DNA of 64,000 nt from Streptomyces sp. NBC_01716. GTDB lineage: Bacteria > Actinomycetota > Actinomycetes > Streptomycetales > Streptomycetaceae. Made by a program: the position numbers and the translations under genes. A model generated the notes under the pieces. The model saw only the letters and a list, made by a program, of their open reading frames with translations. It ran no database searches and was not told where the DNA came from. Within the stretch, counting starts at the first letter, position 1, and every line of letters begins with the position of its first letter. This document shows, in pieces, positions 1-64,000 of the stretch. Where the stretch lies: positions 558,001 to 622,000 of the forward strand of contig NZ_CP109181.1 of assembly GCF_036248275.1 (NCBI RefSeq). The letters run 5' to 3'.

Positions 1-1
1 G

Positions 2-856
2 GACGGAGGTTCCACGATCGACGGGCTGCTGCTGTCCCGGGTCGAGACCGTCGAACCGCATCATTCGCTGACCGAGCCGCTCCTGGTGATCATGGCCCAG
101 GGCGGCAAGCGGCTTCTGCTCGGTGACGAGGTGTACGAGTACCGGGCGGGCCAGTATCTGATCGTCACCACCGATCTCCCGGTCAGCGGCCACTTCCTCG
201 GTGCCCGCCCCGACCATCCCTCCCTCGGTCTGGGACTCGTGCTGCCGCCGGGCGCGATCACGCCGCTGCTGCTGGAGAGCACGGCCCAGCGCCGTACGCG
301 CGGCGCCGCCGCACCACCGGCCATCGCCACCGGGGAAGCCGGCCGCGAACTGCTCGACGCCGTGACCCGGCTGGTGCGGCTGCTCGATCACCCCGCCGAC
401 GCGCCGGTACTCGCTCCGCTGATCGAGCGGGAGATTCTGTGGCGGCTGCTCTCCGGGCCACACGGCGGCATGATCCGCCAGATCGGTCTGCCCGACAGCA
501 ATCTGACCCATATCAACCGGGCGGTCCAGTGGATCCGCGACAACTACGCCGAGCCCCTGCGCATCGACGACCTCGCCCGGCTCGCCGGGATGAGCGCCTC
601 GGCGTTCCACCGGCACTTCCGCACGATCACCGCGACCAGTCCGCTGCAGTTCCAGAAACTCATCCGGCTCCAGGAGGCCCGTTCCCTGCTGCTCGCCCAG
701 CCGAACGACGTCGCGGGCGCCGGGCACCTGGTCGGTTACGACAGCCAGTCCCAGTTCACGCGCGAGTACCGCAGGCTCTTCGGCGCACCGCCCGGCCGCG
801 ACGCGGCACGCCTGCACGCCGCGGCCGGTCCTGTCGAAGGCCGACGGCTGCCGTAG
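2..856 (+). CDS. AraC-family transcriptional regulator (5' end outside window)
   Basis: The reading frame is open from the first bases of the window, so the true start lies upstream; a GTG at 86 is in frame but would cut into the N-terminal domain. Residues before the HTH look like the AraC-type N-terminal sensing domain (the segment MAQGGKRLLLGDEVYEY followed by AGQYLIVTTDLP is typical). The C-terminal ~100 residues hold the two helix-turn-helix units (LRIDDLARLAGMSASAFHRH and the GYDSQSQFTREYRRLFG signature). It should be a cytoplasmic DNA-binding activator of unknown ligand. Its target is not visible here; the next gene has its own operator-like palindrome. Confidence 0.88.
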   Translation, partial: DGGSTIDGLLLSRVETVEPHHSLTEPLLVIMAQGGKRLLLGDEVYEYRAGQYLIVTTDLPVSGHFLGARPDHPSLGLGLVLPPGAITPLLLESTAQRRTRGAAAPPAIATGEAGRELLDAVTRLVRLLDHPADAPVLAPLIEREILWRLLSGPHGGMIRQIGLPDSNLTHINRAVQWIRDNYAEPLRIDDLARLAGMSASAFHRHFRTITATSPLQFQKLIRLQEARSLLLAQPNDVAGAGHLVGYDSQSQFTREYRRLFGAPPGRDAARLHAAAGPVEGRRLP

Positions 857-875
857 GAGACCGCTCCAGCAGACG

Positions 876-893
876 AGTGTACGTTCGTACGCT
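876..893. promoter_or_regulatory. Operator-like palindrome upstream of MFS gene
   Basis: AGTGTACGTTCGTACGCT is almost a perfect inverted repeat, 20 bases before the MFS start codon. A related half, GTGTACGTTCG, recurs at 2160-2170 just upstream of the TetR gene. This suggests, by inference, that the TetR protein encoded at 2287-2859 binds both sites and controls the pump and itself. Confidence 0.5.
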
Positions 894-913
894 CTGGCTG
901 TACGCTCGCGCTC

Positions 914-2140
914 ATGACTGTTGACGTGCTGCGCCCGCCTGCCCCGGCCGAGCGGCAGGCTCGGGCGGGTGTGGCCGTGCTGTTCCTCACCAACGGGGCG
1001 CTGTTCGCCAATCTCCTGCCGCGCTTTCCGCAGATCAAGGCGGACCTCGGCATCGGTAACGCGGCCTACGGACTGGCCGTCGCGGCCTTCCCGGCGGGCG
1101 CCATCGCGGCCGGTCTCGCGGCGGGGGTGCTCATCCGCCGGCTGGGGTCCGGGCGCGTGGCCGTGGCCGGCACAGTGCTGACCGGCGTGGGTGTGCTGGC
1201 CGCCGGTACGGCCAACTCCGTGGTGCTCTTCGCGACAGCGCTGTTCCTGGCCGGGGCGATGGACGCGATCACCGATGTGGCGCAGAACGCCCACGGGCTG
1301 CGGGTGCAGCGCCGTTACGGCCGCTCGATCATCAACTCCTTCCACGCCATCTGGTCCATCGGCGCGGTCCTCGGAGGCTCGATGGCCGCGGGGGCGATCG
1401 CGCTCGGCCTGTCGCGGGGGCAGCATCTGCTGATCTCCGGCGTGGTGTTCGGGATCGCGGCCTGTGTCGCCCTGCGGTTCTGTCTGACCGGGCCCGACAC
1501 CGAACCGGCCGTGGAGGGGACGGACGCGGAGGCCGCGGAGTCGGTGCCACGGCGGGAGGAGCGTACGAAAGCGCATCCGCGTACCGCTTACGTCCTGGCG
1601 GCGCTCGTCCTCATCGCGGCGGCCGGCGCGCTTGTCGAGGACGCGGGCAGCTCCTGGGCCGCGCTCTATCTCTCGGACTCGCTGCATGCCTCGGGGACGC
1701 TGGCGGCCTCCGGCTACATCGCCCTGGTCGGGGCACAGTTCGTGGGCCGCATGATCGGTGACAGGCTGGTCGACCGGTTCGGGCAGCGTACGGTCGCACG
1801 CTCCGGCGGGCTGATCGCCGCGGTCGGTATGGGCCTGGCCCTGGCGGTACCGACGGCGAGCGGAACGATCCTCGGGTTCGCGGCGGCCGGGTTCGGGGTG
1901 GCGACGCTGGTGCCCGCGGCGATGCACGAGGCCGATGAACTGCCGGGTCTCAAGCCCGGGTCGGGGCTGACGATCGTCTCCTGGCTGATGCGGCTGGGCT
2001 TCCTGCTCTCGCCACCGGCCGTCGGGCTCGTCGCCGACGCGACGAGTCTTCGGGTAGGCCTGCTGGTGGTGCCTTTCGCAGGCCTGCTGGTGATCCTGCT
2101 CGGCGGGGTGCTGGGGCCCCGGCGGCGGGGGCCTGCCTGA
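914..2140 (+). CDS. MFS transporter
   Basis: A 408-residue protein with about twelve hydrophobic helices and a central hydrophilic loop rich in Glu and Arg near residues 195-220. It is an integral membrane protein of the YbjJ-like MFS type, probably an exporter of a small molecule. The ATG at 914 has no clear Shine-Dalgarno sequence and sits close to the operator-like palindrome, so the transcript may be leaderless or nearly so. The downstream TetR gene, in the same orientation, is the probable local repressor. The substrate cannot be inferred. Confidence 0.85.
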   Translation: MTVDVLRPPAPAERQARAGVAVLFLTNGALFANLLPRFPQIKADLGIGNAAYGLAVAAFPAGAIAAGLAAGVLIRRLGSGRVAVAGTVLTGVGVLAAGTANSVVLFATALFLAGAMDAITDVAQNAHGLRVQRRYGRSIINSFHAIWSIGAVLGGSMAAGAIALGLSRGQHLLISGVVFGIAACVALRFCLTGPDTEPAVEGTDAEAAESVPRREERTKAHPRTAYVLAALVLIAAAGALVEDAGSSWAALYLSDSLHASGTLAASGYIALVGAQFVGRMIGDRLVDRFGQRTVARSGGLIAAVGMGLALAVPTASGTILGFAAAGFGVATLVPAAMHEADELPGLKPGSGLTIVSWLMRLGFLLSPPAVGLVADATSLRVGLLVVPFAGLLVILLGGVLGPRRRGPA

Positions 2141-2286
2141 TTCGAGGACAGGCCCCAGGGTGTACGTTCGCATCCATGCCGATGGATCACTTCGGGCGAG
2201 ACCCGCGCACAGACCCATGTACGGACCCGGTTCGGGCGCGGAACCACGTCGGCGCCTGCCGCTCCGCCCGTACCCTCTGAAGCCAC

Positions 2287-2859
2287 ATGGCCACCGGACA
2301 CACCGACCCGCGGCGCCGCGAACGCATCATCGCCGCCACCCTCGACCTCATCGCCGAGGAGGGCCTCGCCCGCGTCTCCCACCGCAAGATCGCCGCGCGG
2401 GCGGGCGTGCCCCTGGGGTCGATGACGTACCACTTCAGCGGCATGGACGAGTTGCTGCGCGAAGCCTTCGGGCAGTTCACCGATCACATCGTCGCGGTCT
2501 TCGACGCCCATCTGTCCGCCCCGGCCGACCGCGATCAGGCGAGGGCGGCCGTGGCCGACCTCGTCCATATCCTGTCCGAGGGGCCGCAGCGCGACCTCGT
2601 CCTCACCCAGGAGCTCTACACCCTCGCCGCGCGGCGGCCGGAGTACCGGGAACTCACCCATGAGTGGATGCGCCGCAGCCGCGTCCACCTGGAACGGCAC
2701 TTCGACCCGGCCACCGCCCGTCAACTCGACGCCCTCATCGAGGGGCTGGCACTCCACCGTGCCCTGGCGCGTGAACCACACGACCGCGAACTGACGCTGG
2801 AGGCCATCACCCGTATCACCCGCGTCACCGCACCCGAAGGGCGGACCGGGAGCGACTGA
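2287..2859 (+). CDS. TetR-family regulator
   Basis: A 190-residue protein with an N-terminal TetR HTH (residues ~10-55: RRERIIAATLDLIAEEGL, then KIAARAGVPLGSMTYHF) and a ligand-binding C-terminal domain. It follows the MFS gene by about 150 bases. The half-palindrome GTGTACGTTCG at 2160-2170, shared with the MFS promoter, suggests joint regulation of regulator and pump. The inducer is unknown and may be a pump substrate. Confidence 0.88.
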   Translation: MATGHTDPRRRERIIAATLDLIAEEGLARVSHRKIAARAGVPLGSMTYHFSGMDELLREAFGQFTDHIVAVFDAHLSAPADRDQARAAVADLVHILSEGPQRDLVLTQELYTLAARRPEYRELTHEWMRRSRVHLERHFDPATARQLDALIEGLALHRALAREPHDRELTLEAITRITRVTAPEGRTGSD

Positions 2860-2866
2860 GAGGTGG

Positions 2867-3346
2867 TCAGGGCTTCTTGCCGAAGTCCTGCGTCCAGTAC
2901 CTGCCGTGGGCGGTGCCGCCCTTATTCACGTAGCCGACGCCCATGTGGGTGAGCGAGCAGTTGAGGATGTTCGCCCGGTGGTCCGGCGACTCCATCCAGC
3001 TCCTGACCACCGCCGCGGGGCTCCGCTGACCCGCGGCGACGTTCTCCGCGAGCGACCTCCACCGGAAGTAGCCGGCGTCCTGCGCCCTGGTCCGCATGGT
3101 GCTGCCGTGCGAACCGGTGTGGCCGACGAAGTCGTTCCTGGCCATGTCCATGGAGTGCCGCTGGGCGGCCCTGCCGAGGGCGACGTCGTTGTTCAGTTCC
3201 GGGCAGCCGGCCCTGGCGCGTTCCTCATTGGTCAACTTGATGACGGTGACCCGCGGCGAGCGCGCCGACCCCGCGGGGGCGGCCGACAACGCGAGGGCCA
3301 CGGTGGCGGCGGCCAGAACCGCGCCCAGAGAACGGGAAACTGAAAT
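2867..3346 (-). CDS. Secreted CAP/SCP domain protein (apparent ATT start)
   Basis: The mature part is a CAP (SCP/PR-1) domain of about 130 residues with the usual landmarks: LTNEERARAGCPELNND at the start, HSMDMARNDFVGHTG, a SLAENVA segment and SPDHRANILN. The first in-frame GTG (3301) would leave a signal peptide with no basic N-region. Fifteen codons upstream, an ATT codon at 3346-3344 lies 8 bases after GGAGG within a GAGGAGGAGAGAG run. Starting there gives ISVSRSLGAVLAAATVALAL and an AxA-like cleavage site. No ATG, GTG or TTG lies between. The protein would be about 159 residues and exported. Its function is unknown, as for most bacterial CAP proteins. Confidence 0.75.
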   Translation of the reverse strand: MSVSRSLGAVLAAATVALALSAAPAGSARSPRVTVIKLTNEERARAGCPELNNDVALGRAAQRHSMDMARNDFVGHTGSHGSTMRTRAQDAGYFRWRSLAENVAAGQRSPAAVVRSWMESPDHRANILNCSLTHMGVGYVNKGGTAHGRYWTQDFGKKP

Positions 3347-3413
3347 GGCTCTCTCCTCCTCGTTTCGGGGTGCGGCAGACGTACCCCGGCGACCATCCGC
3401 CCCTCTCCCGAAC

Positions 3414-4259
3414 TCAACGACTCCGGGTCCCCGGCGATGCGGACGAGCCCCGACGAGTGACCTGTGCTGCGCCCGAACGGGCTGAGATCGCGCCGCTGAC
3501 GATCACTGTGCGCCGCCGGGTGAAGAGGCGGGGAAGCGCCGTGGTGAGCGCGTTGAGCCGCCCTGACGCCACGCTCGGACGCCGGCCGCGGTCGAGCACC
3601 CGCATGGCGGTCCCGACCACCTGCTCCGGGGTCTGGTACCTGCCCCTGTAGGTGCCGCCGCTGAGAGTGTCGAAGAACTCCGTGCGGGTGAGGCCGGGTG
3701 CGAGACAGAGGACGCGCAGGCCGGTTTCCCGGGATTCGAACCACAGGGCCTCGGTGAAGTTGAGTACGAACGCCTTGCTCGCCGCGTAGACCGCCATGCC
3801 CGGGGCCGGTGTGTAAGCCGCCATGCTCGCGACATTGACGAGAATGCCGGTGCCGGCGGCGCGCAGCGGTTCGACGAGTGCGCGCGTGATGTCGACGAGG
3901 TTCGCCACGTTCACGTTGATCTCGTCGGTGAGGCGCTCGGGATCTTCGTCGTGGAAGGCGTTGTCGGTGGCGAATCCGGCGTTGTTCACCAGGCCGGTGA
4001 CGGATATCCGCCGCTCGGCCAGAGCGGCGGCGAGTGCCCGGCCCGCTCTCGGCTCGCCGAGGTCGACGGCGATCGGGGTGGCCCGGATGCCGTGCGCCTC
4101 ACGGAGTTCGGAGGCGAGCGCATCCAGGCGGTCGAGCCGGCGGGCCACCAGCACGACGTGGGAGCCGCGGCGTGCGAGTTCGCGGGCGAAGGCCGCGCCT
4201 ATTCCGGAGCTCGCGCCGGTGACGACGGTGGTCTGGTGCGCGTAGTCGATAGCGGTCAT
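3414..4259 (-). CDS. Short-chain dehydrogenase/reductase
   Basis: A 281-residue SDR with the N-terminal nucleotide-binding TGASSGIG motif (residues ~14-21), NNAG, a catalytic Ser in VNVASMAAY and the YxxxK pair in YAASK. This is an NAD(P)-dependent oxidoreductase; the substrate is not evident. The start chosen is ATG 4259 (MTAIDYAHQ), because upstream in-frame extension would run across the operator and the divergent TetR gene. The C-terminal ~30 residues after FTRRRT are basic and low in complexity, which is unusual. It is divergent from the TetR gene at 4332 across a perfect palindrome, a common arrangement for a repressed SDR. Confidence 0.9.
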   Translation of the reverse strand: MTAIDYAHQTTVVTGASSGIGAAFARELARRGSHVVLVARRLDRLDALASELREAHGIRATPIAVDLGEPRAGRALAAALAERRISVTGLVNNAGFATDNAFHDEDPERLTDEINVNVANLVDITRALVEPLRAAGTGILVNVASMAAYTPAPGMAVYAASKAFVLNFTEALWFESRETGLRVLCLAPGLTRTEFFDTLSGGTYRGRYQTPEQVVGTAMRVLDRGRRPSVASGRLNALTTALPRLFTRRRTVIVSGAISARSGAAQVTRRGSSASPGTRSR

Positions 4260-4279
4260 GGCTGCACCATAGGCAAATA

Positions 4280-4296
4280 CTTGCACTGAGTGCAAG
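4280..4296. promoter_or_regulatory. TetR operator (perfect palindrome)
   Basis: CTTGCACTGAGTGCAAG is a perfect 17-base inverted repeat between the divergent SDR and TetR genes; a second partial copy (ACTGAGTGCGA) follows at 4303-4313. Position and symmetry fit the operator of the TetR protein encoded at 4332, probably controlling both directions. Confidence 0.7.
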
Positions 4297-4331
4297 AAGC
4301 GAACTGAGTGCGAATGACATAGGCTGGGTGA

Positions 4332-4919
4332 ATGGCCGAACCACCCAGTCTTCGCGAGCGCACGCGGCGTGCGGTCCGGGCGGAGATCACGGAAACAGCG
4401 ATGCGCCTCTTCGCGGAGAACGGCTTCGACGCGACCACGGTCGACCAGATCGCCACGTCGTCCGGCATCTCCCGTCGCTCGTTCTTCCACTACTTCGGCA
4501 GCAAGGAAGACCTCGTTCTCGGCGACACCGAGGCCCTCGGCGAGACGGTGCGCGCCGCGTTGGAGGCACGTCCGGCCGAGGAGCCCGCCTGGGCGGCGAT
4601 CCGGGCCGCATTCCTCGCCCTCCATGCGGAGAAGGGCATGGAGACGGACGGGCTCACGGTCGCCCGGATGTACCACGAAGCGCCCTCGTTGCGGGCGAGG
4701 CATCTGGAGAAGCACCTGCGCTGGCAGGTCCTGCTCGCCCCCGACATCCAGCGCCGTCTCGGCCTGCCCGACTCGGCCACGCCCGACCCCCGGGCCCGCG
4801 CCTTCGTCGCGGCGGCACTCGCCTGCCTCGACGCGGCGGTCGACGCGTGGTGCGAATCCGACGGAGCGGCCGACCCCGTACAGCTCTTCGACGACGCGGT
4901 CGCGGCGCTCCGAGCCTGA
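4332..4919 (+). CDS. TetR-family regulator
   Basis: A 195-residue protein with the HTH at residues ~15-60 (AEITETAMRLFAENGF then SGISRRSFFHYFGSKEDLV). The C-terminal domain resembles the MftR/ TetR_C type of actinobacterial regulators. It lies divergent to the SDR gene, with the palindrome CTTGCACTGAGTGCAAG about 35 bases before its start, so autoregulation and SDR control are likely. The ligand is unknown. Confidence 0.88.
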   Translation: MAEPPSLRERTRRAVRAEITETAMRLFAENGFDATTVDQIATSSGISRRSFFHYFGSKEDLVLGDTEALGETVRAALEARPAEEPAWAAIRAAFLALHAEKGMETDGLTVARMYHEAPSLRARHLEKHLRWQVLLAPDIQRRLGLPDSATPDPRARAFVAAALACLDAAVDAWCESDGAADPVQLFDDAVAALRA

Positions 4920-4994
4920 GCCCGCCTGCCCGGCGCATTCCCTGGGCAGAAGCCCCCTGAGAACAGGGCGAGTTCACGTGGCAGAATCCCCGGT

Positions 4995-5519
4995 ATGGGG
5001 TGGCAGCGGCTGGGGTCGGAAATCGTGCACCGGGGGCCGGTTCTGACGGTACGTCGGGACGCGGTGCGTCTGCCGGACGGTACGGCCGGCGTGTACGAAC
5101 ATGTCTCGGTCGATGACGGCGTACGCGTCGTCGCACTCGACGCCGACGGCCAAGTCGTCCTGGTCGAGGACGACTTCTACCTCCAGCGCCGCCGGATGCT
5201 TCATCTGCCCGGCGGCGGTACGGACGGGGAGAACCCCTACCGGGCCGCCCTGCGCGAGCTGGAGGAGGAGACGGGACTGACCGCCGCGCACGTGGACACA
5301 CTGGGCGTGATCGACCCCTTGCCCGGCCTCACCACCGCCCGCACCCACCTCATGCTCGCCACCGATCTGCGGCCCGGCACGATGCGCAGGGACGGAGCGG
5401 AAGCCGGCATGACCGTCCACCGGCGTCCGCTGCCGGACGCGGTCGCGGCGGTGCGTACGGGAGAGATCACCGACGCCGCCAGCGCGACGGCCCTGCTCCT
5501 CGCCTCCCAGGCTCGCTAG
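4995..5519 (+). CDS. Nudix hydrolase (ADP-ribose pyrophosphatase-like)
   Basis: A 174-residue protein containing a complete Nudix box at residues ~74-96: GGGTDGEN, then REL and EEETGL, matching Gx5Ex7REUxEExGU. The preceding strand pair (VVALDADGQVVLVEDDFY) and overall length fit ADP-ribose or nucleoside-diphosphate-sugar pyrophosphatases, which hydrolyse a pyrophosphate bond using Mg2+. It is cytoplasmic. It is followed within 25 bases by a GC-rich hairpin, so it is probably monocistronic. Confidence 0.88.
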   Translation: MGWQRLGSEIVHRGPVLTVRRDAVRLPDGTAGVYEHVSVDDGVRVVALDADGQVVLVEDDFYLQRRRMLHLPGGGTDGENPYRAALRELEEETGLTAAHVDTLGVIDPLPGLTTARTHLMLATDLRPGTMRRDGAEAGMTVHRRPLPDAVAAVRTGEITDAASATALLLASQAR

Positions 5520-5540
5520 GTCCTGTCCGGCGGATCTTCG

Positions 5541-5568
5541 CGGGCCCGTCCCTGGGGGGGCGGGCCCG
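5541..5568 (+). terminator. GC-rich hairpin after Nudix gene
   Basis: CGGGCCCGTCCC and GGGGCGGGCCCG pair with a four-base loop (one G-U pair). There is no U-tract, as is common for Streptomyces terminators. It ends the Nudix transcript. Confidence 0.55.
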
Positions 5569-5599
5569 TCGACACGTCCCGGGAGATCCTGGGCGGTCC

Positions 5600-5779
5600 G
5601 TCCGCGCCGGCGTTCGCGACGTCAAGGCGGCCAACCCACACGGCCGCGACTCGTTCCAGCTCTACGTGATGCGCGACCGCGACATCTCCTGTGAGCTCGT
5701 CGAGCGGGCCGCGAGGGCCGGTTTCGACACGGGGATCATGACCGGACCGGCGGGCGTCCCCTTGCGACTTGCCGTTTGA
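5600..5779 (+). pseudogene. Relic of FMN-dependent 2-hydroxyacid dehydrogenase/oxidase
   Basis: An open frame without a start codon reads DSFQLYVMRDRDISCELVER followed by AARAGFDTGIMTGPAG and stops at TGA 5777-5779. This resembles the central barrel strand of lactate/mandelate oxidases (typically W/xFQLYVxRDRxxxxxLVxRAxxAGFxxLxLTVD). The rest of the ~380-residue protein is absent on both sides, so it is a deletion remnant of about 60 codons. Identification depends on this one block. Confidence 0.5.
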
Positions 5780-5803
5780 CGGCGTCCACGCCGTCCTGCT
5801 GCG

Positions 5804-7315
5804 TCAGCCGGGCTCGGGCTCCGGGTCGGCCTGGCGGCGGGAGTGGGTGGCCGCCTTCGTGTGGATGTACAGCTCCTCCCGGCCGACAGGGGCTTCGCGG
5901 GCGGGGGGCAGCGGCAGTTCGTACCGCACATGCCGCTGGTGGTCGGCGAGTTGGCGCTGGACGTTGTAGACGCTGCCGAACTTCCAGAGCATGCGGGCGA
6001 AGTTGGTCTGGCCGCGCATCAGGTTGCGGCCGAGTACGCCCAGCGCGCCGAACGCGGTGCGCAGGCCCAGGTGTTTGCGGTTGATGACCGCCTGGGTGCG
6101 CACCAGTTCGCGGTAGAAGACGTCCAGGGGGAGCGTGGTGGGAACGACGGCGTGCTGGATGTCGAAGAGCCGGTAGTCACGTGTCGTGAGCTGGCGGGCC
6201 TCCGTGTGCCAGATCTCGGTGCCGGGATAGGGCGTCATCACGGTGAGGTGCACGATCTCCGGTACGGCGAGCGCGAATTCGCGTACCACCCGGAACCGTT
6301 CCTCGTCCCACGCGGGATCGACGATCAGGTTGATGGCCACCACGATGCCCATGCCGCGCGCCAGCTCCAGGGCCCGGAAGTTGTCGTCCGGGGTGACGCG
6401 CTTGCGGTAGAGATCGAGCCCTTCGGCGTCGATCGCCTCCATGCCCAGGAACATGTAGCGCAGTCCCAGCCGCGCCCACCGTTCGAAGACCTCCGTGTTC
6501 CGCAGGAGCACATCGCTGCGGGTCTCCAGGTAGTAGCGCTTGCGGATCTTGCGGCGTTCCAGTTCGGCGGCGATGCCGTGGCCGTGCTCGGGCCGGATGA
6601 ACGCCACGTCGTCGACGATGAAGACGTTCGGTTCCCGGATCGACGCCATCTCCGCCCCGGCGGCCTGCGGGGACGCCTTGCGGTAACTGCGCCCGTAGAA
6701 CGTCCACGCGGAGCAGAACGAGCAGTCCCAGGGGCAGCCGCGGGTGAACTCGATGGAGGCGCACGGGTCGAGCTCGCCGATGAAGTAACGGTTGCGTTTG
6801 CGCATCAGGTCGCGGGCCGGCAGAGGCTCGTCCAGGGTGTCCAGCAACTTGGGGGCCGGTCCCCGGCCCTCCGCGCAGACGACGCCGGGGACCGACTTCA
6901 GTCCGCCGTCCCGTGCCGCGTCCAGCAGGAGCGGGACGGCGGGCTCGCCTTCTCCTCTGACGATCGCGTCGACCGCTCCGTCGGCCTGCGCCAGCACATG
7001 CTCGGCGATGAACGAGATGCTGTGCCCGCCGAAGAAGACGAAGCACCCGGGGAACATGGCCTTGGCCTGGTGCGCGATCTCGATCGCCTCGGGGACATTC
7101 GCGAGGTAGTTCAGTGAGATGCCCAGCGCCTCCGGGGCGAATTCGGCCATCTCCCGGTCGAGGAACGAGCGGGAGAGCACCTGCAGGTCCACCACCCGGA
7201 CCTCGTGGCCCACGTTGCGGGCCGCCGCGGCGACGCGTTCCAGGCCCAGGGGCTCCAGCCGCAGAAAGATCTCCGAATACATCAGCGCACTCGGGTGAAC
7301 GAGCATCACGCGCAT
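5804..7315 (-). CDS. hpnR: B12-binding radical SAM protein, HpnR-like hopanoid C-3 methylase
   Basis: A 503-residue protein. Residues 1-~140 form a cobalamin-binding domain (VHPSALMY, FLRLEPLGLE, FFGGHSISF). The radical SAM cluster motif CPWDCSFC (CxxxCxxC) is near residues 194-201, in the context SIEFTRGCPWDCSFCSAWTF. The C-terminal region contains NLMRGQTNF and ADHQRHVRY. This overall pattern is what I know from HpnR, which methylates bacteriohopanepolyols at C-3 using SAM and methylcobalamin. The start is ATG 7315 with a GGGAG ribosome site. A Rieske oxygenase gene ends 70 bases upstream and is probably co-transcribed. No other hopanoid gene lies in the window, so the substrate remains inferred. 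Confidence 0.75.
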   Translation of the reverse strand: MRVMLVHPSALMYSEIFLRLEPLGLERVAAAARNVGHEVRVVDLQVLSRSFLDREMAEFAPEALGISLNYLANVPEAIEIAHQAKAMFPGCFVFFGGHSISFIAEHVLAQADGAVDAIVRGEGEPAVPLLLDAARDGGLKSVPGVVCAEGRGPAPKLLDTLDEPLPARDLMRKRNRYFIGELDPCASIEFTRGCPWDCSFCSAWTFYGRSYRKASPQAAGAEMASIREPNVFIVDDVAFIRPEHGHGIAAELERRKIRKRYYLETRSDVLLRNTEVFERWARLGLRYMFLGMEAIDAEGLDLYRKRVTPDDNFRALELARGMGIVVAINLIVDPAWDEERFRVVREFALAVPEIVHLTVMTPYPGTEIWHTEARQLTTRDYRLFDIQHAVVPTTLPLDVFYRELVRTQAVINRKHLGLRTAFGALGVLGRNLMRGQTNFARMLWKFGSVYNVQRQLADHQRHVRYELPLPPAREAPVGREELYIHTKAATHSRRQADPEPEPG

Positions 7316-7385
7316 CTCAGTTCTCCCGCCGCCGACTACGAAATGAATACATCCATGCATTTCATCCCTGTTTATCCGTCAGATC

Positions 7386-8558
7386 TCAGCGGCGCGCCGC
7401 AGGGCGGTCCCCGAGGGGCGGGTCCCGGCCGTCGCACGCCGCGGCGTTGCCACAGGCCGCGGCCCGGGGGTCGATGGGGACGCCGTTGGTGCGCAGCACC
7501 TCACGGAGATCGAGGATCAGGGGGAAGATCTCGTGGTTGAGGTCCCTGCCCTGCTCGTCCCACGCCCGCTGCTCGGCCTCGACGGCCAGGCGGTCCTCCG
7601 CGAACACCCGCTCGGTGAAGCGCCTGATGAGCGGCCAGGCCAGCTGGAGGGCGCCGGGAATGCCCGGCTTCTCGATCATGAGAAGGCCGTAGGCGTGACA
7701 CCTGCGCTGCTCCGCGTCCTCGGGGACGTACGCGACCCAGAGACGGAAGGCGGGATGGTCGGCGCCCTCCGGGACCAGGTCGAGCGTCTGGTACGGGTAT
7801 CCGGTGCGGATGGTCATGACGTCGCTGGAGTTGCCTCCGCCGATGCCCTCGTTGGCCAGCAGGCCGGCGCCCCGGTTCCGTTTCCCCCCGGTGTGGGTGA
7901 ACAGGTACCTGGCCTCCACAGACCGTGCGTCGGTCTCGTATCCGAGCAGCTCGGGGTGGAGCTTGCCGACGACGCCACGGTGGAGGAACTGGTGGTTCAT
8001 GTCGAGCAGGTTCTCGTGCATGAACGAGTAGTGGCAGCGCACGGTCCGGGAGAAGGTCATGGTCCGGTACTTCGGCGAGCCGAAGGCCGGCAGCTCGGGC
8101 AGCGGGGTGGCCACCGCCTTCTCCGGGTCGCCGGGGAAGACGTACACCAGGCCGTACGCCTCACGGACGGGGTAACCGCGTACGCCACGCGGCGGGCGCC
8201 CGTCGCCTTTGGACAGATACGGGATCTGCGAGATACGGCCGTCGCCGCGATACGCCCACGCGTGGTAGCAGCAACGGAGCTTCTCGCCCTCCACGACGCC
8301 CATGCTGAGCGGCACCTGGCGGTGGGCGCACCGGTCCTCGATCGCGTAGACGGTGCCGCTGTCCCCGCGGTAGAGCGCGATGCGTTCACCGGCGAACGCG
8401 GTGGCGAGCACCCGCCTCCTGCGCACCTTCTTGGTCAGCGCGACGGGGTACCAGAAATCCGGGTGGGCCCCGACGAGCCGGAGGTCGGGTACGGGAATCG
8501 GGCCGGGCTGCGCCGAGGGCCGACCGCTCCCGGCCCTCTCGGATTCGGTCTCGGTCAT
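7386..8558 (-). CDS. Rieske non-heme iron oxygenase
   Basis: A 390-residue protein with an N-terminal Rieske [2Fe-2S] domain: CAH at about residue 76 and CCYH about 19 residues later, giving C-x-H and C-x2-H. The catalytic domain carries the mononuclear iron ligands in NLLDMNHQFLHRG. This class of oxygenases hydroxylates or demethylates ring compounds with electrons from a separate reductase; none is encoded nearby. The start is ATG 8558 after GGGAGAGG. It lies immediately upstream of the HpnR-like gene in the same direction, which suggests action on the same lipid or terpenoid. An unrelated aromatic substrate cannot be excluded. Confidence 0.82.
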   Translation of the reverse strand: MTETESERAGSGRPSAQPGPIPVPDLRLVGAHPDFWYPVALTKKVRRRRVLATAFAGERIALYRGDSGTVYAIEDRCAHRQVPLSMGVVEGEKLRCCYHAWAYRGDGRISQIPYLSKGDGRPPRGVRGYPVREAYGLVYVFPGDPEKAVATPLPELPAFGSPKYRTMTFSRTVRCHYSFMHENLLDMNHQFLHRGVVGKLHPELLGYETDARSVEARYLFTHTGGKRNRGAGLLANEGIGGGNSSDVMTIRTGYPYQTLDLVPEGADHPAFRLWVAYVPEDAEQRRCHAYGLLMIEKPGIPGALQLAWPLIRRFTERVFAEDRLAVEAEQRAWDEQGRDLNHEIFPLILDLREVLRTNGVPIDPRAAACGNAAACDGRDPPLGDRPAARR

Positions 8559-8748
8559 ACCTCTCCCTCACGCGGGGGCACCGGTGCACGGACGTCACAC
8601 GTACGCCGGGCACCACCGACCTCGCCCATGCGGCGGAGGGGGCCCGGCACGGTCCATCCTGGCGGCCCGCGGCCGCCGGGGCCCTGCCCAGCGCGTCCGG
8701 TCGGGTGACCGGAGCGACGCCGCTCGAACAGCCTCGACGAACGGCGCC

Positions 8749-9324
8749 CTACGAGCGGACCTTCAGGCCGTCCAGGGTGAGGTCCAACAGGCGTTCCGCG
8801 CGCGGCCGTTGGTCGGGGCTCGCCGAGGTGAGGGCGATTCCTTCGAGGGCGGCGCTCAGGTCGGCGGGGCTGATGTCGGTACGGATCTCCCCGGCGGCCA
8901 CACACGCGTCCATCAGGTCGGTGATGGCGGCCCGGATCATGTCCCGGCTCCGGCCGTAGGGGTTGTTTCCCGTCGCGGCGATGGCACGCAGAGCGTCGGC
9001 CATGCCGAATTTGGCGGTGACGTAGTCCAGGAAGAGACGGGTCCAGGCGCGCAGGGCCTCGTACGGCGGCTGCGCCGCGAGCAGACCGGGGACCGCGTCG
9101 CAGAGCTGGGCCACCTCGTTGCGGTAGACCGCCTCGATCAGGGCCTCCCGGGTGGGGAAGTTGCGGTACAGGGTCGCGCTGCCCACACCCGCCTCCCTGG
9201 CGATGCGCTCCAGATGCGCGTCCAGCCCCTCCTCGGCGAACACGCGCACCGCGGCCGCGAGGATCTTGTTCCTGTTACGTCGCGCGTCGGCTCGCAACGG
9301 GCGTTGTTGTGCGCTGTCGGCCAT
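8749..9324 (-). CDS. TetR-family regulator
   Basis: A 191-residue protein with the TetR HTH (residues ~10-55: RADARRNRNKILAAAVRVFA then GVGSATLYRNFPTREAL). The start chosen is ATG 9324 (MADSAQQRP), after a GGGGA site; a longer frame to 9384 would run into the operator region. It is divergent from an SDR gene, with an inverted repeat between them. It may also read into the Rieske/hpnR pair downstream, which is in the same direction after about 190 bases without a strong hairpin. Confidence 0.85.
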   Translation of the reverse strand: MADSAQQRPLRADARRNRNKILAAAVRVFAEEGLDAHLERIAREAGVGSATLYRNFPTREALIEAVYRNEVAQLCDAVPGLLAAQPPYEALRAWTRLFLDYVTAKFGMADALRAIAATGNNPYGRSRDMIRAAITDLMDACVAAGEIRTDISPADLSAALEGIALTSASPDQRPRAERLLDLTLDGLKVRS

Positions 9325-9380
9325 CAGCGGTCGCCGTTCCCCTCTCCGGTCCCACATCGACTTGCTAAACGGGGGCGCGC

Positions 9381-9403
9381 CCACTTAGTCTTGCGATAAG
9401 TGG
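9381..9403. promoter_or_regulatory. Operator-like inverted repeat between TetR and SDR
   Basis: CCACTTA (9381-9387) and TAAGTGG (9397-9403) form a perfect 7-base inverted repeat with a 9-base spacer, midway between divergent TetR and SDR genes. This is the probable operator of the TetR protein encoded at 8749-9324. Confidence 0.65.
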
Positions 9404-9471
9404 TGACGCCTCCACTTCCACTCTAGGTCATGGGCTGACCTGCGTACATCACCCCTGGAAGGAAGCTGATC

Positions 9472-10209
9472 ATGTCAGGGATCGAGGGCAAGGTCGTCGC
9501 GATCACCGGCGCAAGCAGCGGCATCGGTGCGGCGACGGCGACCTGGCTCGCCGAGAAAGGGGCCCGGCTCGTGCTCGGGGCCCGACGGGAGGACCGACTG
9601 ACGTCGGTGGTGGACCGGATCACGGCGCGGGGCGGCTCGGCTGTCGGGGTCGTCGTCGATGTGACGCGCCGCGAGGACCTCCGGCGGCTGACGGACACGG
9701 CGGTTGACCGGTTCGGCCGGCTCGATGTCCTGGTCTCCAACGCCGGCACGATGGCGGTGTCACCCTTCGACGAGCTGCGCCAGGACGACTGGGACGCCAT
9801 GGTCGCGACGCATGTCACCGGCCTGCTGAACGGTATCGGGGCGGCGCTCCCCGTCTTCCGGCGGCAGCACTCGGGCCAGTTCGTCAACGTCTCCTCCACC
9901 GCGGCCTACGTCGTGAAAGCCCCGCAGGGCGTCTACGCGGCCACCAAGACGGCGGTGAAGGTACTGACCGAGGGCCTGCGGCAGGAGTCGGGACCCGACC
10001 TGCGCGTCACTCTCGTCTCCCCAGGGTTCACCAACACCGAGGGCGTGGGGAAGGGGGCGAGTCCCGAAGTGGCGGCGGCGCATGTCCGGCTGCGCGACGA
10101 GATCGCCATCCCGCCCTCCGCCATCGCGTCCGCGATCGGTTACGCGATCGAGCAGCCCGACGATGTCGACATCAACGAGATCGTCGTCCGGCCCACCGCG
10201 CAGGCCTGA
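9472..10209 (+). CDS. Short-chain dehydrogenase/reductase
   Basis: A 245-residue classical SDR: TGASSGIG at residues ~12-19, SNAG, VNVSSTAAYVV with the catalytic Ser, and YAATK with the catalytic Tyr and Lys. The length and the C-terminal NEIVVRPTAQ match the NADP-dependent clavaldehyde-dehydrogenase-like or YdfG-like oxidoreductases often controlled by a divergent TetR. The ATG at 9472 follows AAGGAAG. The substrate is unknown. Confidence 0.9.
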   Translation: MSGIEGKVVAITGASSGIGAATATWLAEKGARLVLGARREDRLTSVVDRITARGGSAVGVVVDVTRREDLRRLTDTAVDRFGRLDVLVSNAGTMAVSPFDELRQDDWDAMVATHVTGLLNGIGAALPVFRRQHSGQFVNVSSTAAYVVKAPQGVYAATKTAVKVLTEGLRQESGPDLRVTLVSPGFTNTEGVGKGASPEVAAAHVRLRDEIAIPPSAIASAIGYAIEQPDDVDINEIVVRPTAQA

Positions 10210-10277
10210 CGCCGCCGATCCTCGCGGTCCGCCTCCGTCCCGGCCACCGAAACGGTGCGGCAGCCGGGCCGCCGGGG

Positions 10278-10670
10278 TCAGATGCCGAGGGCGTCGCCCG
10301 GGTCTCCGTGCCGTGGGGTCCACCACTGGGTGAGGCCCCAGATCCCGAGCGCGAGCGCGGTCACGGCGACGAGTACCGCGACCCAGGGCCTGCCCGTCCA
10401 ACGCCTGGTCAGGGCCCAGGCCAGGAGAGGCAGCAGAGCGCCGCCGAGCGCGATGAGCGGGAGGTCGACATAGAGCACGCTCAGATCACGGGCGCTGCCC
10501 TCGAACCCGCCCTCGATACTCAGCTGCGCCTGTGGTGCCCATACGAGCGGCGCCGCCGCCGCACCGAGGACGGAGAGGAGACATCCGGCACCGCCGGCCG
10601 TCCGTGAAGTGGTGCTCAGGTCCCGTCCCGCTGGATATCCGCCCATGCCAGCGACAGACGCGGCCCGCAT
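10278..10670 (-). CDS. Small membrane protein of unknown function
   Basis: A predicted 130-residue protein with three hydrophobic segments (around CLLSVLGAAAAPLVW, LIALGGALLPLLAWAL and AVLVAVTALALGIWGL) separated by short loops, ending in a polar tail. There is no recognised family. Codon usage is G/C rich at third positions as for a real gene. The start is uncertain: ATG 10670 is the longest, and a later ATG at codon 9 is possible. Confidence 0.55.
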   Translation of the reverse strand: MRAASVAGMGGYPAGRDLSTTSRTAGGAGCLLSVLGAAAAPLVWAPQAQLSIEGGFEGSARDLSVLYVDLPLIALGGALLPLLAWALTRRWTGRPWVAVLVAVTALALGIWGLTQWWTPRHGDPGDALGI

Positions 10671-10695
10671 GGGGATCGGTTCCGCCGAGGTCGGC

Positions 10696-11070
10696 TCAGA
10701 CCGCGGGCCGTACCCGGTAGCTCAGGGCCGGGAAGGGGAACGACCCGGTGTGGAGGCTGCCGAGTACGTAGTAGATGTCGCCGGCCGCGGCGGGTGTTCC
10801 GGTCTCGCAGTCCGGGCGGAAGAAGACTTCGATGTTCCGGTCGGACAGATTGACCGCCGACAGGGCCGACCGCGTCAGTGACTGGCAGACGCCGGCCGCG
10901 TCCAGGTCGACCGCCGTCTCGTCCCCGGTCTGCTGGGCTCCTGTGTAGAAGGAGGCCTCACCGGCCGGCGCGCTCGCCGTCGCGGAGGGTGCCGCGGCCA
11001 GCAGGCCGAGCAGAGCGCCGGCCGTCACAGCGGCGGCGGTTCCGGTGGGTCGGAGCATACGCAGGGTCAT
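10696..11070 (-). CDS. Small secreted protein of unknown function
   Basis: A 124-residue protein starting at ATG 11070 (MTLRMLRPTG) after AAGGCGG. It has a clear Sec signal peptide: basic start, the hydrophobic core AAAVTAGALLGLLAAAP and ATASA cleavage. The mature domain of ~90 residues has two Cys (VCQSL and PDCETG) that could form a disulfide. No family was recognised. It lies divergent from the iron-boxed acetylglutamate kinase; the iron box at 11195 is 125 bases upstream of its start, so iron control in this direction is possible but weakly supported. Confidence 0.65.
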   Translation of the reverse strand: MTLRMLRPTGTAAAVTAGALLGLLAAAPSATASAPAGEASFYTGAQQTGDETAVDLDAAGVCQSLTRSALSAVNLSDRNIEVFFRPDCETGTPAAAGDIYYVLGSLHTGSFPFPALSYRVRPAV

Positions 11071-11194
11071 GTGGTCCGCCTTCGTGGGGAGTTGGGGCGA
11101 GCGCTCGGGCCCATGGCCGAGACCGGCCAATGGTTGCATCTTCAACAAGGCAAGGGGAGCCCGTAACCGGCCAAGGCGAGGACCGAGTTGTAAT

Positions 11195-11213
11195 TTAGGT
11201 TAGGCTAAGCTAA
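11195..11213. promoter_or_regulatory. Iron box (DmdR/IdeR-type operator)
   Basis: TTAGGTTAGGCTAAGCTAA matches the actinobacterial iron-box consensus built from TTAGGTTAGGCT repeats. It lies 67 bases before the acetylglutamate kinase start and implies derepression under iron limitation. Confidence 0.85.
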
Positions 11214-11280
11214 TGAACGCTTGGACGGGGTCTCCCGCAGCCTGCCCCTCTACCCACCGACACCACTGGAGCCGGAGACC

Positions 11281-12171
11281 ATGACCGAACGGGCCGCGAC
11301 GACCCTGCCGGAGCACGTACAGCTCGTGAACGGTACGAGTACCGGCCTGAGCCGGGCCGGCGCCGTCGTCGTCGTCAAGTTCGGCGGCAACGCCATGGTG
11401 GACACCGAGCTGCGGCGCACATTCGCCCAGGACGTCGTGGAGTTGTGGCACGCGGGCCTGCGCCCGGTCGTCGTGCACGGCGGCGGCCCGCAGATCAGCG
11501 CGATGCTCGACCGCCTCGGCCTGGAGACGCGGTTCGAGGCGGGCCTGCGGGTGACCACGCCGGAGACCATGGATGTCGTACGCATGGTGCTGGCGGGCAG
11601 GGTCCAACGGGAGCTGGTCGGCCACATCAACGCCTGCGGGCCTCCCTTCGCCGTGGGCATGACCGGTGAGGACGCGCACACGATGGCGGCCGTACGACGG
11701 CCGGCCAGGGTGAACGGCCGGCCGGTCGACATCGGCCTCGTGGGCGACATCGTGGACGTGAACCCGGGCATGGTGCACGCCCTCCTGGAGGACGGCCATA
11801 TCCCGGTGGTCTCCCCGGTGGCCCGCGGTGAGGGCGGAGAGGTCTACAACGTCAACGCCGATCTCGCGGCCTCAGCCCTGGCCGTGGCTCTCGGCGCCGA
11901 GCGCCTGGTGATGCTCACCGACGTGGCGGGGCTGTACGAGAACTGGCCGCACAGCACCGAGGTGATCGGGCGCGTGACCGCCGACGCGCTGGACGGGATG
12001 CTGCCGGGGCTGGCGGGCGGGATGCTGCCGAAGATGGAGGGCTGCCTGCGGGCCGTCCGAGGCGGTGTGGGACGGGCCCATGTGCTGGACGGGCGTGTGC
12101 CGCACGCCGTACTGCGAGGCGTGCTCGACACGACCGGCCCCGGCACCACGGTGGTTCCCGGCACCGGCTGA
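11281..12171 (+). CDS. argB: Acetylglutamate kinase paralogue, iron-regulated, probably for siderophore ornithine
   Basis: A 296-residue amino-acid kinase: VVKFGGNAM near residue 22, [20 protein letters not shown] and [10 protein letters not shown] match ArgB, which phosphorylates N-acetylglutamate in ornithine synthesis. The start chosen is ATG 11281 after GGAG; a TTG at 11221 gives an implausible extension. Two arginine-feedback features are missing. The N-terminal ALPYI-type helix is not recognisable. In the C-terminal signature (HAxLLExFTxxGxGT in inhibited enzymes) this protein reads [15 protein letters not shown], with Gly in place of the Glu. I infer an arginine-insensitive duplicate serving coelichelin. 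The iron box upstream and the GNAT gene next door support this. Confidence 0.88.
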
Positions 12172-12226
12172 TCCCCGGCCCGCCCTGCCGAACAGGCCGA
12201 ACGAGCCGGGGAGTTGACCGTCGAGG

Positions 12227-12760
12227 TCACAGAGCCTTCGTAAGGATCCGCGCGTTACGCCGGGGGTCCAGGGACTCGGCCCACGACACAGGCGCCAGAA
12301 GCGCCGTCGTGGGCGCGAAGCCGTACCGGAGGAACAGGCCACCGCCGCCGGTCGTCGCCGTGTACAGCGCGCCCAGCGACCGGGCGCGCGCCACGGCCAG
12401 CACGGAACGCAGGAGCGCGGCCCCCACTCCGTGCCCCTGCCGCCGCCCGGCCACGCAGAAGTTGTAGAGAACGCCCACCGCTCCGCGACCGCCCTCCCCC
12501 GGACCCGCCGGGTGCACGCGCAGGCCCACGCAGCCGTCGAGCGGGCCTCCGGGGCGGCCCTGCGTCACGAGGAAGTCGGCGGCGTGGGCGGCGTAGAGCG
12601 AAGCGGGCCGTTCCCGCAACGCCCCTGATCGCACGAAGGGTTGGGACAGCGCGGCGAGAGCGGGCGCGTCCTGCGCGCGGGCGGGGCGTACGGAGGGCGT
12701 CGGCGCGAGGGGCGCGTACGGCGCGGGCGGCAGCGGGGCGGGCGGCGTAGCCGTGATCAA
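12227..12760 (-). CDS. GNAT acetyltransferase, probably stand-alone N-acetylglutamate synthase
   Basis: A 177-residue GNAT. Residues ~22-65 ([36 protein letters not shown]) and the C-terminus (LFLRYGFAPTT then NARILTKAL) align by eye with the acetyltransferase half of E. coli ArgA; the acetyl-CoA loop is RRQGHGVG. It lacks the amino-acid-kinase regulatory domain that binds arginine in long ArgA. The predicted reaction is acetyl-CoA plus glutamate to N-acetylglutamate, the substrate of the neighbouring ArgB-like kinase (convergent, 55 bases between stops). An iron box lies 71 bases upstream of its start. A different GNAT substrate is possible. Confidence 0.72.
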   Translation of the reverse strand: MITATPPAPLPPAPYAPLAPTPSVRPARAQDAPALAALSQPFVRSGALRERPASLYAAHAADFLVTQGRPGGPLDGCVGLRVHPAGPGEGGRGAVGVLYNFCVAGRRQGHGVGAALLRSVLAVARARSLGALYTATTGGGGLFLRYGFAPTTALLAPVSWAESLDPRRNARILTKAL

Positions 12761-12830
12761 GGCTTTCCTTCCTCGGTTCCACGATCGGAGAAGCGGCTTG
12801 ACGCCGTGTCACTCCGACGAACAAACGAGA

Positions 12831-12849
12831 TTAGGTTAGCCTTACCTTA
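12831..12849. promoter_or_regulatory. Iron box upstream of the GNAT gene
   Basis: TTAGGTTAGCCTTACCTTA (reverse complement TAAGGTAAGGCTAACCTAA) is a good iron box. It overlaps the last codon of the upstream amidohydrolase gene and sits 71 bases before the GNAT start. Confidence 0.82.
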
Positions 12850-14448
12850 CTTGCGAGTCCAGTTCGGGGCAGCGACGGCCGTCTTCTCCGTCGGGCTGCC
12901 GTCGACGTACGCCGCCACCACCTCGATGTCTCCGATACGGGAGGTGTCGACGCGCCGGGGGTCGTCCCCGAGCACCACCAGATCGGCGAACTTGCCCGGG
13001 GTGAGACTTCCCACGTACTCCTCCCAGTGGCAGGCGAAGGCGCCGGCGACCGTGTAGGCGTGCAGTGCCTCGGCCACGGTGATGCCCTCGTCCGGGCCGA
13101 TCAACTGCCCCGACTCGGAGGCGCGTTCGACCATGAACTGCACCGCTCGCAGCGGGGATCCGTCCGTGACGGGCCGGTCGGAGCTGCCGACGAGGGGGAT
13201 GCCGTGGTCCAGGAAGGCCCTGCCCCGGTAGAGCCACGGAGCCCGTTCCGCGCCCATGACCGCCGCGTAGTCGTCCCCGAAGTACCGGAGGAAGCCGGGC
13301 TGGACGACGGCGCTGAGCCCGAGCCGCGCGAAGCGTGGGAGCTGGTCGGGGCGGATCAGTCCCGCGTGTTCGACCCGGTGCCTGGCGCCAGGACGCGGCC
13401 GCAGGCGCTGGGCCCGCTCCAGGGCGTCCAGGGCGAGTTGGGCCGCGCGGTCGCCGATGGCGTGGACGGCGAGCTGCCAGCCGGCGAGATGCCCGTCCAC
13501 GATGGTGTCGGCGAGCACGTCCGGGTCGTCCTGCAACTGGCCGGTGTGGCCGAGTCCTTCGTACGGGTCGCCGAGCGCGGCGGTCCGGGCCATCATCCCG
13601 CCATCCGTGTAGACCTTCAGCGCGCCGAGGGAGAGCCGCCCGTCGCCGAACCCCGTGCGCAGGCCGAGGTCGAGCGCCCGGGGAATGCCGTCGGCCTCGT
13701 GCCCGGCGGCCGGACGCAGCCGCTCGGCGGCCACCATGAGCTGCACCCGCAGCGGCAACAGGCCTTCTTCGCGGGCGAGTTGGTAGGCACCCAGCTCGAC
13801 GGGACTGTGGCCGAAGAGGGTGCCGCCGATACCGGCCTCGGCGCAGGCGGTGACCCCCTCGGCCAGACAGGTCCGGCCGGCGCGCCCGATCGCCTCCGCG
13901 AGTTCCCGCTGGGTGTGGGGCGGCCGCAGGGCGCGGGCGGCGCCCATGGCGCCCTCGGCGAGGAAGCCGTTCTCGTGCGGAAGGCCGGCGGGAAGCAGCG
14001 CGAGAACGGCGGAGTTGACCACGCAGCCGTGCCCCGAGTCGTGCAGCAGGAACACCTTGTGCCCGAGGCTGACCATGTCCAGTTCGGCGGCGGTCAGATG
14101 ACGGCCGAGAGCCCGCTGGTCGTAGCCCGCGACGCTCACCCAGGCGCCCGGTGAGCGCTCCCGGGCGACGGCCCCGGCCACGACGGCGAGCACGTCGTCG
14201 ATCCGGGTGAGGCCCGCGACGCTCGGGGTGTTCTCCTTCAGCCCCGCCCAGGCCAGATGGACATGGGCGTCGATGAACCCGGGCAGCACGGTGGCGCCCT
14301 GAAGGTCGATCACCTCACGCGCGGGCAGCGAGGTCACGGCCTCGTCCAGACCCACGATCCGGCCCCGCCAGATGCCCAGGTCATGGGCGACGGGGTGGTC
14401 CGGATCCATGGTGAGGAAGCGCGCGTTCGTCAGTCTGGCGCAGAGCAT
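12847..14448 (-). CDS. YtcJ-type metal-dependent amidohydrolase
   Basis: A 533-residue amidohydrolase_3 family protein. The N-terminal small beta domain (NARFLTMDPD) leads to FIDAHVHLAW, whose HxH binds metal. GYDQRALGR, VHAIGDRAAQLALDA and RVEHAGLI supply further barrel ligands, with SSDRPV near the C-terminus. No signal peptide is seen, so it is cytoplasmic. Such enzymes hydrolyse amide, formamide or carbamate bonds; the substrate cannot be named. The gene starts 24 bases after the mbtH stop and has no iron box of its own, so it is probably co-transcribed with mbtH from the iron box at 14727. A role in deacylating or recycling siderophore intermediates is possible. Confidence 0.85.
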   Translation of the reverse strand: MLCARLTNARFLTMDPDHPVAHDLGIWRGRIVGLDEAVTSLPAREVIDLQGATVLPGFIDAHVHLAWAGLKENTPSVAGLTRIDDVLAVVAGAVARERSPGAWVSVAGYDQRALGRHLTAAELDMVSLGHKVFLLHDSGHGCVVNSAVLALLPAGLPHENGFLAEGAMGAARALRPPHTQRELAEAIGRAGRTCLAEGVTACAEAGIGGTLFGHSPVELGAYQLAREEGLLPLRVQLMVAAERLRPAAGHEADGIPRALDLGLRTGFGDGRLSLGALKVYTDGGMMARTAALGDPYEGLGHTGQLQDDPDVLADTIVDGHLAGWQLAVHAIGDRAAQLALDALERAQRLRPRPGARHRVEHAGLIRPDQLPRFARLGLSAVVQPGFLRYFGDDYAAVMGAERAPWLYRGRAFLDHGIPLVGSSDRPVTDGSPLRAVQFMVERASESGQLIGPDEGITVAEALHAYTVAGAFACHWEEYVGSLTPGKFADLVVLGDDPRRVDTSRIGDIEVVAAYVDGSPTEKTAVAAPNWTRK

Positions 14449-14472
14449 CGGTGGCGTACCGCTCCCGGAAGG

Positions 14473-14685
14473 TCAGCCGTCCGTCGACGCCGCGAGGGAC
14501 CGGGGGCGCAGATCGGTCCAGTGGGTCTCGATGAACTCCAGGCACCTGTCACGGGAGTTCTCGGCCAGGACGATCTTCCATCCCCCGGGCACCTCGGCGA
14601 AGGACGGCCAGAGCGAGTGCTGCCCCTCGTCGTTCACCAGGACCAGGAAACGGCCTTCGGGGTCGTCGAAGGGGTTGGTGCTCAT
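14473..14685 (-). CDS. MbtH-like NRPS chaperone
   Basis: A 70-residue MbtH-family protein. It shows the family signature: [42 protein letters not shown] and TDLRPRSL, with the conserved Trp residues. MbtH proteins bind and stabilise NRPS adenylation domains; here the partner is CchH. The ATG at 14685 follows AGGAGG. It is divergent from the esterase gene, and both share the iron box at 14727. The S. coelicolor coelichelin locus carries the same gene at this end. Confidence 0.95.
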
Positions 14686-14726
14686 GTCTCAGTGCCTCCT
14701 AGGGTCCAACAGAAGGGAGACTAACA

Positions 14727-14745
14727 TTAGGTTAGGCTCGCCTAA
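14727..14745. promoter_or_regulatory. Iron box between mbtH and cchJ
   Basis: TTAGGTTAGGCTCGCCTAA is the best consensus match in the window, between divergent mbtH and esterase genes. A further half-site (AGCCTAACG) follows at 14755-14763, nearer cchJ. Confidence 0.9.
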
Positions 14746-14793
14746 TCAAAGGGGAGCCTAACGTTTCCCCTTCCCTCTCACAAGGAGACGTTC

Positions 14794-15891
14794 ATGCGCC
14801 TCGCGGCCGACGAGGACAACGCCTTCGCCGCTTTCGGACTGCCCGGCGAACCGGGCACGGACGAGTTCTGGGCGGCGGCGCGGACGCCCGTCTCGGTGCC
14901 CGCCGACGACGGCGGCTGGCTGGCCCTGTTCCTGTGGCGCGGATCTCCCGCGAGCGTCGTCTTCGAGAGCTGGTCGGATCCCGTTCCCCTGCGCAGATGG
15001 CGCGGGACGGACTGCTGGTACGCCGAGGTGCCCATGCCCGCGCGGCTGCGGGTGACCTACCAACTCCTCGCGGGAGACGCCGCGTTCGCCGATCCGTTCA
15101 ACCCGGACGGCGCCGGCGGTGACCGGTCCGTGGCGGCGGCCCCGGACAGCCCTCCTCAGCCCCACTGGCCGGCCATCGGCACCGACGACGTCCTGCCCCT
15201 CCCCCGTACCCGCGTCCGCTGGAGCAGCGAACGGCTCGGCGGACGGCGCACCGTACGGGTCCACCCGGCGGGCGGCGGCGGGCCGGTGGTCCTCCTGCTC
15301 GACGGGGACGACTGGCTGTATCTGCACCCGGCCATGGCCGCGTTCGACTCGGCCGTCGCCAGTGGCGAGATGCCTCCCGCCACCCTGGTCTTCCTGCCGG
15401 CCAAGGACAGAGAGGCCGAGTTCGGGTGCCGGCCGGAGCTGTGGGAGGCCGTACGGGACGAACTGCTGCCGCTGGTGGCGGAGACCGGCGTACCCGCCGA
15501 CCTCGACCGGCTGGTGGTCGCCGGACAGAGCCTCGGCGGGCTCAGCGCGCTGTACGCGGCGCTGGAGTTCCCGGACCTGGTCTCCCGGGTCGCCTGCCAG
15601 TCGGGGTCGTTCTGGTGGACGCCCGAGGCCATGGCTCAGGCGGACCCCTTGGGCGGGCCGGTCGGCGGCACACTCGCGGAGCGCCTGCGGGAGCTCCCCG
15701 ACCTGTCCGGGCTGCGGTGCGCGTTCGACGTGGGGGAACACGAGACGGCGATGCTGCCCCACTGCGCGGTGACCGAGACCCTGGCCGAAGAGGCCGGTGC
15801 GACCGTGCGCGTCTCCCGGTCGCCGTCGGGCCACGACCGGGTGGGCTGGCGGCACGCCCTGGTCAGGGATGTCGCCTGGGCGCTCGGCTGA
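14794..15891 (+). CDS. cchJ: Siderophore esterase (Fes/IroE-like), CchJ
   Basis: A 365-residue alpha/beta-hydrolase of the enterochelin-esterase type. An N-terminal ~130-residue beta domain (FWAAARTPV, LFLWRGSPASVVFESWSDPV) precedes the hydrolase domain with VVLLLDGDDWLY, the nucleophile elbow GQSLGG (Ser) and SPSGHDRVGWRHAL (His). In the coelichelin pathway CchJ is thought to release or hydrolyse the NRPS-bound peptide or the ferric siderophore; CchH has no thioesterase domain. The start is ATG 14794 after AAGGAG, downstream of an iron box. The gene is followed by a repeat element and then the convergent cchI. Confidence 0.93.
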   Translation: MRLAADEDNAFAAFGLPGEPGTDEFWAAARTPVSVPADDGGWLALFLWRGSPASVVFESWSDPVPLRRWRGTDCWYAEVPMPARLRVTYQLLAGDAAFADPFNPDGAGGDRSVAAAPDSPPQPHWPAIGTDDVLPLPRTRVRWSSERLGGRRTVRVHPAGGGGPVVLLLDGDDWLYLHPAMAAFDSAVASGEMPPATLVFLPAKDREAEFGCRPELWEAVRDELLPLVAETGVPADLDRLVVAGQSLGGLSALYAALEFPDLVSRVACQSGSFWWTPEAMAQADPLGGPVGGTLAERLRELPDLSGLRCAFDVGEHETAMLPHCAVTETLAEEAGATVRVSRSPSGHDRVGWRHALVRDVAWALG

Positions 15892-15931
15892 GAGGGGGCC
15901 CGAGCCGGAGAAACCGCGCCGCCGACAGAGC

Positions 15932-16117
15932 TAGGGCGTGTTTGAGAAGTAGCGTCGTCCGCCCACTGGGCGGGGCCCACGGCGTCTGGTGCGTGCGATC
16001 GCAAGGCGGAGGATCAGCCCCGTAGATGGACCGGACGTACTTGGATGACTCCGACAACGCGGCGAGCGTGCGTGCCAGGCGTCGTGGGCCAGACGGGACT
16101 TCTCAAACACGCCCTAA
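15932..16117. repeat. MITE-like palindromic repeat element A
   Basis: TAGGGCGTGTTTGAGAAGT at the left end is matched by its exact inverse at the right end, giving a ~186-base element with 19-base terminal inverted repeats and no coding potential. The inside shares ATCGCAAGGCGGA (15998-16010) and CCGACAACGCGGCGAG (16051-16066) with the element at 39033-39198. It sits between convergent cchJ and cchI and could act as a bidirectional terminator. Confidence 0.8.
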
Positions 16118-16139
16118 GTCTCCAGCAGGGCAAGGCAGT

Positions 16140-17855
16140 TCACCGCGCCACGGCCAGGCAGTACTCCTCGTCCGTGGCGAGCAGGTTCCGGTGCGTGTCC
16201 TCGGCCGTGATGGCGCCGTCATCCAGGACGAGGACACGGTCGGCGGCGTCCAGCAGCGCCGGACTGCTGGTGAGCACGACGGTCGTACGGCCCCGCCGCA
16301 GCTTCGCGATGTTGCGCGCGATGAGCTGCTCGGTGACCGCGTCGACCGCCGTCGTCGGATCGTGCAGGACCAGCACGTCGCTGTCGGTGGCCAACGCGCG
16401 GGCCAGGGACAGCCGTTGGCGCTGTCCCCCGGAGAGGTTCGCGCCCCGGTCGCGGACGCCGTAGTCCAGCCCGTCGCGGTGCAGTGCCACCACATCGGTC
16501 AGCATGGACGCCTCGACGGCCTCGGGCACCATCGGGCTGGTGCCCGAGGGATCGATGTTCGTGCGGAGGGTACCCGCGAAGATCTCCGCGTCGTACGGGT
16601 TCACCAGCAGGTGCTCGCGGACCGCCTCGACCGACAGGTCCGTGATGGCCTGCCCACCGACCCGTACCGTGCCCTCGTACGCGTCCGGGGGGACGTTGAC
16701 CGCGAGGACCGACGCGAGATCGGCGGCGGCGCGCGGCTGGTAGACGGCGATCGCCACGAACTCGCCCGCCGGCACCTGGAACTTCAGCTGACGCAGGCTC
16801 CCGTACCGCACGCAGTCGATCTCCAGGTCCCCGCCCGGGGCGGGACGCTCCGCCCCCGGGGTCGTCACCGGCGGCGCGGACAGCACCAGCGCCATGCGCT
16901 CGGCCGACGCGCGCGCCATCATCACGTACTTCGGCATCTCCGAGAAGAGTTTGAGCGGTTCGATGATGAACTGCGCGAGGCCCACGGCCATGACGAGCTC
17001 CCCGATGCTGATCCGGCCGCCGAACGCCAGCCAGCCGGCCGTCAGGGTCACCGCGGCGGCGAGGACCGCGTTGAGCGCCAGCGCGGTGCCCGCGTAGGCG
17101 CCGTTCACCCTGGCGACGGTGATCGCCTGGCGCTTCGCGTCCGAGCTGACCTCGCGGTACGAGAGGAACGCCGCGTGGTTGCCGCCGAAGCCGTGCAGCG
17201 GGCGCAGGCCGGTGATCAGGTCGGCGACCTTCGCGCCCGCCCGCGCCACCCTGGCCTGCTGCTCCCGCGTACTGGCGCCGATCCGCCGTGACATCACGGC
17301 CAGGATCGACAGGATCGCGACGGTCCCCGCGATCACCAGCAGACCGAGCCGGATGTCGGCCATACCCAGCGCGACCGCCGCGACGACCACCGCGACCAGC
17401 GAGCTGATCAGCAGCGGCACCACCTCGACGATGTCGGCGGTCTGGTCGGCGTCCTCGGTGGCGATGGTCAGCACCTCGCCGGACTTCAGGTCGACGTCCC
17501 TGGCCACCGGCTGGAGTCCGCACTCCGCCACCCGCACCCGCCAGCGGTGCGCCTCCGTCGTGTTGGCCTTCTGCAGGGTGCGCATGCCGAACCGCCACGA
17601 CAGCGACACGGTCGTGATGATCACGGCCAGCGCGGCGATCGACAGACCGAGCGCCCGGGGGCTCCGGTCCTGCATGGTGTGCTCGACGATCAGGCCGAGC
17701 GCGATGGGAAAGGCCGTCTCCCCCGCCTGGTACAGGCCCATGAGGACCGTGCCGCGGGTCATCGCGCCGACGTTGCGGCGCAGCGCGGTCCGCAGGATGC
17801 CGGCCCCGGGGCGGGGCCGCTGGGTGTCAGATGTTTTCGTCAAGGTGGCGGGCAA
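16140..17855 (-). CDS. cchI: ABC exporter half-transporter with degenerate nucleotide site, CchI
   Basis: A 571-residue half-transporter: an N-terminal six-helix membrane domain (~residues 25-320) and a C-terminal ATPase domain. The ATPase keeps the signature [15 protein letters not shown] (near residue 474). It has lost the Walker A loop ([11 protein letters not shown] instead of GxxGxGKS/T, near 370), the Walker B acid pair (VLVLHDP) and the switch His (LTSSP). It should pair with CchG, which shows the opposite defects, to export coelichelin. The start ATG 17855 overlaps the end of cchH by 29 bases, implying translational coupling; a later TTG is possible. Confidence 0.93.
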
Positions 17856-20800
17856 TCGCTTCCGGGGTTCGCAGGGTCAGCAGATCACGGATGGTGACCA
17901 CAGGTCCGTACTCGCGGCGGAGCAGCCCGATCAGCCGCACCGCCAGCATGGAGTGCCCGCCGAGGGACACGAAGTCGCTCACCGCGCTCACCTCGTCGTC
18001 GTCCAGGTCCAGGGCCTCGGCGAAGAACTCGCACACCGTGGTCTCGGTCTCCGTCTCCGGGCCGCGCTCGCCCGCCGTGGTCAGCGCGCCGAGCGGCTTG
18101 GCCTCCGGCAACGCCTTCGTGTCAGCCTTCCCGTTCACCGTCAGCGGGATGCCGTCGACCTGGGCGTAATGCGTCGGACGCAGGAAGTCCGGCATCGCGG
18201 ATCCCACTTCGGCGGCGACCTCCGCCAAGTCCGAGCCGTCCAGCACGAGATACGCGGCCAGCCGGTACGCGCCGTCGACCTGCGGGTCGGGCTGGGCGAC
18301 CGCGGCGGCGAACCGTACGGCCCGGTGCGCCGCGAACGCGGCCTCGACCTCGCCCAGTTCGACCCGGTGGCCCCGGATCTTGACCTGCTGGTCGGTACGG
18401 CCGAGATACGTCAGGTTCCCGTCGGGCCGCCGGAGAACCAGGTCGCCGGTGCGGTACATGCGCTCGCCCGGTTCGCCGAACGGGCAGGCGACGAAACGGT
18501 GGGCCGTCTGGGCGGGCTGCCCGAGGTAGCCGCGCGCGATGCCGATGCCCGACACGTACAGCTCACCGGGGACTCCGTCCGGCAGGGGCCGCAGCCACGG
18601 GTCCAGTACGTACACCTCGGTGTTGTCGATCGCCACGCCCACCACCGGGTCCTGGCATTCGAAGGTGCCGACGCCGAGGGTGTTGATGGTGTACTCGGTG
18701 GGTCCGTACAGGTTGTAGCCGGCCGTGCCGTCGGTCGCGGCGAGCCGCTGCCAGAGCGTGGGCGTGACCGCCTCGCCGCCGAGCAGCACCAGCGCCGGCC
18801 GCCGTTCGGGGTTGTCGAGCAGCCCCTCGGCCACCAACTGCTGGGCGTAGGTGGGCGTCACGTTGATGACGTCGATCCCGTGCGCGAGGCAGTACTCGAC
18901 GAGACGGGGCGCGTCACGGCGCAACTCCTCGTCGCAGATGTGCACTTCGTGGCCGTCGGCGAGCCAGAGCAGTTCCTCCCACGACATGTCGAACGCGAAC
19001 GACACGGTGTGGGCGATCCGGAAGGTCCGGTGGCCGTGCTCCGCGAGGACGGGCTCGAAGATACGGCGCTGATGGTTGATCAGCATGTTGGTGAGCCCGG
19101 CGTATTCGGTGACCACGCCCTTGGGCTTGCCGGTCGATCCCGAGGTGTAGATCGTGTACGCGGGGTGCCGCAGCCGGTCCGGGTCGTCCGGGGCGAACGT
19201 CGTGTACGGCTCCGCCTCCGGGAGGGGCCGGTCCAGTTCGATCAGGTCGCCGGTAAGCCGGGGGGACACGGTGCTCACGGTGAGCGTCACGTCGGGGCGG
19301 GCGTCCGCGACGATCGCGGCGATCCGCTCGTCCGGGTGGTCCAGCTCCAGGGGAACGTACGCCGCGCCGACACGCAGCACGGCGAAGAGCGCCACGATCG
19401 AGTCGAGCGAGCGCGGAACCGCGAGAGCCACGGTCGTCTCGGGGCCGATGCCCCGCCCGGCGAGCACGCCCGCCACCGCGCGGCTGCGGTCCCGGAGCCC
19501 CGCGAACGTCATGGTGGAGCCGTCGGCTACGAGCGCGACCCGCTCGGGATCACGGTCCGCCGCCTGGTCGAACCGGTCCATGACAGTGTCCGTGCCGACG
19601 TCCGTGCGCTCGCCCCGCGAGGGCTCCTGTCCCACCCCCCGCAGAACGCCCACCGGCCCTGCCGACCGGGCCAGGTCGTCGAGCACGCGCAGGTAGTCGT
19701 CCAGGAGGCGACGGGCGTTCCCGGTGTCGCCGTCGCGGTGCTCCAGCTTGACCGTGAGCCGGTCGCCGGGGGTGACGACCCAGGTGAACGGGTAGTGCGT
19801 GGAGTCGTCGGCCTTGACCGATTCGATGCCGTGCCTGGCGTTCATCTCGGCGAAGGCGTCCATGTCCAGGAAGTTCTGGAGCACGAACAGATTGTCGAAC
19901 AGGGTGTCGTGCCCGCTGGCGCGCTGGATCTCGCCGAGTCCCAGATGCTCGTGCTCCATCGCCTCGACCCTGGCCGTCTGTACGGCCGTCAGGTAGTCGC
20001 CGACGGAGTCGTCGGGCCGTGGGCGCGTCCACATCGGCACGGTGTTGAGGAGCACACCGACGATGCCGGACAGATCCTCACCCTCGCGGCCGGAGACGGT
20101 CACACCGAACACGGCGTCGCTCCGGCCGGTGTGCGCGCCGAGGAGAAGGCCGAAGGCGCCGGTGAGCACCGAGTTGAGGGTGACGCCGTGCGTCTTGGCC
20201 GCTTCCCGCAGCCGGTCGGACAGTTCGGCCGGGAGCGTGTGCGTGAGCGCGTCCGGCAGGTCGTCCGGGAGGGTCGGCGCCACTCCGGCGAGCAGGGTCG
20301 GGCCGGGGAGGCCGGCCAGGTGCTCCGCCCAGAAGCGTTCCGATACGGCGGCGTCCTTGGCGTCGAGCGTCCGCGCGTACTCCTCGAAGCTCGGCGTGGC
20401 CGGGGTCGCGTCGAGTGGCTCGCCCGCGACGACGGCCTCGTAGGCGTCGAACAGGTCCCGCAGCAGGATCTCGCGGGACCAGCCGTCCCACAGCAGCAGG
20501 TGGTAGCTCAGCAGCAGGCCGTTCCGGTCGTCGGGCAGCCGCACCACGGTCAGCCGGATCAGAGGCGGCTCGCCGGGGTCGAATCCGGTGTCCCGGTCCC
20601 TGTCGCGCAGTTCCTCGATCTCCGCGTCCGTGGACAGCCTGACGGTGCGGACGCCGACCCGACGGCCCGCCTTGAGGACCTGGACCGGATTTCCGTCGTC
20701 GTCGGTGGTGAAGCCGGCGCCCACGACCGGGTGCCGCGCGATCACGTACGCCATGGCATCGGCCAGCGCGTCGGTGTCCAGTCGCCGGTCGAAGGTGAAG

Positions 20801-23800
20801 TAGCTCTGGGCGACATAGTGTCCGGCCGTGCCCGCCATCTGGGCCTGGAAGAACAGGCCCCGTTGGAGGGGGGTGACCGGCGCCGTGCGCTCGGCCGTCG
20901 CGGCGGCGTCGGCGATCTGCTCCAGCGCGCTGCGCCAGTGCTCGGTGATCGCGTCGGGGATGCCGTCGGCGAGGGTGAAGGCCGCGTGCAGGGAGCCGGT
21001 GGTGTCGTCGGTCCAGGCGTTGACCTCGACGGCGTACGGGCTGCCCTGATCGCCTGCGGTGAGACGCAGAGCCGCCGACTCGCTGCCCCGGCCGAGGTAG
21101 TTGAACAGCACCTGCGGGCGGGCGGTCAGCAGCGGCGCCGTCTGCGGGTTGAGATACCGGAGTTGGCCGTACGCCACGTGTCCGCGCTCGTCCGGCTGGC
21201 GTTCGGCGACCTCGCGTGCCGCCGCGACCGGGTCGGTGTGCGCCGTGAGCCGTACGGGCGCGATGGAGGTGAACCAGCCGACCGTACGGCTGTAGTCGTG
21301 GTGGTCGAGGGCGGGGACCCGGCCGTGTCGTTCGAGTTCGATAGCGAGATCGGTGGGCGTCGGCTGGATGTGTGTCAGCGCGGTGCGCAGGGCGCCGCAC
21401 AGCAGCTCGGTGAGACCCAGGCCGAGAGCGGACGGCGCGCTACGTGTCACGAGGTCGCTCACGCCGGGCGCGAGGACGACGGTGGTCTCGCGCGGGCGCC
21501 CGACCGCCGGCAGCAGCCGGGGGGCGTCGAGCGTGCTGATCCAGTGCCCGAGTCCGTCGATCGCCTGGACCGACCGCGAGGCCAGCGCTTCGGCGTACTC
21601 GGCGTACGACGTGGTCGGCGCGGGCAGTTCCTCGCCGCTCATGGCGGTGGCCAGGTCGTCGAGGAGGACCAGCCAGGACACCGAGTCGACGGCGGTGTGG
21701 TGGATGGTGACGACCAGGGTGCGGCTCGCCTCCAGCCATGCGAACGCGATGACGTCACCGGTCTCGGGGTCGAGCCGTCCGGCGGCTTCGTTGGCCGCGG
21801 CCGTCGCGTCGGTGGTGTCCGCGCGGACGACGGTGACCTCGCGGGCGGGTTCGGTGCGCGGCGCCCACACTCCGTGCTCGACGCGCAGCCGCAGCCGGAG
21901 TACGGGGTGTGCGGCGACGACGGCGTTCGCGGCGCGCCGCGCGTCGGCGAAGCCGGTGCCCTCAGCCGCGACCAGGGTCCTGGCCTGGGCGAACCGGTCG
22001 AGCGAGCCGCCCAGTTCGCGCTGGCGCAGGAGGATCGGCGTCGGTGTGAACGGGCCGTCCTCCTGGCGGGCGGGCGCGGGCGTCTCGGCCCTCGGCGCGC
22101 GCGCGGCCAGGTGTTCGGCGAGGGCGCGCGGTGTCCGGAAGAGGAACACGTCGCGGGGGGCGATCGGCAGGCCGAGTGCCCTGGCCCGGTTGATGACGGT
22201 GATGGCGACGATGCTGTCGCCCCCGGCCATGAAGAAGTCGGTGTCCGCGTGGACGGCGGTGCCGGGGAGTGTTTCGGCGAAGATGCCGACCAGGGCGGCG
22301 AGCGCGGAATCGGCCGTGGCCAGGGAGGTGCCGTCCTCGGCGGCGGCTTCGGCCGGGGGCGGCTGCGACTCCGCCTGTGCGGCGCTCTCGGCCAGGGCCT
22401 TGCGGTCCAGCTTGCCGTTGACCGTCAGCGGCAGGGCGTCGACCGGCAGCACCCGGCCGGGCACCATGTGCGCGGGCAGTTTCGTGGCCAGCAGACCGGC
22501 GGCATCGCCGGGCACCCGGCCCACGACGTGCGCGACAAGGTGGTCGCCGCTCTCCGCGACGGTGACGGCCACATCGACCACGCCGTCCAATTCCCTTACG
22601 GCGGACTCCACTTCACCCAGCTCGATACGGAAGCCCTTGAGCTGCACCTGGTCATCGGCACGGCCGGTGAACTCCAGCTCGCCGTCGAGCGTGCGGCGGG
22701 CGAGGTCACCCGTGTGGTACATCCGGGAGCCGTCGTCGGCGAAGGGGTTCGCGACGAACCGGCCCGCGGTGAGTCCGGGCCTGCCCAGATAGCCGAGGGA
22801 CACCTGGTCGCCGGCGACGTAGATGGCGCCCACCCGGCCCGGCGGCACCGGCCGCAGCCGGTCGTCCAGCAGATGGGTGACCAGCCCGGGAATCGGGCCG
22901 CCGATCGGGCTGACGTCGCCGCCGGGGCCGAAGTCCTCGTCGGTCAGCACCCGGTGGGTGACATGGACGGTGGTCTCGGTGATGCCGTACATGTTGACCA
23001 GCTCCGGCGAGCCGGTGCCGTGCCGTTCGACCCAGCCGCGCAGCCGGCCGGGATCCAGTGCCTCACCTCCGAAGATGATCCGGCGCAGGGCGGTGACCGG
23101 TTCACCGGCGTGCCGGTCGGCCTCGATGAACTGGTAGAACGCCGACGGGGTCTGGTTGAGCACGGTCACCCCGCGCTCGCGCACCAGCCGGTGGAAGTCG
23201 ACCGGGGAGCGCGTCAGCCCGTACTCCGGCACCAGCAGTTCGGCGCCGTGCGCCAGGGCGCCCCACAGCTCCCAGACCGCGAAGTCGAAGGAGAAGGAGT
23301 GGAACTGCACCCACACGTCGTGGGGGCCGAAGTCCATGTCGGGCTGTGTGTTCGCGAGCAGCGACACCACACTGCGGTGCGGGACGACAACTCCCTTGGG
23401 CCTGCCGGTCGATCCGGACGTGTAGATCACGTACGCGGGGTCGTGCCAGTCGATCTGAGGCTCGGCGGTCCCGGCCGGGCCGGTCGGCCCTTCGTCGCCC
23501 TGGACGAGTACGCGGGCGGGCACGCCCGCCCGGGAGAGCAGCCGGGTGAAGCGGTCCCGCTGTTCGCGGTCGACGAGCACGACCTGCGGGGCGGCGTCGG
23601 CGAGGATGTACTCCAGCCGTTCGTCCGGGTACGCCATGTCGAGCGGCACGTACGCGCCGCCCGCGGTGACGACCGCGACCAGTGCGACGACCTGTTCGAC
23701 GGAACGCGGGACGGCGACGGCGACCCGCTTGCCGGGTCCGACCCCGGCCGTACGCAGGACGGACGCCAACTCGTCCTTGGCGGCTGCCAGTTCGCCGTAG

Positions 23801-26800
23801 GTCAGGGACCGCGTACCCCCGTCGATGGCGCACTGGGTGACGGCGGTGGCGGCCGGGTCGCGGTCCGCGGCGGCGTCGAACAGCCCGCCGAGGGTGGCCG
23901 GGGTGATCGGCGCGGGGAGCCGGACGGTCCCTGGCGGCAGGTCGGCGACCAGGGAGTCGGGCCGGGTGAGCAGGCCGGTGAGGGTCCGGGTGAACGTACG
24001 CAGGATCGCCTGGGCGCCGGCCTCCCGCAGCAGTTCGCCGTCATAGATCAGGTTGAAGCGCGGGCGCCCTTCGCCCGTGCGCTCCACGACCAGGGTCAAC
24101 GGGTAGTGCGGGGCACCCTCGTTGACGATGGCGGCGATGCCCAGCCCGTCGCCGGGCCCGCGCAGCGCGGCCACGTCGGTCGCGACGTCGAACACGACGA
24201 GGGTGTCGAACAGGGCGCCGACACCGGTCTGTCGGCCGATCCTCGCGAGCGACACGTGCTGGTGGGGCAGTACGGCGCTCTGGTGCTCCCGGACGGCGGC
24301 GAGCAGATCGCGCCCCGTGTCGCCGGCCGCCCAACGGGCGCGGACGGGGATCGTGTTGATGAACAGTCCGACCATGTCCCCGATGCCGGGCACGTCCGCG
24401 TCGCGCCCGGACACCGTGGAGCCGAACACGACGTCCTTGCTCCGCAGGATGCCGCCCAGCGTCAGCGCCCAGGCGCTGTGCACGGCCACGCTCAGGGGTA
24501 CGCCGGCCGACCGGACGGCCGCGTCGATGCCTTCCCCGGGCTCGTGCGCCGTGTCCGCGAACCGGTCGGACGGGGTGTGCCCCTCGGCGACGAGGGACGG
24601 GCCCGGCAGCTGGGCGAGTTCCTCGCGCCACACCCGGTCGCTCTCGTCCTCGTCACGGTCGGCGAGCCAGCTCAGATAGTCCGGGAAGCCGCCGAGCGGG
24701 TACACGGTGCCCGGCGCGTCGTACTCGGCCAGCAGCGCGCGGAGCATCGGCGGCACCGACCAGCCGTCGGCGATGATGTGGTGCACCGTCTGCACGAGGA
24801 TGTTCCGGCCCGCGCCGGCGCGGATGAGCGTGTAGCGCATCAGCGGCCCTGCGGCCAGGTCGAATCCGGCGACGCGGTCCCGCTCGGCGTGGTCGCGGAT
24901 CTCGTCCTCGGTGATGCCGGGGCGCTCCAGCGTGGTGAAGGGCGCTTCCACGCCGCTGTCCAGGACGGAGACCACGCGGCCGTCGGCGAGCGCGGTGAAC
25001 CGGGCTGCCAGGTTGGGGTAGAGGGTGAGCAGCCGGGTGGCCGCCGCCGCGAGCCGGTCGGCGTCCACCTCGCCGTCCAGCGTGAGGAGTTGCTGCTCGA
25101 CGTAGCTGCCCGTCGAGTCGTCGTCGAAGACCGAGTGGAAGTACAGGCCTTCCTGCAACGGGGTCAGCGGCAGGATGTCCCGCAGCGCCGGGCCGTCGAA
25201 GGCGTCGACATCCGCCTGGGTGAGCCGCACCAGAGGGAAGTCGCTGGGTGAGTGGCCGCCCTGGTCGAGTGCGGCCAGCCCGGTCAGGGCACTTCGGAAG
25301 TACTCACCGAGGGTCGTGATGTCCTCGTCGGTGAACATTCCGTCGGGCCAGGACACGGTGGTGACCAGCTCGTACGCGCCGCTGGAGGCCGGTTCGTTGA
25401 TCGCGTTGAACTCCAGGGCGCGCGGCAGGCGCATCCTCGGGTCGCGCTTCTCACCCAACTGCCCGGTGGTTCCTGCGAGTTGCCAGTCTCCGGAGGCTCC
25501 GGCGTCGAAGCGGCCCAGATAGTTGAAGAGCACCTGTGGCGCCGGCGCGTCGAACTCCGACCGGGTCAGATACCGCAGGGCGCCGTAGGAGACGCCGTTG
25601 TCGGGTACGCGGGCGAGGTCTTCCTTGACCGCCTTGAGCGCGGCTGCCAGATACCCGGGCGCGGTGAAGTCGTCCGCCGTACCGGGGTCGACGGTCACCG
25701 GGAAGAGCGTGGTGAACCAGCCGACGGTGCGGGACAGTTCGGGCTCGAAGCCCGCGGAGCCCGCGACGAACCGTCCCTCGCGGCCGTGGCCTTCGAGTTC
25801 GATGTGCGCGTGAGTCTGGTCCTGCCCGAGATCGCGGCGCCACCGGGCGAGGGCGACGGCGAGGGCGGTCAACAGGACGTCGTTGACGCCCGCGTGGAAC
25901 TTCGCCGGAATCTCCCCCAGCAGCGCGGCCGTGACCTCGGGTCCGGCCGAGACCGTCCTCGTACGCTCCCGGGCGACGGTGTCGTCCGCGGAGAGCTCGC
26001 GCCTGCCGAGCGGTCCGTCCGCGCCCGGCAGGGGACGCCGGAAGTAGGAGCTGTCCGCGTCGAACGCGGCGCGCTCCAGCAACTGCGTCCAGCGCCGGAA
26101 CGAGGTGCCCACCGGGGGCAGTTGGACCGGCACGCCCGAGGCGAACTGACGCCAGCCGGTGGCGAGGTCGTCCATCAGGATCCGCCAGGACACACCGTCG
26201 ACCACCACATGATGGACGGCGACGACCAGTTGCCGTGCCTCACGGCGCCAGACCGCGCGCAGCATCACGCCGTTGTCCGGGGCGAGCCCGTCGGTGGCGA
26301 GCGCCACGCACTCGTCCAACGAGAGGCCGCTCTCCTGCCATCCCGTGGGGTTCTCCTCGGCCGCCCGCGGAATGTCCGCCCGCGGAATGTCGAAGCTCCA
26401 GCGGTCGCCACGTACCAGTTCCGCGCGCAGCATGTCGTGACGTGCCACGACGGCGGCGAGGATCGTGTCGAGCGCTTCCGGGGTGAGGTCGGCCGGTGTG
26501 TTGAGCACCACGGACTGTACGAAACCGTCGATCGCGTCCGTCGTCTCGCCGAGCCACTGCACGACGGGTGATCCCACGACGGGACCGGTGGAGACGTCGC
26601 GGCGGTCCACGGTGGTGACGTCCTCACGGCTCGCCACCGCCGCCAGTGCCCGTACGTTGCTGTTGGCGAAGATCTGCCGGGCCGTGACGTAGAGACCCGC
26701 CTCGCGCAGCGCGCTCAGCAGCGAGATCGCCAGAATGCTGTCTCCGCCGAGCTGGAAGAAGTCCTGGTTGACTCCGACCTCGTCCAGCCGCAGCAGCTTC

Positions 26801-28809
26801 GCGACCGCCTCGCACACCACGCGCTCGTCCTCGGTGGCGGGCGGGAGGAGCGAGCCGGTCCCGATCACGGGCTCGGGCAGCGCGTTCCGGTCGAGCTTGC
26901 CGTTCGCGGTGAGCGGGAACTCCCTCATGACGACGGTGTGGGCGGGCACCATGTACTCGACCATGTGCTCGGTGGCCCACGCCTTGACCTGCTCCGCCCG
27001 CAGATCCTCGCTCCCTGCGGCCGGGATGACGTATCCGACCAGATAGGTGCCGCCCGCCGCGTTCTTCTTCGCGATCACGCAGGTGTGGCGTACGGCGGGG
27101 TGTTCCGCGAGGCCGGCCTCGACGTCCTCGATCTCCAGCCGCATGCCGCGGATCTTGATCTGGTTGTCGGCCCGGCCGAGGAAGTCCAGGGAGCCGTCGG
27201 GGGCGTACCGGGCGAGGTCGCCGGTGCGGTACAGCCGGGACCCGTCGGCGGCGAACGGGTTGGCCACGAACCGGGACGCCGTCAGGCCAGGCGCGTTGAC
27301 GTACCCGCGCCCCAGGAGGAAGCCGCCCGCGTACAGTTCGCCGCCGACCCCGACGGGGACCGGGCGCAGTTCGTCGTCCAGCACGTACAACTGGGTGTTG
27401 GGGTTGGCCTTGCCGATCGACGTCGACAGGCGTTCCGCCGCGCCCCGGTAGATGACGTGCGAGACACCGATGGTCGTCTCGGCCGGGCCGTAGCCGTGGT
27501 ACAGCGGGATGTCGAGCTTGGTGCGGAACCGCTCGTACAGCTCCGGGGTCAGTACCTCGCCGCCGCACCACACATGGCGCAGGCTGTCGAGGCGCCCGGA
27601 GTCGCCGGCCATCTCCAGCAGGACGTCCAGCATGGACGACACCAGGTAGGTGAAGGTGACACGCTGCTCGGCGATCACGCTCAGCAGCTGGTGCGGGTCG
27701 CGTTCGCCGCCGGGGCGCAGGACGACGAGCCGGCCGCCGGATACGAGGGGCAGGAAGATCTCGTTGATGGAGATGTCGAAGGACAACGGGGCCTTGAACA
27801 GCGACGCGTCGTCGTGGCCGAAGCCGAGGATCTCGTTGACCTGCCAGAGCAGGCGCTCGCTGATCGCCTCGTGCCGGATCATCGCGCCCTTGGGGCGGCC
27901 GGTCGAACCGGAGGTGAAGATCACATACGCCAGGGCCGCGCCGGAGACGGACATCCCGGTGCCCTCGGTGGGAAAGGAGCCGAACTTCCAGGCGTCGAGA
28001 TCGACGGCCTCGGCGTCCGGTTCTCCCGCACCGGGCTCGCCCGAGGAGTTGAGTTGCAGGACGACCCGGGCGTCCTCCACGACGACGGCTCGGCGCGCGG
28101 CGGGCCACTGCGGATCGAGCGGTACGAACGCGCAGCCCGCCTGGAGCACGGCGAGAAGCCCGATCACCATCTCGGCGGAGCGGCCGAGCGAGATGCCGAC
28201 GACCTGTTCGGCGGTGAGCCCGCGTTCGATCAGACGGTGGGCCAACTGGCTTGAGAGCTCGGCAGTCTGACGGTAGGTCAGAGAGCGGTTGTCGTCCACG
28301 ACGGCGACGGCGTCCGGCCTCGTACGCGCCTGCTCGCGGAACATCTCCACGACGGTCGGGCGGTGCCGGTCGGCCGCGGTGTCGTTCCACCCGGTCAGGG
28401 CCCGGATCCGCTCGGCCGCACCGGACGGGGCGATGGTGCCGAGGGGCCGGTCGGGGAAGTCGGCGAGGTCGTCCAGGGCGACTTGCGCGTCGGGCGGCGT
28501 GACGCCGTCGGGGACGGTGATGGTCCAGGCGCCCGCGCCGTCCGTGCCGGTCTTCCAATCGCCCGGCGCGGCACCGCCGTTGGCGATCCAGCCGAGGACG
28601 TCGGCGAAGAGTGTGCCGGGGGCGAGGTCCAGGCCGTCGGGGCTCCGGCCCGTCGCCCAGTACGACAGGCCGACGGCGCACGCTTCCGCGATGGTCCGGT
28701 CGGAGTGGTCGCCGGCCCGTCGGCGTACATCGGCCAGAGCTGTGGCGGAGAGCAGTACGAGACGAGCGCTCGGTTCCATCATCGAAGACTCAGCATCCCT
28801 TCCAGACAT
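17827..28809 (-). CDS. cchH: Coelichelin non-ribosomal peptide synthetase, CchH
   Basis: A 3660-residue NRPS, the length expected for CchH. Domain order: an N-terminal remnant (~1-120), A1, T1 (Ser691), E1 (HHVVVDG at 866), C (HHIIADG at 1343), A2, T2 (Ser2199), E2 (HHTAVDS at 2370), C (motif near 2770), A3, T3 (Ser3620). Pocket residues read DINYWGGIG (A1), DFWNIGMVH (A2) and DMENLGLIN (A3), matching N5-formyl-hydroxyornithine, Thr and N5-hydroxyornithine. Three modules make a tetrapeptide, so module 1 must be used twice. There is no thioesterase. ATG 28809 lacks a ribosome site; ATG 28782 or 28779, after GGAAGGG, may be the true start. The last C domain has Leu at the catalytic His position. 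Confidence 0.97.
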
Positions 28810-28814
28810 GAAAG

Positions 28815-28843
28815 TTAGCCTAACCTAACTTAGGCTCGCCTAA
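28815..28843. promoter_or_regulatory. Double iron box upstream of cchH
   Basis: Two overlapping sites, TTAGCCTAACCTAA (28815-28828) and TTAGGCTCGCCTAA (28830-28843), abut the cchH start, leaving only 5 bases to the ATG at 28809. This favours one of the later ATG codons as the real start. Confidence 0.85.
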
Positions 28844-28853
28844 TCAAGGCGGC

Positions 28854-30644
28854 CTAGCTACCTTCCCGCCACGCCCGCCACAGTCGTGCGTACCGGCCTC
28901 CGAGGGCCACCAGTTCATGGTGGGTCCCCCGCTCGACCACGCGCCCCGCGTCCAGCACGGCGATGCGGTCCGCCGCCATCGCCTGGGTCAGCCGGTGTGC
29001 GACGAACAGCGTGGTCCGGCCCGAACAGGCGGCCAGCACCGCCCGTTCCAGCTCGGCCGCGCCCTCACTGCCCGCCTCCGCGGTCGACTCGTCGAGGACC
29101 ACGACCGGCGACCGGCTCAACACCAGCCGGGCCAGGGCGATCTGGGCGACCTTGGTGACGTCCAGGCGTTCGCCGCCCTCGCCGACCAGGGTGTTCAGCC
29201 CGTCGGGCAGCCCCTCGACCCATTCGCCCGCGCCGACTGTCCGCAAAGCGTCGGCGAGTTGGGCGTCGGTCGCCTCGGGCGCGGCGAGCCGCAGGTCGTC
29301 GGCGAGCGGACCGGAGAACACATGCGTCTCCTGGGTCAGGATGCTCACCAGGGCGCGCGAGCCCGCCTCGTCCAGTGCCGCGAGATCGTGCGGCCCGATC
29401 CGTACCGATCCGGCCTGCGGGGTCCCGATGCCGGCGATCAGGGCGGCCAGGGTGGACTTGCCCGCGCCGGTCGCCCCCACCAGGGCGAGCGAACCGCCCG
29501 CCGGAATCGTCAGGCTGACGTCCCGCAGGACCGGCTCGTCGGTGTCGGGATAACTGAACGTCAGCCCCTCCACCGTCACCGGATACGGCACGGACTCCGC
29601 CGCCGGGGCGACGGAACCGTCGCCGACCAGCCGGTCCTCGGTGTCCTCCCCCAGCACGCCGACCAGACGGGTCAGGCTCGCGCCCGACTTCTGCGCCTCG
29701 TCGAAGGTGAACATGATGGCGCCCAGCGGGGTGAAGAGCCGGTGGAACATCAGGGGGGCCGCCGACACCTCGCCCAGAGTCGCGGCGTCGGCCTCCAGCA
29801 GGGCGTACCCCACCACAAGGATCAGGACGAGCCCGATGAACTCCGCGCGGTTCTCCCTGCCGACGAAACGGCCGAAGAACCGGAACACCTCGATACCGAG
29901 ATCGCGCACCCGCCACGACTCCCGGGTCACCGTCTCGCGGACGGATTCCTCCAGGCGGTACGCCCGTACGGTGTCTATGCCGTTCAGTCCGCTGATCAGC
30001 GCCTGCGCGCGATCGGCCTGGGCGACGCGCTGTTCGCGGTAGAGGGGGGCGGACCTCGGGAGATACCAGCGCAGGGCGAGCGCGTACGCGGGCAGGGCGC
30101 CGGCGCCCGCGAGGCCGAGCCGCCAGTCCAGCCCGAACATCCCCACGGTGGCGATGAAGACCAGCACACCCGCCGAGAACACGGTGGGGATGGCCGTCCG
30201 GATGCCCTTGGACAGCACGGCCACGTCGTCGCCGACGCGGGACAACACATCGCCCCGGCCGACCTGTTCGATCCGTGCGCTGGGCATTCCCAGTACGGCC
30301 CGGACCGCGTGTTCCCGCAGCCGTGCGAGCAGATCCGCGCCGAGGCGCCCGATCAGATAGGTCGATGCGGCGGTGGCCGCCGCCCCGAGCAGCGCGGCGG
30401 CCCCCAGCAGGACCGTGACCGTGACCAGGACCGAGCGCGAGTCGCCCGCGACCACTCCGTCGACCACCCGGCCCAGCAGAAGCACCGGGAGTACCTGGAG
30501 CGCCGCGCCGGCCACCGTGGTGAGCACGGTGGCCAGCGTCAGCCATGGCGTCTCGCGGCAGTGCGCCACGACCCACCGGGTGGCCTCGCCTCCGCTCGCC
30601 GTACGCAGTGCCGCCGGAGCGGCGCGGGTGCCGGCCGCGCTCAC
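28854..30644 (-). CDS. cchG: ABC exporter half-transporter with intact Walker motifs, CchG
   Basis: A 596-residue half-transporter with a six-helix membrane domain (~35-330) and an ATPase domain. Walker A GATGAGKST (near 389), the Q-loop ILTQETHVF, Walker B VVVLDES (near 515) and the switch FVAHR are intact. The ABC signature, normally LSGGQ, is LDVTK (494-498). CchI carries the intact signature, so the two halves together form one complete ATP site. GTG 30644 overlaps the stop of a 21-codon frame (GTGA). There is no iron box directly upstream, so it is probably transcribed from the cchF promoter. Confidence 0.93.
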   Translation of the reverse strand: MSAAGTRAAPAALRTASGGEATRWVVAHCRETPWLTLATVLTTVAGAALQVLPVLLLGRVVDGVVAGDSRSVLVTVTVLLGAAALLGAAATAASTYLIGRLGADLLARLREHAVRAVLGMPSARIEQVGRGDVLSRVGDDVAVLSKGIRTAIPTVFSAGVLVFIATVGMFGLDWRLGLAGAGALPAYALALRWYLPRSAPLYREQRVAQADRAQALISGLNGIDTVRAYRLEESVRETVTRESWRVRDLGIEVFRFFGRFVGRENRAEFIGLVLILVVGYALLEADAATLGEVSAAPLMFHRLFTPLGAIMFTFDEAQKSGASLTRLVGVLGEDTEDRLVGDGSVAPAAESVPYPVTVEGLTFSYPDTDEPVLRDVSLTIPAGGSLALVGATGAGKSTLAALIAGIGTPQAGSVRIGPHDLAALDEAGSRALVSILTQETHVFSGPLADDLRLAAPEATDAQLADALRTVGAGEWVEGLPDGLNTLVGEGGERLDVTKVAQIALARLVLSRSPVVVLDESTAEAGSEGAAELERAVLAACSGRTTLFVAHRLTQAMAADRIAVLDAGRVVERGTHHELVALGGRYARLWRAWREGS

Positions 30645-30706
30645 CCGGAGACCGGTCCTGACACGGAACTGGGCTGGGAGCGGAACAGGTTGACCACCAT
30701 CGTCAT
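30641..30706 (-). CDS. Possible 21-residue peptide coupled to cchG
   Basis: ATG 30706 opens a frame reading MTMVVNLFRSQPS then SVSGPVSG. It stops at TGA 30643-30641, overlapping the GTG start of cchG by the four bases GTGA. A weak GAG precedes the ATG. It could be a translated leader that couples cchG translation to cchF, or a chance frame. The spacing is suggestive only. Confidence 0.35.
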   Translation of the reverse strand: MTMVVNLFRSQPSSVSGPVSG

Positions 30707-30722
30707 CTCTACTCGAACCGAT

Positions 30723-31772
30723 CTACTTGACCGACTTGACGAGTTCGTCGATCGCGTACGGCAGGGAGAGCAGGGTGCCCTGGGACATGGCCGCGCCGAT
30801 CGCGGGGCCCTCGCTGTCCAGCAGGTAGGACACCTTCTTGTTCTTGACCGCGGGCAGGTTGGCGAACAGCTCGAACTTGTTCAGCGCCTCCGTGTCCGCC
30901 TTGTCGTTGACCACGAAGATGCGGTCGACGTCGATCAGGTCGATGCGCTCGGGCGAGAGTTCGGTGGAGAAGCCGCCGTCCGCGATGTCGTCGATCTTGG
31001 TCTGATACGTGAACCCGGTGCCCGTCACCAGCTGTCCGCGTACGTCGGTGGAGGTGAACGGCGAGATCGCGTTCTTGTACCAGGAGATGACGACCGCGGT
31101 CTGGTCGGCGAACTCGGGGTGCGCCTTCTTGGCCGCGTCGAGCTTCTCCTGGATGCCCCGCACCAGCTCGGTGCCCTCGTCCTCCTTGCCGAGCGCCTTG
31201 GCGATATGGGCCGCGTTGTCCTGCCAGGGGGCGCTGAAGGGCTCCTTCTCGGCCTTCGTACGGCCCACGGTCGGGGCGATCTTGGAGAGCTTGTCGTACG
31301 CGGCCTGGTCGATCTCGGAGTAGACCGCGATGATCAGGTCGGGGCGCAGGGCGGCGATCTTCTCGTAGTTGGGCCCCGAGTCGCCGTTCTTCATGATGAC
31401 TTCGGGGCGGGCGTCGCCCCACTTGTCCTTCACCCAGGGCCACTGGGTGTTGATGTCGGGGGACTCGCCAGCCGGGTTCGGGTACTGGTCGACCATGCCG
31501 ACCGGCTTGATGCCGAACGCCAGGATGGCCTGGTCGTCGGTGTAGCCGACGGAGACGACCCGCTTCGGGGCCTTGGTGACCTCCGTGGATCCGAACGCGT
31601 GCTCCACGGTGACCGGGAACGCGCCGGAAGCGGCGGCGGGGGCGTCGTCGCTCGGCTTGTCCGCCGAGTCGGAACCGCATCCCGCGAGCAGGCCGACACC
31701 GAGCGCCGCGGCGGACAGTGTCGCCGCCAGTCGCCGCAACGGCTTCACGAGCGTCGTTCTATGGAGAAGCAT
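30723..31772 (-). CDS. cchF: Ferric-siderophore-binding lipoprotein, CchF
   Basis: A 349-residue substrate-binding protein. The signal peptide ends in the lipobox LLAGC, with the lipid-modified Cys at residue 32, followed by an acidic-Ser linker. The body is of the FecB/BtuF type (RVVSVGYTDDQAILAFGIKP, LRPDLIIAVYS, LINVDRIFVV-like segment near the C-terminus). It captures ferric coelichelin at the outer face of the membrane and hands it to CchC/CchD. It has its own iron box at 31843. The gene is followed by the short coupled frame and cchG. Confidence 0.94.
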   Translation of the reverse strand: MLLHRTTLVKPLRRLAATLSAAALGVGLLAGCGSDSADKPSDDAPAAASGAFPVTVEHAFGSTEVTKAPKRVVSVGYTDDQAILAFGIKPVGMVDQYPNPAGESPDINTQWPWVKDKWGDARPEVIMKNGDSGPNYEKIAALRPDLIIAVYSEIDQAAYDKLSKIAPTVGRTKAEKEPFSAPWQDNAAHIAKALGKEDEGTELVRGIQEKLDAAKKAHPEFADQTAVVISWYKNAISPFTSTDVRGQLVTGTGFTYQTKIDDIADGGFSTELSPERIDLIDVDRIFVVNDKADTEALNKFELFANLPAVKNKKVSYLLDSEGPAIGAAMSQGTLLSLPYAIDELVKSVK

Positions 31773-31842
31773 CCGGAATCCCTTGCCTTCGTGCTACCGG
31801 CACCCTTGTCTTAGGGCAGCCAAACCTTATCCTGCGCGAGTG

Positions 31843-31862
31843 AGGTTAGCCTAGCCTAACCT
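31843..31862. promoter_or_regulatory. Iron box upstream of cchF
   Basis: AGGTTAGCCTAGCCTAACCT is a near-palindromic iron box, 71 bases before the cchF start and between cchE and cchF. A weaker AT-rich stretch (TTAGGGCAGCCAAACCTTAT) follows toward the gene. Confidence 0.82.
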
Positions 31863-31951
31863 GCGAATTCCCTTTACCTCGGCATGGGTTGTCCCGGGAC
31901 GACCGCGCGAGCGGAATCCGGGCCTGTCAATCCTGGCCCGAGGGGCGGACG

Positions 31952-32818
31952 CTAAACGTGCGTACGGCCCAGCGGCACGATGATCGGGCTGTCGCCCACC
32001 GGTGCGTCGATCACCTGGGCGCGCAGCCCGAACGCCTCGTGCAGCAGCTCGGCGGTGATCACGTCACGCGGATGCCCCTGCGCCAGGATCGCCCCCTCCC
32101 GCATCACGATGAGGTTGTCGCTGTAGCGCGTCGCCAGATTCAGGTCGTGCAGCACCATGACCACGGTGCGCCCCGACTCGTGCAGATCGTCCACCAAGTC
32201 GAGCACGTCGATCGCGTGCGCCAGGTCCAGATAGGTGGTGGGCTCGTCCAGCAGCAGCAGGTCGGTGCCCTGAGCCAGCGTCATCGATATCCAGACGCGC
32301 TGGCGTTGCCCGCCCGACAGCGAGTCGACCGGACGCTCGGCCAGATCGGCCACCCCGGTCATGGCCAGCGCGTGCTCCACGACATCCGCGTCGTCCGACG
32401 ACCACTGCCGCAGCCAGCTCTGGTGCGGATGACGCCCTCTGGCGACGAGGTCGGCCACCGTCAGCCCTTCCGGCGCGACCGGCGCCTGGGGCAGCAGACC
32501 GAGCTTCTTCGCCACGTCCCTGGTCCTGAGCCGGGCGATGTCCTCGCCGTCCAGCAGGACCGTCCCCCTGGCCGGCTTGAGCAGCCGGGTCAGGGTGCGC
32601 AACAGGGTCGACTTCCCACAGCCGTTGGGGCCGATGATCGTGGTGATCACGCCCGGCGGGATCGTCACGTCGAGACCGTCGATGACGGTCCGGCCGCCGT
32701 ATCCGACCATGACATCTCTGGCTGCCAGCCGCGCGACGTCGCCCGCGCCGGAGCTGGGCGCGGAGCCGGCCTCCGACGCTGTCTCCGCCTCTGTCTCGGT
32801 GATGTACTGAGCAGCCAC
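31952..32818 (-). CDS. cchE: Ferric-siderophore ABC transporter ATPase, CchE
   Basis: A 288-residue ATPase of the FepC/FhuC type: Walker A GPNGCGKST, Q-loop LGLLPQAP, signature LSGGQRQRV, Walker B LLLLDEPTTYLD and switch VMVLHDLN, all intact. It drives import through CchC/CchD. The N-terminus has a ~30-residue Ala/Glu-rich extension before the ATPase fold. The start is GTG 32818 after a G-rich stretch. An iron box lies only 10 bases upstream, between this gene and cchD, so it can be transcribed separately from the cchBCD unit. Confidence 0.94.
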   Translation of the reverse strand: MAAQYITETEAETASEAGSAPSSGAGDVARLAARDVMVGYGGRTVIDGLDVTIPPGVITTIIGPNGCGKSTLLRTLTRLLKPARGTVLLDGEDIARLRTRDVAKKLGLLPQAPVAPEGLTVADLVARGRHPHQSWLRQWSSDDADVVEHALAMTGVADLAERPVDSLSGGQRQRVWISMTLAQGTDLLLLDEPTTYLDLAHAIDVLDLVDDLHESGRTVVMVLHDLNLATRYSDNLIVMREGAILAQGHPRDVITAELLHEAFGLRAQVIDAPVGDSPIIVPLGRTHV

Positions 32819-32827
32819 AAGCCCCCC

Positions 32828-32846
32828 TTATTAGGTTTGCCTAACC
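32828..32846. promoter_or_regulatory. Iron box upstream of cchE
   Basis: TTATTAGGTTTGCCTAACC (reverse complement GGTTAGGCAAACCTAATAA) fits the iron-box pattern, 10 bases before the cchE GTG, in the gap between cchD and cchE. Confidence 0.78.
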
Positions 32847-32852
32847 TTTTTA

Positions 32853-33995
32853 TCATCTATCTGTCTGTCTGAGGTTCGCCCTCACCAGCAGATAGACGAG
32901 GAAGGGCCCGCCGATCGCGGCGGTGACCACACCGACGGGGAGCGTGATCGGCAGCGCCGCACGCGCGACCAGGTCCGCACCGATCAGCAGCAACGCGCCC
33001 ACCAGCCCGGAAGCCATCAACGGCGGTGTCGGGCACCGCATCAGACGCATCGCCACCTGCGGCGCCACCAACGCGACGAACGCGACCGGGCCCGCCGCGC
33101 TCACACCCACGGCGGCCAGCAGGACGGCGCACAGCAGCAGGACCGCCCGTACGACCGTGTACCGCACCCCCAGACCCGCGGCGACCTCGTCACCGAGGTG
33201 CATCGGCTTGAACTGGAACGTGGCCGCCGCGACGACGATCATGAGGACGAGCGTGCACCAGAGCGCCACCCGTACGTCGTCCCACGACCGGTTGTCCAGC
33301 GAGCCGACCAGCCACACCTGGGCCCGCGCGACATCCCTGATGTCGGCCTTGACCAGCAGCCAGATGGTGATCGCCTGCATCACCGCGCTCACGGAGATGC
33401 CGATGAGGATGAGGCGGAAGCCGTCGATCCCGCGCCGCCACGCCAGGAAGTAGACCAGCAGTCCTGTACCGAGGCCGCCCCCGAGCGCCGCGGCGGACAG
33501 GCCCACGGAGCTGACGACCGCCTCGGTCGTGCTGCTCGACACCGTCACGAGGAACACCGCGACCGCGCCGGCGCCCCAGGTGATCCCCAGAATGTCCGGG
33601 CTGGCCAGCGGATTGCGCGCGACGGACTGCGTGATCGCCCCGGACACCCCCAGCGCGATCCCGACGACGAGACCGGTGAGGGCACGCGGCATCCGCAGAT
33701 CCATGATCACGAACTCGTCGACCTGCTCGCCCCGGCCGAGGATCGTCGCGATCACCCGGGACAGGCCGATGGGGAAGTCGCCGACGCCGATGGACACGCA
33801 GAAGACGAGGAAGGTCGCCGCCGCCAGCAGCAGCGTGACCAGCACCATCCAGGGCCGCCATACGAACGAGAGTTGGCCGATGCGCGCGCCAGGCGCCACC
33901 GCTCGCTTCACGCGCCGGACGCCGGTCCCGGCGTCTGTCCGGGGGGCGTTCGCGGTTTTTGTCCCGGCGTCCTTTTCCGCGTCTGTTCCGCTCAT
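32853..33995 (-). CDS. cchD: Ferric-siderophore ABC permease, CchD
   Basis: A 380-residue FecCD-family permease with about nine or ten hydrophobic helices; GAITQSVARNPLASPDILGI and GPVAFVALVAPQVAMRL are the family landmarks, the latter contacting the ATPase. The start chosen is ATG 33995 (MSGTDAEKD), whose first bases overlap the stop of cchC as ATGA; ATG 34019 is an alternative. The N-terminal ~55 residues are charged and cytoplasmic. It forms the membrane channel with CchC. Confidence 0.94.
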   Translation of the reverse strand: MSGTDAEKDAGTKTANAPRTDAGTGVRRVKRAVAPGARIGQLSFVWRPWMVLVTLLLAAATFLVFCVSIGVGDFPIGLSRVIATILGRGEQVDEFVIMDLRMPRALTGLVVGIALGVSGAITQSVARNPLASPDILGITWGAGAVAVFLVTVSSSTTEAVVSSVGLSAAALGGGLGTGLLVYFLAWRRGIDGFRLILIGISVSAVMQAITIWLLVKADIRDVARAQVWLVGSLDNRSWDDVRVALWCTLVLMIVVAAATFQFKPMHLGDEVAAGLGVRYTVVRAVLLLCAVLLAAVGVSAAGPVAFVALVAPQVAMRLMRCPTPPLMASGLVGALLLIGADLVARAALPITLPVGVVTAAIGGPFLVYLLVRANLRQTDR

Positions 33996-35068
33996 GCGCT
34001 CTTGAACTTTCCACGCCACACGAGGCCCGCGAAGAACGGGGCGCCGAGGAGGGCGACGACGACGCCCGAGTCCAACTCGCCCGGCCGCACCACCAATCGC
34101 CCCACGATGTCACTGACAAGAAGGATCAGGGCGCCGAGTACACCCGCGTACGGCACCAGCCAGCGGTAGTCCGGCCCGGTGAGATGGCGGGCGACATGGG
34201 CCACCATCAGCCCGAGGAACGCGATGGGCCCGCACGCCGCCGTCGCCGCGCCCGCGAGCAGGGTGATGGCGACGATGCCGACGGTCCGGCTCAGCGCGAT
34301 GTTCACTCCCAGCCCGCGCGCCACGTCGTCGCCGAGGTTGAGCAGGTTGAGAGCCGGCAGTGTGGTCAGCGCCAGCACCAGCCCGACCGCGATGAACACG
34401 GCCACCGGCCAGATGACGCCGAATCCGACACCGGCCACGGAGCCCGAGTTCCAGAACCGCAGCGCGTTCAGCGACTTCTGGTCCGAGAGTGAGATGGCCG
34501 TGGTCATCGCCGCGAGGAACACCGTGACCCCCTGCCCCGCCAGTGCGAGCGTCAGCGGGTTGCCTGCCCCCCGGCCGATGCTCGAAAGACCGAACACGAC
34601 GACACCGGCGACCCCCGCGCCCAGGAAGGCGAACCAGACGTACTGGAAGGGGTTGGTGAACCCGAACAGGGCGATCGCGGTGACCACGGCGAACGAGGCG
34701 CCGGCGTTCACCCCGAGCAGCCCCGTGTCCGCGATCGGGTTACGTGTGTACCCCTGGATCAGTGCCCCGCCGATCCCGAGGGCGATGCCCGCCACGATCG
34801 CGAGGACCGTCCGGGGCACCCGCACGGTGTGCACGATGAGCCTGATCTCGGTGAGCCGCTGATCGGATTCCGGCGCCGCGAACAGCCCGTGCCACACCTC
34901 GGCGGGACTCAGCGCGCGGGCGCCGACGGCCAGCGAGACCACCCCCACGATCAGGAGGATCACCACCAACGTGCCCAGCCCCAGGGCCCGGTGCCGACGG
35001 GCCTCTGTTCGTTCCTTGGGTATCGGGCGCTCAACCGCGGTCCTGCTCATGTCGCCAGTCGTGCTCAT
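33992..35068 (-). CDS. cchC: Ferric-siderophore ABC permease, CchC
   Basis: A 358-residue FecCD-family permease: GGALIQGYTRNPIADTGLLG and GPIAFLGLMVAHVARHL mark the conserved loops. It pairs with CchD in the inner channel. It follows cchB after ~24 bases and overlaps cchD by four bases (ATGA), so cchB-cchC-cchD form one transcription unit from the iron box at 36533. The start is uncertain between ATG 35068 and ATG 35050; both follow a weak GGCGAC. Confidence 0.93.
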   Translation of the reverse strand: MSTTGDMSRTAVERPIPKERTEARRHRALGLGTLVVILLIVGVVSLAVGARALSPAEVWHGLFAAPESDQRLTEIRLIVHTVRVPRTVLAIVAGIALGIGGALIQGYTRNPIADTGLLGVNAGASFAVVTAIALFGFTNPFQYVWFAFLGAGVAGVVVFGLSSIGRGAGNPLTLALAGQGVTVFLAAMTTAISLSDQKSLNALRFWNSGSVAGVGFGVIWPVAVFIAVGLVLALTTLPALNLLNLGDDVARGLGVNIALSRTVGIVAITLLAGAATAACGPIAFLGLMVAHVARHLTGPDYRWLVPYAGVLGALILLVSDIVGRLVVRPGELDSGVVVALLGAPFFAGLVWRGKFKSA

Positions 35069-35092
35069 GTCGCCGTACGTTATCCCTTTGAT

Positions 35093-36433
35093 CTACGAGG
35101 AGAGCATGCCCGGTCGGGGCTCTCCGGAGGCGGACCTGGCGCCTCGGCCGAGCAGCGAGTCCAGGATCTCACCGACCCGGATCGCGGTGTTGGACAGCAG
35201 GGACGACGTGATGCCGTGCGTGTGCTCCGTGCCGCCCTGGAGATAGATGCCGCAGCTCAGGTCGGGGGCGGTGGCGATGCGGTAGTCGCGTTCGACGCGG
35301 ACTCGGCCCTCGTCGTCCCGGAGGCAGCGGTCCGCGACCTCACCGAGAAGGCCGACGGGGTCGGCGGGGCCGTAGCCGGTGGCGAACACCACGATGTCGG
35401 CGTCCAGGAAGGTCTCCTCGCCCGTGACGAGGGACTTCACCGTGGCACGCGCCTTGTCGGGCGTCTCCTTGACGTCCACCAGCCGGGAGACGTTGATGAA
35501 GCGCAGCCGCTCGGTGCCGAGGACCTTCTCCCGGTACATCTGCCGGTAGAGGTCGTCGATCAAGTCGATGTCCACCACGGAGTAGTTGGTGTTCCCGTGG
35601 TAGTCCATGAGCCGGCCCTTGACGTCCTCGGGCGCGGCGAAGTACTGGTCGACGGCGTCGGGATCGAAGATCCGGTTGGCGAACGCGCTGTCGTCGGCGG
35701 GGCTGTAGCCGTACCGCGAGAAGACCGCGCAGACCTCGGCGTCGGGGAAGCGGCGGTGCAGATAGGCGACGTTCTCGGCGGCGCTCTGACCGGCGCCGAC
35801 GACGACGAAGCGGGAGGGCGACGAGTCCGCCAACTCCTCGACCCGCTTGAGCAGTTCGGAGTTGTGCCAGACGCGGTCGCCACGCTCCACGCCCTCCGGC
35901 ATCTGGGGACGCAGCCCGGTGCCGATGACGAGGTTGCGGGTGCGGTGGACCGCGAGCCCCTCCCTCGACCGGACGGTGACATCCAGATACTCCGTGGTCC
36001 CGTCACGGACGACGGGCATGACGCCGACGACCTCGTGGCCGTAGGAGACCGTGTCGTCCACCTTGGCCGCGGCCCACTCGAAGTAGTCGTGGAACTCCAC
36101 CCGCAGGGGGAAGAGGTTCTTGTGGTTGATGAAGTCGATCAGCCGCCCCTTGCTCTGCAGGTAGCAGAGGAAGCTGAACTCACTGGTCGGGTTCCTGAGC
36201 GTCACCAGGTCCTTGAGGAAGGACACCTGCATGGTCGCGTCGTCGATGAGCATCCCCCGGTGCCAGCCGAACCGGGGCTGCTGCTCGAAGAAGTGAGCGG
36301 TGACCGGCTCCTGCCTGCCGACGCGTGCGTTGTGCTCGCTGACCGCGATCGACATCGCCACATTGGACGGCCCGAAGCCGATGCCTATGAGGTCGTGGAC
36401 CGGTGCTGCGTCGCCAGGAAGAACCTGTGACAT
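35093..36433 (-). CDS. cchB: L-ornithine N5-monooxygenase, CchB
   Basis: A 446-residue flavin N-hydroxylase. The FAD site is GIGFGPSNVAMSIAVSEH near the start, the NADPH site VVVGAGQSAAENVAYLH is mid-protein, and the ATGYGP motif lies near residue 340. It converts L-ornithine to N5-hydroxyornithine with O2 and NADPH in the cytoplasm, the committed step for coelichelin building blocks. The start ATG 36433 follows GGGAG; ATG 36448 is in frame but has no ribosome site. An iron box lies 100 bases upstream. Confidence 0.95.
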   Translation of the reverse strand: MSQVLPGDAAPVHDLIGIGFGPSNVAMSIAVSEHNARVGRQEPVTAHFFEQQPRFGWHRGMLIDDATMQVSFLKDLVTLRNPTSEFSFLCYLQSKGRLIDFINHKNLFPLRVEFHDYFEWAAAKVDDTVSYGHEVVGVMPVVRDGTTEYLDVTVRSREGLAVHRTRNLVIGTGLRPQMPEGVERGDRVWHNSELLKRVEELADSSPSRFVVVGAGQSAAENVAYLHRRFPDAEVCAVFSRYGYSPADDSAFANRIFDPDAVDQYFAAPEDVKGRLMDYHGNTNYSVVDIDLIDDLYRQMYREKVLGTERLRFINVSRLVDVKETPDKARATVKSLVTGEETFLDADIVVFATGYGPADPVGLLGEVADRCLRDDEGRVRVERDYRIATAPDLSCGIYLQGGTEHTHGITSSLLSNTAIRVGEILDSLLGRGARSASGEPRPGMLSS

Positions 36434-36532
36434 GTCACTCCCATTCATACGGGGGAAGCCGCCCTGTCAGGCGTGGGGGTACGTGAGACAGACAGAAGGT
36501 GGGCACGCCGACGAAGCGATCCCACCCTGAAC

Positions 36533-36551
36533 TTAGGTGAGCCTAAGCTAA
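36533..36551. promoter_or_regulatory. Iron box upstream of cchB
   Basis: TTAGGTGAGCCTAAGCTAA is a strong iron-box match in the cchB/cchA divergent region, on the cchB side. Confidence 0.87.
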
Positions 36552-36626
36552 TCCCGTACGGCTGTCGAGTGGGGTACCTTGCACCGGCATCCGCCGACTG
36601 GGCCACCGGGCAGGTCAGTTGCACAC

Positions 36627-36645
36627 TAAGGTAAGCCTTGCTTAA
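36627..36645. promoter_or_regulatory. Iron box upstream of cchA
   Basis: TAAGGTAAGCCTTGCTTAA is an iron-box variant 38 bases before the cchA start. Each divergent gene of this 235-base region has its own operator. Confidence 0.82.
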
Positions 36646-36683
36646 CTACCTTTGGTCATTCCCTGCTCCGAGGAGGAACCCCC

Positions 36684-37631
36684 ATGCGGGTCGTCATGTT
36701 CGGTTACCAGACCTGGGGCCACCGCACCCTGCGAGCCCTTCTGGACTCCGAGCACGACGTGGTGCTGGTCGTGACCCACCCCAAGAGCGAGCACGCGTAC
36801 GAAAAGATCTGGAGCGACTCCGTCGCCGACCTCGCCGAGGAGCACGGCGTCCCGGTGCTGATCCGCAACCGGCCGGACGACGAGGAGCTGTTCGAACGCC
36901 TCAAGGAGGCCGACCCGGACATCATCGTCGCCAACAACTGGCGGACCTGGATCCCCCCGCGGATCTTCGGCCTGCCGCGGCACGGCACCCTGAACATCCA
37001 TGACTCGCTGCTGCCGAAGTACGCCGGCTTCTCCCCGCTGATCTGGGCCCTGATCAACGGCGAGCCCGAAGTGGGCGTCACCGCACACATGATGGACGAC
37101 GAACTCGACGCCGGCGACGTCGTCCGCCAGGAGGCGGTCGCGGTCGGACCGAAGGACACCGCGACCGACCTCTTCCACAAGACCGTCGAGCTCATCGCAC
37201 CGGTCACCATCGGCGCGCTCGGCCTCATCGCCGCCGGCCAGACGGAGTTCACCAAGCAGGACCGCTCGCAGGCGAGCTTCTTCCACAAGCGGTCCGCCGA
37301 GGACATCCGCATCGACTGGACCTGGCCGGCGGAGGACCTCGAACGCCTGGTCCGCGCCCAGTCGGAGCCGTACCCGAGCGCCTTCGCCTTCCACAAGGGC
37401 AAGCGCCTCGAAGTCCTCGCCGCTGTGGTGTCCGATGGCCTCTACGGCGGTACGCCGGGCCGTGTCTTCTACCGCGAGGGCGACGGCGTGGTGATCGTGG
37501 CCGGAGCCGACGCCCGCACGGGCCGCAACCACGGCCTGGCGATCACGCGCGTCCGGACGGAGGACGGCCGGGAGCTGCCCGCGACGGAGTACTTCACCAC
37601 TATGGGCGGCTACCTGACGAGCCGTCCCTGA
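36684..37631 (+). CDS. cchA: N5-hydroxyornithine formyltransferase, CchA
   Basis: A 315-residue formyltransferase of the methionyl-tRNA formyltransferase fold. Landmarks are VANNWRTWIPPRIF, the formyl-THF site LNIHDSLLPKYAGFSPLIWA (His, Asp) and the C-terminal OB-like domain after RIDWTWP. It transfers a formyl group from N10-formyl-tetrahydrofolate to N5-hydroxyornithine, giving the hfOrn units. The ATG at 36684 follows GAGGAGGAA. The gene ends at a strong hairpin terminator and is divergent from cchB. Confidence 0.95.
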   Translation: MRVVMFGYQTWGHRTLRALLDSEHDVVLVVTHPKSEHAYEKIWSDSVADLAEEHGVPVLIRNRPDDEELFERLKEADPDIIVANNWRTWIPPRIFGLPRHGTLNIHDSLLPKYAGFSPLIWALINGEPEVGVTAHMMDDELDAGDVVRQEAVAVGPKDTATDLFHKTVELIAPVTIGALGLIAAGQTEFTKQDRSQASFFHKRSAEDIRIDWTWPAEDLERLVRAQSEPYPSAFAFHKGKRLEVLAAVVSDGLYGGTPGRVFYREGDGVVIVAGADARTGRNHGLAITRVRTEDGRELPATEYFTTMGGYLTSRP

Positions 37632-37676
37632 CACGAACGGCCCCCGACCTCCGGGAGCCGAACCGGCGCCACTCTC

Positions 37677-37704
37677 AGGCCCGGCCCTTAGCGGGGCCGG
37701 GCCT
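37677..37704 (+). terminator. Hairpin terminator after cchA
   Basis: AGGCCCGGCCC (37677-37687) and GGGCCGGGCCT (37694-37704) form a perfect 11-base stem with a 6-base loop, 45 bases after the cchA stop. It marks the right boundary of the siderophore locus. Confidence 0.75.
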
Positions 37705-37843
37705 GCCGCTTTCAAGATCGCCGGTGCGCGGCGCCAATCACATCGTGGCCGAAAAGGCAAATAAGCCGCCGACCCTCTCTCATCGGCCGTCTACTGTACG
37801 AACACCCCGTGCCGCCCGTCGCGGCAAGCTGAGGAGGAATCCT

Positions 37844-38140
37844 GTGTCATCGCCCTACGGCCCCCAGAACGCACCCGCCGGCGATGTGGGCGCGGCGCTC
37901 CCGATGATCGACTCGCGGCTCAGGAGCATCCACAGCGGCAAGACGGAGACCGACCCCGAACAGCAGGAGCTGATCAACCAGTTCGCCGCCTCACTGGGCC
38001 CCCGAGGGGCCGACGACGTGCTGGACGGCGCGTGCACGCTCATCTACATGTTCATGACGTGGCTGCGGAAAGCCCATGAGGAGCACGACTTCGCCACGCG
38101 CATGATCAGCGAGGCTCTCACCAGTGCGGACCGAAGCTGA
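37844..38140 (+). CDS. Small cytoplasmic protein of unknown function
   Basis: A 98-residue protein starting at GTG 37844 with GGAGGAAT six bases upstream. It is mostly helical by composition, with a Pro/Gly N-terminus (SSPYGPQNAPAGDVG), a charged middle (SGKTETDPEQQELINQF) and ACTLIYMFMTWLRKAHEEH near the C-terminus. No signal peptide or recognised family. Downstream of the cchA terminator and without an iron box, it is probably unrelated to the siderophore. Confidence 0.7.
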   Translation: MSSPYGPQNAPAGDVGAALPMIDSRLRSIHSGKTETDPEQQELINQFAASLGPRGADDVLDGACTLIYMFMTWLRKAHEEHDFATRMISEALTSADRS

Positions 38141-38192
38141 GACGCGTCAACGCCACGCGTCATCACACTGAGGCGAGATCGGCTCTCCGGGG

Positions 38193-39035
38193 TTGACCTG
38201 GGTGGGACCGGACCGGACAGGGCGGCTGGAAGGGACAGGAAAGTTGCTCGCGAGTGGCACGTCTCTCCTGCCCGTCAACTCCACCTTGGGTGTGCTGCTC
38301 GCGGTACTTCTCGTTGTCGCGGCCGGAGTCGCCGCCCTCTTCCGGCTGGCACCGGACTCCGGCTCGGGACGGTCGCGCCAGATCCTCACGGCGGGTCTGC
38401 GCGCCGCCGTTCAACTGGCCGTCGTCTCCGCCGTCATCACCTGGGTGATCCACCACGCGGTGGCCACCGCGGCGTTCATCCTGCTGATGTTCGCTGTCGC
38501 CGTCCGTACGGCCGGACGCCGCGTGACCACCGACGGGACCTGGTGGAAGACCGCCGCGCCCATCGCCGCCGGGGTGGCGCCGGTGGTGGGCGCCCTTCTG
38601 CTCACCGGTCTGATCCCGGTCAAGGGCATCGCCCTGATCCCGGTCACCGGCATCCTCATCGGCGGCGCCCTGACCGCCACGGTCCTGGCGGGCCGCCGGG
38701 CACTGGACGAACTGGAGCTGCGTCACGGCGAGGTGGAGGCGGGCCTGGCGCTCGGTCTGCTGGAGCGGGAAGCCCGTATGGAGGTCGCTCGCCCGGCTGC
38801 CTCCGACGCTCTTCTCCCCGGCCTCGACCAGACTCGTACGGTCGGGCTGGTCACCCTCCCCGGCGCCTTCGTCGGCATGCTCCTGGGCGGCGCCGACCCG
38901 CTGTCGGCCGGGGCGGTCCAACTCTTCGTGCTGATCGCGCTGATGGCCATCCAGGCAGTGGCGGTGGCCGTCACGGTGGAACTGGTCACCCGGGGCGAGC
39001 TCCACCGTCCACCCAGAGGTTCCGGTACCGGCTAA
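38193..39035 (+). CDS. FetB/UPF0014-type ABC permease, orphan
   Basis: A ~280-residue membrane protein with seven or so hydrophobic helices. The segment QTRTVGLVTLPGAFVGMLLG, then GGADPLSAGAVQLFVL, is the characteristic block of the UPF0014 family, whose E. coli member FetB exports iron with the ATPase FetA. No ATPase gene is adjacent. The start is unclear: TTG 38193 and GTG 38202 are in frame, and the hydrophobic part begins near residue 27. The stop codon TAA coincides with the first three bases of repeat element B. Proximity to an iron-uptake locus is suggestive, but no iron box is visible. Confidence 0.75.
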   Translation: MTWVGPDRTGRLEGTGKLLASGTSLLPVNSTLGVLLAVLLVVAAGVAALFRLAPDSGSGRSRQILTAGLRAAVQLAVVSAVITWVIHHAVATAAFILLMFAVAVRTAGRRVTTDGTWWKTAAPIAAGVAPVVGALLLTGLIPVKGIALIPVTGILIGGALTATVLAGRRALDELELRHGEVEAGLALGLLEREARMEVARPAASDALLPGLDQTRTVGLVTLPGAFVGMLLGGADPLSAGAVQLFVLIALMAIQAVAVAVTVELVTRGELHRPPRGSGTG

Positions 39036-39198
39036 GGGCTGTCCCGCAATCCCTGGTGGATCAGCGCGCGGCGTCAGATGCGGTGCATCGCAAGGCGGAG
39101 GGACGTCCGCATACTGGATGTATTCGGACGTTCCGACAACGCGGCGAGGTGCCGTAGCTGTCGTCGCGCGCCCGCCAAGGATTACGGGACAGCCCTTA
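39033..39198. repeat. MITE-like palindromic repeat element B
   Basis: TAAGGGCTGTCCCG at the left end pairs with CGGGACAGCCCTTA at the right end (166 bases). The interior carries ATCGCAAGGCGGAG (39087-39100) and CCGACAACGCGGCGAG (39133-39148), shared with element A although the termini differ. It has no coding capacity, lies between convergent genes, and its first three bases supply the stop codon of the upstream gene. Confidence 0.78.
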
Positions 39199-39302
39199 GC
39201 GTCGCCGAGATCGAATACTGGGCAGAAAGTCCGCACCGCCCGAACTTTGCGCGCTGAATTCCGTGCTCCGGCCGATCCCTGGAGTTCTCACGGAAAAGCG
39301 AA

Positions 39303-39330
39303 GGACCGGCCCCGCGATAGGGGCCGGTCC
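39303..39330 (-). terminator. Hairpin terminator after M24 peptidase gene
   Basis: GGACCGGCCCC (39303-39313) and GGGGCCGGTCC (39320-39330) form a perfect 11-base stem with a 6-base loop, 18 bases past the peptidase stop. On the minus strand it is followed by TTCGCTTTTCC. The rest of the 39036-39348 gap holds only repeat B. Confidence 0.75.
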
Positions 39331-39348
39331 GTCGTCCTGGTGGGCGTC

Positions 39349-40038
39349 TCAGCCGAGGTCGAGGAGTTCCTCGTGGAAGCCGCCGAAGCCGCGCTCGCGG
39401 TCGACGAGGTGGATCTCAAGAATCCAGTGGCAGTCGCGTCCGGCGCGGTCGGGCCGGCGCAGCCGCGTCTCGTTGCCGGGCGCGATGTACGACTCGATGT
39501 CCGCACCGTCGATCTTCTCGTGCGGGAACTCGCCCACCGGATGCCCCGCGTGCCAGCCGCCCAGCTCCCAGCCCCGTGCTTCGGCCAGCCGGCCGATCTC
39601 GGCGTGCAGGCGGGCGCCGGTGATGTCCGGGTCGGCGTCGAAGGCGCGGCGTCCGGCGGCGAAGACCTCGGGCAGGTCGGCAAGGAGCCGGTGCTTGACG
39701 GGGTCGTCGCCGAAAACGAAGGTGCGTCCGAAGTCGGCCTCCCACTCGTCGAAGATCGGGCCGAAGTCGGCGAAGGCGATGTCGTCCTGGCCGATGGTCC
39801 GGTCGGGCGGGTTCTCCCGGTACGGGTGGAGGGTGTTGGGTCCGGAGCGGACGATGCGCTTGTGCCAGTGCCGGGTCGGGCCGAACAGTTCGTTCGCCAG
39901 GTCGCGTACCCGGTCGCTGACGGCCTGCTCCCCGAGGCCCGGTGCGACCAGACCGCGCGACCCGATCTCGGCGAAGAGCCCGGCCGCCTTGGCCTGAGCC
40001 GCCAGCAGGCGCTCGGCGCGGGTCGTCTCTTCGGTCAT
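39349..40038 (-). CDS. M24-family metallopeptidase-like protein
   Basis: A 229-residue protein with a pita-bread (aminopeptidase P/methionine aminopeptidase) core and no N-terminal domain. Candidate metal ligands in order: DFGPIFDEWEADFGRTF (two Asp), HAGHPVGEFPHE (His), ILEIHLVD (Glu) and GGFHEELL (Glu). It is cytoplasmic. The substrate may be a proline-containing dipeptide, or a non-peptidic amide as in creatinase relatives. The gene is single, with a terminator downstream and the GATase-methyltransferase gene upstream in a separate unit. Confidence 0.8.
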   Translation of the reverse strand: MTEETTRAERLLAAQAKAAGLFAEIGSRGLVAPGLGEQAVSDRVRDLANELFGPTRHWHKRIVRSGPNTLHPYRENPPDRTIGQDDIAFADFGPIFDEWEADFGRTFVFGDDPVKHRLLADLPEVFAAGRRAFDADPDITGARLHAEIGRLAEARGWELGGWHAGHPVGEFPHEKIDGADIESYIAPGNETRLRRPDRAGRDCHWILEIHLVDRERGFGGFHEELLDLG

Positions 40039-40116
40039 CTGTCCCCCATCGTGCGCCGCGTCCGAAGACTCTTCAGGTGCCAGCCTAAGCGAGCGAACAG
40101 CCCCGGCGCGGCGGCG

Positions 40117-41400
40117 TCAGCCCGTACGGATCGCCCGGGTCAGGAAGTATCCGCGCCCGTCGTCGTAGCAGTCCGTACGCCAGCCGGCGGCGTCCAGCAT
40201 CGGTCGCAGGTTCGCCTCCGCCAGCGGGTCGTCGGGGCTGAGGGGACGGCCGTGGCGGGCGGCTCGTTCGGCGCGGCCCGACGGGTGGAAGAGCAGGAGG
40301 GTGCCGCCCGGTCTGACGACGCGGGCCCACTCGCACAGGGCGGCGGGCGGGTCGGCGACGTGGTTGAGCAGCCCCGCCGAGAAGATGCCGTCGACCGTCC
40401 CAGAAGGCAGCGGCAGACGCAGGCAGTCGGCGATCAGCAGACGCGCGGAGCCGCCGCGCCCTTCGCGGGCCGCCGCCGCGAGCATGGCGGGGGTGACGTC
40501 CACACCGAGGACCGTGCCCTTGTCCCCCACCTCCTCGCGCAGGGCGGGCAGGACGCGTCCGGTGCCGCAGCCCACGTCCAGCGCGGTCTGTCCGGGGCGC
40601 AGTCCCATGCGCGAGACGGCGGACACGTACGCCGGGGTGTCGGCGGCGAAGCGCGCCTCCCAGCGGTCCGCCTTCGGGGTGAAGAACGCCCGGCTCGCGG
40701 TGTGTTCGGCCCGCGCCGCGACGAGCGCGGCGAACCGGGCGAGCACGCGGTCCCGGTGCGGAGCCAGCGCGGCGAGGGCGGCCGGTGTGGTCTCCCGGAG
40801 GCTGGGAGCTGTGGCTGCCTCCGCCGGGAAAACCGCCGCGAGGGCCGCCACGGTCTCCTCGTCCGCCTCCAGATGGAACTGAAGCCCCCACGCGGCCCCG
40901 CCCACCCGGAACGCCTGCACCGGGTAGCGGTCGCACGACGCGAGCGGGACCGCCCCGTCCGGCAGGTCCATGGTGTCGCCGTGCCAGTGCAGGACCTCCA
41001 GCCGCTCGGGCGTCCCCGCGAACAGCGGATCGGTGGCTGCCGGATGCCGTGTGCGTACCTCGCCCCATCCCACCTGGAGCCCCGAGCCGGTACGGGCGGC
41101 TGCCCCCGCCGCCACAGCCAGCAGCTGCGCGCCAAGACAGACTCCCAGCACGGGCACCTCGGCGGCCAACGCCGCACGCAGCAGGGTGAGTTCGGCGGCG
41201 CGGGTGGGGAAGCCGTCGTCGCCGTACGCGGCCATCGGCCCGCCCATCACGACCAACGCCTCGATTCCGACGAGGCCTTCGGGCAGCGGATCCCCCGCCC
41301 ACACCCGGCACAACCGCGTCCGCAGCCCGGCCCTGTCGAGCGCGGCACCGATCGCATACGGCCCCTCCTCCGGTACGTGCTGCACCACCAGCACCGCCAT
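40117..41400 (-). CDS. Fusion of class I glutamine amidotransferase and SAM methyltransferase
   Basis: A 427-residue protein. Residues 1-~185 are a class I glutamine amidotransferase: VVMGGPMAAYGDD, the nucleophile Cys in GVCLGAQLLA and the His-Glu pair in WGLQFHLEADEE. Residues ~235-427 are a class I SAM methyltransferase: ALDVGCGTGRVLPAL, VLGVDVTPAMLAAA and FSAGLLNHVADPP. The start is ATG 41400 (MAVLVVQHV). The amidotransferase half resembles stand-alone GMP-synthase-like or gamma-glutamyl hydrolase proteins. The joint reaction is not known to me. The linker between the domains is ~45 residues with a FFTPKADRWE segment. Confidence 0.82.
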   Translation of the reverse strand: MAVLVVQHVPEEGPYAIGAALDRAGLRTRLCRVWAGDPLPEGLVGIEALVVMGGPMAAYGDDGFPTRAAELTLLRAALAAEVPVLGVCLGAQLLAVAAGAAARTGSGLQVGWGEVRTRHPAATDPLFAGTPERLEVLHWHGDTMDLPDGAVPLASCDRYPVQAFRVGGAAWGLQFHLEADEETVAALAAVFPAEAATAPSLRETTPAALAALAPHRDRVLARFAALVAARAEHTASRAFFTPKADRWEARFAADTPAYVSAVSRMGLRPGQTALDVGCGTGRVLPALREEVGDKGTVLGVDVTPAMLAAAAREGRGGSARLLIADCLRLPLPSGTVDGIFSAGLLNHVADPPAALCEWARVVRPGGTLLLFHPSGRAERAARHGRPLSPDDPLAEANLRPMLDAAGWRTDCYDDGRGYFLTRAIRTG

Positions 41401-41510
41401 GGCCTCGCCCCCTGTCCGCAGATGCGACCCCAAACACCGCCATCCGACAGTACATCAAGGGCAGATGGGGGACATCCGATCGCACCTGCGTTTCACGCCA
41501 CTGGGTGGAA

Positions 41511-42939
41511 CTACGCCTGTCGCGGCGGGATGTTGTGGTTGACGCGGAATCTGTTCTCGGGGTCGTAGAGCGCCTTGGCGGACCGGAGCCGTTCGTAGAC
41601 CACCGGGTCGTACGCCTCGCGGGTCCGCCGGGCCGTGGCGTCGGCGGGGCCGAGGAAACCCGGGTGTCTTCGCCGGCTCAGCCAGGGCGCGAGAACCTCG
41701 AAGAGTTCCTGGCCCGCGTTCGCGTACGAGGACACGTCCTCGCCCGGAGGGGCCACGGCGAGCGCGAGGACGGTGAACGCGGCGTCGCGGCGTCCGCCCA
41801 CCGCGTTGGCCGTGACCGGCGGGCGGGCGTACGCGCCGCCGAGCTGCCGGATGTCGACCATGTTGATCCGGTTCCCGGGTCGGTGCCGATGTGATCGACG
41901 ATCGCGCGGACGGTGTCCGGCGTCATCTCGTCGAGGAGCCCGAAGTGTTCGACGGCGGCCATGGGGTCGGCGGGATCCATTCCGATGGATCCGAATTCGG
42001 TGTACGGCATCGTGGAAACGGTGTCCATCAAGGGCGTCGCGACCTGACGCAAGGGCGCGATCAGCCGCTCCCCCTCCTCCTCCCGGCCGACGTAGGAGAG
42101 CTGGATCGCCACCGCGGTCTTGCCCCGCATGAACTCAGGAAGGTCGGGCAGCGGGGGGAAGTTGAGAAATACGATTCCCGAAGTCAGGCCATCAGGAGTC
42201 GTCGAGGTGAAGCGCCGGTACGCCTCGAACACCACGCCGGCGTCCGAGCCCGAGAAGAAGAGCGCGCCCGCGTAAAGGTGCGTCACGGGGAAGAGGGCGA
42301 ACTCCATCGCGGTGACGACACCGAAGTTGCTCTTGCCTCCGAGCAGGGCCGAGAACAGGTCGCTCTCCGACGTCGCCGAGACGTGCCGCAGCTCGCCGTC
42401 CGCCGTGACGACCTCGATCCGGGTGACATGGTCCGAGGCCCACCCGTACTTGCGTCCCATGGTGATGCTGCTTCCGCCGCCGAGCGTGTAGCCCACGACT
42501 CCGACGCCCGACGAGGAGCCGGCGAGCGGCGCGAGGCCGTGCGCGGCGGCGTCGGTGACGAGCTGCTGGAAACGGACTCCCGCCTGGACGCGGGCGGTCC
42601 GTGCTTCGGGGTCGATCGTGAGGTCCGACATCCGCGCCGTGGTGATCAGCAGAGTTTCCTCGGTCGCGGGCAGCGAGGGCCGTGGCCCGTACTGAGCACC
42701 GCGATGTTCAGCCCGAGCCTCCCGGCGGCGCGCACGGCCAGGGACACGTCCTGGGGGCTCGTCGCGCCGACGGCCACCGCGGGGTGGTGCGTGACGGCCA
42801 GGTTGAAGACCTCGCACTCGTCTTTGTAACCCTCCGCGCCGGGTGTCAGGACGGGGCCGGCGGCCTCGGCGGCGAGAGCGGCCAGCTCCCGTTCCCACCG
42901 GTCGCGGTCGGGTGCGCCGTTCGATTCCTCTCGGGCCAT
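41511..42939 (-). pseudogene. BBE-like FAD-linked oxidase, two frameshifts
   Basis: Three consecutive frames together make one berberine-bridge-type oxidase: an N-terminal piece (MAREESNGAPDRDRWE to VLSTGHGP), a long middle (ETLLITTARM, GGGSSITMGRKYGWASDHVT) and the C-terminal BBE domain (NMVDIRQLGGAYARPP, YDPENRFRVNHNIPP). The frame changes near 42676, in GGGCAGCGAGGG, and again near 41875. Each needs a single-base change to restore reading. Such enzymes oxidise alcohols or amines using bicovalent FAD; here the product is probably inactive unless both shifts are sequencing errors. Confidence 0.8.
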
Positions 42940-43022
42940 GACGATGCCTTTCCGCGTCGGCCTGCCGACGCCGCGCGTGCTCGACCGTTGATTCAGCACG
43001 GGCACGTTATCATCATATTTGC

Positions 43023-43032
43023 CCAAATTTGG
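43023..43032. promoter_or_regulatory. AT-rich palindrome in ltrA promoter region
   Basis: CCAAATTTGG is a perfect 10-base palindrome in an unusually AT-rich stretch between the oxidase pseudogene and ltrA. It may be a regulator site. No matching regulator gene is adjacent, so support is weak. Confidence 0.3.
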
Positions 43033-43109
43033 CGTTGCGGTTGACCGTTACTCCTCACCGGCTGATGTGCCCGCCTGTCACCCATGGCGTGCCTACAGGA
43101 GTGGAACCC

Positions 43110-44285
43110 ATGAGCGACCCAACGGCCGCCGACACCGGCTGGACCTGGTACCGGCCGATGAGGGCACGCAGTGCCGATGAGCGCGCCCGCAGCTCGACCG
43201 AGCTGGAGCTCCTCTTCGACCTCTGCTTCGTCATCGCGGTCGCCCAGGCCGCCGCCGCGTTCGAGCACGAGGTCACCTCCGGGCGCATCGGCCACGGAGT
43301 CCTCGGCTACGCGATGGTGTTCTTCGCGATCTGGTGGGCCTGGATGAATTTCACCTGGTTCGCCTCCGCCTACGACACCGACGACGTCTTCTACCGGCTG
43401 CTGACCCTGGTTCAGATCGGTGGCGCGCTCATCATGGCCGCCGGCGCGGCCAGGGCCCTCGATGACTCCGACTTCGTCCTGGTCGCCATGGGGTACGTGG
43501 TCATGCGGCTGGCCATGGTCGCCCAATGGCTGCGCGCCGCCTACTCCGACCGCGAACGGCGGACGTCCAGCCTGCGTTACGCGGCGGGGATCTTCCTCAT
43601 TCAAATCGGCTGGGTCATCGTCGCGTTCGGTGTGATTCCCGATCTGCCGGTGGCGTTCGTCGTTCTGGCGGTGGGCGAACTCGCGATTCCCCCCTGGGCG
43701 GAGCGGACCGCGCCGACCACCTGGCACCCTCAGCACATCGCGGAGCGCTTCGGCCTGTTCACCCTCATCGTTCTCGGTGAGACGGTGGCGGCTGCCGCCG
43801 CCGCCATGCGTGCCGCCCTCGATACGGATGTCTCTTTCGGTGATGTCGCCTCGTTGTCGATCGGCGGTCTCGTGACCGTCTTCGCCATGTGGTGGCTGTA
43901 CTTCGCTTTCGACTCCCCGAGCCGGCTCACCTCGCTGGCGGCATCGCTGCGCTGGGGATACGGCCACTACGCCCTGTTCGCCTCCGCGGCGGCGGTGGGC
44001 GCCGGTCTCAGCGTGAACATCGCGGAGGCCACCGGTCACGTCGAGATCAGCCGGACCGCCGTGGCGGCCGCGTACACCATTCCGGTCGCCGTCTATCTCA
44101 CGGCGCTCGCGCTGCTGCGCCGCGGCTCGAAGCCGTCCGGGACCCTGGACGCGATGTGGGCACTCGCTCTGCTCGGTCTCCTCGCGGCCACCTTCGCGGA
44201 CGACCCTGTCCTGATCACCGGTCTCGTCACCGCCGCCCTGGTCGCGGGGGTGGTGACGTACATCCAGCGGAACCCGGCCCGCTGA
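43110..44285 (+). CDS. ltrA: LtrA-family membrane protein
   Basis: A 391-residue integral membrane protein with about ten helices. The N-terminal STELELLFDLCFVIAVAQ and the later HIAERFGLFTLIVLGETV are the hallmarks of the low-temperature-requirement A family. Its biochemical role is unknown; the Listeria member is linked to growth in the cold. The start is ATG 43110 (MSDPTAAD) after AGGAG; an upstream in-frame extension to 43029 has no ribosome site. It is the only intact gene inside a stretch of pseudogenes. Confidence 0.88.
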   Translation: MSDPTAADTGWTWYRPMRARSADERARSSTELELLFDLCFVIAVAQAAAAFEHEVTSGRIGHGVLGYAMVFFAIWWAWMNFTWFASAYDTDDVFYRLLTLVQIGGALIMAAGAARALDDSDFVLVAMGYVVMRLAMVAQWLRAAYSDRERRTSSLRYAAGIFLIQIGWVIVAFGVIPDLPVAFVVLAVGELAIPPWAERTAPTTWHPQHIAERFGLFTLIVLGETVAAAAAAMRAALDTDVSFGDVASLSIGGLVTVFAMWWLYFAFDSPSRLTSLAASLRWGYGHYALFASAAAVGAGLSVNIAEATGHVEISRTAVAAAYTIPVAVYLTALALLRRGSKPSGTLDAMWALALLGLLAATFADDPVLITGLVTAALVAGVVTYIQRNPAR

Positions 44286-44330
44286 GGCCCCCGGCGTGAG
44301 GGCGTCCCGGGCCGAGACCGCCCAGGGCTC

Positions 44331-45184
44331 ACAGGTCGACGACGACTCGTCCTTTCGCGCCCGCGCTCTCCGTGGCGTCCTGTGCGTCGGCGATCCTCTT
44401 GAGTGGGAACCTCACCGCGATCGGGTACCGCAGATCCCCCGCCGTGACGGCCGCGGTCAGGTCGGCGGCGGCCGATTCGTTGGCGCACTCGGGGAAGTCG
44501 TCGTTGCTCAGGAAATGGACGGCGATGTTCTTGAGGGCGGGGGTCCAGTAGGGAAGCGGCGCGTCGGCGTCGCTCGTCGCTTAGGTGGCGATCACGCCGT
44601 TGTACTTGAGCACCTCAAGGTCCGCGTCGACATTGCCGGCCAGATCCGTTTCAGCGATCCGGTCGACTCCCGCCGGGGCGATCTCTCCGACCTGCTCGGC
44701 CATGTTTCCGTCGTACAGCCTGACGACATGGTGCGCTCCGGCGCTCAGCGCGCTGTCGACCTGGCCGGCGTGCCGCACCGCCGCGCCGGGCCAGAGCGCC
44801 TTGGTCGAACCCGACCGCCTCGGGCAGTTCGACCGCGTGCCGGCTGGGTACGACGGTGTACTCCGCCGCCGTACCGAACGGGCGATAGGACTGGGCGAGA
44901 TACACCCAGACCCTCTGGCCCACTCGGTCCGGGGCCACGTCCACGCCCACGGCATCGATGACGCCGTCGTCGTGGGGGATGACGCGCGGATACGCCATGG
45001 TGGAGCCCCAGTAACCGTGCCGCTTTCCGACGTCGCCCACATGGATTCCGGAGACGGCGACGCGGACCCGGACCTCGTGCGGCCCCGGTTCGGGAAGGGG
45101 CATCTCGCCGATCTGAAGGACCTCGTGGGCCGGCCCTTGTCGCTCGTAGTAGGCCGCGCGCATCGCGGTCGGGTGAGTGGCCAT
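44331..45184 (-). pseudogene. Zinc-less quinone oxidoreductase, broken
   Basis: The N-terminal half (MATHPTAMRAAYYERQGPAH, WVYLAQSYRPFGTAAEY) is an MDR-family quinone oxidoreductase. Near 44770-44810 the frame changes, and the nucleotide-binding GxGxxG region of about 40-50 residues is missing. The next piece (GQVDSALSAGAHHVVRLYDG to GVIAT) ends at a TAA at 44581-44583, where a Tyr codon would be expected. The remaining C-terminus (PYWTPALKNIAVHFL to GRVVVDL) is readable to 44331. Three lesions make it a clear pseudogene. Confidence 0.82.
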
Positions 45185-45769
45185 CACATGCCGCCTTTCC
45201 GGTGCCTGATTCCCCGGTGGGGTTCCTTCTCGTTCGCGCCACCGCCGTCCGCTCCGTCCTCGGCCGGATGTCCCCGGCCTGCATCGGCGACGCTACGGGC
45301 GCGCCCGCACGGTGCGGCCATTCGGCTGAAGCCCGCAGGCAGGTTCACCCTTCCGGGCGTCCGTCCGCCGGCACGGGATGCTCGACCCGCCCGGAGCGGA
45401 ACGGTCAACTCCCCATGTTCCAGGGCGTGTTACTCGAACAGGGGTCGTGCGCGAGTGCGGCCGGGTCCATAACTTTGTTCGTGGCGAAGGGCTCCCGGGC
45501 GAACCGGCCGGGCGCCCCGCCTGCACCACCATCCGGCGCCCGCCATCCCCGCTCACCTCGCGGGGCTACTGGCTCGACAGCGTGTGGGGCGCCTGGTGGC
45601 TCTGAGCCACCCGTAGACCCGCAGGACTGAGCGGAACGGGCGCCATCGCCGGGGCAGCAGTCTGACGCACCGGTCCTACCGCGCCCGAGCACACCAGCAC
45701 GGGAGTGGCCCGACCGACCCCATATGCCGGTCGAGCCACTCCACTCTGACACTCCGGTGGAGGATGCAC
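45185..45769. other. 585-base stretch without a supported gene
   Basis: This gap lies upstream of the lasso-cyclase relic, where a lasso precursor gene would be expected. I examined the plus-strand frames. One open frame (45378-45605) ends SRGYWLDSVWGAWWL and another (from ATG 45415) begins MFQGVLLEQGSCASAAGS, but neither has a lasso leader with the penultimate Thr nor a core with Asp or Glu at position 7-9. No promoter, tRNA or repeat was recognised. Confidence 0.6.
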
Positions 45770-46740
45770 ATGGAGTTTGTGGTCCTTCCGGACCATCCGG
45801 CCGGCACCGACGCACTCGCGCTGGCCCCGGCCTCCGGATTGCCGGGCCCCAAGGTGATCGAGCACCACTCCGGTCGGCCCTGGCTGGTGGGCGACTGGCC
45901 GGACGACGAGATCGTGTCCGTCTCCGCCGGCCCGCGGCGCCTGGTCCTGCTCGGCTGTGCGAAGGTGCGACAGGAGCCCCTGGCCGCCGGGTTGAGCCGG
46001 GTCCGCTCCCTGGCCGACCTGGACGGCCTCGCCCGCCTGGCCGCAGGCAGCTTCCAGTTCGTCGCGTCGATCGACGGCGAAGTCCGGGTCCAGGGCTCAC
46101 TGTCCACCGCGTGCCAGGTCTTCTACGCCAAGGTCGCCGGCGTGACGATGGCCGCCAACCGCCCCGAGGCGCTGGCCGACCGCATCGGCGCGACCGTCGA
46201 CGAGGAACGGGTCGCGCTCGAACTGCTGTCACCGTTCGGGCCGCCCGAGCCCCTCAGCGAGGCCTCGGTGTGGCGCGGGGTGCGCAGCCCTCGTATCGGA
46301 CACTGCCTGGAGATCGGCCGGAACGGCGCCGGGCGCACCCGGCGCTGGTGGACACCGCCCGCGCCCGAACGCCCCCTGGGCGACGGCGACTTCGTCCGCG
46401 AGGCGCTGTTCGACGCCGTGCTGGCGCGTACGGCGGGCCAGCCCGTGGTGAGCGCCGATCTGTCCGGTGGCCTCGACTCGACGAGTCTGTGCTTCGTCGC
46501 CGACCGGACCGACGGCACCTGACGACCCTGCACTACGAGGCGCGCGGCGGGCGAGGCGAGGACCTGACCTGGGCGCGGCGCGCCGCGCGGCGGCCGAACT
46601 GCTCCGGGCCCGCCATGTGGAGGTACGGCCGGAGGAGACCCCCGACTGGTACGCGCCGTTCGAGCACACCCCGCACGGCAGGGAGTGGCCGCTGATGTTC
46701 GTCCGGTCCCGGGCCGTCGTCGAGCACCCGGCCGCCTCAC
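45770..46740 (+). pseudogene. Lasso-peptide cyclase (asparagine-synthetase-like), degraded
   Basis: From ATG 45770 (six bases after GGTGGAGG) an intact frame encodes the N-terminal glutaminase-like region and reaches the ATP-pyrophosphatase loop DLSGGLDSTSLCFVA, the hallmark of lasso cyclases, then stops at TGA 46520-46522. Homology continues in a second frame (HLTTLHYEARGGRGEDL, WARRAA) and a third (AELLRARHVEVRPEETPDWY, EWPLMFVRSRAV), then ends abruptly. At least two frameshifts and loss of the C-terminal ~200 residues make it inactive. No leader-binding protein or leader protease gene is nearby. Confidence 0.75.
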
Positions 46741-46765
46741 GACGCGACCGGCCGGCCGGCGCGCG

Positions 46766-47158
46766 GCCGAGCTGGCGGCGCTGCGGGCGCTGGAACGGCG
46801 GGAGATGACCCGGCTGCTCGCGAGTCCCGCCCAGGCGGGACTGACGCTGCTCAATCCCCTGCTCTACTTCGTCGTGCTCGGCTTGACCATGCTGCCGCTG
46901 TTCTTCCTGTCGGGCGCGATGTTCTCGGTGGCCGGTCTGCCGTGATGGCCGGCCGCGCTGACGCTCGTCAACCCGCTGACGTACGCGGTGGACGCGCTGC
47001 GGCAGACCGTGGCCTGGGCCGCGCCGGGCGGCGCGCTGCCGACCGGGCCGGACTGGGGCGGCTGGGCACCGCCGCTCGGGGTCGAGCTGATGGTGATGTG
47101 TGCGCTCGGCCTCGTCGCCCTGGTGGTCGCGGCGCGCCGCTTCGCCCGCGCCGAGTAG
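46766..47158 (+). pseudogene. ABC-2 type permease relic
   Basis: The frame reads LRALERREMTRLLASPAQ, then LTLLNPLLYFVVLG, and jumps directly to LTMLPLFFLSGAMFSVAGLP, so the central membrane helices (~130 residues) are deleted. A TGA at 46943-46945 stands before WPAALTLVNPLTYAVDALRQ, and the frame then runs to TAG 47158 (RRFARAE). The pattern is that of DrrB-type permeases of drug or peptide exporters. It adjoins the lasso-cyclase relic and is probably the remnant of the same cluster's exporter. Confidence 0.75.
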
Positions 47159-47186
47159 CGGGCGGGGGCACGGCGAGGGAGGGCGG

Positions 47187-47864
47187 TCACATCGGTGTCG
47201 TCGTCCGCAGGGTGGAGTTCGCGACCTCGCCGGGGGTGACCAGACCGTCCTCGATCGCGCGGGCCAGCATGTCCGCCTTCGTCGGTGCGGCCCTGCCGAC
47301 CTGGGCGTACTTGACCCGCGCCCGTTTGATGTACATGTCGACGGTGTGCACGGACACGCCCATACGGCGGGCCACCGACGCCTTGGACATGGACTGGAAC
47401 CACCAGAGCAGCGACGTCCGTTCCTGATCGGACAGCCGGGGGCCCACCGGGCTGCGGTCGGAGACCAGGACGCCGGCGGTGGTAGGAGGCACATAGGGCC
47501 GGTCGGCCGCGGCGGCGCGCACCGCGTGGAGCAGATGGGCCTGGCCCTCGCTCTTGGTGACGAATCCGCAGGCGCCCATGTCCAGCACGTCCATCACCAG
47601 CGATTCATCAGTGAACTGCGAGAAGACGACGATGCGTTGACCGGCCGCGGCGAGCTCGCCGATGTCCGGGAGCACCAGCCGCCCGTTGAGATTGAGGTCC
47701 ACGATCAGGACGTCCGCCACGCCGGAACGCAGGTCCTCGACTCTCTCGCCGGTGTGTCTGACGCGTACGTTCGGCTCCTCCGCCAGCCAGGCGCGGACGC
47801 CGTCGATCACCACGGGGTGATCGTCGATGATGCCGACGTCGAACGCGGTCCCGGGACGCGCCAT
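47187..47864 (-). CDS. NarL/LuxR-type response regulator
   Basis: A 225-residue regulator. The receiver domain carries the acidic pair in IIDDHPVVIDG, the phospho-acceptor Asp in VLIVDLN and the Lys in GFVTKSEG. The C-terminal LuxR HTH is SKASVARRMGVSVHTVDMYI, preceded by LSDQERTSLLWW, which departs from the usual LTxRE start. The start chosen is ATG 47864 after GGAG. It overlaps the upstream sensor gene by ~58 bases. It is the output of the two-sensor operon. Confidence 0.88.
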   Translation of the reverse strand: MARPGTAFDVGIIDDHPVVIDGVRAWLAEEPNVRVRHTGERVEDLRSGVADVLIVDLNLNGRLVLPDIGELAAAGQRIVVFSQFTDESLVMDVLDMGACGFVTKSEGQAHLLHAVRAAAADRPYVPPTTAGVLVSDRSPVGPRLSDQERTSLLWWFQSMSKASVARRMGVSVHTVDMYIKRARVKYAQVGRAAPTKADMLARAIEDGLVTPGEVANSTLRTTTPM

Positions 47865-48973
47865 CGAGACTCCAGCCACAACAGGTTCTCCTTCTCGTCG
47901 AACATCACCGATGTGTCGGTCGAACCGGACGTACTCAGCCCGACGGGGGCCACGGCGTCCGCCACCACGCTCACCGTGACCTCGCCGGCCATGGCGACGA
48001 CGGTCACCCTGGCGCTGACCTCCGCCGACGCCAGCGCCAGGAGCGGCCCCTCGGTCAGCCGCCGGCGAACGGCCACGGGAACGTCGGGCAGTTCGCCGTA
48101 GCAGACGAACGTCACGTCGACGTCCCGGCGATCGGCGACGTCGGCGCAGGCGCGGAGTTCGTGCAGCAGAGGATGGGCGGAGTCCTCCGTCTCGGCGAAG
48201 AGCCGGCGCAGCCGCGCCGCCTCGATCGCGCTCGACCGCCGTACGGTGTCGTCCCCCGGGTGCGCCCGCCCCTCGGCCAGGTCGCGGAGCAGCGGTGCGA
48301 TGCGGTCACGCAGGTAGTGATAGCGCCGCAGCCGCTCGGCGTGCCTGGTGTCGTCGGCCGCCTGCCGTGCCAGGCGGTCCGCGTGCGCCCGTGCCGCCCG
48401 CGCCGTGAGCTCGGCGGCGTGGTGCAACTGCCGGGTGAGCAGGGCGAAGGCGAGCTGGATTCCGGCCGTGGTGTAGGACTGGGCGATCAGCCTGCTCCAG
48501 GCCACGGAGGTGTCGAGGTCGCCGCTCAGCCCCAGCGCGACCGTGGTCATCGCGACGGTGCAGCTCAACAGGACGACCAACTCGTGGATCGGGCGCTGCA
48601 TCAGCAGCAGTACGCCGAACCAGCCGACCGTGTTCGCGGCCCAGCTGATGTCGCCGATCGCCTGGCCCGGCGGGTACGTCGCGACGGCGACGGCTCCGGC
48701 CAGCACGGCGACGGACGCGAGCGCTTGGGCCGCACGGCCGCGCAGCGCGGACCGCAGCAGCAGGATGGAGCCGATCAACTGCACGACGGAGAGCACCAGC
48801 CAGGCCGTGAGGGTCGCCCACGCCGGCTCGTACCGCGACCAGCCGCGCATCAGGATCAGGGCGTCGAAGCCGAAGTGCCAGAGGACGACGATGACCACGA
48901 CCACGACGCTGATCACCTGGGTGTAGCGGGCCGCGACCAACTCCCCTCGTGGCGTGCCCACTTCGCTGTTCAC
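47807..48973 (-). CDS. Membrane sensor protein with degenerate kinase domain
   Basis: A ~388-residue protein with about six membrane helices (residues ~15-165), a coiled region rich in Ala and Arg (~175-235) and a C-terminal domain that resembles an ATPase fold (ARVTVVAMAGEVTVSVVAD) but has no recognisable phospho-acceptor His in an H-box, N-box or DxGxG. It is probably a pseudo-kinase partner of the sensor encoded just upstream. GTG 48973 overlaps the stop of that gene as GTGA; GTG 48982 is an alternative. Its last ~20 codons (after WLESRW) overlap the response-regulator gene, an unusually long overlap that might reflect a lost stop codon. Confidence 0.72.
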   Translation of the reverse strand: MNSEVGTPRGELVAARYTQVISVVVVVIVVLWHFGFDALILMRGWSRYEPAWATLTAWLVLSVVQLIGSILLLRSALRGRAAQALASVAVLAGAVAVATYPPGQAIGDISWAANTVGWFGVLLLMQRPIHELVVLLSCTVAMTTVALGLSGDLDTSVAWSRLIAQSYTTAGIQLAFALLTRQLHHAAELTARAARAHADRLARQAADDTRHAERLRRYHYLRDRIAPLLRDLAEGRAHPGDDTVRRSSAIEAARLRRLFAETEDSAHPLLHELRACADVADRRDVDVTFVCYGELPDVPVAVRRRLTEGPLLALASAEVSARVTVVAMAGEVTVSVVADAVAPVGLSTSGSTDTSVMFDEKENLLWLESRWRVPGPRSTSASSTITPW

Positions 48974-50175
48974 CGGGGCCACCGCAGCATGACGCGGGCC
49001 CCGTCGCCCGGCCGCGCCTCGATCCGCGCGTCACCGCCCACCGCCGTCATCCGGCCCACGATCGACTCCCGTAGTCCTCTCCGGTGCTCGGACACGTCCG
49101 CGAGGTCGAAGCCGCGTCCCCGGTCGAGCACGTCGACGACGACACCGGCGCCGACCGGCTCGGCGCGCACCTGGGCCGCTGTGGTGCCGGCGTGCCGTAC
49201 GACGTTCGTCAGGGCCTCGGCGACGGCGTCGGCGAGCGCGGTCACGACCGGGTGGGGCAGCAGTACTGGTACGACCCCGAACTCGACCGTCGGCGCGGGC
49301 AGTCCGGGCCTCGGCGTCGATGCCGCGGCGCGCAGGGCCACGTCCAGCGGGGCGAGCGGCACGGGATCGGCGGGCGTGCCGTCCGGGGTCGCCAGTGCGT
49401 CGATCACCTGGAGGTCGGCCAGGGCGCGGTGTCGCAGGGCCTCGGAACGATCGGCGATGGCGCCGGTGCTCACCATGGTGAGTGTGGCGAGCACGGTGTC
49501 GTGCAGCCGGCGCTGGTGGTCGCGTTCGTCCGCGCGGGCCGCCGCCCTGGCGCGCTCGTTCGCCTGCGCCACGGCCTTGGCCGCCAGCGCGGCGTCCGCC
49601 GAGCGGGCGGCACGGCGCAGCAGGACGAACGTGCCCGTGCTCAGGATGCCTTGGAGCACGAGCACGACGGGGGCTTCCCGGAGGCCCGGGACGCCGACCG
49701 TGTAGGCGAGGGTGATCACGACGGTCGCCAGGAGCCCGTGGGACGGGCGCAGATAGAACGGCGCGTTGAGTACGGTGACGCCGGCCAGGAGGTCGATCCA
49801 TCCGGTGCCGGCGCTCGCCTCCAGCACCGGGTCGGGCACCAGCTGCCCGTGGAGCAGACAGAGCACGGCGCAGACGGCGACATCCGTGACGCCGAGCCGG
49901 AAGGTCACGCCGCGGCGAAGCGCGAAGACGCCGAACCAGCCGCCCCACACCAGTACGCCGGAGACGGAGAGCAGCACCCACACCGGATTCGCGGCCGACG
50001 CGAGCCCCAGCAGTGCGACGACGGCGGCGACCGCCGCGCTGGACAGCCGCAGGATCACGATGATCAGCAGGGCCTGCCGCTCCAGGCTGACCGTGGCGGG
50101 ACCGGCGGCAGGGACCTCGCCGTGCCCCCACACCCGCGCCGAGGCATGCTCAGCGGGCTCGCGTTCCTCGGACAT
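48970..50175 (-). CDS. Sensor histidine kinase (HisKA_3 type)
   Basis: A 401-residue NarX-like kinase. Six or so membrane helices (~30-190) are followed by a coiled coil, the phospho-acceptor His in RRLHDTVLATLTM, the N-box EALTNVVRHAG and the glycine motif DRGRGFD. It would phosphorylate the response regulator encoded two genes downstream. The start is ATG 50175. The operon order is kinase, degenerate sensor, regulator, with overlaps at both junctions. Its position next to the lasso relic may be coincidental. Confidence 0.85.
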   Translation of the reverse strand: MSEEREPAEHASARVWGHGEVPAAGPATVSLERQALLIIVILRLSSAAVAAVVALLGLASAANPVWVLLSVSGVLVWGGWFGVFALRRGVTFRLGVTDVAVCAVLCLLHGQLVPDPVLEASAGTGWIDLLAGVTVLNAPFYLRPSHGLLATVVITLAYTVGVPGLREAPVVLVLQGILSTGTFVLLRRAARSADAALAAKAVAQANERARAAARADERDHQRRLHDTVLATLTMVSTGAIADRSEALRHRALADLQVIDALATPDGTPADPVPLAPLDVALRAAASTPRPGLPAPTVEFGVVPVLLPHPVVTALADAVAEALTNVVRHAGTTAAQVRAEPVGAGVVVDVLDRGRGFDLADVSEHRRGLRESIVGRMTAVGGDARIEARPGDGARVMLRWPR

Positions 50176-50301
50176 CAGCCGTTCGCCCCCGAAAGATGGG
50201 GGCTGGTCAACCCCTGTGACGACGATACGGGGGCATGTGCGCCAGAGGAAGCGCTCTGTGGCGAAAGTGACAGTTGGGGGTCCCGGGACGGTTCGGGGCG
50301 C

Positions 50302-50874
50302 TCAGTTCCCGGAGCCCGGCCGGGGCCGCCCGTTGTGGCGCAGCCGGAGTCGGCGCCGGGGGTGCGAGCGCAGGACCGGATGGAGGCTCCAGCCCTGCTC
50401 CGAGGCGACGCGCAGGACATGACCGGCGCCGGCGCCACGGAAGTAGTGCGCGCCGAGTTCCAGATCGCGGTGGTGCTCGCGATTGTGCGTCGCGGTCTCC
50501 ACGCGCCGGGTCTGCTTCTCGACCCGGCGGTCCACCCGATCCCGGTAGTACGCCGGGTCGCCCTCCCGTATCAGCTCCACCGGGGTCACACACCAGAGCG
50601 GGATGAAGGGCACCTGACCCAGAGTGGCGTCCAGGACGCGTACGGCGCCGCTCTCGGCACGCGGCACGAGATAGACGATCAGTTGGGCCACCATCGCCAC
50701 GCCGTAGAAGCAGAGCGCGAGGAAGACCCACACGAGCCACCACAACGGCAGGAACACCAGCGTCAGAGGCAGAAGCAACAGCCAGCGGAGCACAGCCGGG
50801 CGAACAGGCAACGGCCCCCAGGCCGGGTCGTCATAGTCATGCACGGACGGTGTGTCCCCCTCGAACTCAGCCAT
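50302..50874 (-). CDS. Membrane protein of unknown function with basic C-terminus
   Basis: A 190-residue protein. Residues ~30-68 form one long or two close hydrophobic helices (LLLLPLTLVFLPLWWLVWV then LALCFYGVAMVAQLIVYL). The C-terminal ~100 residues are soluble and very rich in Arg and His (YYRDRVDRRVEKQTRRVE, HPRRRLRLRHNGRPRPG). No family recognised. The C-terminal tail after ~150 residues is low in complexity, so the true stop could reflect recent frameshift extension, but codon bias is maintained. Confidence 0.6.
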   Translation of the reverse strand: MAEFEGDTPSVHDYDDPAWGPLPVRPAVLRWLLLLPLTLVFLPLWWLVWVFLALCFYGVAMVAQLIVYLVPRAESGAVRVLDATLGQVPFIPLWCVTPVELIREGDPAYYRDRVDRRVEKQTRRVETATHNREHHRDLELGAHYFRGAGAGHVLRVASEQGWSLHPVLRSHPRRRLRLRHNGRPRPGSGN

Positions 50875-50931
50875 GGGTCTCTCCGGCGCGTCCGCGAGTC
50901 TATGCCGCGCCGGCCGGGGCCGCCCCGGCGG

Positions 50932-52572
50932 CTACGTGCCGTCCGAAGGCTGCTGGGCGAAGTCCTTGGTGCGGATCGTGGCGAAGGAGATCACACCCGC
51001 GGCCAGGGCGACGATCCCGGCGACCAGGAGGATCTCGTTGAGGCCCGAGGTGAAGGCCGCCGCGGTGAGGTGTTTGACCGGGGCGCGAACGTCGGCCGGG
51101 AGGGAGCCGAGGATGTGGCTGACCGTGCCCGACTCGACGGCGGTGGAGATCCGCGGGGCGAAGTCGCTGAGGCCGGGGACGGCGTCGATGTGGTCGGTCA
51201 CATACGACTTGACCTTGCTGGAGAACAGCGTGCCGAGCAGCGCGATGCCGGTGGCGATGCCGATCTGACGGAACGTCGAGTTGATGCCTGAGGCCATGCC
51301 GGCGTGTGCGGGCTGGACGACGCCGACGGCGGTCGAAGCCAGCGGCGGGTTGACCAGGCCGACACCGGCGCCGGACATGATCATGCCGGGGATCAGATGG
51401 GTCCACTCGCTCGACGCGTCGAGACCGCGCATCCACAGCAGCCCGCCGCCGATCAGCAGCAGCCCGGGGCCGATCAGATACCGCACCGGCATCCTTGAGG
51501 AGAGCCGGCCCGACACCGTGGACACCACGAGGATGCCCGCGGAGATCAGCAACAGCCGTACGCCCGCGCCCAGGGCGCTGAATCCGAGCACGTCCTGGAG
51601 ATAGAGCACGAGGTAGAGCAGCATCGACAGGACTGAGGCGCTGAGACCGAAGGCCGCCACCAGGCCCCCCGTGAAGGTCGGCTTCCGGAAGAGCGACAGG
51701 TCGAACATCGCCTGCCTGGTCCGCAACTCGACCGCCACGAATGCTGACATCAGCACGACCGCCGCGGTCAGGCATCCGATGACGACGGGGTCGGAGAACG
51801 AGTCGTGACTGGACTTGATGAGCGCGTACACCAGGCTCGACAGGGCGGCGGTGAAGAGCACGAAGCCGGGCCAGTCGGGGTGGCGGGCCCCGGGCTGGCG
51901 GGACTCGGAAACTTTGGCCACGGTGATCGCGACGGCGATCACGCCGATGGGCAGGTTGACGTAGAAGATCCACTCCCAGGAAAGCCCCGTGGTGAGCGCA
52001 CCGCCGAGCAGCGGCCCGATGGCCACCGCCAGTCCGGTGATCGTGCCCCAGATCCCGAAGGCGACACCGCGGTCCTTGCCCCGGAAGGCGTCCGCCAGCA
52101 GGGCGAGGGAGACCGAGAACATGATGGAGCCGCCGATTCCCTGAAGGCCCCGGGAGAGTTGCAGCATCAGTGAACTGTCGGAGAGGCCGCAGAGCAGCGA
52201 CGCGAGACTGAAGATCGACAGTCCGACCAGATAGAGCTTCCTGCGGCCGTACATGTCGGCGAGGCTGCCCGCGGTGAGCAGCAGCGCGGCCAGGGTGAGG
52301 GAGTAGGCGTCGACGACCCACTGGAGGTCGGAGAAGCTGGCGTGCAGGGACCGCTGGATGTCGGGCAGCGCCACGTTCACGATGGTGATGTCGAGCAGCA
52401 GCATGAACGTACCGAGGCAGACGGCGGTCAGCGTCCACCACTTGTTCTGCGCGGGTGGCGTGCGGCCTGTCCGGGACCGGCCGTGCGGAGCGCCCCCGGA
52501 GGTGTGGGCCGCGTCGGAGCGGTCCTGTTCGGAGCGGTCCGGTCCGGACGCGTCGGGCTCGCTGTCAGCCAT
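50932..52572 (-). CDS. DHA2-family MFS drug efflux pump
   Basis: A 546-residue EmrB/QacA-type transporter with fourteen expected helices. Motif A is ADMYGRRKLYLVGL after the second helix, and motif C-like GPLLGGALTTGLSWEWIFYV marks the antiporter group. A ~50-residue Asp/Ser-rich cytoplasmic N-terminus precedes the first helix. The start is ATG 52572 after AGAGGAG. It lies downstream of a truncated cupin gene and near a divergent TetR gene with a palindromic operator, a usual arrangement for inducible efflux. The substrate is unknown. Confidence 0.9.
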   Translation of the reverse strand: MADSEPDASGPDRSEQDRSDAAHTSGGAPHGRSRTGRTPPAQNKWWTLTAVCLGTFMLLLDITIVNVALPDIQRSLHASFSDLQWVVDAYSLTLAALLLTAGSLADMYGRRKLYLVGLSIFSLASLLCGLSDSSLMLQLSRGLQGIGGSIMFSVSLALLADAFRGKDRGVAFGIWGTITGLAVAIGPLLGGALTTGLSWEWIFYVNLPIGVIAVAITVAKVSESRQPGARHPDWPGFVLFTAALSSLVYALIKSSHDSFSDPVVIGCLTAAVVLMSAFVAVELRTRQAMFDLSLFRKPTFTGGLVAAFGLSASVLSMLLYLVLYLQDVLGFSALGAGVRLLLISAGILVVSTVSGRLSSRMPVRYLIGPGLLLIGGGLLWMRGLDASSEWTHLIPGMIMSGAGVGLVNPPLASTAVGVVQPAHAGMASGINSTFRQIGIATGIALLGTLFSSKVKSYVTDHIDAVPGLSDFAPRISTAVESGTVSHILGSLPADVRAPVKHLTAAAFTSGLNEILLVAGIVALAAGVISFATIRTKDFAQQPSDGT

Positions 52573-52637
52573 GCGCGCTCCTCTTTCCTGGCCGGTCGGG
52601 CGTATCGGTCGTACCGACTATCTCCTTCTCGCGGGCT

Positions 52638-52668
52638 CCGACCGGCCCTCACTGTGCGGGCCAGTCGG
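52638..52668 (-). terminator. Hairpin between cupin and MFS genes
   Basis: CCGACCGGCCC (52638-52648) and GGGCCAGTCGG (52658-52668) form an 11-base stem with one mismatch and a 9-base loop, between the cupin stop and the MFS start. It could attenuate or end the cupin transcript. Confidence 0.45.
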
Positions 52669-52699
52669 GCGAATCCCGGCGAAGCCGTCAGGACGTTCC

Positions 52700-53080
52700 C
52701 TACGTTCCGTCCGCTTCCTGACCCTCCCAGTCGTGGTCTCCCGGAAGCAGCACCATGTGGTGGGCGCCCAGGATGTCCACCAGTTCGTTGAATTTCTCGT
52801 CGGGCCACGGGGCGGGACGGCCGCCCTTCTCCCCGTACGCGAGGAAGAAGGACTCGGGCCCCGCGGGCGTGTAGAAGACGAGGAGTCTCGAAGGCTCGGG
52901 GCTGAGGTTCTTGAATCCGTGGCGCGTGCCCTTGGGGATGTAGACGAAGTCGCCGGGGCCGGCGGTGATCTTCTGGTCGCCGTTGATGAACTCGAAGGTC
53001 CCGGACAGGACGTAGAAGGCTTCGTCCTCCTTCGTGTGCGTGTGGGGGACGTTGCCCCGGCGGACGACGCGGAGGCGCAA
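52700..53080 (-). CDS. Cupin-domain protein, N-terminally truncated
   Basis: 126 codons from TTG 53080. The double-stranded beta-helix motif is present: PHTHTKEDEAFYVLSGTFEF (two His and a Glu as metal ligands), then GDFVYIPKGTRHGFKN. Full-length relatives of this type carry about 45 more residues before the first strand. Here the frame begins next to the TetR palindrome (53083-53101) with no ribosome site. The gene has therefore probably lost its 5' end by deletion, or is translated from a leaderless TTG. The function of the family is loose (dioxygenase or sugar binding). Confidence 0.6.
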   Translation of the reverse strand: MRLRVVRRGNVPHTHTKEDEAFYVLSGTFEFINGDQKITAGPGDFVYIPKGTRHGFKNLSPEPSRLLVFYTPAGPESFFLAYGEKGGRPAPWPDEKFNELVDILGAHHMVLLPGDHDWEGQEADGT

Positions 53081-53082
53081 CT

Positions 53083-53101
53083 CATTGACTGTAAGTCAAT
53101 G
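53083..53101. promoter_or_regulatory. TetR operator (perfect palindrome)
   Basis: CATTGACTGTAAGTCAATG has perfect 8-base arms around GTA, between the cupin and the divergent TetR gene. It resembles operators of QacR-like regulators. The following AT-rich stretch (to ~53125) probably holds the TetR promoter. Confidence 0.7.
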
Positions 53102-53210
53102 AATGACATCCAATCAATGAGCCGCTCAGGCATACGCTGCCCATGGCCGACCGATGATCTTGGAATACGCTGGTGGCTCACCCGGCGACGTCGTCGGAAA
53201 GGAATGAGAC

Positions 53211-53879
53211 GTGCCTCAGCCCCTCGCGGAGAAGCCGCCGACCCGGCGGCAACTGGCCGCGCAGCAGACACGCCGGAAGCTGCTGGACGCCGCGCTGGCG
53301 AACTTCACGCGGAGGCCGTACGCGGAAGTCACCGTCGGGGACATCGCTCGCACGGCCGGAGTCGCGCACGGACTTCTCTCCCACCACTTCGACGGCAAGG
53401 AGAGCCTCTACGCGGAGGCCGTACGGGAGACAGACCGCGAGCTGCGGGCCGCCACGGAGATCGGCTCGGACGGGCCGGTCGTCGAACGCCTCCGGCGCCA
53501 TCTCCGGGCGCATCTGGCATTCCTCGCCGAGCACGAGGACGCGGCCGTGAATCTGATTCTGCGCCGCACGGAGACCTCTGACGTGGCGGGGCAGGCCTTC
53601 GAGTCGACCCGGCAGGAAGGCATCCGCGCGATCTGCGGCCTTCTGGGTCTCGCGGCGGACGAACCGGCGCTTCAACTGCCCGTACGCGGGTTCATCGCCG
53701 CGTGCGACGAGATGTCCCTGCAATGGCTGAGGGGAGGCCGGGCCCTCTCGGTGGAGGCGCTGGTGGAGGTCTACCTCAGCTTTCTGGCGGGAGCGGTACG
53801 GGCCGCTCACGGTCTCGCGCCCGTGCCCGCGCTGAGTGAGGCGCTCCAGACGCTCGGAGGCGGGGCTTCCCGCTCGTAG
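53211..53879 (+). CDS. TetR-family regulator
   Basis: A 222-residue protein starting at GTG 53211 after GGAAAGGA. The HTH lies at residues ~12-60 (TRRKLLDAALANFTRRPYAE, then GVAHGLLSHHFDGKESLY). The C-terminal ligand domain is of the KstR-like type. It is divergent from the cupin/MFS genes across the palindrome at 53083, so it probably represses both directions. Confidence 0.88.
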   Translation: MPQPLAEKPPTRRQLAAQQTRRKLLDAALANFTRRPYAEVTVGDIARTAGVAHGLLSHHFDGKESLYAEAVRETDRELRAATEIGSDGPVVERLRRHLRAHLAFLAEHEDAAVNLILRRTETSDVAGQAFESTRQEGIRAICGLLGLAADEPALQLPVRGFIAACDEMSLQWLRGGRALSVEALVEVYLSFLAGAVRAAHGLAPVPALSEALQTLGGGASRS

Positions 53880-53972
53880 CGCCGCCGTCCCGGACGCGGA
53901 CGCCCGCGAGGAAGCGCGCCCGGCCGGACCGGACGCGGGAACCTCGCGGGGGTGCCGGTCGGGGTGTGCCGG

Positions 53973-55112
53973 TCAGGCCTGGTGCGGGTGGAGAAGCACC
54001 TTGGAGTAGCCGGGCTCACGCTTGTCGAAGCGGGCGTACGCGTCGGGCGCCGACATCAGCGGCAGTTCCTGGGAGACCACGAAGCTCGGCTTGGCCTTGC
54101 CCGCGATGATCATGTCCCGGAGCTGGTGGGCGTAGACCTTGGCGTTGGTCTGGCCGGTACCCATGCGCAGGCCCTTCTCGAAGAACTTCCCGATGTTGAA
54201 GAGCAGATACCCCTTCGCCGCGTCCTGATCGGGCGCGCCGGGGTCGGTGGGCACGTACAGCCCGACCGTGCCGATCGAGCCCGTCGGGCGGACCGTGTCC
54301 ACGAGCTGGTTGAGCACGAGGGCCGGCTGTTCCTGGCCCTCGGGCACCGTGGCCTGATAGCCGACGGCGTCGATGCCCCGGTCGACGCCCACATCGCCGA
54401 TCGCGTCCTTGATCTGCTGGGCCGGGTCGTCCACGGAGTAGTCGATCGGCGTGGCACCCATCTGCTTGACGAGGTCCAGGCGGTTCTTCACCCGGTCGAC
54501 GACGAAGACCCGGGACGCGCCCTTGAGCATCGCCGAGTAGGCGGCCATCAGCCCGACGGGGCCGGCTCCGTAGACCGCGACGGTCTCGCCAGGCTTGACG
54601 CCGGCTAGCTCCGTGGCGTGGTAGCCGGTGGAGAAGATGTCGGCCAGCAGGGCGAAGTCGGCTTCGTGCTCCTCGCCGTCCGGCAGGGGCACACAGTTGA
54701 AGTCCGCGTACGGCACCCGCAGGTATTCGGCCTGGCCACCGGGGTACGGGCCCATCGCCACGTATCCGTAGGCACCTCCGGCGAACCCCGGGTTGACCGT
54801 CTCGCAGAACGCCGTCTTGTCGGCCCGGCAGTTACGGCAGAAGCCGCACGCGACGTTGAACGGGATGACCACCCGCTGGCCGGGCTTCAGACTGGTGACG
54901 CCCTCGCCCACCTCCTCGATGACGCCGAGGTTCTCGTGGCCGAACACCAGGCCGGTCTCGGCGGCCGTACGGCCCTCGTACATATGCAGGTCGGACCCGC
55001 ATATACAGGTGGTCGTCACGCGCAGCAGCACGTCCTGCGGAGCCTCGATGCGGGGCTTCTCCACCTCGTCGACCGAGACCTCGTACGGGCCGTGGAAAAC
55101 TACTGCCTTCAT
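53973..55112 (-). CDS. Zn-dependent alcohol dehydrogenase, glutathione-independent formaldehyde dehydrogenase type
   Basis: A 379-residue MDR-family enzyme. The catalytic zinc site is CICGSDLHMYEGR with GHENLGVIEEVGEGV; the structural zinc lobe is CGFCRNCRADKTAFC with four Cys. The nucleotide site is AVYGAGPVGLMAAY and DRVKNRLDLV selects NAD. The insertion with GAYGYVAMGPYPGGQAEYLR and the length match the FdhA/formaldehyde dismutase subgroup. It is cytoplasmic and probably oxidises formaldehyde or a related aldehyde. The start is ATG 55112 after GGGGAG. The gene is monocistronic. Confidence 0.9.
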   Translation of the reverse strand: MKAVVFHGPYEVSVDEVEKPRIEAPQDVLLRVTTTCICGSDLHMYEGRTAAETGLVFGHENLGVIEEVGEGVTSLKPGQRVVIPFNVACGFCRNCRADKTAFCETVNPGFAGGAYGYVAMGPYPGGQAEYLRVPYADFNCVPLPDGEEHEADFALLADIFSTGYHATELAGVKPGETVAVYGAGPVGLMAAYSAMLKGASRVFVVDRVKNRLDLVKQMGATPIDYSVDDPAQQIKDAIGDVGVDRGIDAVGYQATVPEGQEQPALVLNQLVDTVRPTGSIGTVGLYVPTDPGAPDQDAAKGYLLFNIGKFFEKGLRMGTGQTNAKVYAHQLRDMIIAGKAKPSFVVSQELPLMSAPDAYARFDKREPGYSKVLLHPHQA

Positions 55113-55337
55113 GGTGTTCTCCCCTCTTCGTCGGGCCCCCTGCCGGCGGCCCACACCCCGAGTCCCCACACTCGATACCCGTGACTCGGCAGAGAAATCT
55201 GCAATTTGTTCTCTTTGTTTGGTTTGTCTTCCGAAGGCGCCGGAGGGGCATCGCCCGACGACGAGGGGTGATCGGGAGGGCCTGGCCCCGCATTCCTAAC
55301 GGGCACTTTATGTGGCCGTTCAGTTACGTTGAGCGAC

Positions 55338-55772
55338 GTGACAGTTGGCGCATCGGGCGAATCCAGGCGGGCCGGGTGGTGGGCTCTGGCCTGCCTGCTG
55401 ACGGTGCTGGCCGCGGTGGTGCACATCTTCGTCTGCGCTCATGGGCCGCAGTCGCCCGGGGCGGGGGGCGCCGACTCACTGAGTGCCGTACGGCCGGTGG
55501 CGGCGCCCGCCTTGGTCGTCCACGGCGGCAGCGCCTCCGTGGACGCCGACCGGGCGGCGGACGGGTCCGTCTTCGCGCACTGCCCCGGTGCCGACCAGCC
55601 CGGCTGGGTGCAGCAGGACAGCCAGTTGAAGCCACCGGCCATGGTGGTCCGCGCCGAGACCGTTGTTCTCCCGACCGGGGTGTCCTGCGCAGGTTCGCGG
55701 GCGGGCTCCGCCGGGGGCAGAAGGGCGCCGCCCGACGACGGCCGGGCGGGGCTCGGGGTCTGGCGGATCTAG
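55338..55772 (+). CDS. Small membrane-anchored or secreted protein of unknown function
   Basis: About 144 residues from GTG 55338 (TTG 55329 is an alternative). One hydrophobic helix (WWALACLLTVLAAVVHIFVC) lies near the N-terminus, followed by a Gly/Ala/Ser-rich extracytoplasmic part with several Cys (VFAHCPGADQPGWVQ, PTGVSCAGS). It could be a signal anchor or signal peptide. No family assigned. It precedes the PLP-enzyme/MFS pair by 140 bases, and a link is possible. Confidence 0.5.
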   Translation: MTVGASGESRRAGWWALACLLTVLAAVVHIFVCAHGPQSPGAGGADSLSAVRPVAAPALVVHGGSASVDADRAADGSVFAHCPGADQPGWVQQDSQLKPPAMVVRAETVVLPTGVSCAGSRAGSAGGRRAPPDDGRAGLGVWRI

Positions 55773-55913
55773 AAGGGGCCGCTCCCCCGTGCGCGGAGCC
55801 AGGGACACCCACGTTCCCGGCTCGGTGCGGGGGCCGTAAGGCCATCTTCTCCCCGACCTCAAACGGCCGGGCCCGTCGTGGGCCGGCCGCCGAAAGAGAC
55901 TCCGTTGAACACC

Positions 55914-57095
55914 ATGACCTCTGTGACTTCCCCCTGCCCGCCCGCCGGTCTGCTGGCGGCGACGGCGCCGAGCGCGCGGACCGCGGCCGGGCTGGTCGGC
56001 AACACCCCGCTGCTGTGGGTGGGCGAGCCCTTCGCCGATCCGGGCCGCGGCTTCTGGGCCAAGCTGGAGGGCGCCAACCCCGGCGGGATCAAGGACCGCA
56101 CCGCCCTGCACATGGTCCGGGCGGCGCGCGACAGGGGCGAACTGCTGCCCGGTGCCCCGATCGTGGAATCCACCTCCGGCACCCTTGGGCTCGGGCTGGC
56201 CCTGGCGGGCAGCACCTTCGGCCACCCCGTCGACGTGGTCACCGACCCCGGCATGGAGCCGATGATGACCAGCCTGCTCCAGGCCTACGGCGCCACCGTG
56301 CACGTCGTGTCGCGGCCGCATCCGGTGGGCGGCTGGCAGCGGGCCCGCCGGGACAAGGTGGCCGAACTGCTGGCCGTGCGTCCGGACGCCTGGTGCCCTG
56401 ACCAGTACAACAACCCCGACAACGCGGCCGCCTACCGGACGCTGGCCCACGAACTCGTCGCGCAGCTCGGCCGGATCGACGCCCTGGTGGTCAGCGTCGG
56501 AACAGGCGGGCACTCCGCGGGCGTGGGCTCGGTCCTGCGGGACTTCTTCCCCGGCCTGAAGGTCGTGGGCGTGGACACGACCGGCTCCACCATCTTCGGC
56601 CAGCCCGCCGGTACCCGGCTGATGCGCGGCCTCGGCAGCAGCATCCACCCGCGTAACGTCGCCTACGACCTGTTCGACGAGGTCCACTGGGTCGCGGCTC
56701 CCGAGGCGGTGTGGGCCGCCCGTACCCTCGCCCGCTGCCACTACGCCACCGGTGGCTGGAGCGTGGGCGCCGTCGCCCTGACCGCCCGCTGGCTCGCCTC
56801 CACACTGCCGGCCGAGGCCCGGATCGCCGCGGTCTTCCCCGACGGCCCGCAGCGGTACGCGGGCACCGTCTTCTGCGACACCTACTGCGGCGAGCACGGC
56901 CTGCTGCACCACGCGCCGCCCGTCGCACCGCACGAGATCGCCCACCCGGGGGAGCTGACGGTCACCTCGTGGAGCCGGTGCACGACGGTGGTCGATCCCC
57001 TCGTCGGCATCGAAGCCGAACTCACCGCCGCGACGGCCGCCACCACGGCCGCAGCCACCTCCTCCGCCACGGACCTGCGGGCGGTGCGGCCGTGA
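55914..57095 (+). CDS. PLP-dependent cysteine-synthase-family enzyme
   Basis: A 393-residue fold-type II PLP enzyme. The cofactor Lys is in [16 protein letters not shown], the substrate loop is [14 protein letters not shown] and the phosphate cradle [14 protein letters not shown]. Family members replace a beta-substituent of serine or O-acetyl/O-phosphoserine by a nucleophile such as sulfide or an amine. A ~70-residue C-terminal extension with [16 protein letters not shown] is absent from housekeeping cysteine synthases. The start is ATG 55914. Its stop overlaps the start of the MFS gene (GTGA), so an exported amino acid derivative is likely. Confidence 0.85.
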
Positions 57096-58354
57096 AGTCC
57101 CTCTGGCACAGCACCCGTTCCTTCCCGCCCGGCGCCCAGCTACTGATGGTCAATCAGTTCGCCATCAACCTGGCGTTCTACATGCTCATGCCCTACCTGG
57201 CCGCCCATCTCTCCGGCGACCTGGGGCTCGCCGCCTGGACCGTCGGACTGGTCCTGGGCGTACGCAACCTCTCCCAGCAGGGCATGTTCCTCATCGGCGG
57301 CACCATCGCCGACCGCTTCGGCTACAAGGCGCCCATCCTCGCCGGGTGCGTCCTGCGCACGGGCGGGTTCGCGCTGCTGGGCTGGGTCGACACCGTGCCC
57401 GCGCTCCTCGTCGCCTCCGCGGCGACCGGTTTCGCGGGCGCCCTGTTCAACCCGGCGGTACGCGCCTACCTCGCCGCCGAGGCCGGCGAGCGGCGGGTGG
57501 ACGCGTTCGCGACGTTCAACGTCTACTACCAGGCCGGGATGCTGCTGGGTCCCCTCGTCGGACTCGCGCTGCTGGCAACGGACTTCCGGCTGGTGTGCAC
57601 GGTGGCGGGGGCGATCTTCGCGCTGCTGAGCGTGGGTCAGTGGCGCGCGCTGCCCGCCCGCCGCGGCGACGCGCCCGCGGACGCCGGTGGCGGACGGAAG
57701 GCGGGGGTGCTGGCGCAGTGGCGCACCGTCGTCGCGAACCGGCCGTTCCTGCTGTTCTCCGCCGCCATGATCGGCTCGTACGTCCTGACGTTCCAGGTCT
57801 ATCTCGCCCTCCCGCTGGCGGCGGGCGCCGCGCTGGGCGCCGACGGTACGAAGGCCACCAGCCTGCTGTTCGTCGTGTCGGCGGCGGTGGCGGTGGCCGG
57901 GCAACTGCGGCTGACGGGGTGGGCCAAGCGCCGCTTCACCCCTCATCAGGCGCTGATGGCCGGGCTCGCCGCGATGGGCGCGGCTTTCCTGCCCCTCGCC
58001 CTGGTCCCGGCCTCGGCGACCCTGGGGGTGCTGGCGGCACTGGTCGTCGCGGTAGCCGTGCTGGCGGCGGGAAGCGCGGTGGTCTACCCGTTCGAGATGG
58101 ACACCGTGATCGCCCTGTCGGGCAACAGGCTGGTCGCCACCCACTACGGCTTCTACAACACCGTCTCCGGCCTCGGCATCACCCTGGGCAACCTGGTCTG
58201 CGGCGCGCTGTGGGACTACGCCCGGACCCACGACGCCGGGTGGCTGTTGTGGACGGCGCTCACGGCGACCGGGGCCGGGTGCGCGGCGGCGGTGGGCGCG
58301 CTGTCCCGCACCGGCCGGCTCGCCGGGTCGCTGCCGCAACCGGCTCGCGCCTGA
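57092..58354 (+). CDS. MFS transporter coupled to the PLP enzyme
   Basis: A 420-residue transporter with twelve helices; the MFS motif A variant [15 protein letters not shown] follows helix 2, and [15 protein letters not shown] is in the loop after helix 4. GTG 57092 overlaps the stop of the upstream PLP gene by four bases, so the two are translationally coupled. It probably exports the product of that enzyme. Related exporters act on small peptides or metallophores, but the substrate here is not known. Confidence 0.88.
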
Positions 58355-58381
58355 CCGGTCCTACCGCGCCGACGCGCGCCA

Positions 58382-58454
58382 TGGCGCCATCATAAGCACA
58401 TCCGTCTCCATTAATGGCTCATCCTGGTGCCATGCATGTGCCATAATGGCGCCA
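58382..58454. promoter_or_regulatory. Cluster of TGGYGCCA boxes
   Basis: TGGCGCCA at 58382-58389, TGGTGCCA at 58425-58432 and TGGCGCCA at 58447-58454 lie in an AT-rich 70-base region between the MFS gene and gtrA. They look like a multi-site operator or promoter region; the binding protein is unknown. Confidence 0.4.
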
Positions 58455-58459
58455 AGGGA

Positions 58460-58502
58460 GCGCACTCCTCGGCCGCGCGGCTGAGGCGGCCGAGGAGTGC
58501 GC
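58460..58502 (+). terminator. Perfect 17-base hairpin, terminator or leader attenuator
   Basis: GCGCACTCCTCGGCCGC (58460-58476) pairs perfectly with 58486-58502 around a 9-base loop; GTTTCG follows. It lies between the TGGYGCCA boxes and the gtrA start (58538), so it either ends the upstream MFS transcript or sits in the gtrA leader. Confidence 0.6.
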
Positions 58503-58537
58503 GTTTCGCGGAGTGAGCCATCAAAAGGGGTCGGGCC

Positions 58538-59047
58538 ATGGAGACAGCACACAGCGGGCGGCAGCCGGAGCGCGGCGCCTTCGGCGCGTTCGCCCGCTTC
58601 GTGCTCTGCGGCGGCGGGGTGGGGCTCGCCTCCAGCTTCGCCGTGGTGGCCCTGGCCTCCTGGATTCCCTGGGTCCTCGCCAACGCCCTGATCACCGTGG
58701 TCTCCACGCTGCTCGCCACCGAACTGCACGCCCGCTACGCCTTCGGCGCGGGCGGGCACGCCACCTGGCGCCAGCATGTGCAGTCGGCCGGGTCGGCCGC
58801 AGGCGCGTACACGGTGACCTGCGCGGCGATGCTGGTCCTGCAACAACTCGTGGCAGGGCCAAGCGCGTTGCTCGAACAGGTCGTCTACCTGTCCGCCTCC
58901 GCGGTCGCCGGTGTCGCGCGGTTCGGGGTGCTGCGTCTCGTCGTCTTCGCGCGAAGCCGCTCGCGGGCCACCGTCAGCCCCGTGGAGGCGACCGTGGCCC
59001 ACGCCTCGCCCCCGGCCGGCGCCGGGACGCTCTGCCGCGCCGCCTGA
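58538..59047 (+). CDS. GtrA-like membrane protein
   Basis: A 169-residue protein with four hydrophobic helices (from FVLCGGGVGLASSFAVVALA to AVAGVARFGVLRLVVF), the GtrA layout. GtrA proteins are thought to help move undecaprenyl-linked sugars across the membrane for cell-surface glycosylation. The helix-3/4 loop and the final FxVLRxxVF block fit the family. The ATG at 58538 follows AGGGG. No glycosyltransferase is adjacent. The C-terminal 35 residues are polar and unstructured. Confidence 0.72.
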   Translation: METAHSGRQPERGAFGAFARFVLCGGGVGLASSFAVVALASWIPWVLANALITVVSTLLATELHARYAFGAGGHATWRQHVQSAGSAAGAYTVTCAAMLVLQQLVAGPSALLEQVVYLSASAVAGVARFGVLRLVVFARSRSRATVSPVEATVAHASPPAGAGTLCRAA

Positions 59048-59141
59048 CCGTTCCGGCCGAACTCCCCCGGAGCGCCTTCCCATACGTCATCCTGATGCGA
59101 CGACACGGGCGGAACGCCGAGCACGGGGGTGCGGCACCACG

Positions 59142-59819
59142 ATGGTTCCAGGAACGGTGCAGCAGTTGACCATCCTGCTGATCCTCGTGCTGCCCGGTGT
59201 CTTCTACCAGGCCGTACGGGAGCGCCTGCGCGGCTCGCTCGCCAGTGAGCAGGAGCCGCAGAACCGGCTCGTGCGTGCCATCGCCGCCGGTGCCCTGCTC
59301 GACGCCCTCTACGCGGTGGCCGCGGGGCCGTGGCTCGTACGGCTGCTGGCCGGGGACGGAGACGGGCCCATATCCGGGCTGCTGCGGGAGCCCCGCCGGG
59401 CAGGACTGGCCGCGCTGCTCCTGATCGTCGCCGTTCCGTCCGCGCTGGCCTGGGCGGAGGCCGCCTGGCGCAGACGGCACGCACGGGCGCGGTACGAGCC
59501 GATGCCGACCGCCTGGGACGCCCTCTTCCGCGACCGCGGCTCCTGCTTCGTACGGATGCGCCTCAAAAGCGGTCTGTGGGTGGGTGGTTGGCTCGGTTCG
59601 CGGTCGGCCGTCTCGGCGTATCCGCAGCAGGGGGACCTCTATCTCCAGGCTCAGTACCGGGTGGGGTCCGACGGCACGTTCCTCGGGAAGGTGCCCGGTA
59701 CCGGGGGCGTGTACGTGCGGGCGAGCGATGTGGATGTGCTGGAGGTACTGCTGCCGCCGTCCGCGGCGGCGGCGGAGGGAGTGGTGGCCGATGCCGGAGG
59801 ATCAAGAGATGGGCAGTGA
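59142..59819 (+). CDS. DUF6338-family membrane protein
   Basis: A 225-residue protein with three hydrophobic helices (LTILLILVLPGVFYQAV, LVRAIAAGALLDALYAVAAG and LAALLLIVAVPSALAWAE). A soluble C-terminal beta domain follows: PTAWDALFRDRGSCFVRMRL, GLWVGGWLGSRSAVSAYPQQ, DLYLQAQYRV and GVYVRASDVDVLEVL. This arrangement matches DUF6338, whose function is unknown; the C-terminal part resembles a small SH3-like barrel. The ATG at 59142 is chosen because upstream extension overlaps gtrA in another frame. The end overlaps the next small gene by 11 bases. Confidence 0.75.
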   Translation: MVPGTVQQLTILLILVLPGVFYQAVRERLRGSLASEQEPQNRLVRAIAAGALLDALYAVAAGPWLVRLLAGDGDGPISGLLREPRRAGLAALLLIVAVPSALAWAEAAWRRRHARARYEPMPTAWDALFRDRGSCFVRMRLKSGLWVGGWLGSRSAVSAYPQQGDLYLQAQYRVGSDGTFLGKVPGTGGVYVRASDVDVLEVLLPPSAAAAEGVVADAGGSRDGQ

Positions 59820-59982
59820 AGCCGAACTGGCGGCCCTGGTCGAGGAGTTCGCCTCGCGCAGGACCTATCGGCCCACCGACGCCCTGGACGAGCCGGACGA
59901 GCTGCCGCAGGGCCCGTCGGGCACGGCGATGGGGGACGCCGCCCCGCCCGTGCACGGTTCCGGGGAGACCGAGACGTCCTGA
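59809..59982 (+). CDS. Small acidic protein coupled to DUF6338 gene
   Basis: 57 residues from ATG 59809, eight bases after GGAGG; ATG 59791 in the same frame is an alternative. It is acidic and probably disordered (SEAELAALVEEFASRRTYRP, LDEPDELPQGPSG). Overlap with the DUF6338 gene indicates co-translation and a likely partner role. It is too short to assign a family. Confidence 0.6.
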   Translation: MGSEAELAALVEEFASRRTYRPTDALDEPDELPQGPSGTAMGDAAPPVHGSGETETS

Positions 59983-60021
59983 TCGCCGGGACGTACCCGG
60001 GCGGCACGCGTACGCCCGGCC

Positions 60022-63000
60022 TCACGGGCCCGTATGGATGTGCGCGGCCCACAGGTGCGGCGCCTGCGCGTAGCGGTCGCGCAGGGATCTGACCGGACGG
60101 TGCAGGGCCTCGGCCGGGTCGATGGGCCGGCCACCGGCGATGTCCCGCGCGAGCGAGGCATAGAACTCTTCGGTCAGGCGCGTCGCCAGTTCGTCGGAGA
60201 CGGTCCACAAGGTGCCGATCACATGCGGGTACCCGGCCAGTTGGAAGGACGACATCAGATGAACCGCCTCGTCGGGCAGGGTGATACCGCCCTGGGACGT
60301 GGAGCAGGCGGACAGCATGGCGAGTTCGGGGCTGCCCAGACGCTGGGCGGCGGCGTCGGACGCGGTGAGCCGGCCGTCGTGGAGGATCAGACCGCTCTGT
60401 GACGGGCTGAGCAGTTCGCTGACGCCATGACAGCTGAAGTGGACCCAGGAGTGGGCGGCGAGAGCCTGGACGACCGCGTCCACGGTGGCATCGGTCCCGG
60501 CCAGCAGCCGCCGGGCGGGGAACAGTTCCGCGAGCAACTCGGCCTCGCGCGACGCTCCGGGCAGCGGCTCGGCCCCGGGCGTCTCGGGGAGGGCCACAAC
60601 CAAGGGTGAAGGGCGCACGGGAGCACCGGAGTTGAGCCCGTCGCGTGCCCGGACCAAGGCGCGGAGGGTCGGGGTGTACGAGGAGACGGCACGGTCGATG
60701 ACCCAGGTGCCGGAGTCCGGCGCGCCGCGTCCGGCCGCGTGCAGCGGCAGGAAGGACAGCAGGCCGGTGGGGCACCACCAGAGCCGGGGCCAGGGGGCTC
60801 CGTCGTGCGGTACGGCGTCCAGGCCGAGCCTGTCGAGCACCGGTGCGGTCACCGTGTCCCACAGCCAGCTCAGCGTCCCGGAAAGCGTGCGCATCGCGGC
60901 GACCGCGTTGTCCACGCCGTTCCCGCCGTACGCCGCGTCGATCGCGTCGACGAACTCCGCCGCCCGCGACAGGACGGCGTCCGGGGTGAGGGCGGGCAGG
61001 GGGACCACGTCGATCCCGGCGTCGGCGGTGACGACAAGGGCGTCGCAGCGGTATTCGCTGACGTTGACCACCACGACCGGTCCCTCGGTGGCGGCGGTGG
61101 CCAGGTCAGGTACGGACGGCGGGCGCAGAAAGCCGTCGAGTCCGGGCAACTCCCGGATCTCGGCGAGCAGTTGGGACCAGCGTTGGGACAGGGCGTGCCG
61201 GGCCTCGGCGATCACGCCCGCCTCGCGGTCGTCATGGGGCGGGACGGCCGGGCCGCCGGGCCCGGTGCGCAGCGCGACGGGAAGTTGGGGCGGGGCGCTC
61301 AACCGGTCCCGGATCCGCTCGAATTCGGCTGCCATGGCCGGGGCGAGGGCACGCAGCTGGGACACGTCCGCCCGGTTCTCCAGGCCCTGGGCGAGCAGCA
61401 CTCCTCTTCCCTGTTCGAGCAGGGCGAGGGCGCGGCCGGCGGCGCCCTCGTCGAGCGCCAGCGCCGCGGCGTCGCTCGCCAGGCCCTCGCTGACGCTCAG
61501 CCGCGCCTCCTGATCGGCGCGCGCGAGGCTGCGCGGGGCGATGGTGGACAGCAGGCCGACGGCGTACGCGTGCCCGTCGAGGGCGTCGGTGTGGTGCCCC
61601 GCCAGCGCCGAGGCCTTGCCCCAGACCCGCGCGGCGACGATCCGGTTCGTGCCGTGGGCGACCGGATCGTGCGCGCAGGCACGGGCGTCGCGGGCCACCT
61701 CCCCGAAGTCGACCTGTTCGCCGAGCGCGGCACGGTCCAGTTGCACCTGGGCCAGGATCAACCGGGCGCGGCTCAGGTCCGGATGGCCTTCGGGCATGCC
61801 CGCGAGGGATTCCCGGGTGACCGTGACCGCCCGGCGCAGCGCCTGCCGCGCCGTGGCACCTGTGCTCTCCCGCGCCAGATGGGCGGCGATGGAACAGCTG
61901 GTCGCCAGGTTCAGCAGGGCGGCGGAACGCGAAGGGTGCTGCTCGCCGAGCCCGGCTACCACCTCTTCGAGGACCCGCCGTGCCTCACCGGCGGCGTGCG
62001 GGTCCTCGTCCCACTGGGCGCGGCTGGTCAGCAGGAGGCCCAGGTTCATGGCCGCCGCGTCGGTACCCAGACGGTCGCCGTGCTCCATGGCCATCGCCTC
62101 GCGCAGGAGCGCCGCGGCCTCGTCGGCGGCGGAGGTGTCCCCGACGATCTCGCACCAGCAACGCAGCGCTTCGGCCAGGTTGTTGAGGTGCATGGAACGC
62201 TCCATGGCCGTCGGTGGGCTCTCGCGCACCGCGCGGCGCAGCACCGTCACTCCTTCGGCCAGCCAGACGCGGTTGCCGGTGACCGACGAGCGGTTCATGA
62301 GGGCGCCGCCCAGGTTGGTGAGCGCCATGCCGAGGCGCGCCTTGGGCACGGTGGTCACGGCCTCGCGCAGCGTGCCGATGGCGGTGTCCATGAGGGTTTC
62401 GTCGCGGCTGTCGACGGCCCGGTACCACTCGGCGTTGCCCAGGCACATGAGGATGATGCCCCGCAGGTCGACGGTGGGCTGTTCGGCGGCCAGGGCGGCA
62501 CGGAACAGCCGCATCGCCTCGTCACTCTGCTGTACGTCGCGGGTGTGGCGGTAGTGGTCAGCCAGGCTGTTCGCGATGTTGAGCAAAGCCACGGCCGTCG
62601 GCTGTCCCGCCGCGATGGCGAGCGCCTCCCGGTGGCATCGGACGGACTCCTCCAGCGGGGCGGGGTCGCCGGTGAAACGGGCGAGGGTACGCAGGGTGTC
62701 GCCGAGGGAGCTGAGGCAGGCGGCCCTGCCGGGGGTGGCGTCGTCCGCGCCGGCCAGGGCTTCACGCAGTACGCCGACGCCCTCCCTCAGCAGTTCGGGG
62801 TCCGATCCGAATTCGCCGAGAGCCAGCAGGGATTCGCCCAGGGCGCCGAGCCGGTGCACCCGGAAGTGGTCCTGCGCCGAGGTCATGGCGACAGCTTCCC
62901 GGTGGCTGGTCACAGCGTCGGCGAAGAACTCGACACGGCCGGTGCGCAGGCCGAGTTTGGCCAGGACGGTGCCGAGGTGCGACCGGCAGGTGGCGCCCGC

Positions 63001-64000
63001 GGTGACGCGGATGCGCGGGAGGTCCGCCATCACCTTGCGCAGGAGGCGTGTCGCTTCCCGGTACAGGTCGAGCGCTTCCTCGAACGCGTCGACGCCGCTC
63101 ACGCCGCTCATGGTGTCGGCCCGGTTCACGAGGACTCTGGCGTACTCCGACTCGTAGTCCCAGCGCAACGGGTCGCCGGGCGGAAGCAGCTCGATCGCCC
63201 GGAGCATCTCGTCGCCGCACCGCTGCCAGGCGTCGTCGTCCGTACCGGCGCGTCCGGCCAGCGCCGAGCCGAGTTCGAAACGCGCGGTGGCCTCGAAGTC
63301 GTCGCTGGGAGGCGGCAGTGCGAGGCACTTGCGGAAGCAGTCGGCGGCCTCGTCCGCGTCGGCGCCCGTGTCCGGGTCCGGGTCTGTGCCCCGGTCCGGG
63401 TCCGGGTCCGAGGCGATCAGGCAGCGTCCGAGTGCCAGGAGCACCCGGGCGCGCTCCGTCGTGCGGGCCGGCAGGTCTTCGGCCAGACCGCGGAGCAGCG
63501 TGATCGCCTCGTGAAGTTCCCCCGGACCGTGGGGGGTTGAGGCGGGCCGCAGAGCGGCACGCTTGCGCAGCAGGTCGGCGAGCCTGGTGCCGTGGTTCAC
63601 CCGTCGGCGCAGGTCGTCGGTGAGTACGGAGGTCATCTCCATTCCCCGGCGGGCGTGGGAAACGGCCTCGTCCAGGTCGGCGATGATGCCCGTCGCGGCG
63701 TGCCGCGAGCCCAGCACACCGGCGAGCACGAAGTGCGCCTGGGCGAGCGCCGGATGGCCGGGCGGCGCGCCCTCAAGGGCTTCGCGGCTGGTTGTGTACG
63801 CGTCGTCGAAGGCGTCCAGATGTCCGGTACGCACCGCGCGCCCGGCCAGCAGCAGGGCCAGGTTGGTGAGGTACAGAGTGCGTTCGACGGCGTTGGGGGC
63901 CATGTCTGCGGCCGCGCGGCCGGTGGCGATGCCCTCCTCGTACCGCTCGGCGTCGTCGCCGCTCTCCATGGCCCGCAGGATCAGGGCCACGCCCAGGTCG
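60022..64000 (-). CDS. TPR-CHAT protein (5' end outside window)
   Basis: At least 1322 residues; the frame remains open to the right edge, so the N-terminus is missing. Most of it is tetratricopeptide-like helical repeats (recurring ALxxAREALxxxPxxHPxRAxxLxxLG patterns). The C-terminal ~300 residues are a CHAT caspase-like domain: the catalytic His in HFSCHG (codon at 60427-60429) and Cys in MLSACSTSQGG (60304-60306) are both present, with VIGTLWTVSDELAT and FYASLA following. CHAT proteases are activated by sensing through the repeats and can act in cell-death defence. The partner substrate is not visible. It converges with the DUF6338 and small acidic genes. Confidence 0.88.
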   Translation of the reverse strand, partial: DLGVALILRAMESGDDAERYEEGIATGRAAADMAPNAVERTLYLTNLALLLAGRAVRTGHLDAFDDAYTTSREALEGAPPGHPALAQAHFVLAGVLGSRHAATGIIADLDEAVSHARRGMEMTSVLTDDLRRRVNHGTRLADLLRKRAALRPASTPHGPGELHEAITLLRGLAEDLPARTTERARVLLALGRCLIASDPDPDRGTDPDPDTGADADEAADCFRKCLALPPPSDDFEATARFELGSALAGRAGTDDDAWQRCGDEMLRAIELLPPGDPLRWDYESEYARVLVNRADTMSGVSGVDAFEEALDLYREATRLLRKVMADLPRIRVTAGATCRSHLGTVLAKLGLRTGRVEFFADAVTSHREAVAMTSAQDHFRVHRLGALGESLLALGEFGSDPELLREGVGVLREALAGADDATPGRAACLSSLGDTLRTLARFTGDPAPLEESVRCHREALAIAAGQPTAVALLNIANSLADHYRHTRDVQQSDEAMRLFRAALAAEQPTVDLRGIILMCLGNAEWYRAVDSRDETLMDTAIGTLREAVTTVPKARLGMALTNLGGALMNRSSVTGNRVWLAEGVTVLRRAVRESPPTAMERSMHLNNLAEALRCWCEIVGDTSAADEAAALLREAMAMEHGDRLGTDAAAMNLGLLLTSRAQWDEDPHAAGEARRVLEEVVAGLGEQHPSRSAALLNLATSCSIAAHLARESTGATARQALRRAVTVTRESLAGMPEGHPDLSRARLILAQVQLDRAALGEQVDFGEVARDARACAHDPVAHGTNRIVAARVWGKASALAGHHTDALDGHAYAVGLLSTIAPRSLARADQEARLSVSEGLASDAAALALDEGAAGRALALLEQGRGVLLAQGLENRADVSQLRALAPAMAAEFERIRDRLSAPPQLPVALRTGPGGPAVPPHDDREAGVIAEARHALSQRWSQLLAEIRELPGLDGFLRPPSVPDLATAATEGPVVVVNVSEYRCDALVVTADAGIDVVPLPALTPDAVLSRAAEFVDAIDAAYGGNGVDNAVAAMRTLSGTLSWLWDTVTAPVLDRLGLDAVPHDGAPWPRLWWCPTGLLSFLPLHAAGRGAPDSGTWVIDRAVSSYTPTLRALVRARDGLNSGAPVRPSPLVVALPETPGAEPLPGASREAELLAELFPARRLLAGTDATVDAVVQALAAHSWVHFSCHGVSELLSPSQSGLILHDGRLTASDAAAQRLGSPELAMLSACSTSQGGITLPDEAVHLMSSFQLAGYPHVIGTLWTVSDELATRLTEEFYASLARDIAGGRPIDPAEALHRPVRSLRDRYAQAPHLWAAHIHTGP

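Follow-up and report, generated by a model that had tools for sequence, protein, structure and literature searches.

A second N-acetylglutamate kinase gene lacking the arginine-site glutamate, paired with an iron-boxed NAGS-like GNAT gene beside a coelichelin-type cluster in Streptomyces

A second N-acetylglutamate kinase gene (argB2) and a gene for a short GNAT acetyltransferase resembling N-acetylglutamate synthase (NAGS) lie beside a coelichelin-type siderophore cluster, and each is preceded by an iron box. The kinase lacks both sequence features of arginine-sensitive N-acetylglutamate kinases (NAGKs), the N-helix core and the arginine-site glutamate. The pair probably opens ornithine synthesis under iron control to supply hydroxamate siderophores. 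The window, defined here as the whole 64-kb stretch of DNA that was analysed, corresponds to C1:558001-622000 of a complete 8.67-Mb genome. A first-pass annotation had described an ArgB-like kinase and a GNAT as convergent, with iron boxes at 11195 and 12831, and the genes and boxes are present as claimed.

The second kinase and its arginine site

The kinase ORF (11281-12171, forward strand) encodes 296 amino acids. It scores 225.7 bits against the curated TIGR00761 argB model, for which the cut-off is 151.3, and its best solved relatives are the acetylglutamate kinases 7nlf (1.6e-85) and 2ap9 (3e-85). By family assignment it is an acetylglutamate kinase, and the argCJBD synteny of its relatives supports action on N-acetylglutamate. 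The structure predicted for the kinase alone has a mean pLDDT of 34, and no conclusion rests on it.

The possibility that the window holds the only argB of the genome is excluded by an argC-argJ-argB-argD operon at C1:7193044 to about 7197503. The argC, argJ, and argD of this housekeeping operon pass curated models, and there is one ArgJ in the whole genome. A housekeeping short NAGS is located at C1:3671183 (283 bits). The housekeeping and argB2 kinases share 62% identity; the housekeeping one contains IEALPWLTRHNGK as its N-helix stretch and LLEIFTDEGIGT at the C-terminus.

Seventy-five kinases were compared, made up of the window kinase, 68 from named loci, and six further copies; the partial sequences of L083, L089, L122, L141, and L150 were excluded. 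Lys33, Gly35, Gly36, His66, Arg90, Asn190, Asn192, Asp194, and Lys251, which we take to be substrate or catalytic residues, are invariant in all 75. Asp214 is present in 74 of them. Asn37, within the GGNAM stretch, is variable and is retained in 62 of 75. Eight kinase pairs and six GNAT pairs give dN/dS values of 0.10-0.37 (NG86) and 0.03-0.13 (YN00). L083, L089, L141, and L150 carry broken or partial copies of the kinase. In L083 (S. himastatinicus, G180) two stop codons interrupt the kinase, and matches to the GNAT, the amidohydrolase, and the cch genes persist.

In the kinase tree, argB2 forms one clade (support 99/98) that contains the window kinase. The only row of another label inside this clade is L196, a further copy of L114. 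Of the 30 housekeeping rows, 12 entered the tree, for which the bootstrap was not yet stable and a long-branch warning applies.

Sensitive NAGKs bind arginine between the N-helix and the C-lobe, according to the available text of PMC3329491. All 30 housekeeping copies have the arginine-site Glu, within an LLEIF stretch, and none of the 75 clade kinases does. It is replaced by Gly in 56, Ser in 13, Ala in three, and Asp, Arg, and Cys in one each. The window kinase has Gly280 at this position (codon at 12118-12120, forward strand). The Gly that follows the Glu is retained in 27 of 75 clade kinases versus 30 of 30 housekeeping copies.

The N-helix core (LP[WY]-type) was sought with the same pattern in both groups and is found in 14 of 75 clade kinases versus 30 of 30 housekeeping copies; by this pattern it is absent from the window kinase. 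A laxer pattern raises the clade count to 22 of 75 (30 of 30 housekeeping), and the eight extra sequences read LPWP or VPWP. In L107, L118, L127, L136, and L144, only seven residues (MEEDSGP or MEEESGP) separate a stop codon from strand 1, so no N-helix is possible. The room for a helix is likewise too short in L029, L031, and L035. A missing N-helix and a Gly in place of the C-terminal arginine-site Glu had been noted in the first-pass annotation; both are borne out, and they apply across the clade.

Substitutions in the C. glutamicum NAGK, namely H271N and E284D, and also E19R, H26E, R209A, H268N, and G287D, are tabulated under arginine deregulation in the portion of PMC10464499 that was available. 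By our own mapping, which uses the 13-residue His-Glu spacing, E284 of that enzyme would correspond to Gly280 here. H268 was considered as an arginine-site marker and dropped, since Arg occupies that position in 30 of 30 Streptomyces housekeeping NAGKs. The arginine sensitivity of the housekeeping enzyme is therefore an assumption.

Among 21 further kinases, 14 could be read for arginine-site motifs and seven had no findable motif. The sister kinases L207 (G087) and L208 (G208), approximately 65% identical, also carry Gly in place of the Glu and have no N-helix core. Each is encoded about 2 kb away from a gene for an ornithine hydroxylase that is approximately 60% identical to CchB. The kinases of L205 and L211 have the N-helix core, and Gln replaces the arginine-site Glu, perhaps an independent change to that site. 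L211 is near a hydroxylase that is approximately 51% identical to CchB and perhaps of the piperazate type. L211 and L212 are the two kinases near hydroxylases of about 50% identity to CchB; the N-helix core is present in both, with Gln in the former and Glu in the latter.

The GNAT and the iron boxes

The GNAT ORF (12227-12760, reverse strand) starts with TTG, encodes 177 amino acids, and lies tail to tail with the kinase. As a single sequence it scores 31.1 bits (1.1e-7) against PRK05279, with a cut-off of 344, and 20.4 bits against PRK07922, with a cut-off of 180. A profile of 18 members ranks NAGS in its first four matches. The best is the N. gonorrhoeae NAGS (3.9e-12), followed by two M. 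tuberculosis ArgA sequences and the amino-acid acetyltransferase 3e0k; the fourth match is at 1.1e-5 and the fifth is close behind at 2.8e-5. The predicted model has a pLDDT of 88.9, and its first seven Foldseek rows are NAGS. In VIA-align the first five rows are NAGS, with Z of 21.8-18.6 and rmsd of 1.8-4.6 over 135-165 residues, and the next row has Z of 17.3. Arg51 is invariant across the 18 sequences and presumably aligns with a basic residue of the substrate site in N. gonorrhoeae NAGS. Resemblance to NAGS also seems to extend to the C-terminal stretch (majority RRNARIL).

By profile and predicted fold the GNAT is NAGS-like. It is filed here under that name and not as an ArgA member because the curated ArgA cut-offs were missed. 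Profile and fold suggest that it has NAGS activity.

The first-pass annotation called the ornithine supply apparently feedback-free and noted that the GNAT has no kinase-fold domain. The short form is confirmed. Freedom from arginine does not follow from it, since the M. tuberculosis ArgA (Rv2747), which is also short and has no kinase domain, was crystallised with L-arginine, according to the title of entry 5yo2. A missing kinase-fold domain therefore does not make a NAGS arginine-free.

GNAT loci were collected with the profile, and 80 of 114 relatives were kept by two peptide patterns; all 80 are named Streptomyces. A kinase match (five of them partial) is present in the same 20-kb stretch in 73 of the 80, and the two genes are convergent in 73 of 73. 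Six loci (L076, L093, L094, L104, L115, and L152) have no kinase beside the GNAT. A seventh, L126, cannot be judged because its sequence ends 0.1 kb past the GNAT.

These data bear on a different reading, in which the kinase is a dedicated NAGK and the GNAT acylates another substrate, for example hydroxyornithine or another siderophore intermediate. Single-sequence NAGS scores far under the cut-offs would fit it, as would the functional diversity of GNATs and the loci (all of the six except L152) that keep the GNAT and the cch genes without the kinase. It is set against the ranking of NAGS above other GNATs by both profile and fold, the invariant Arg51 and the NAGS-like C-terminal stretch, and the strict pairing with argB2, which in some loci extends to argCJBD. 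We regard another substrate as unlikely, and an N-acetylglutamate-forming GNAT is the preferred reading.

Five boxes of the DmdR1/IdeR type are present in the window. The box at 11195-11213 (forward strand) is approximately 70 bp upstream of the kinase start and has 1 mismatch. The box at 12831-12849 (reverse strand) is upstream of the GNAT, has 2 mismatches, and overlaps the amidohydrolase stop codon. Mismatches were counted against the 19-base consensus on the better strand. The remaining boxes are between the amidohydrolase and cchJ (14727-14745, forward strand), within the cch genes (31841-31859, reverse strand), and between cchB and cchA (36533-36551, strand not assigned). A 19-bp box upstream, as in a DmdR1/IdeR regulon, is thus found for both the kinase and the GNAT. 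A consensus scan for promoters and terminators between 11100 and 12950 found none.

No match to the 19-base consensus occurred in 100 shuffles. The pattern TTAGGTTAGGCTAANCTAA, with up to 2 mismatches, occurs at nine distinct places in the 8.67-Mb genome, five of them in the siderophore locus, and the reversed-pattern control has 0 matches in the whole genome. Of the nine, only the kinase box matches TTAGGTTAGGCTAANCTAA without a mismatch, the N of the pattern having been placed at that box's one departure from the palindrome. Boxes matching at least 15 of 19 positions precede the GNAT or the kinase in 63 of 73 loci (GNAT 36, kinase 36, both 9, neither 10). In eight of the 10 loci without a direct box, a box is present 0.7-2.7 kb ahead of the kinase gene. 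For comparison, 40 of 800 random 330-bp segments from the same set of loci contained a match of 15 of 19, a count that includes true boxes of other genes. An iron response of the kinase and the GNAT is what these boxes predict.

Neighbourhood, distribution, and origin

The genes to the right of the pair begin with an Amidohydro_3 hydrolase (12847-14448, reverse strand), a cchJ-like esterase (14794-15891, forward strand), a cchI-like ABC exporter (16140-17855, reverse strand), and a cchH-like NRPS with three adenylation domains (17827-28809, reverse strand). They continue on the reverse strand with a cchG-like ABC exporter (28854-30644), a cchE-like ABC ATPase (31952-32818), two FecCD permeases (32853-34019 and 33992-35068), and a cchB-like ornithine N5-monooxygenase (35093-36448), the proposed ornithine consumer. 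A cchA-like formyltransferase (36684-37631) follows on the forward strand. With a three-module NRPS, an ornithine hydroxylase, a formyltransferase, and uptake and export genes, the cluster is by gene content of the coelichelin type. The kinase and the GNAT are second copies linked to a consumer of ornithine, which is the pattern of a dedicated ornithine-supply set.

The amidohydrolase is a neighbour in 47 of the 80 GNAT loci, often just upstream of the GNAT and in the same direction; the esterase is found in 51 and the NRPS in 55 (five only 28-33% identical). Solved relatives of the amidohydrolase at 1e-10 are two uncharacterised hydrolases only. The Amidohydro_3 family includes N-substituted formamide deformylases, and it is conceivable that this enzyme acts on the formyl-hydroxyornithine of the siderophore.

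The survey covered 246 genomes of the genus. Identity floors were 71% for the kinase and 78% and 55% for the hydroxylase, with lower rows excluded; kinase and hydroxylase counts are among the matches listed, and weaker ones may be missing. At least 50 of the 246 genomes have the second kinase at 71% identity or more (broken in G180), and 51 have a GNAT relative, two of them weak (G039 at 49% and G054 at 39%). Kinase and GNAT occur together in 45 genomes among the matches listed, and the GNAT is within 10 kb of the kinase in 41 of the 50 kinase genomes. An ornithine hydroxylase is within 35 kb of the kinase in 45 of the 50, among the matches listed, and 35 of these are coelichelin-type. In four of the other five (the broken-up assemblies G099, G229, and G030, and also G072), the hydroxylase is on a different contig from the kinase. 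The orphan second-clade kinase L155 (G143) has neither a GNAT nor an ornithine hydroxylase at the thresholds used.

Among the matches listed, 73 genomes have a coelichelin-type hydroxylase; the kinase is present in 41, the GNAT in 42, and neither in 27. Fisher tests on such counts take no account of kinship, and no weight is placed on them. The set is therefore dispensable. The first-pass annotation had assigned the pair to the coelichelin system and proposed co-occurrence with cch loci as a check. The linkage to ornithine-hydroxamate siderophore genes stands, and the assignment needs widening, as the same clade also occurs beside other ornithine-hydroxylase clusters. A set specific to coelichelin was accordingly rejected.

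The pair might instead raise the arginine pool, or ornithine in general, under iron limitation. No sequence feature channels the product to CchB and the route would be finished by housekeeping enzymes, both of which suit a general pool. The hydroxylase close to the kinase in nine tenths of the kinase genomes (again among the matches listed) argues for a siderophore feed, and a gene kept for arginine supply would hardly be expected to lose its arginine site. A general pool is considered improbable, more so than another GNAT substrate, and supply to the siderophore is preferred.

The argC, argJ, and argD genes were sought in the kinase loci with the housekeeping ArgC, ArgJ, and ArgD as probes. 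All three are beside argB2 in 14 of 75 loci, and in one of these, L148, each passes its curated model. In six of the 75, argJ is present and argD absent; two, L086 and L147, retain argC along with a broken argJ; and in 53 the stretch read contains no argC, argJ, or argD. L077, L086, L087, L108, L123, and L147 hold remnants of argC or argJ. On the tree, 8 changes are required to account for where argJ is present. For a possible association between loss of argJ and loss of the N-helix, approximately 2.8 of seven independent pairs on the tree went the same way and 0.5 opposite ways. Matches to an isochorismatase-domain gene (PF00857) occur in 25 of the 80 GNAT loci, four of them short (example, L148:14994-15650). 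In the loci inspected this gene sits between the iron box and the arg genes; none was seen in the window.

The window itself carries an argJ-tail scar at 11316-11333 (forward strand), an exact 18-base match to the junction between argJ and argB2 in L080. The scar is read out of frame, inside the N-terminus of the kinase. Its 12-base core, the argJ-end motif TACAGCTC[AG]TGA, has one copy in the 64-kb window, at 11318. The nearest relative, L074, also carries the scar. We infer that the window kinase lost the upstream argJ together with its old start and N-helix, and that translation now begins at a start acquired at 11281. The two genes resemble what would be left of an iron-boxed argCJBD ornithine operon after reduction. 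The ArgC, ArgJ, and ArgD steps must be supplied from elsewhere in the genome.

That the kinase is a decaying duplicate, its arginine site and N-helix lost through functionless degeneration, is very improbable: the broken or partial copies and the repeated loss of argC, argJ, and argD would agree with decay, and they are outweighed by nine catalytic positions invariant in 75 of 75 kinases, dN/dS well under 1, a near-perfect iron box, and conserved pairing with the GNAT.

Proposed mechanism and comparison with known systems

In the proposed iron-switched entry to ornithine synthesis, a DmdR1-type repressor would leave the kinase, GNAT, and cch boxes together when iron falls. The GNAT would make N-acetylglutamate and the kinase would phosphorylate it; housekeeping ArgC, ArgD, and ArgJ would complete ornithine, and CchB would hydroxylate it. 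Without the arginine-site Glu and the N-helix, the kinase should no longer be stopped by arginine, and ornithine could therefore be made with arginine plentiful. Arginine insensitivity of the kinase is predicted from sequence, and a flow of ornithine to CchB is expected from the arrangement. The first-pass annotation had proposed that the pair bypasses arginine control to feed CchB. The second Glu-less NAGK, the NAGS-like GNAT, the boxes, the linkage, and the constraint agree with this; the arginine freedom of the GNAT is the part that does not carry over.

Two points weaken the proposal. The housekeeping ArgC, ArgJ, and ArgD operon may be repressed by arginine, and in a pathway with ArgJ recycling NAGS only replenishes acetyl groups (anaplerotic).

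In the wider history suggested by the loci, an argC-argJ-argB2-argD operon would have been set among siderophore genes, and the other steps would have been lost several times. The steps retained would be the two where arginine normally acts. We lean towards the view, with less assurance than for the pair itself, that these clusters recruited the whole operon, placed it under iron control, removed the feedback on the kinase, and pared it repeatedly; iron starvation would then override arginine control via two genes.

If true, a primary pathway is opened for a siderophore without releasing its normal control, with transcription set by iron and flux by a kinase without an arginine site. The clade would offer a natural series of NAGKs that lack this site and could serve ornithine and arginine production, and the pair could mark ornithine-hydroxamate clusters. 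Whether precursor supply limits siderophore synthesis would become testable through two genes.

Parts of this arrangement are already known, as far as the available text of the two sources goes: ornithine genes in piperazate NRPS clusters (PMC9866976) and iron-tuned desferrioxamine precursors (PMC12161575). A search of the open-access literature, which includes few papers from subscription journals, found no description of hydroxamate siderophore clusters accompanied by an iron-boxed, Glu-less kinase and a NAGS-like partner.

The window shares with the S. coelicolor cch cluster the NRPS, exporters, uptake genes, hydroxylase, formyltransferase, and iron boxes, as described in the available portions of PMC9854754 and PMC12161575. 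It differs in that the regulon section of the latter, compared by text, names no argB or NAGS; the terms argB, ornithine, acetylglutamate, and arginine have no occurrence in the available text of PMC12161575. The arginine-sensitive hexameric NAGKs of P. aeruginosa and T. maritima share family and catalytic residues with the kinase here (PMC3329491 and PMC10464499, available text), which differs from them in having neither the N-helix core nor the arginine-site Glu.

Among iron-controlled systems the closest parallel is desJGH, iron-regulated genes that shift desferrioxamine precursors in the account given in the available text of PMC12161575. Like desJGH, the pair would tune siderophore precursors under iron control, with different enzymes and for a different siderophore.

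Among ornithine sets, argJ, argB, argC, and argD are found inside the NRPS clusters of lunaemycin (lun11-14), stenothricin (StenJ-M), and himastatin (HmtB), as reported in the available part of PMC9866976. Like the window, these ornithine-consuming clusters have a dedicated second NAGK and ornithine genes. Their sets feed piperazate-containing peptides, and that part of the source names no iron boxes. The set described here, unlike these, adjoins siderophore genes, is iron-boxed, and includes a NAGS-like GNAT; in most cases only the kinase and the GNAT remain of it.
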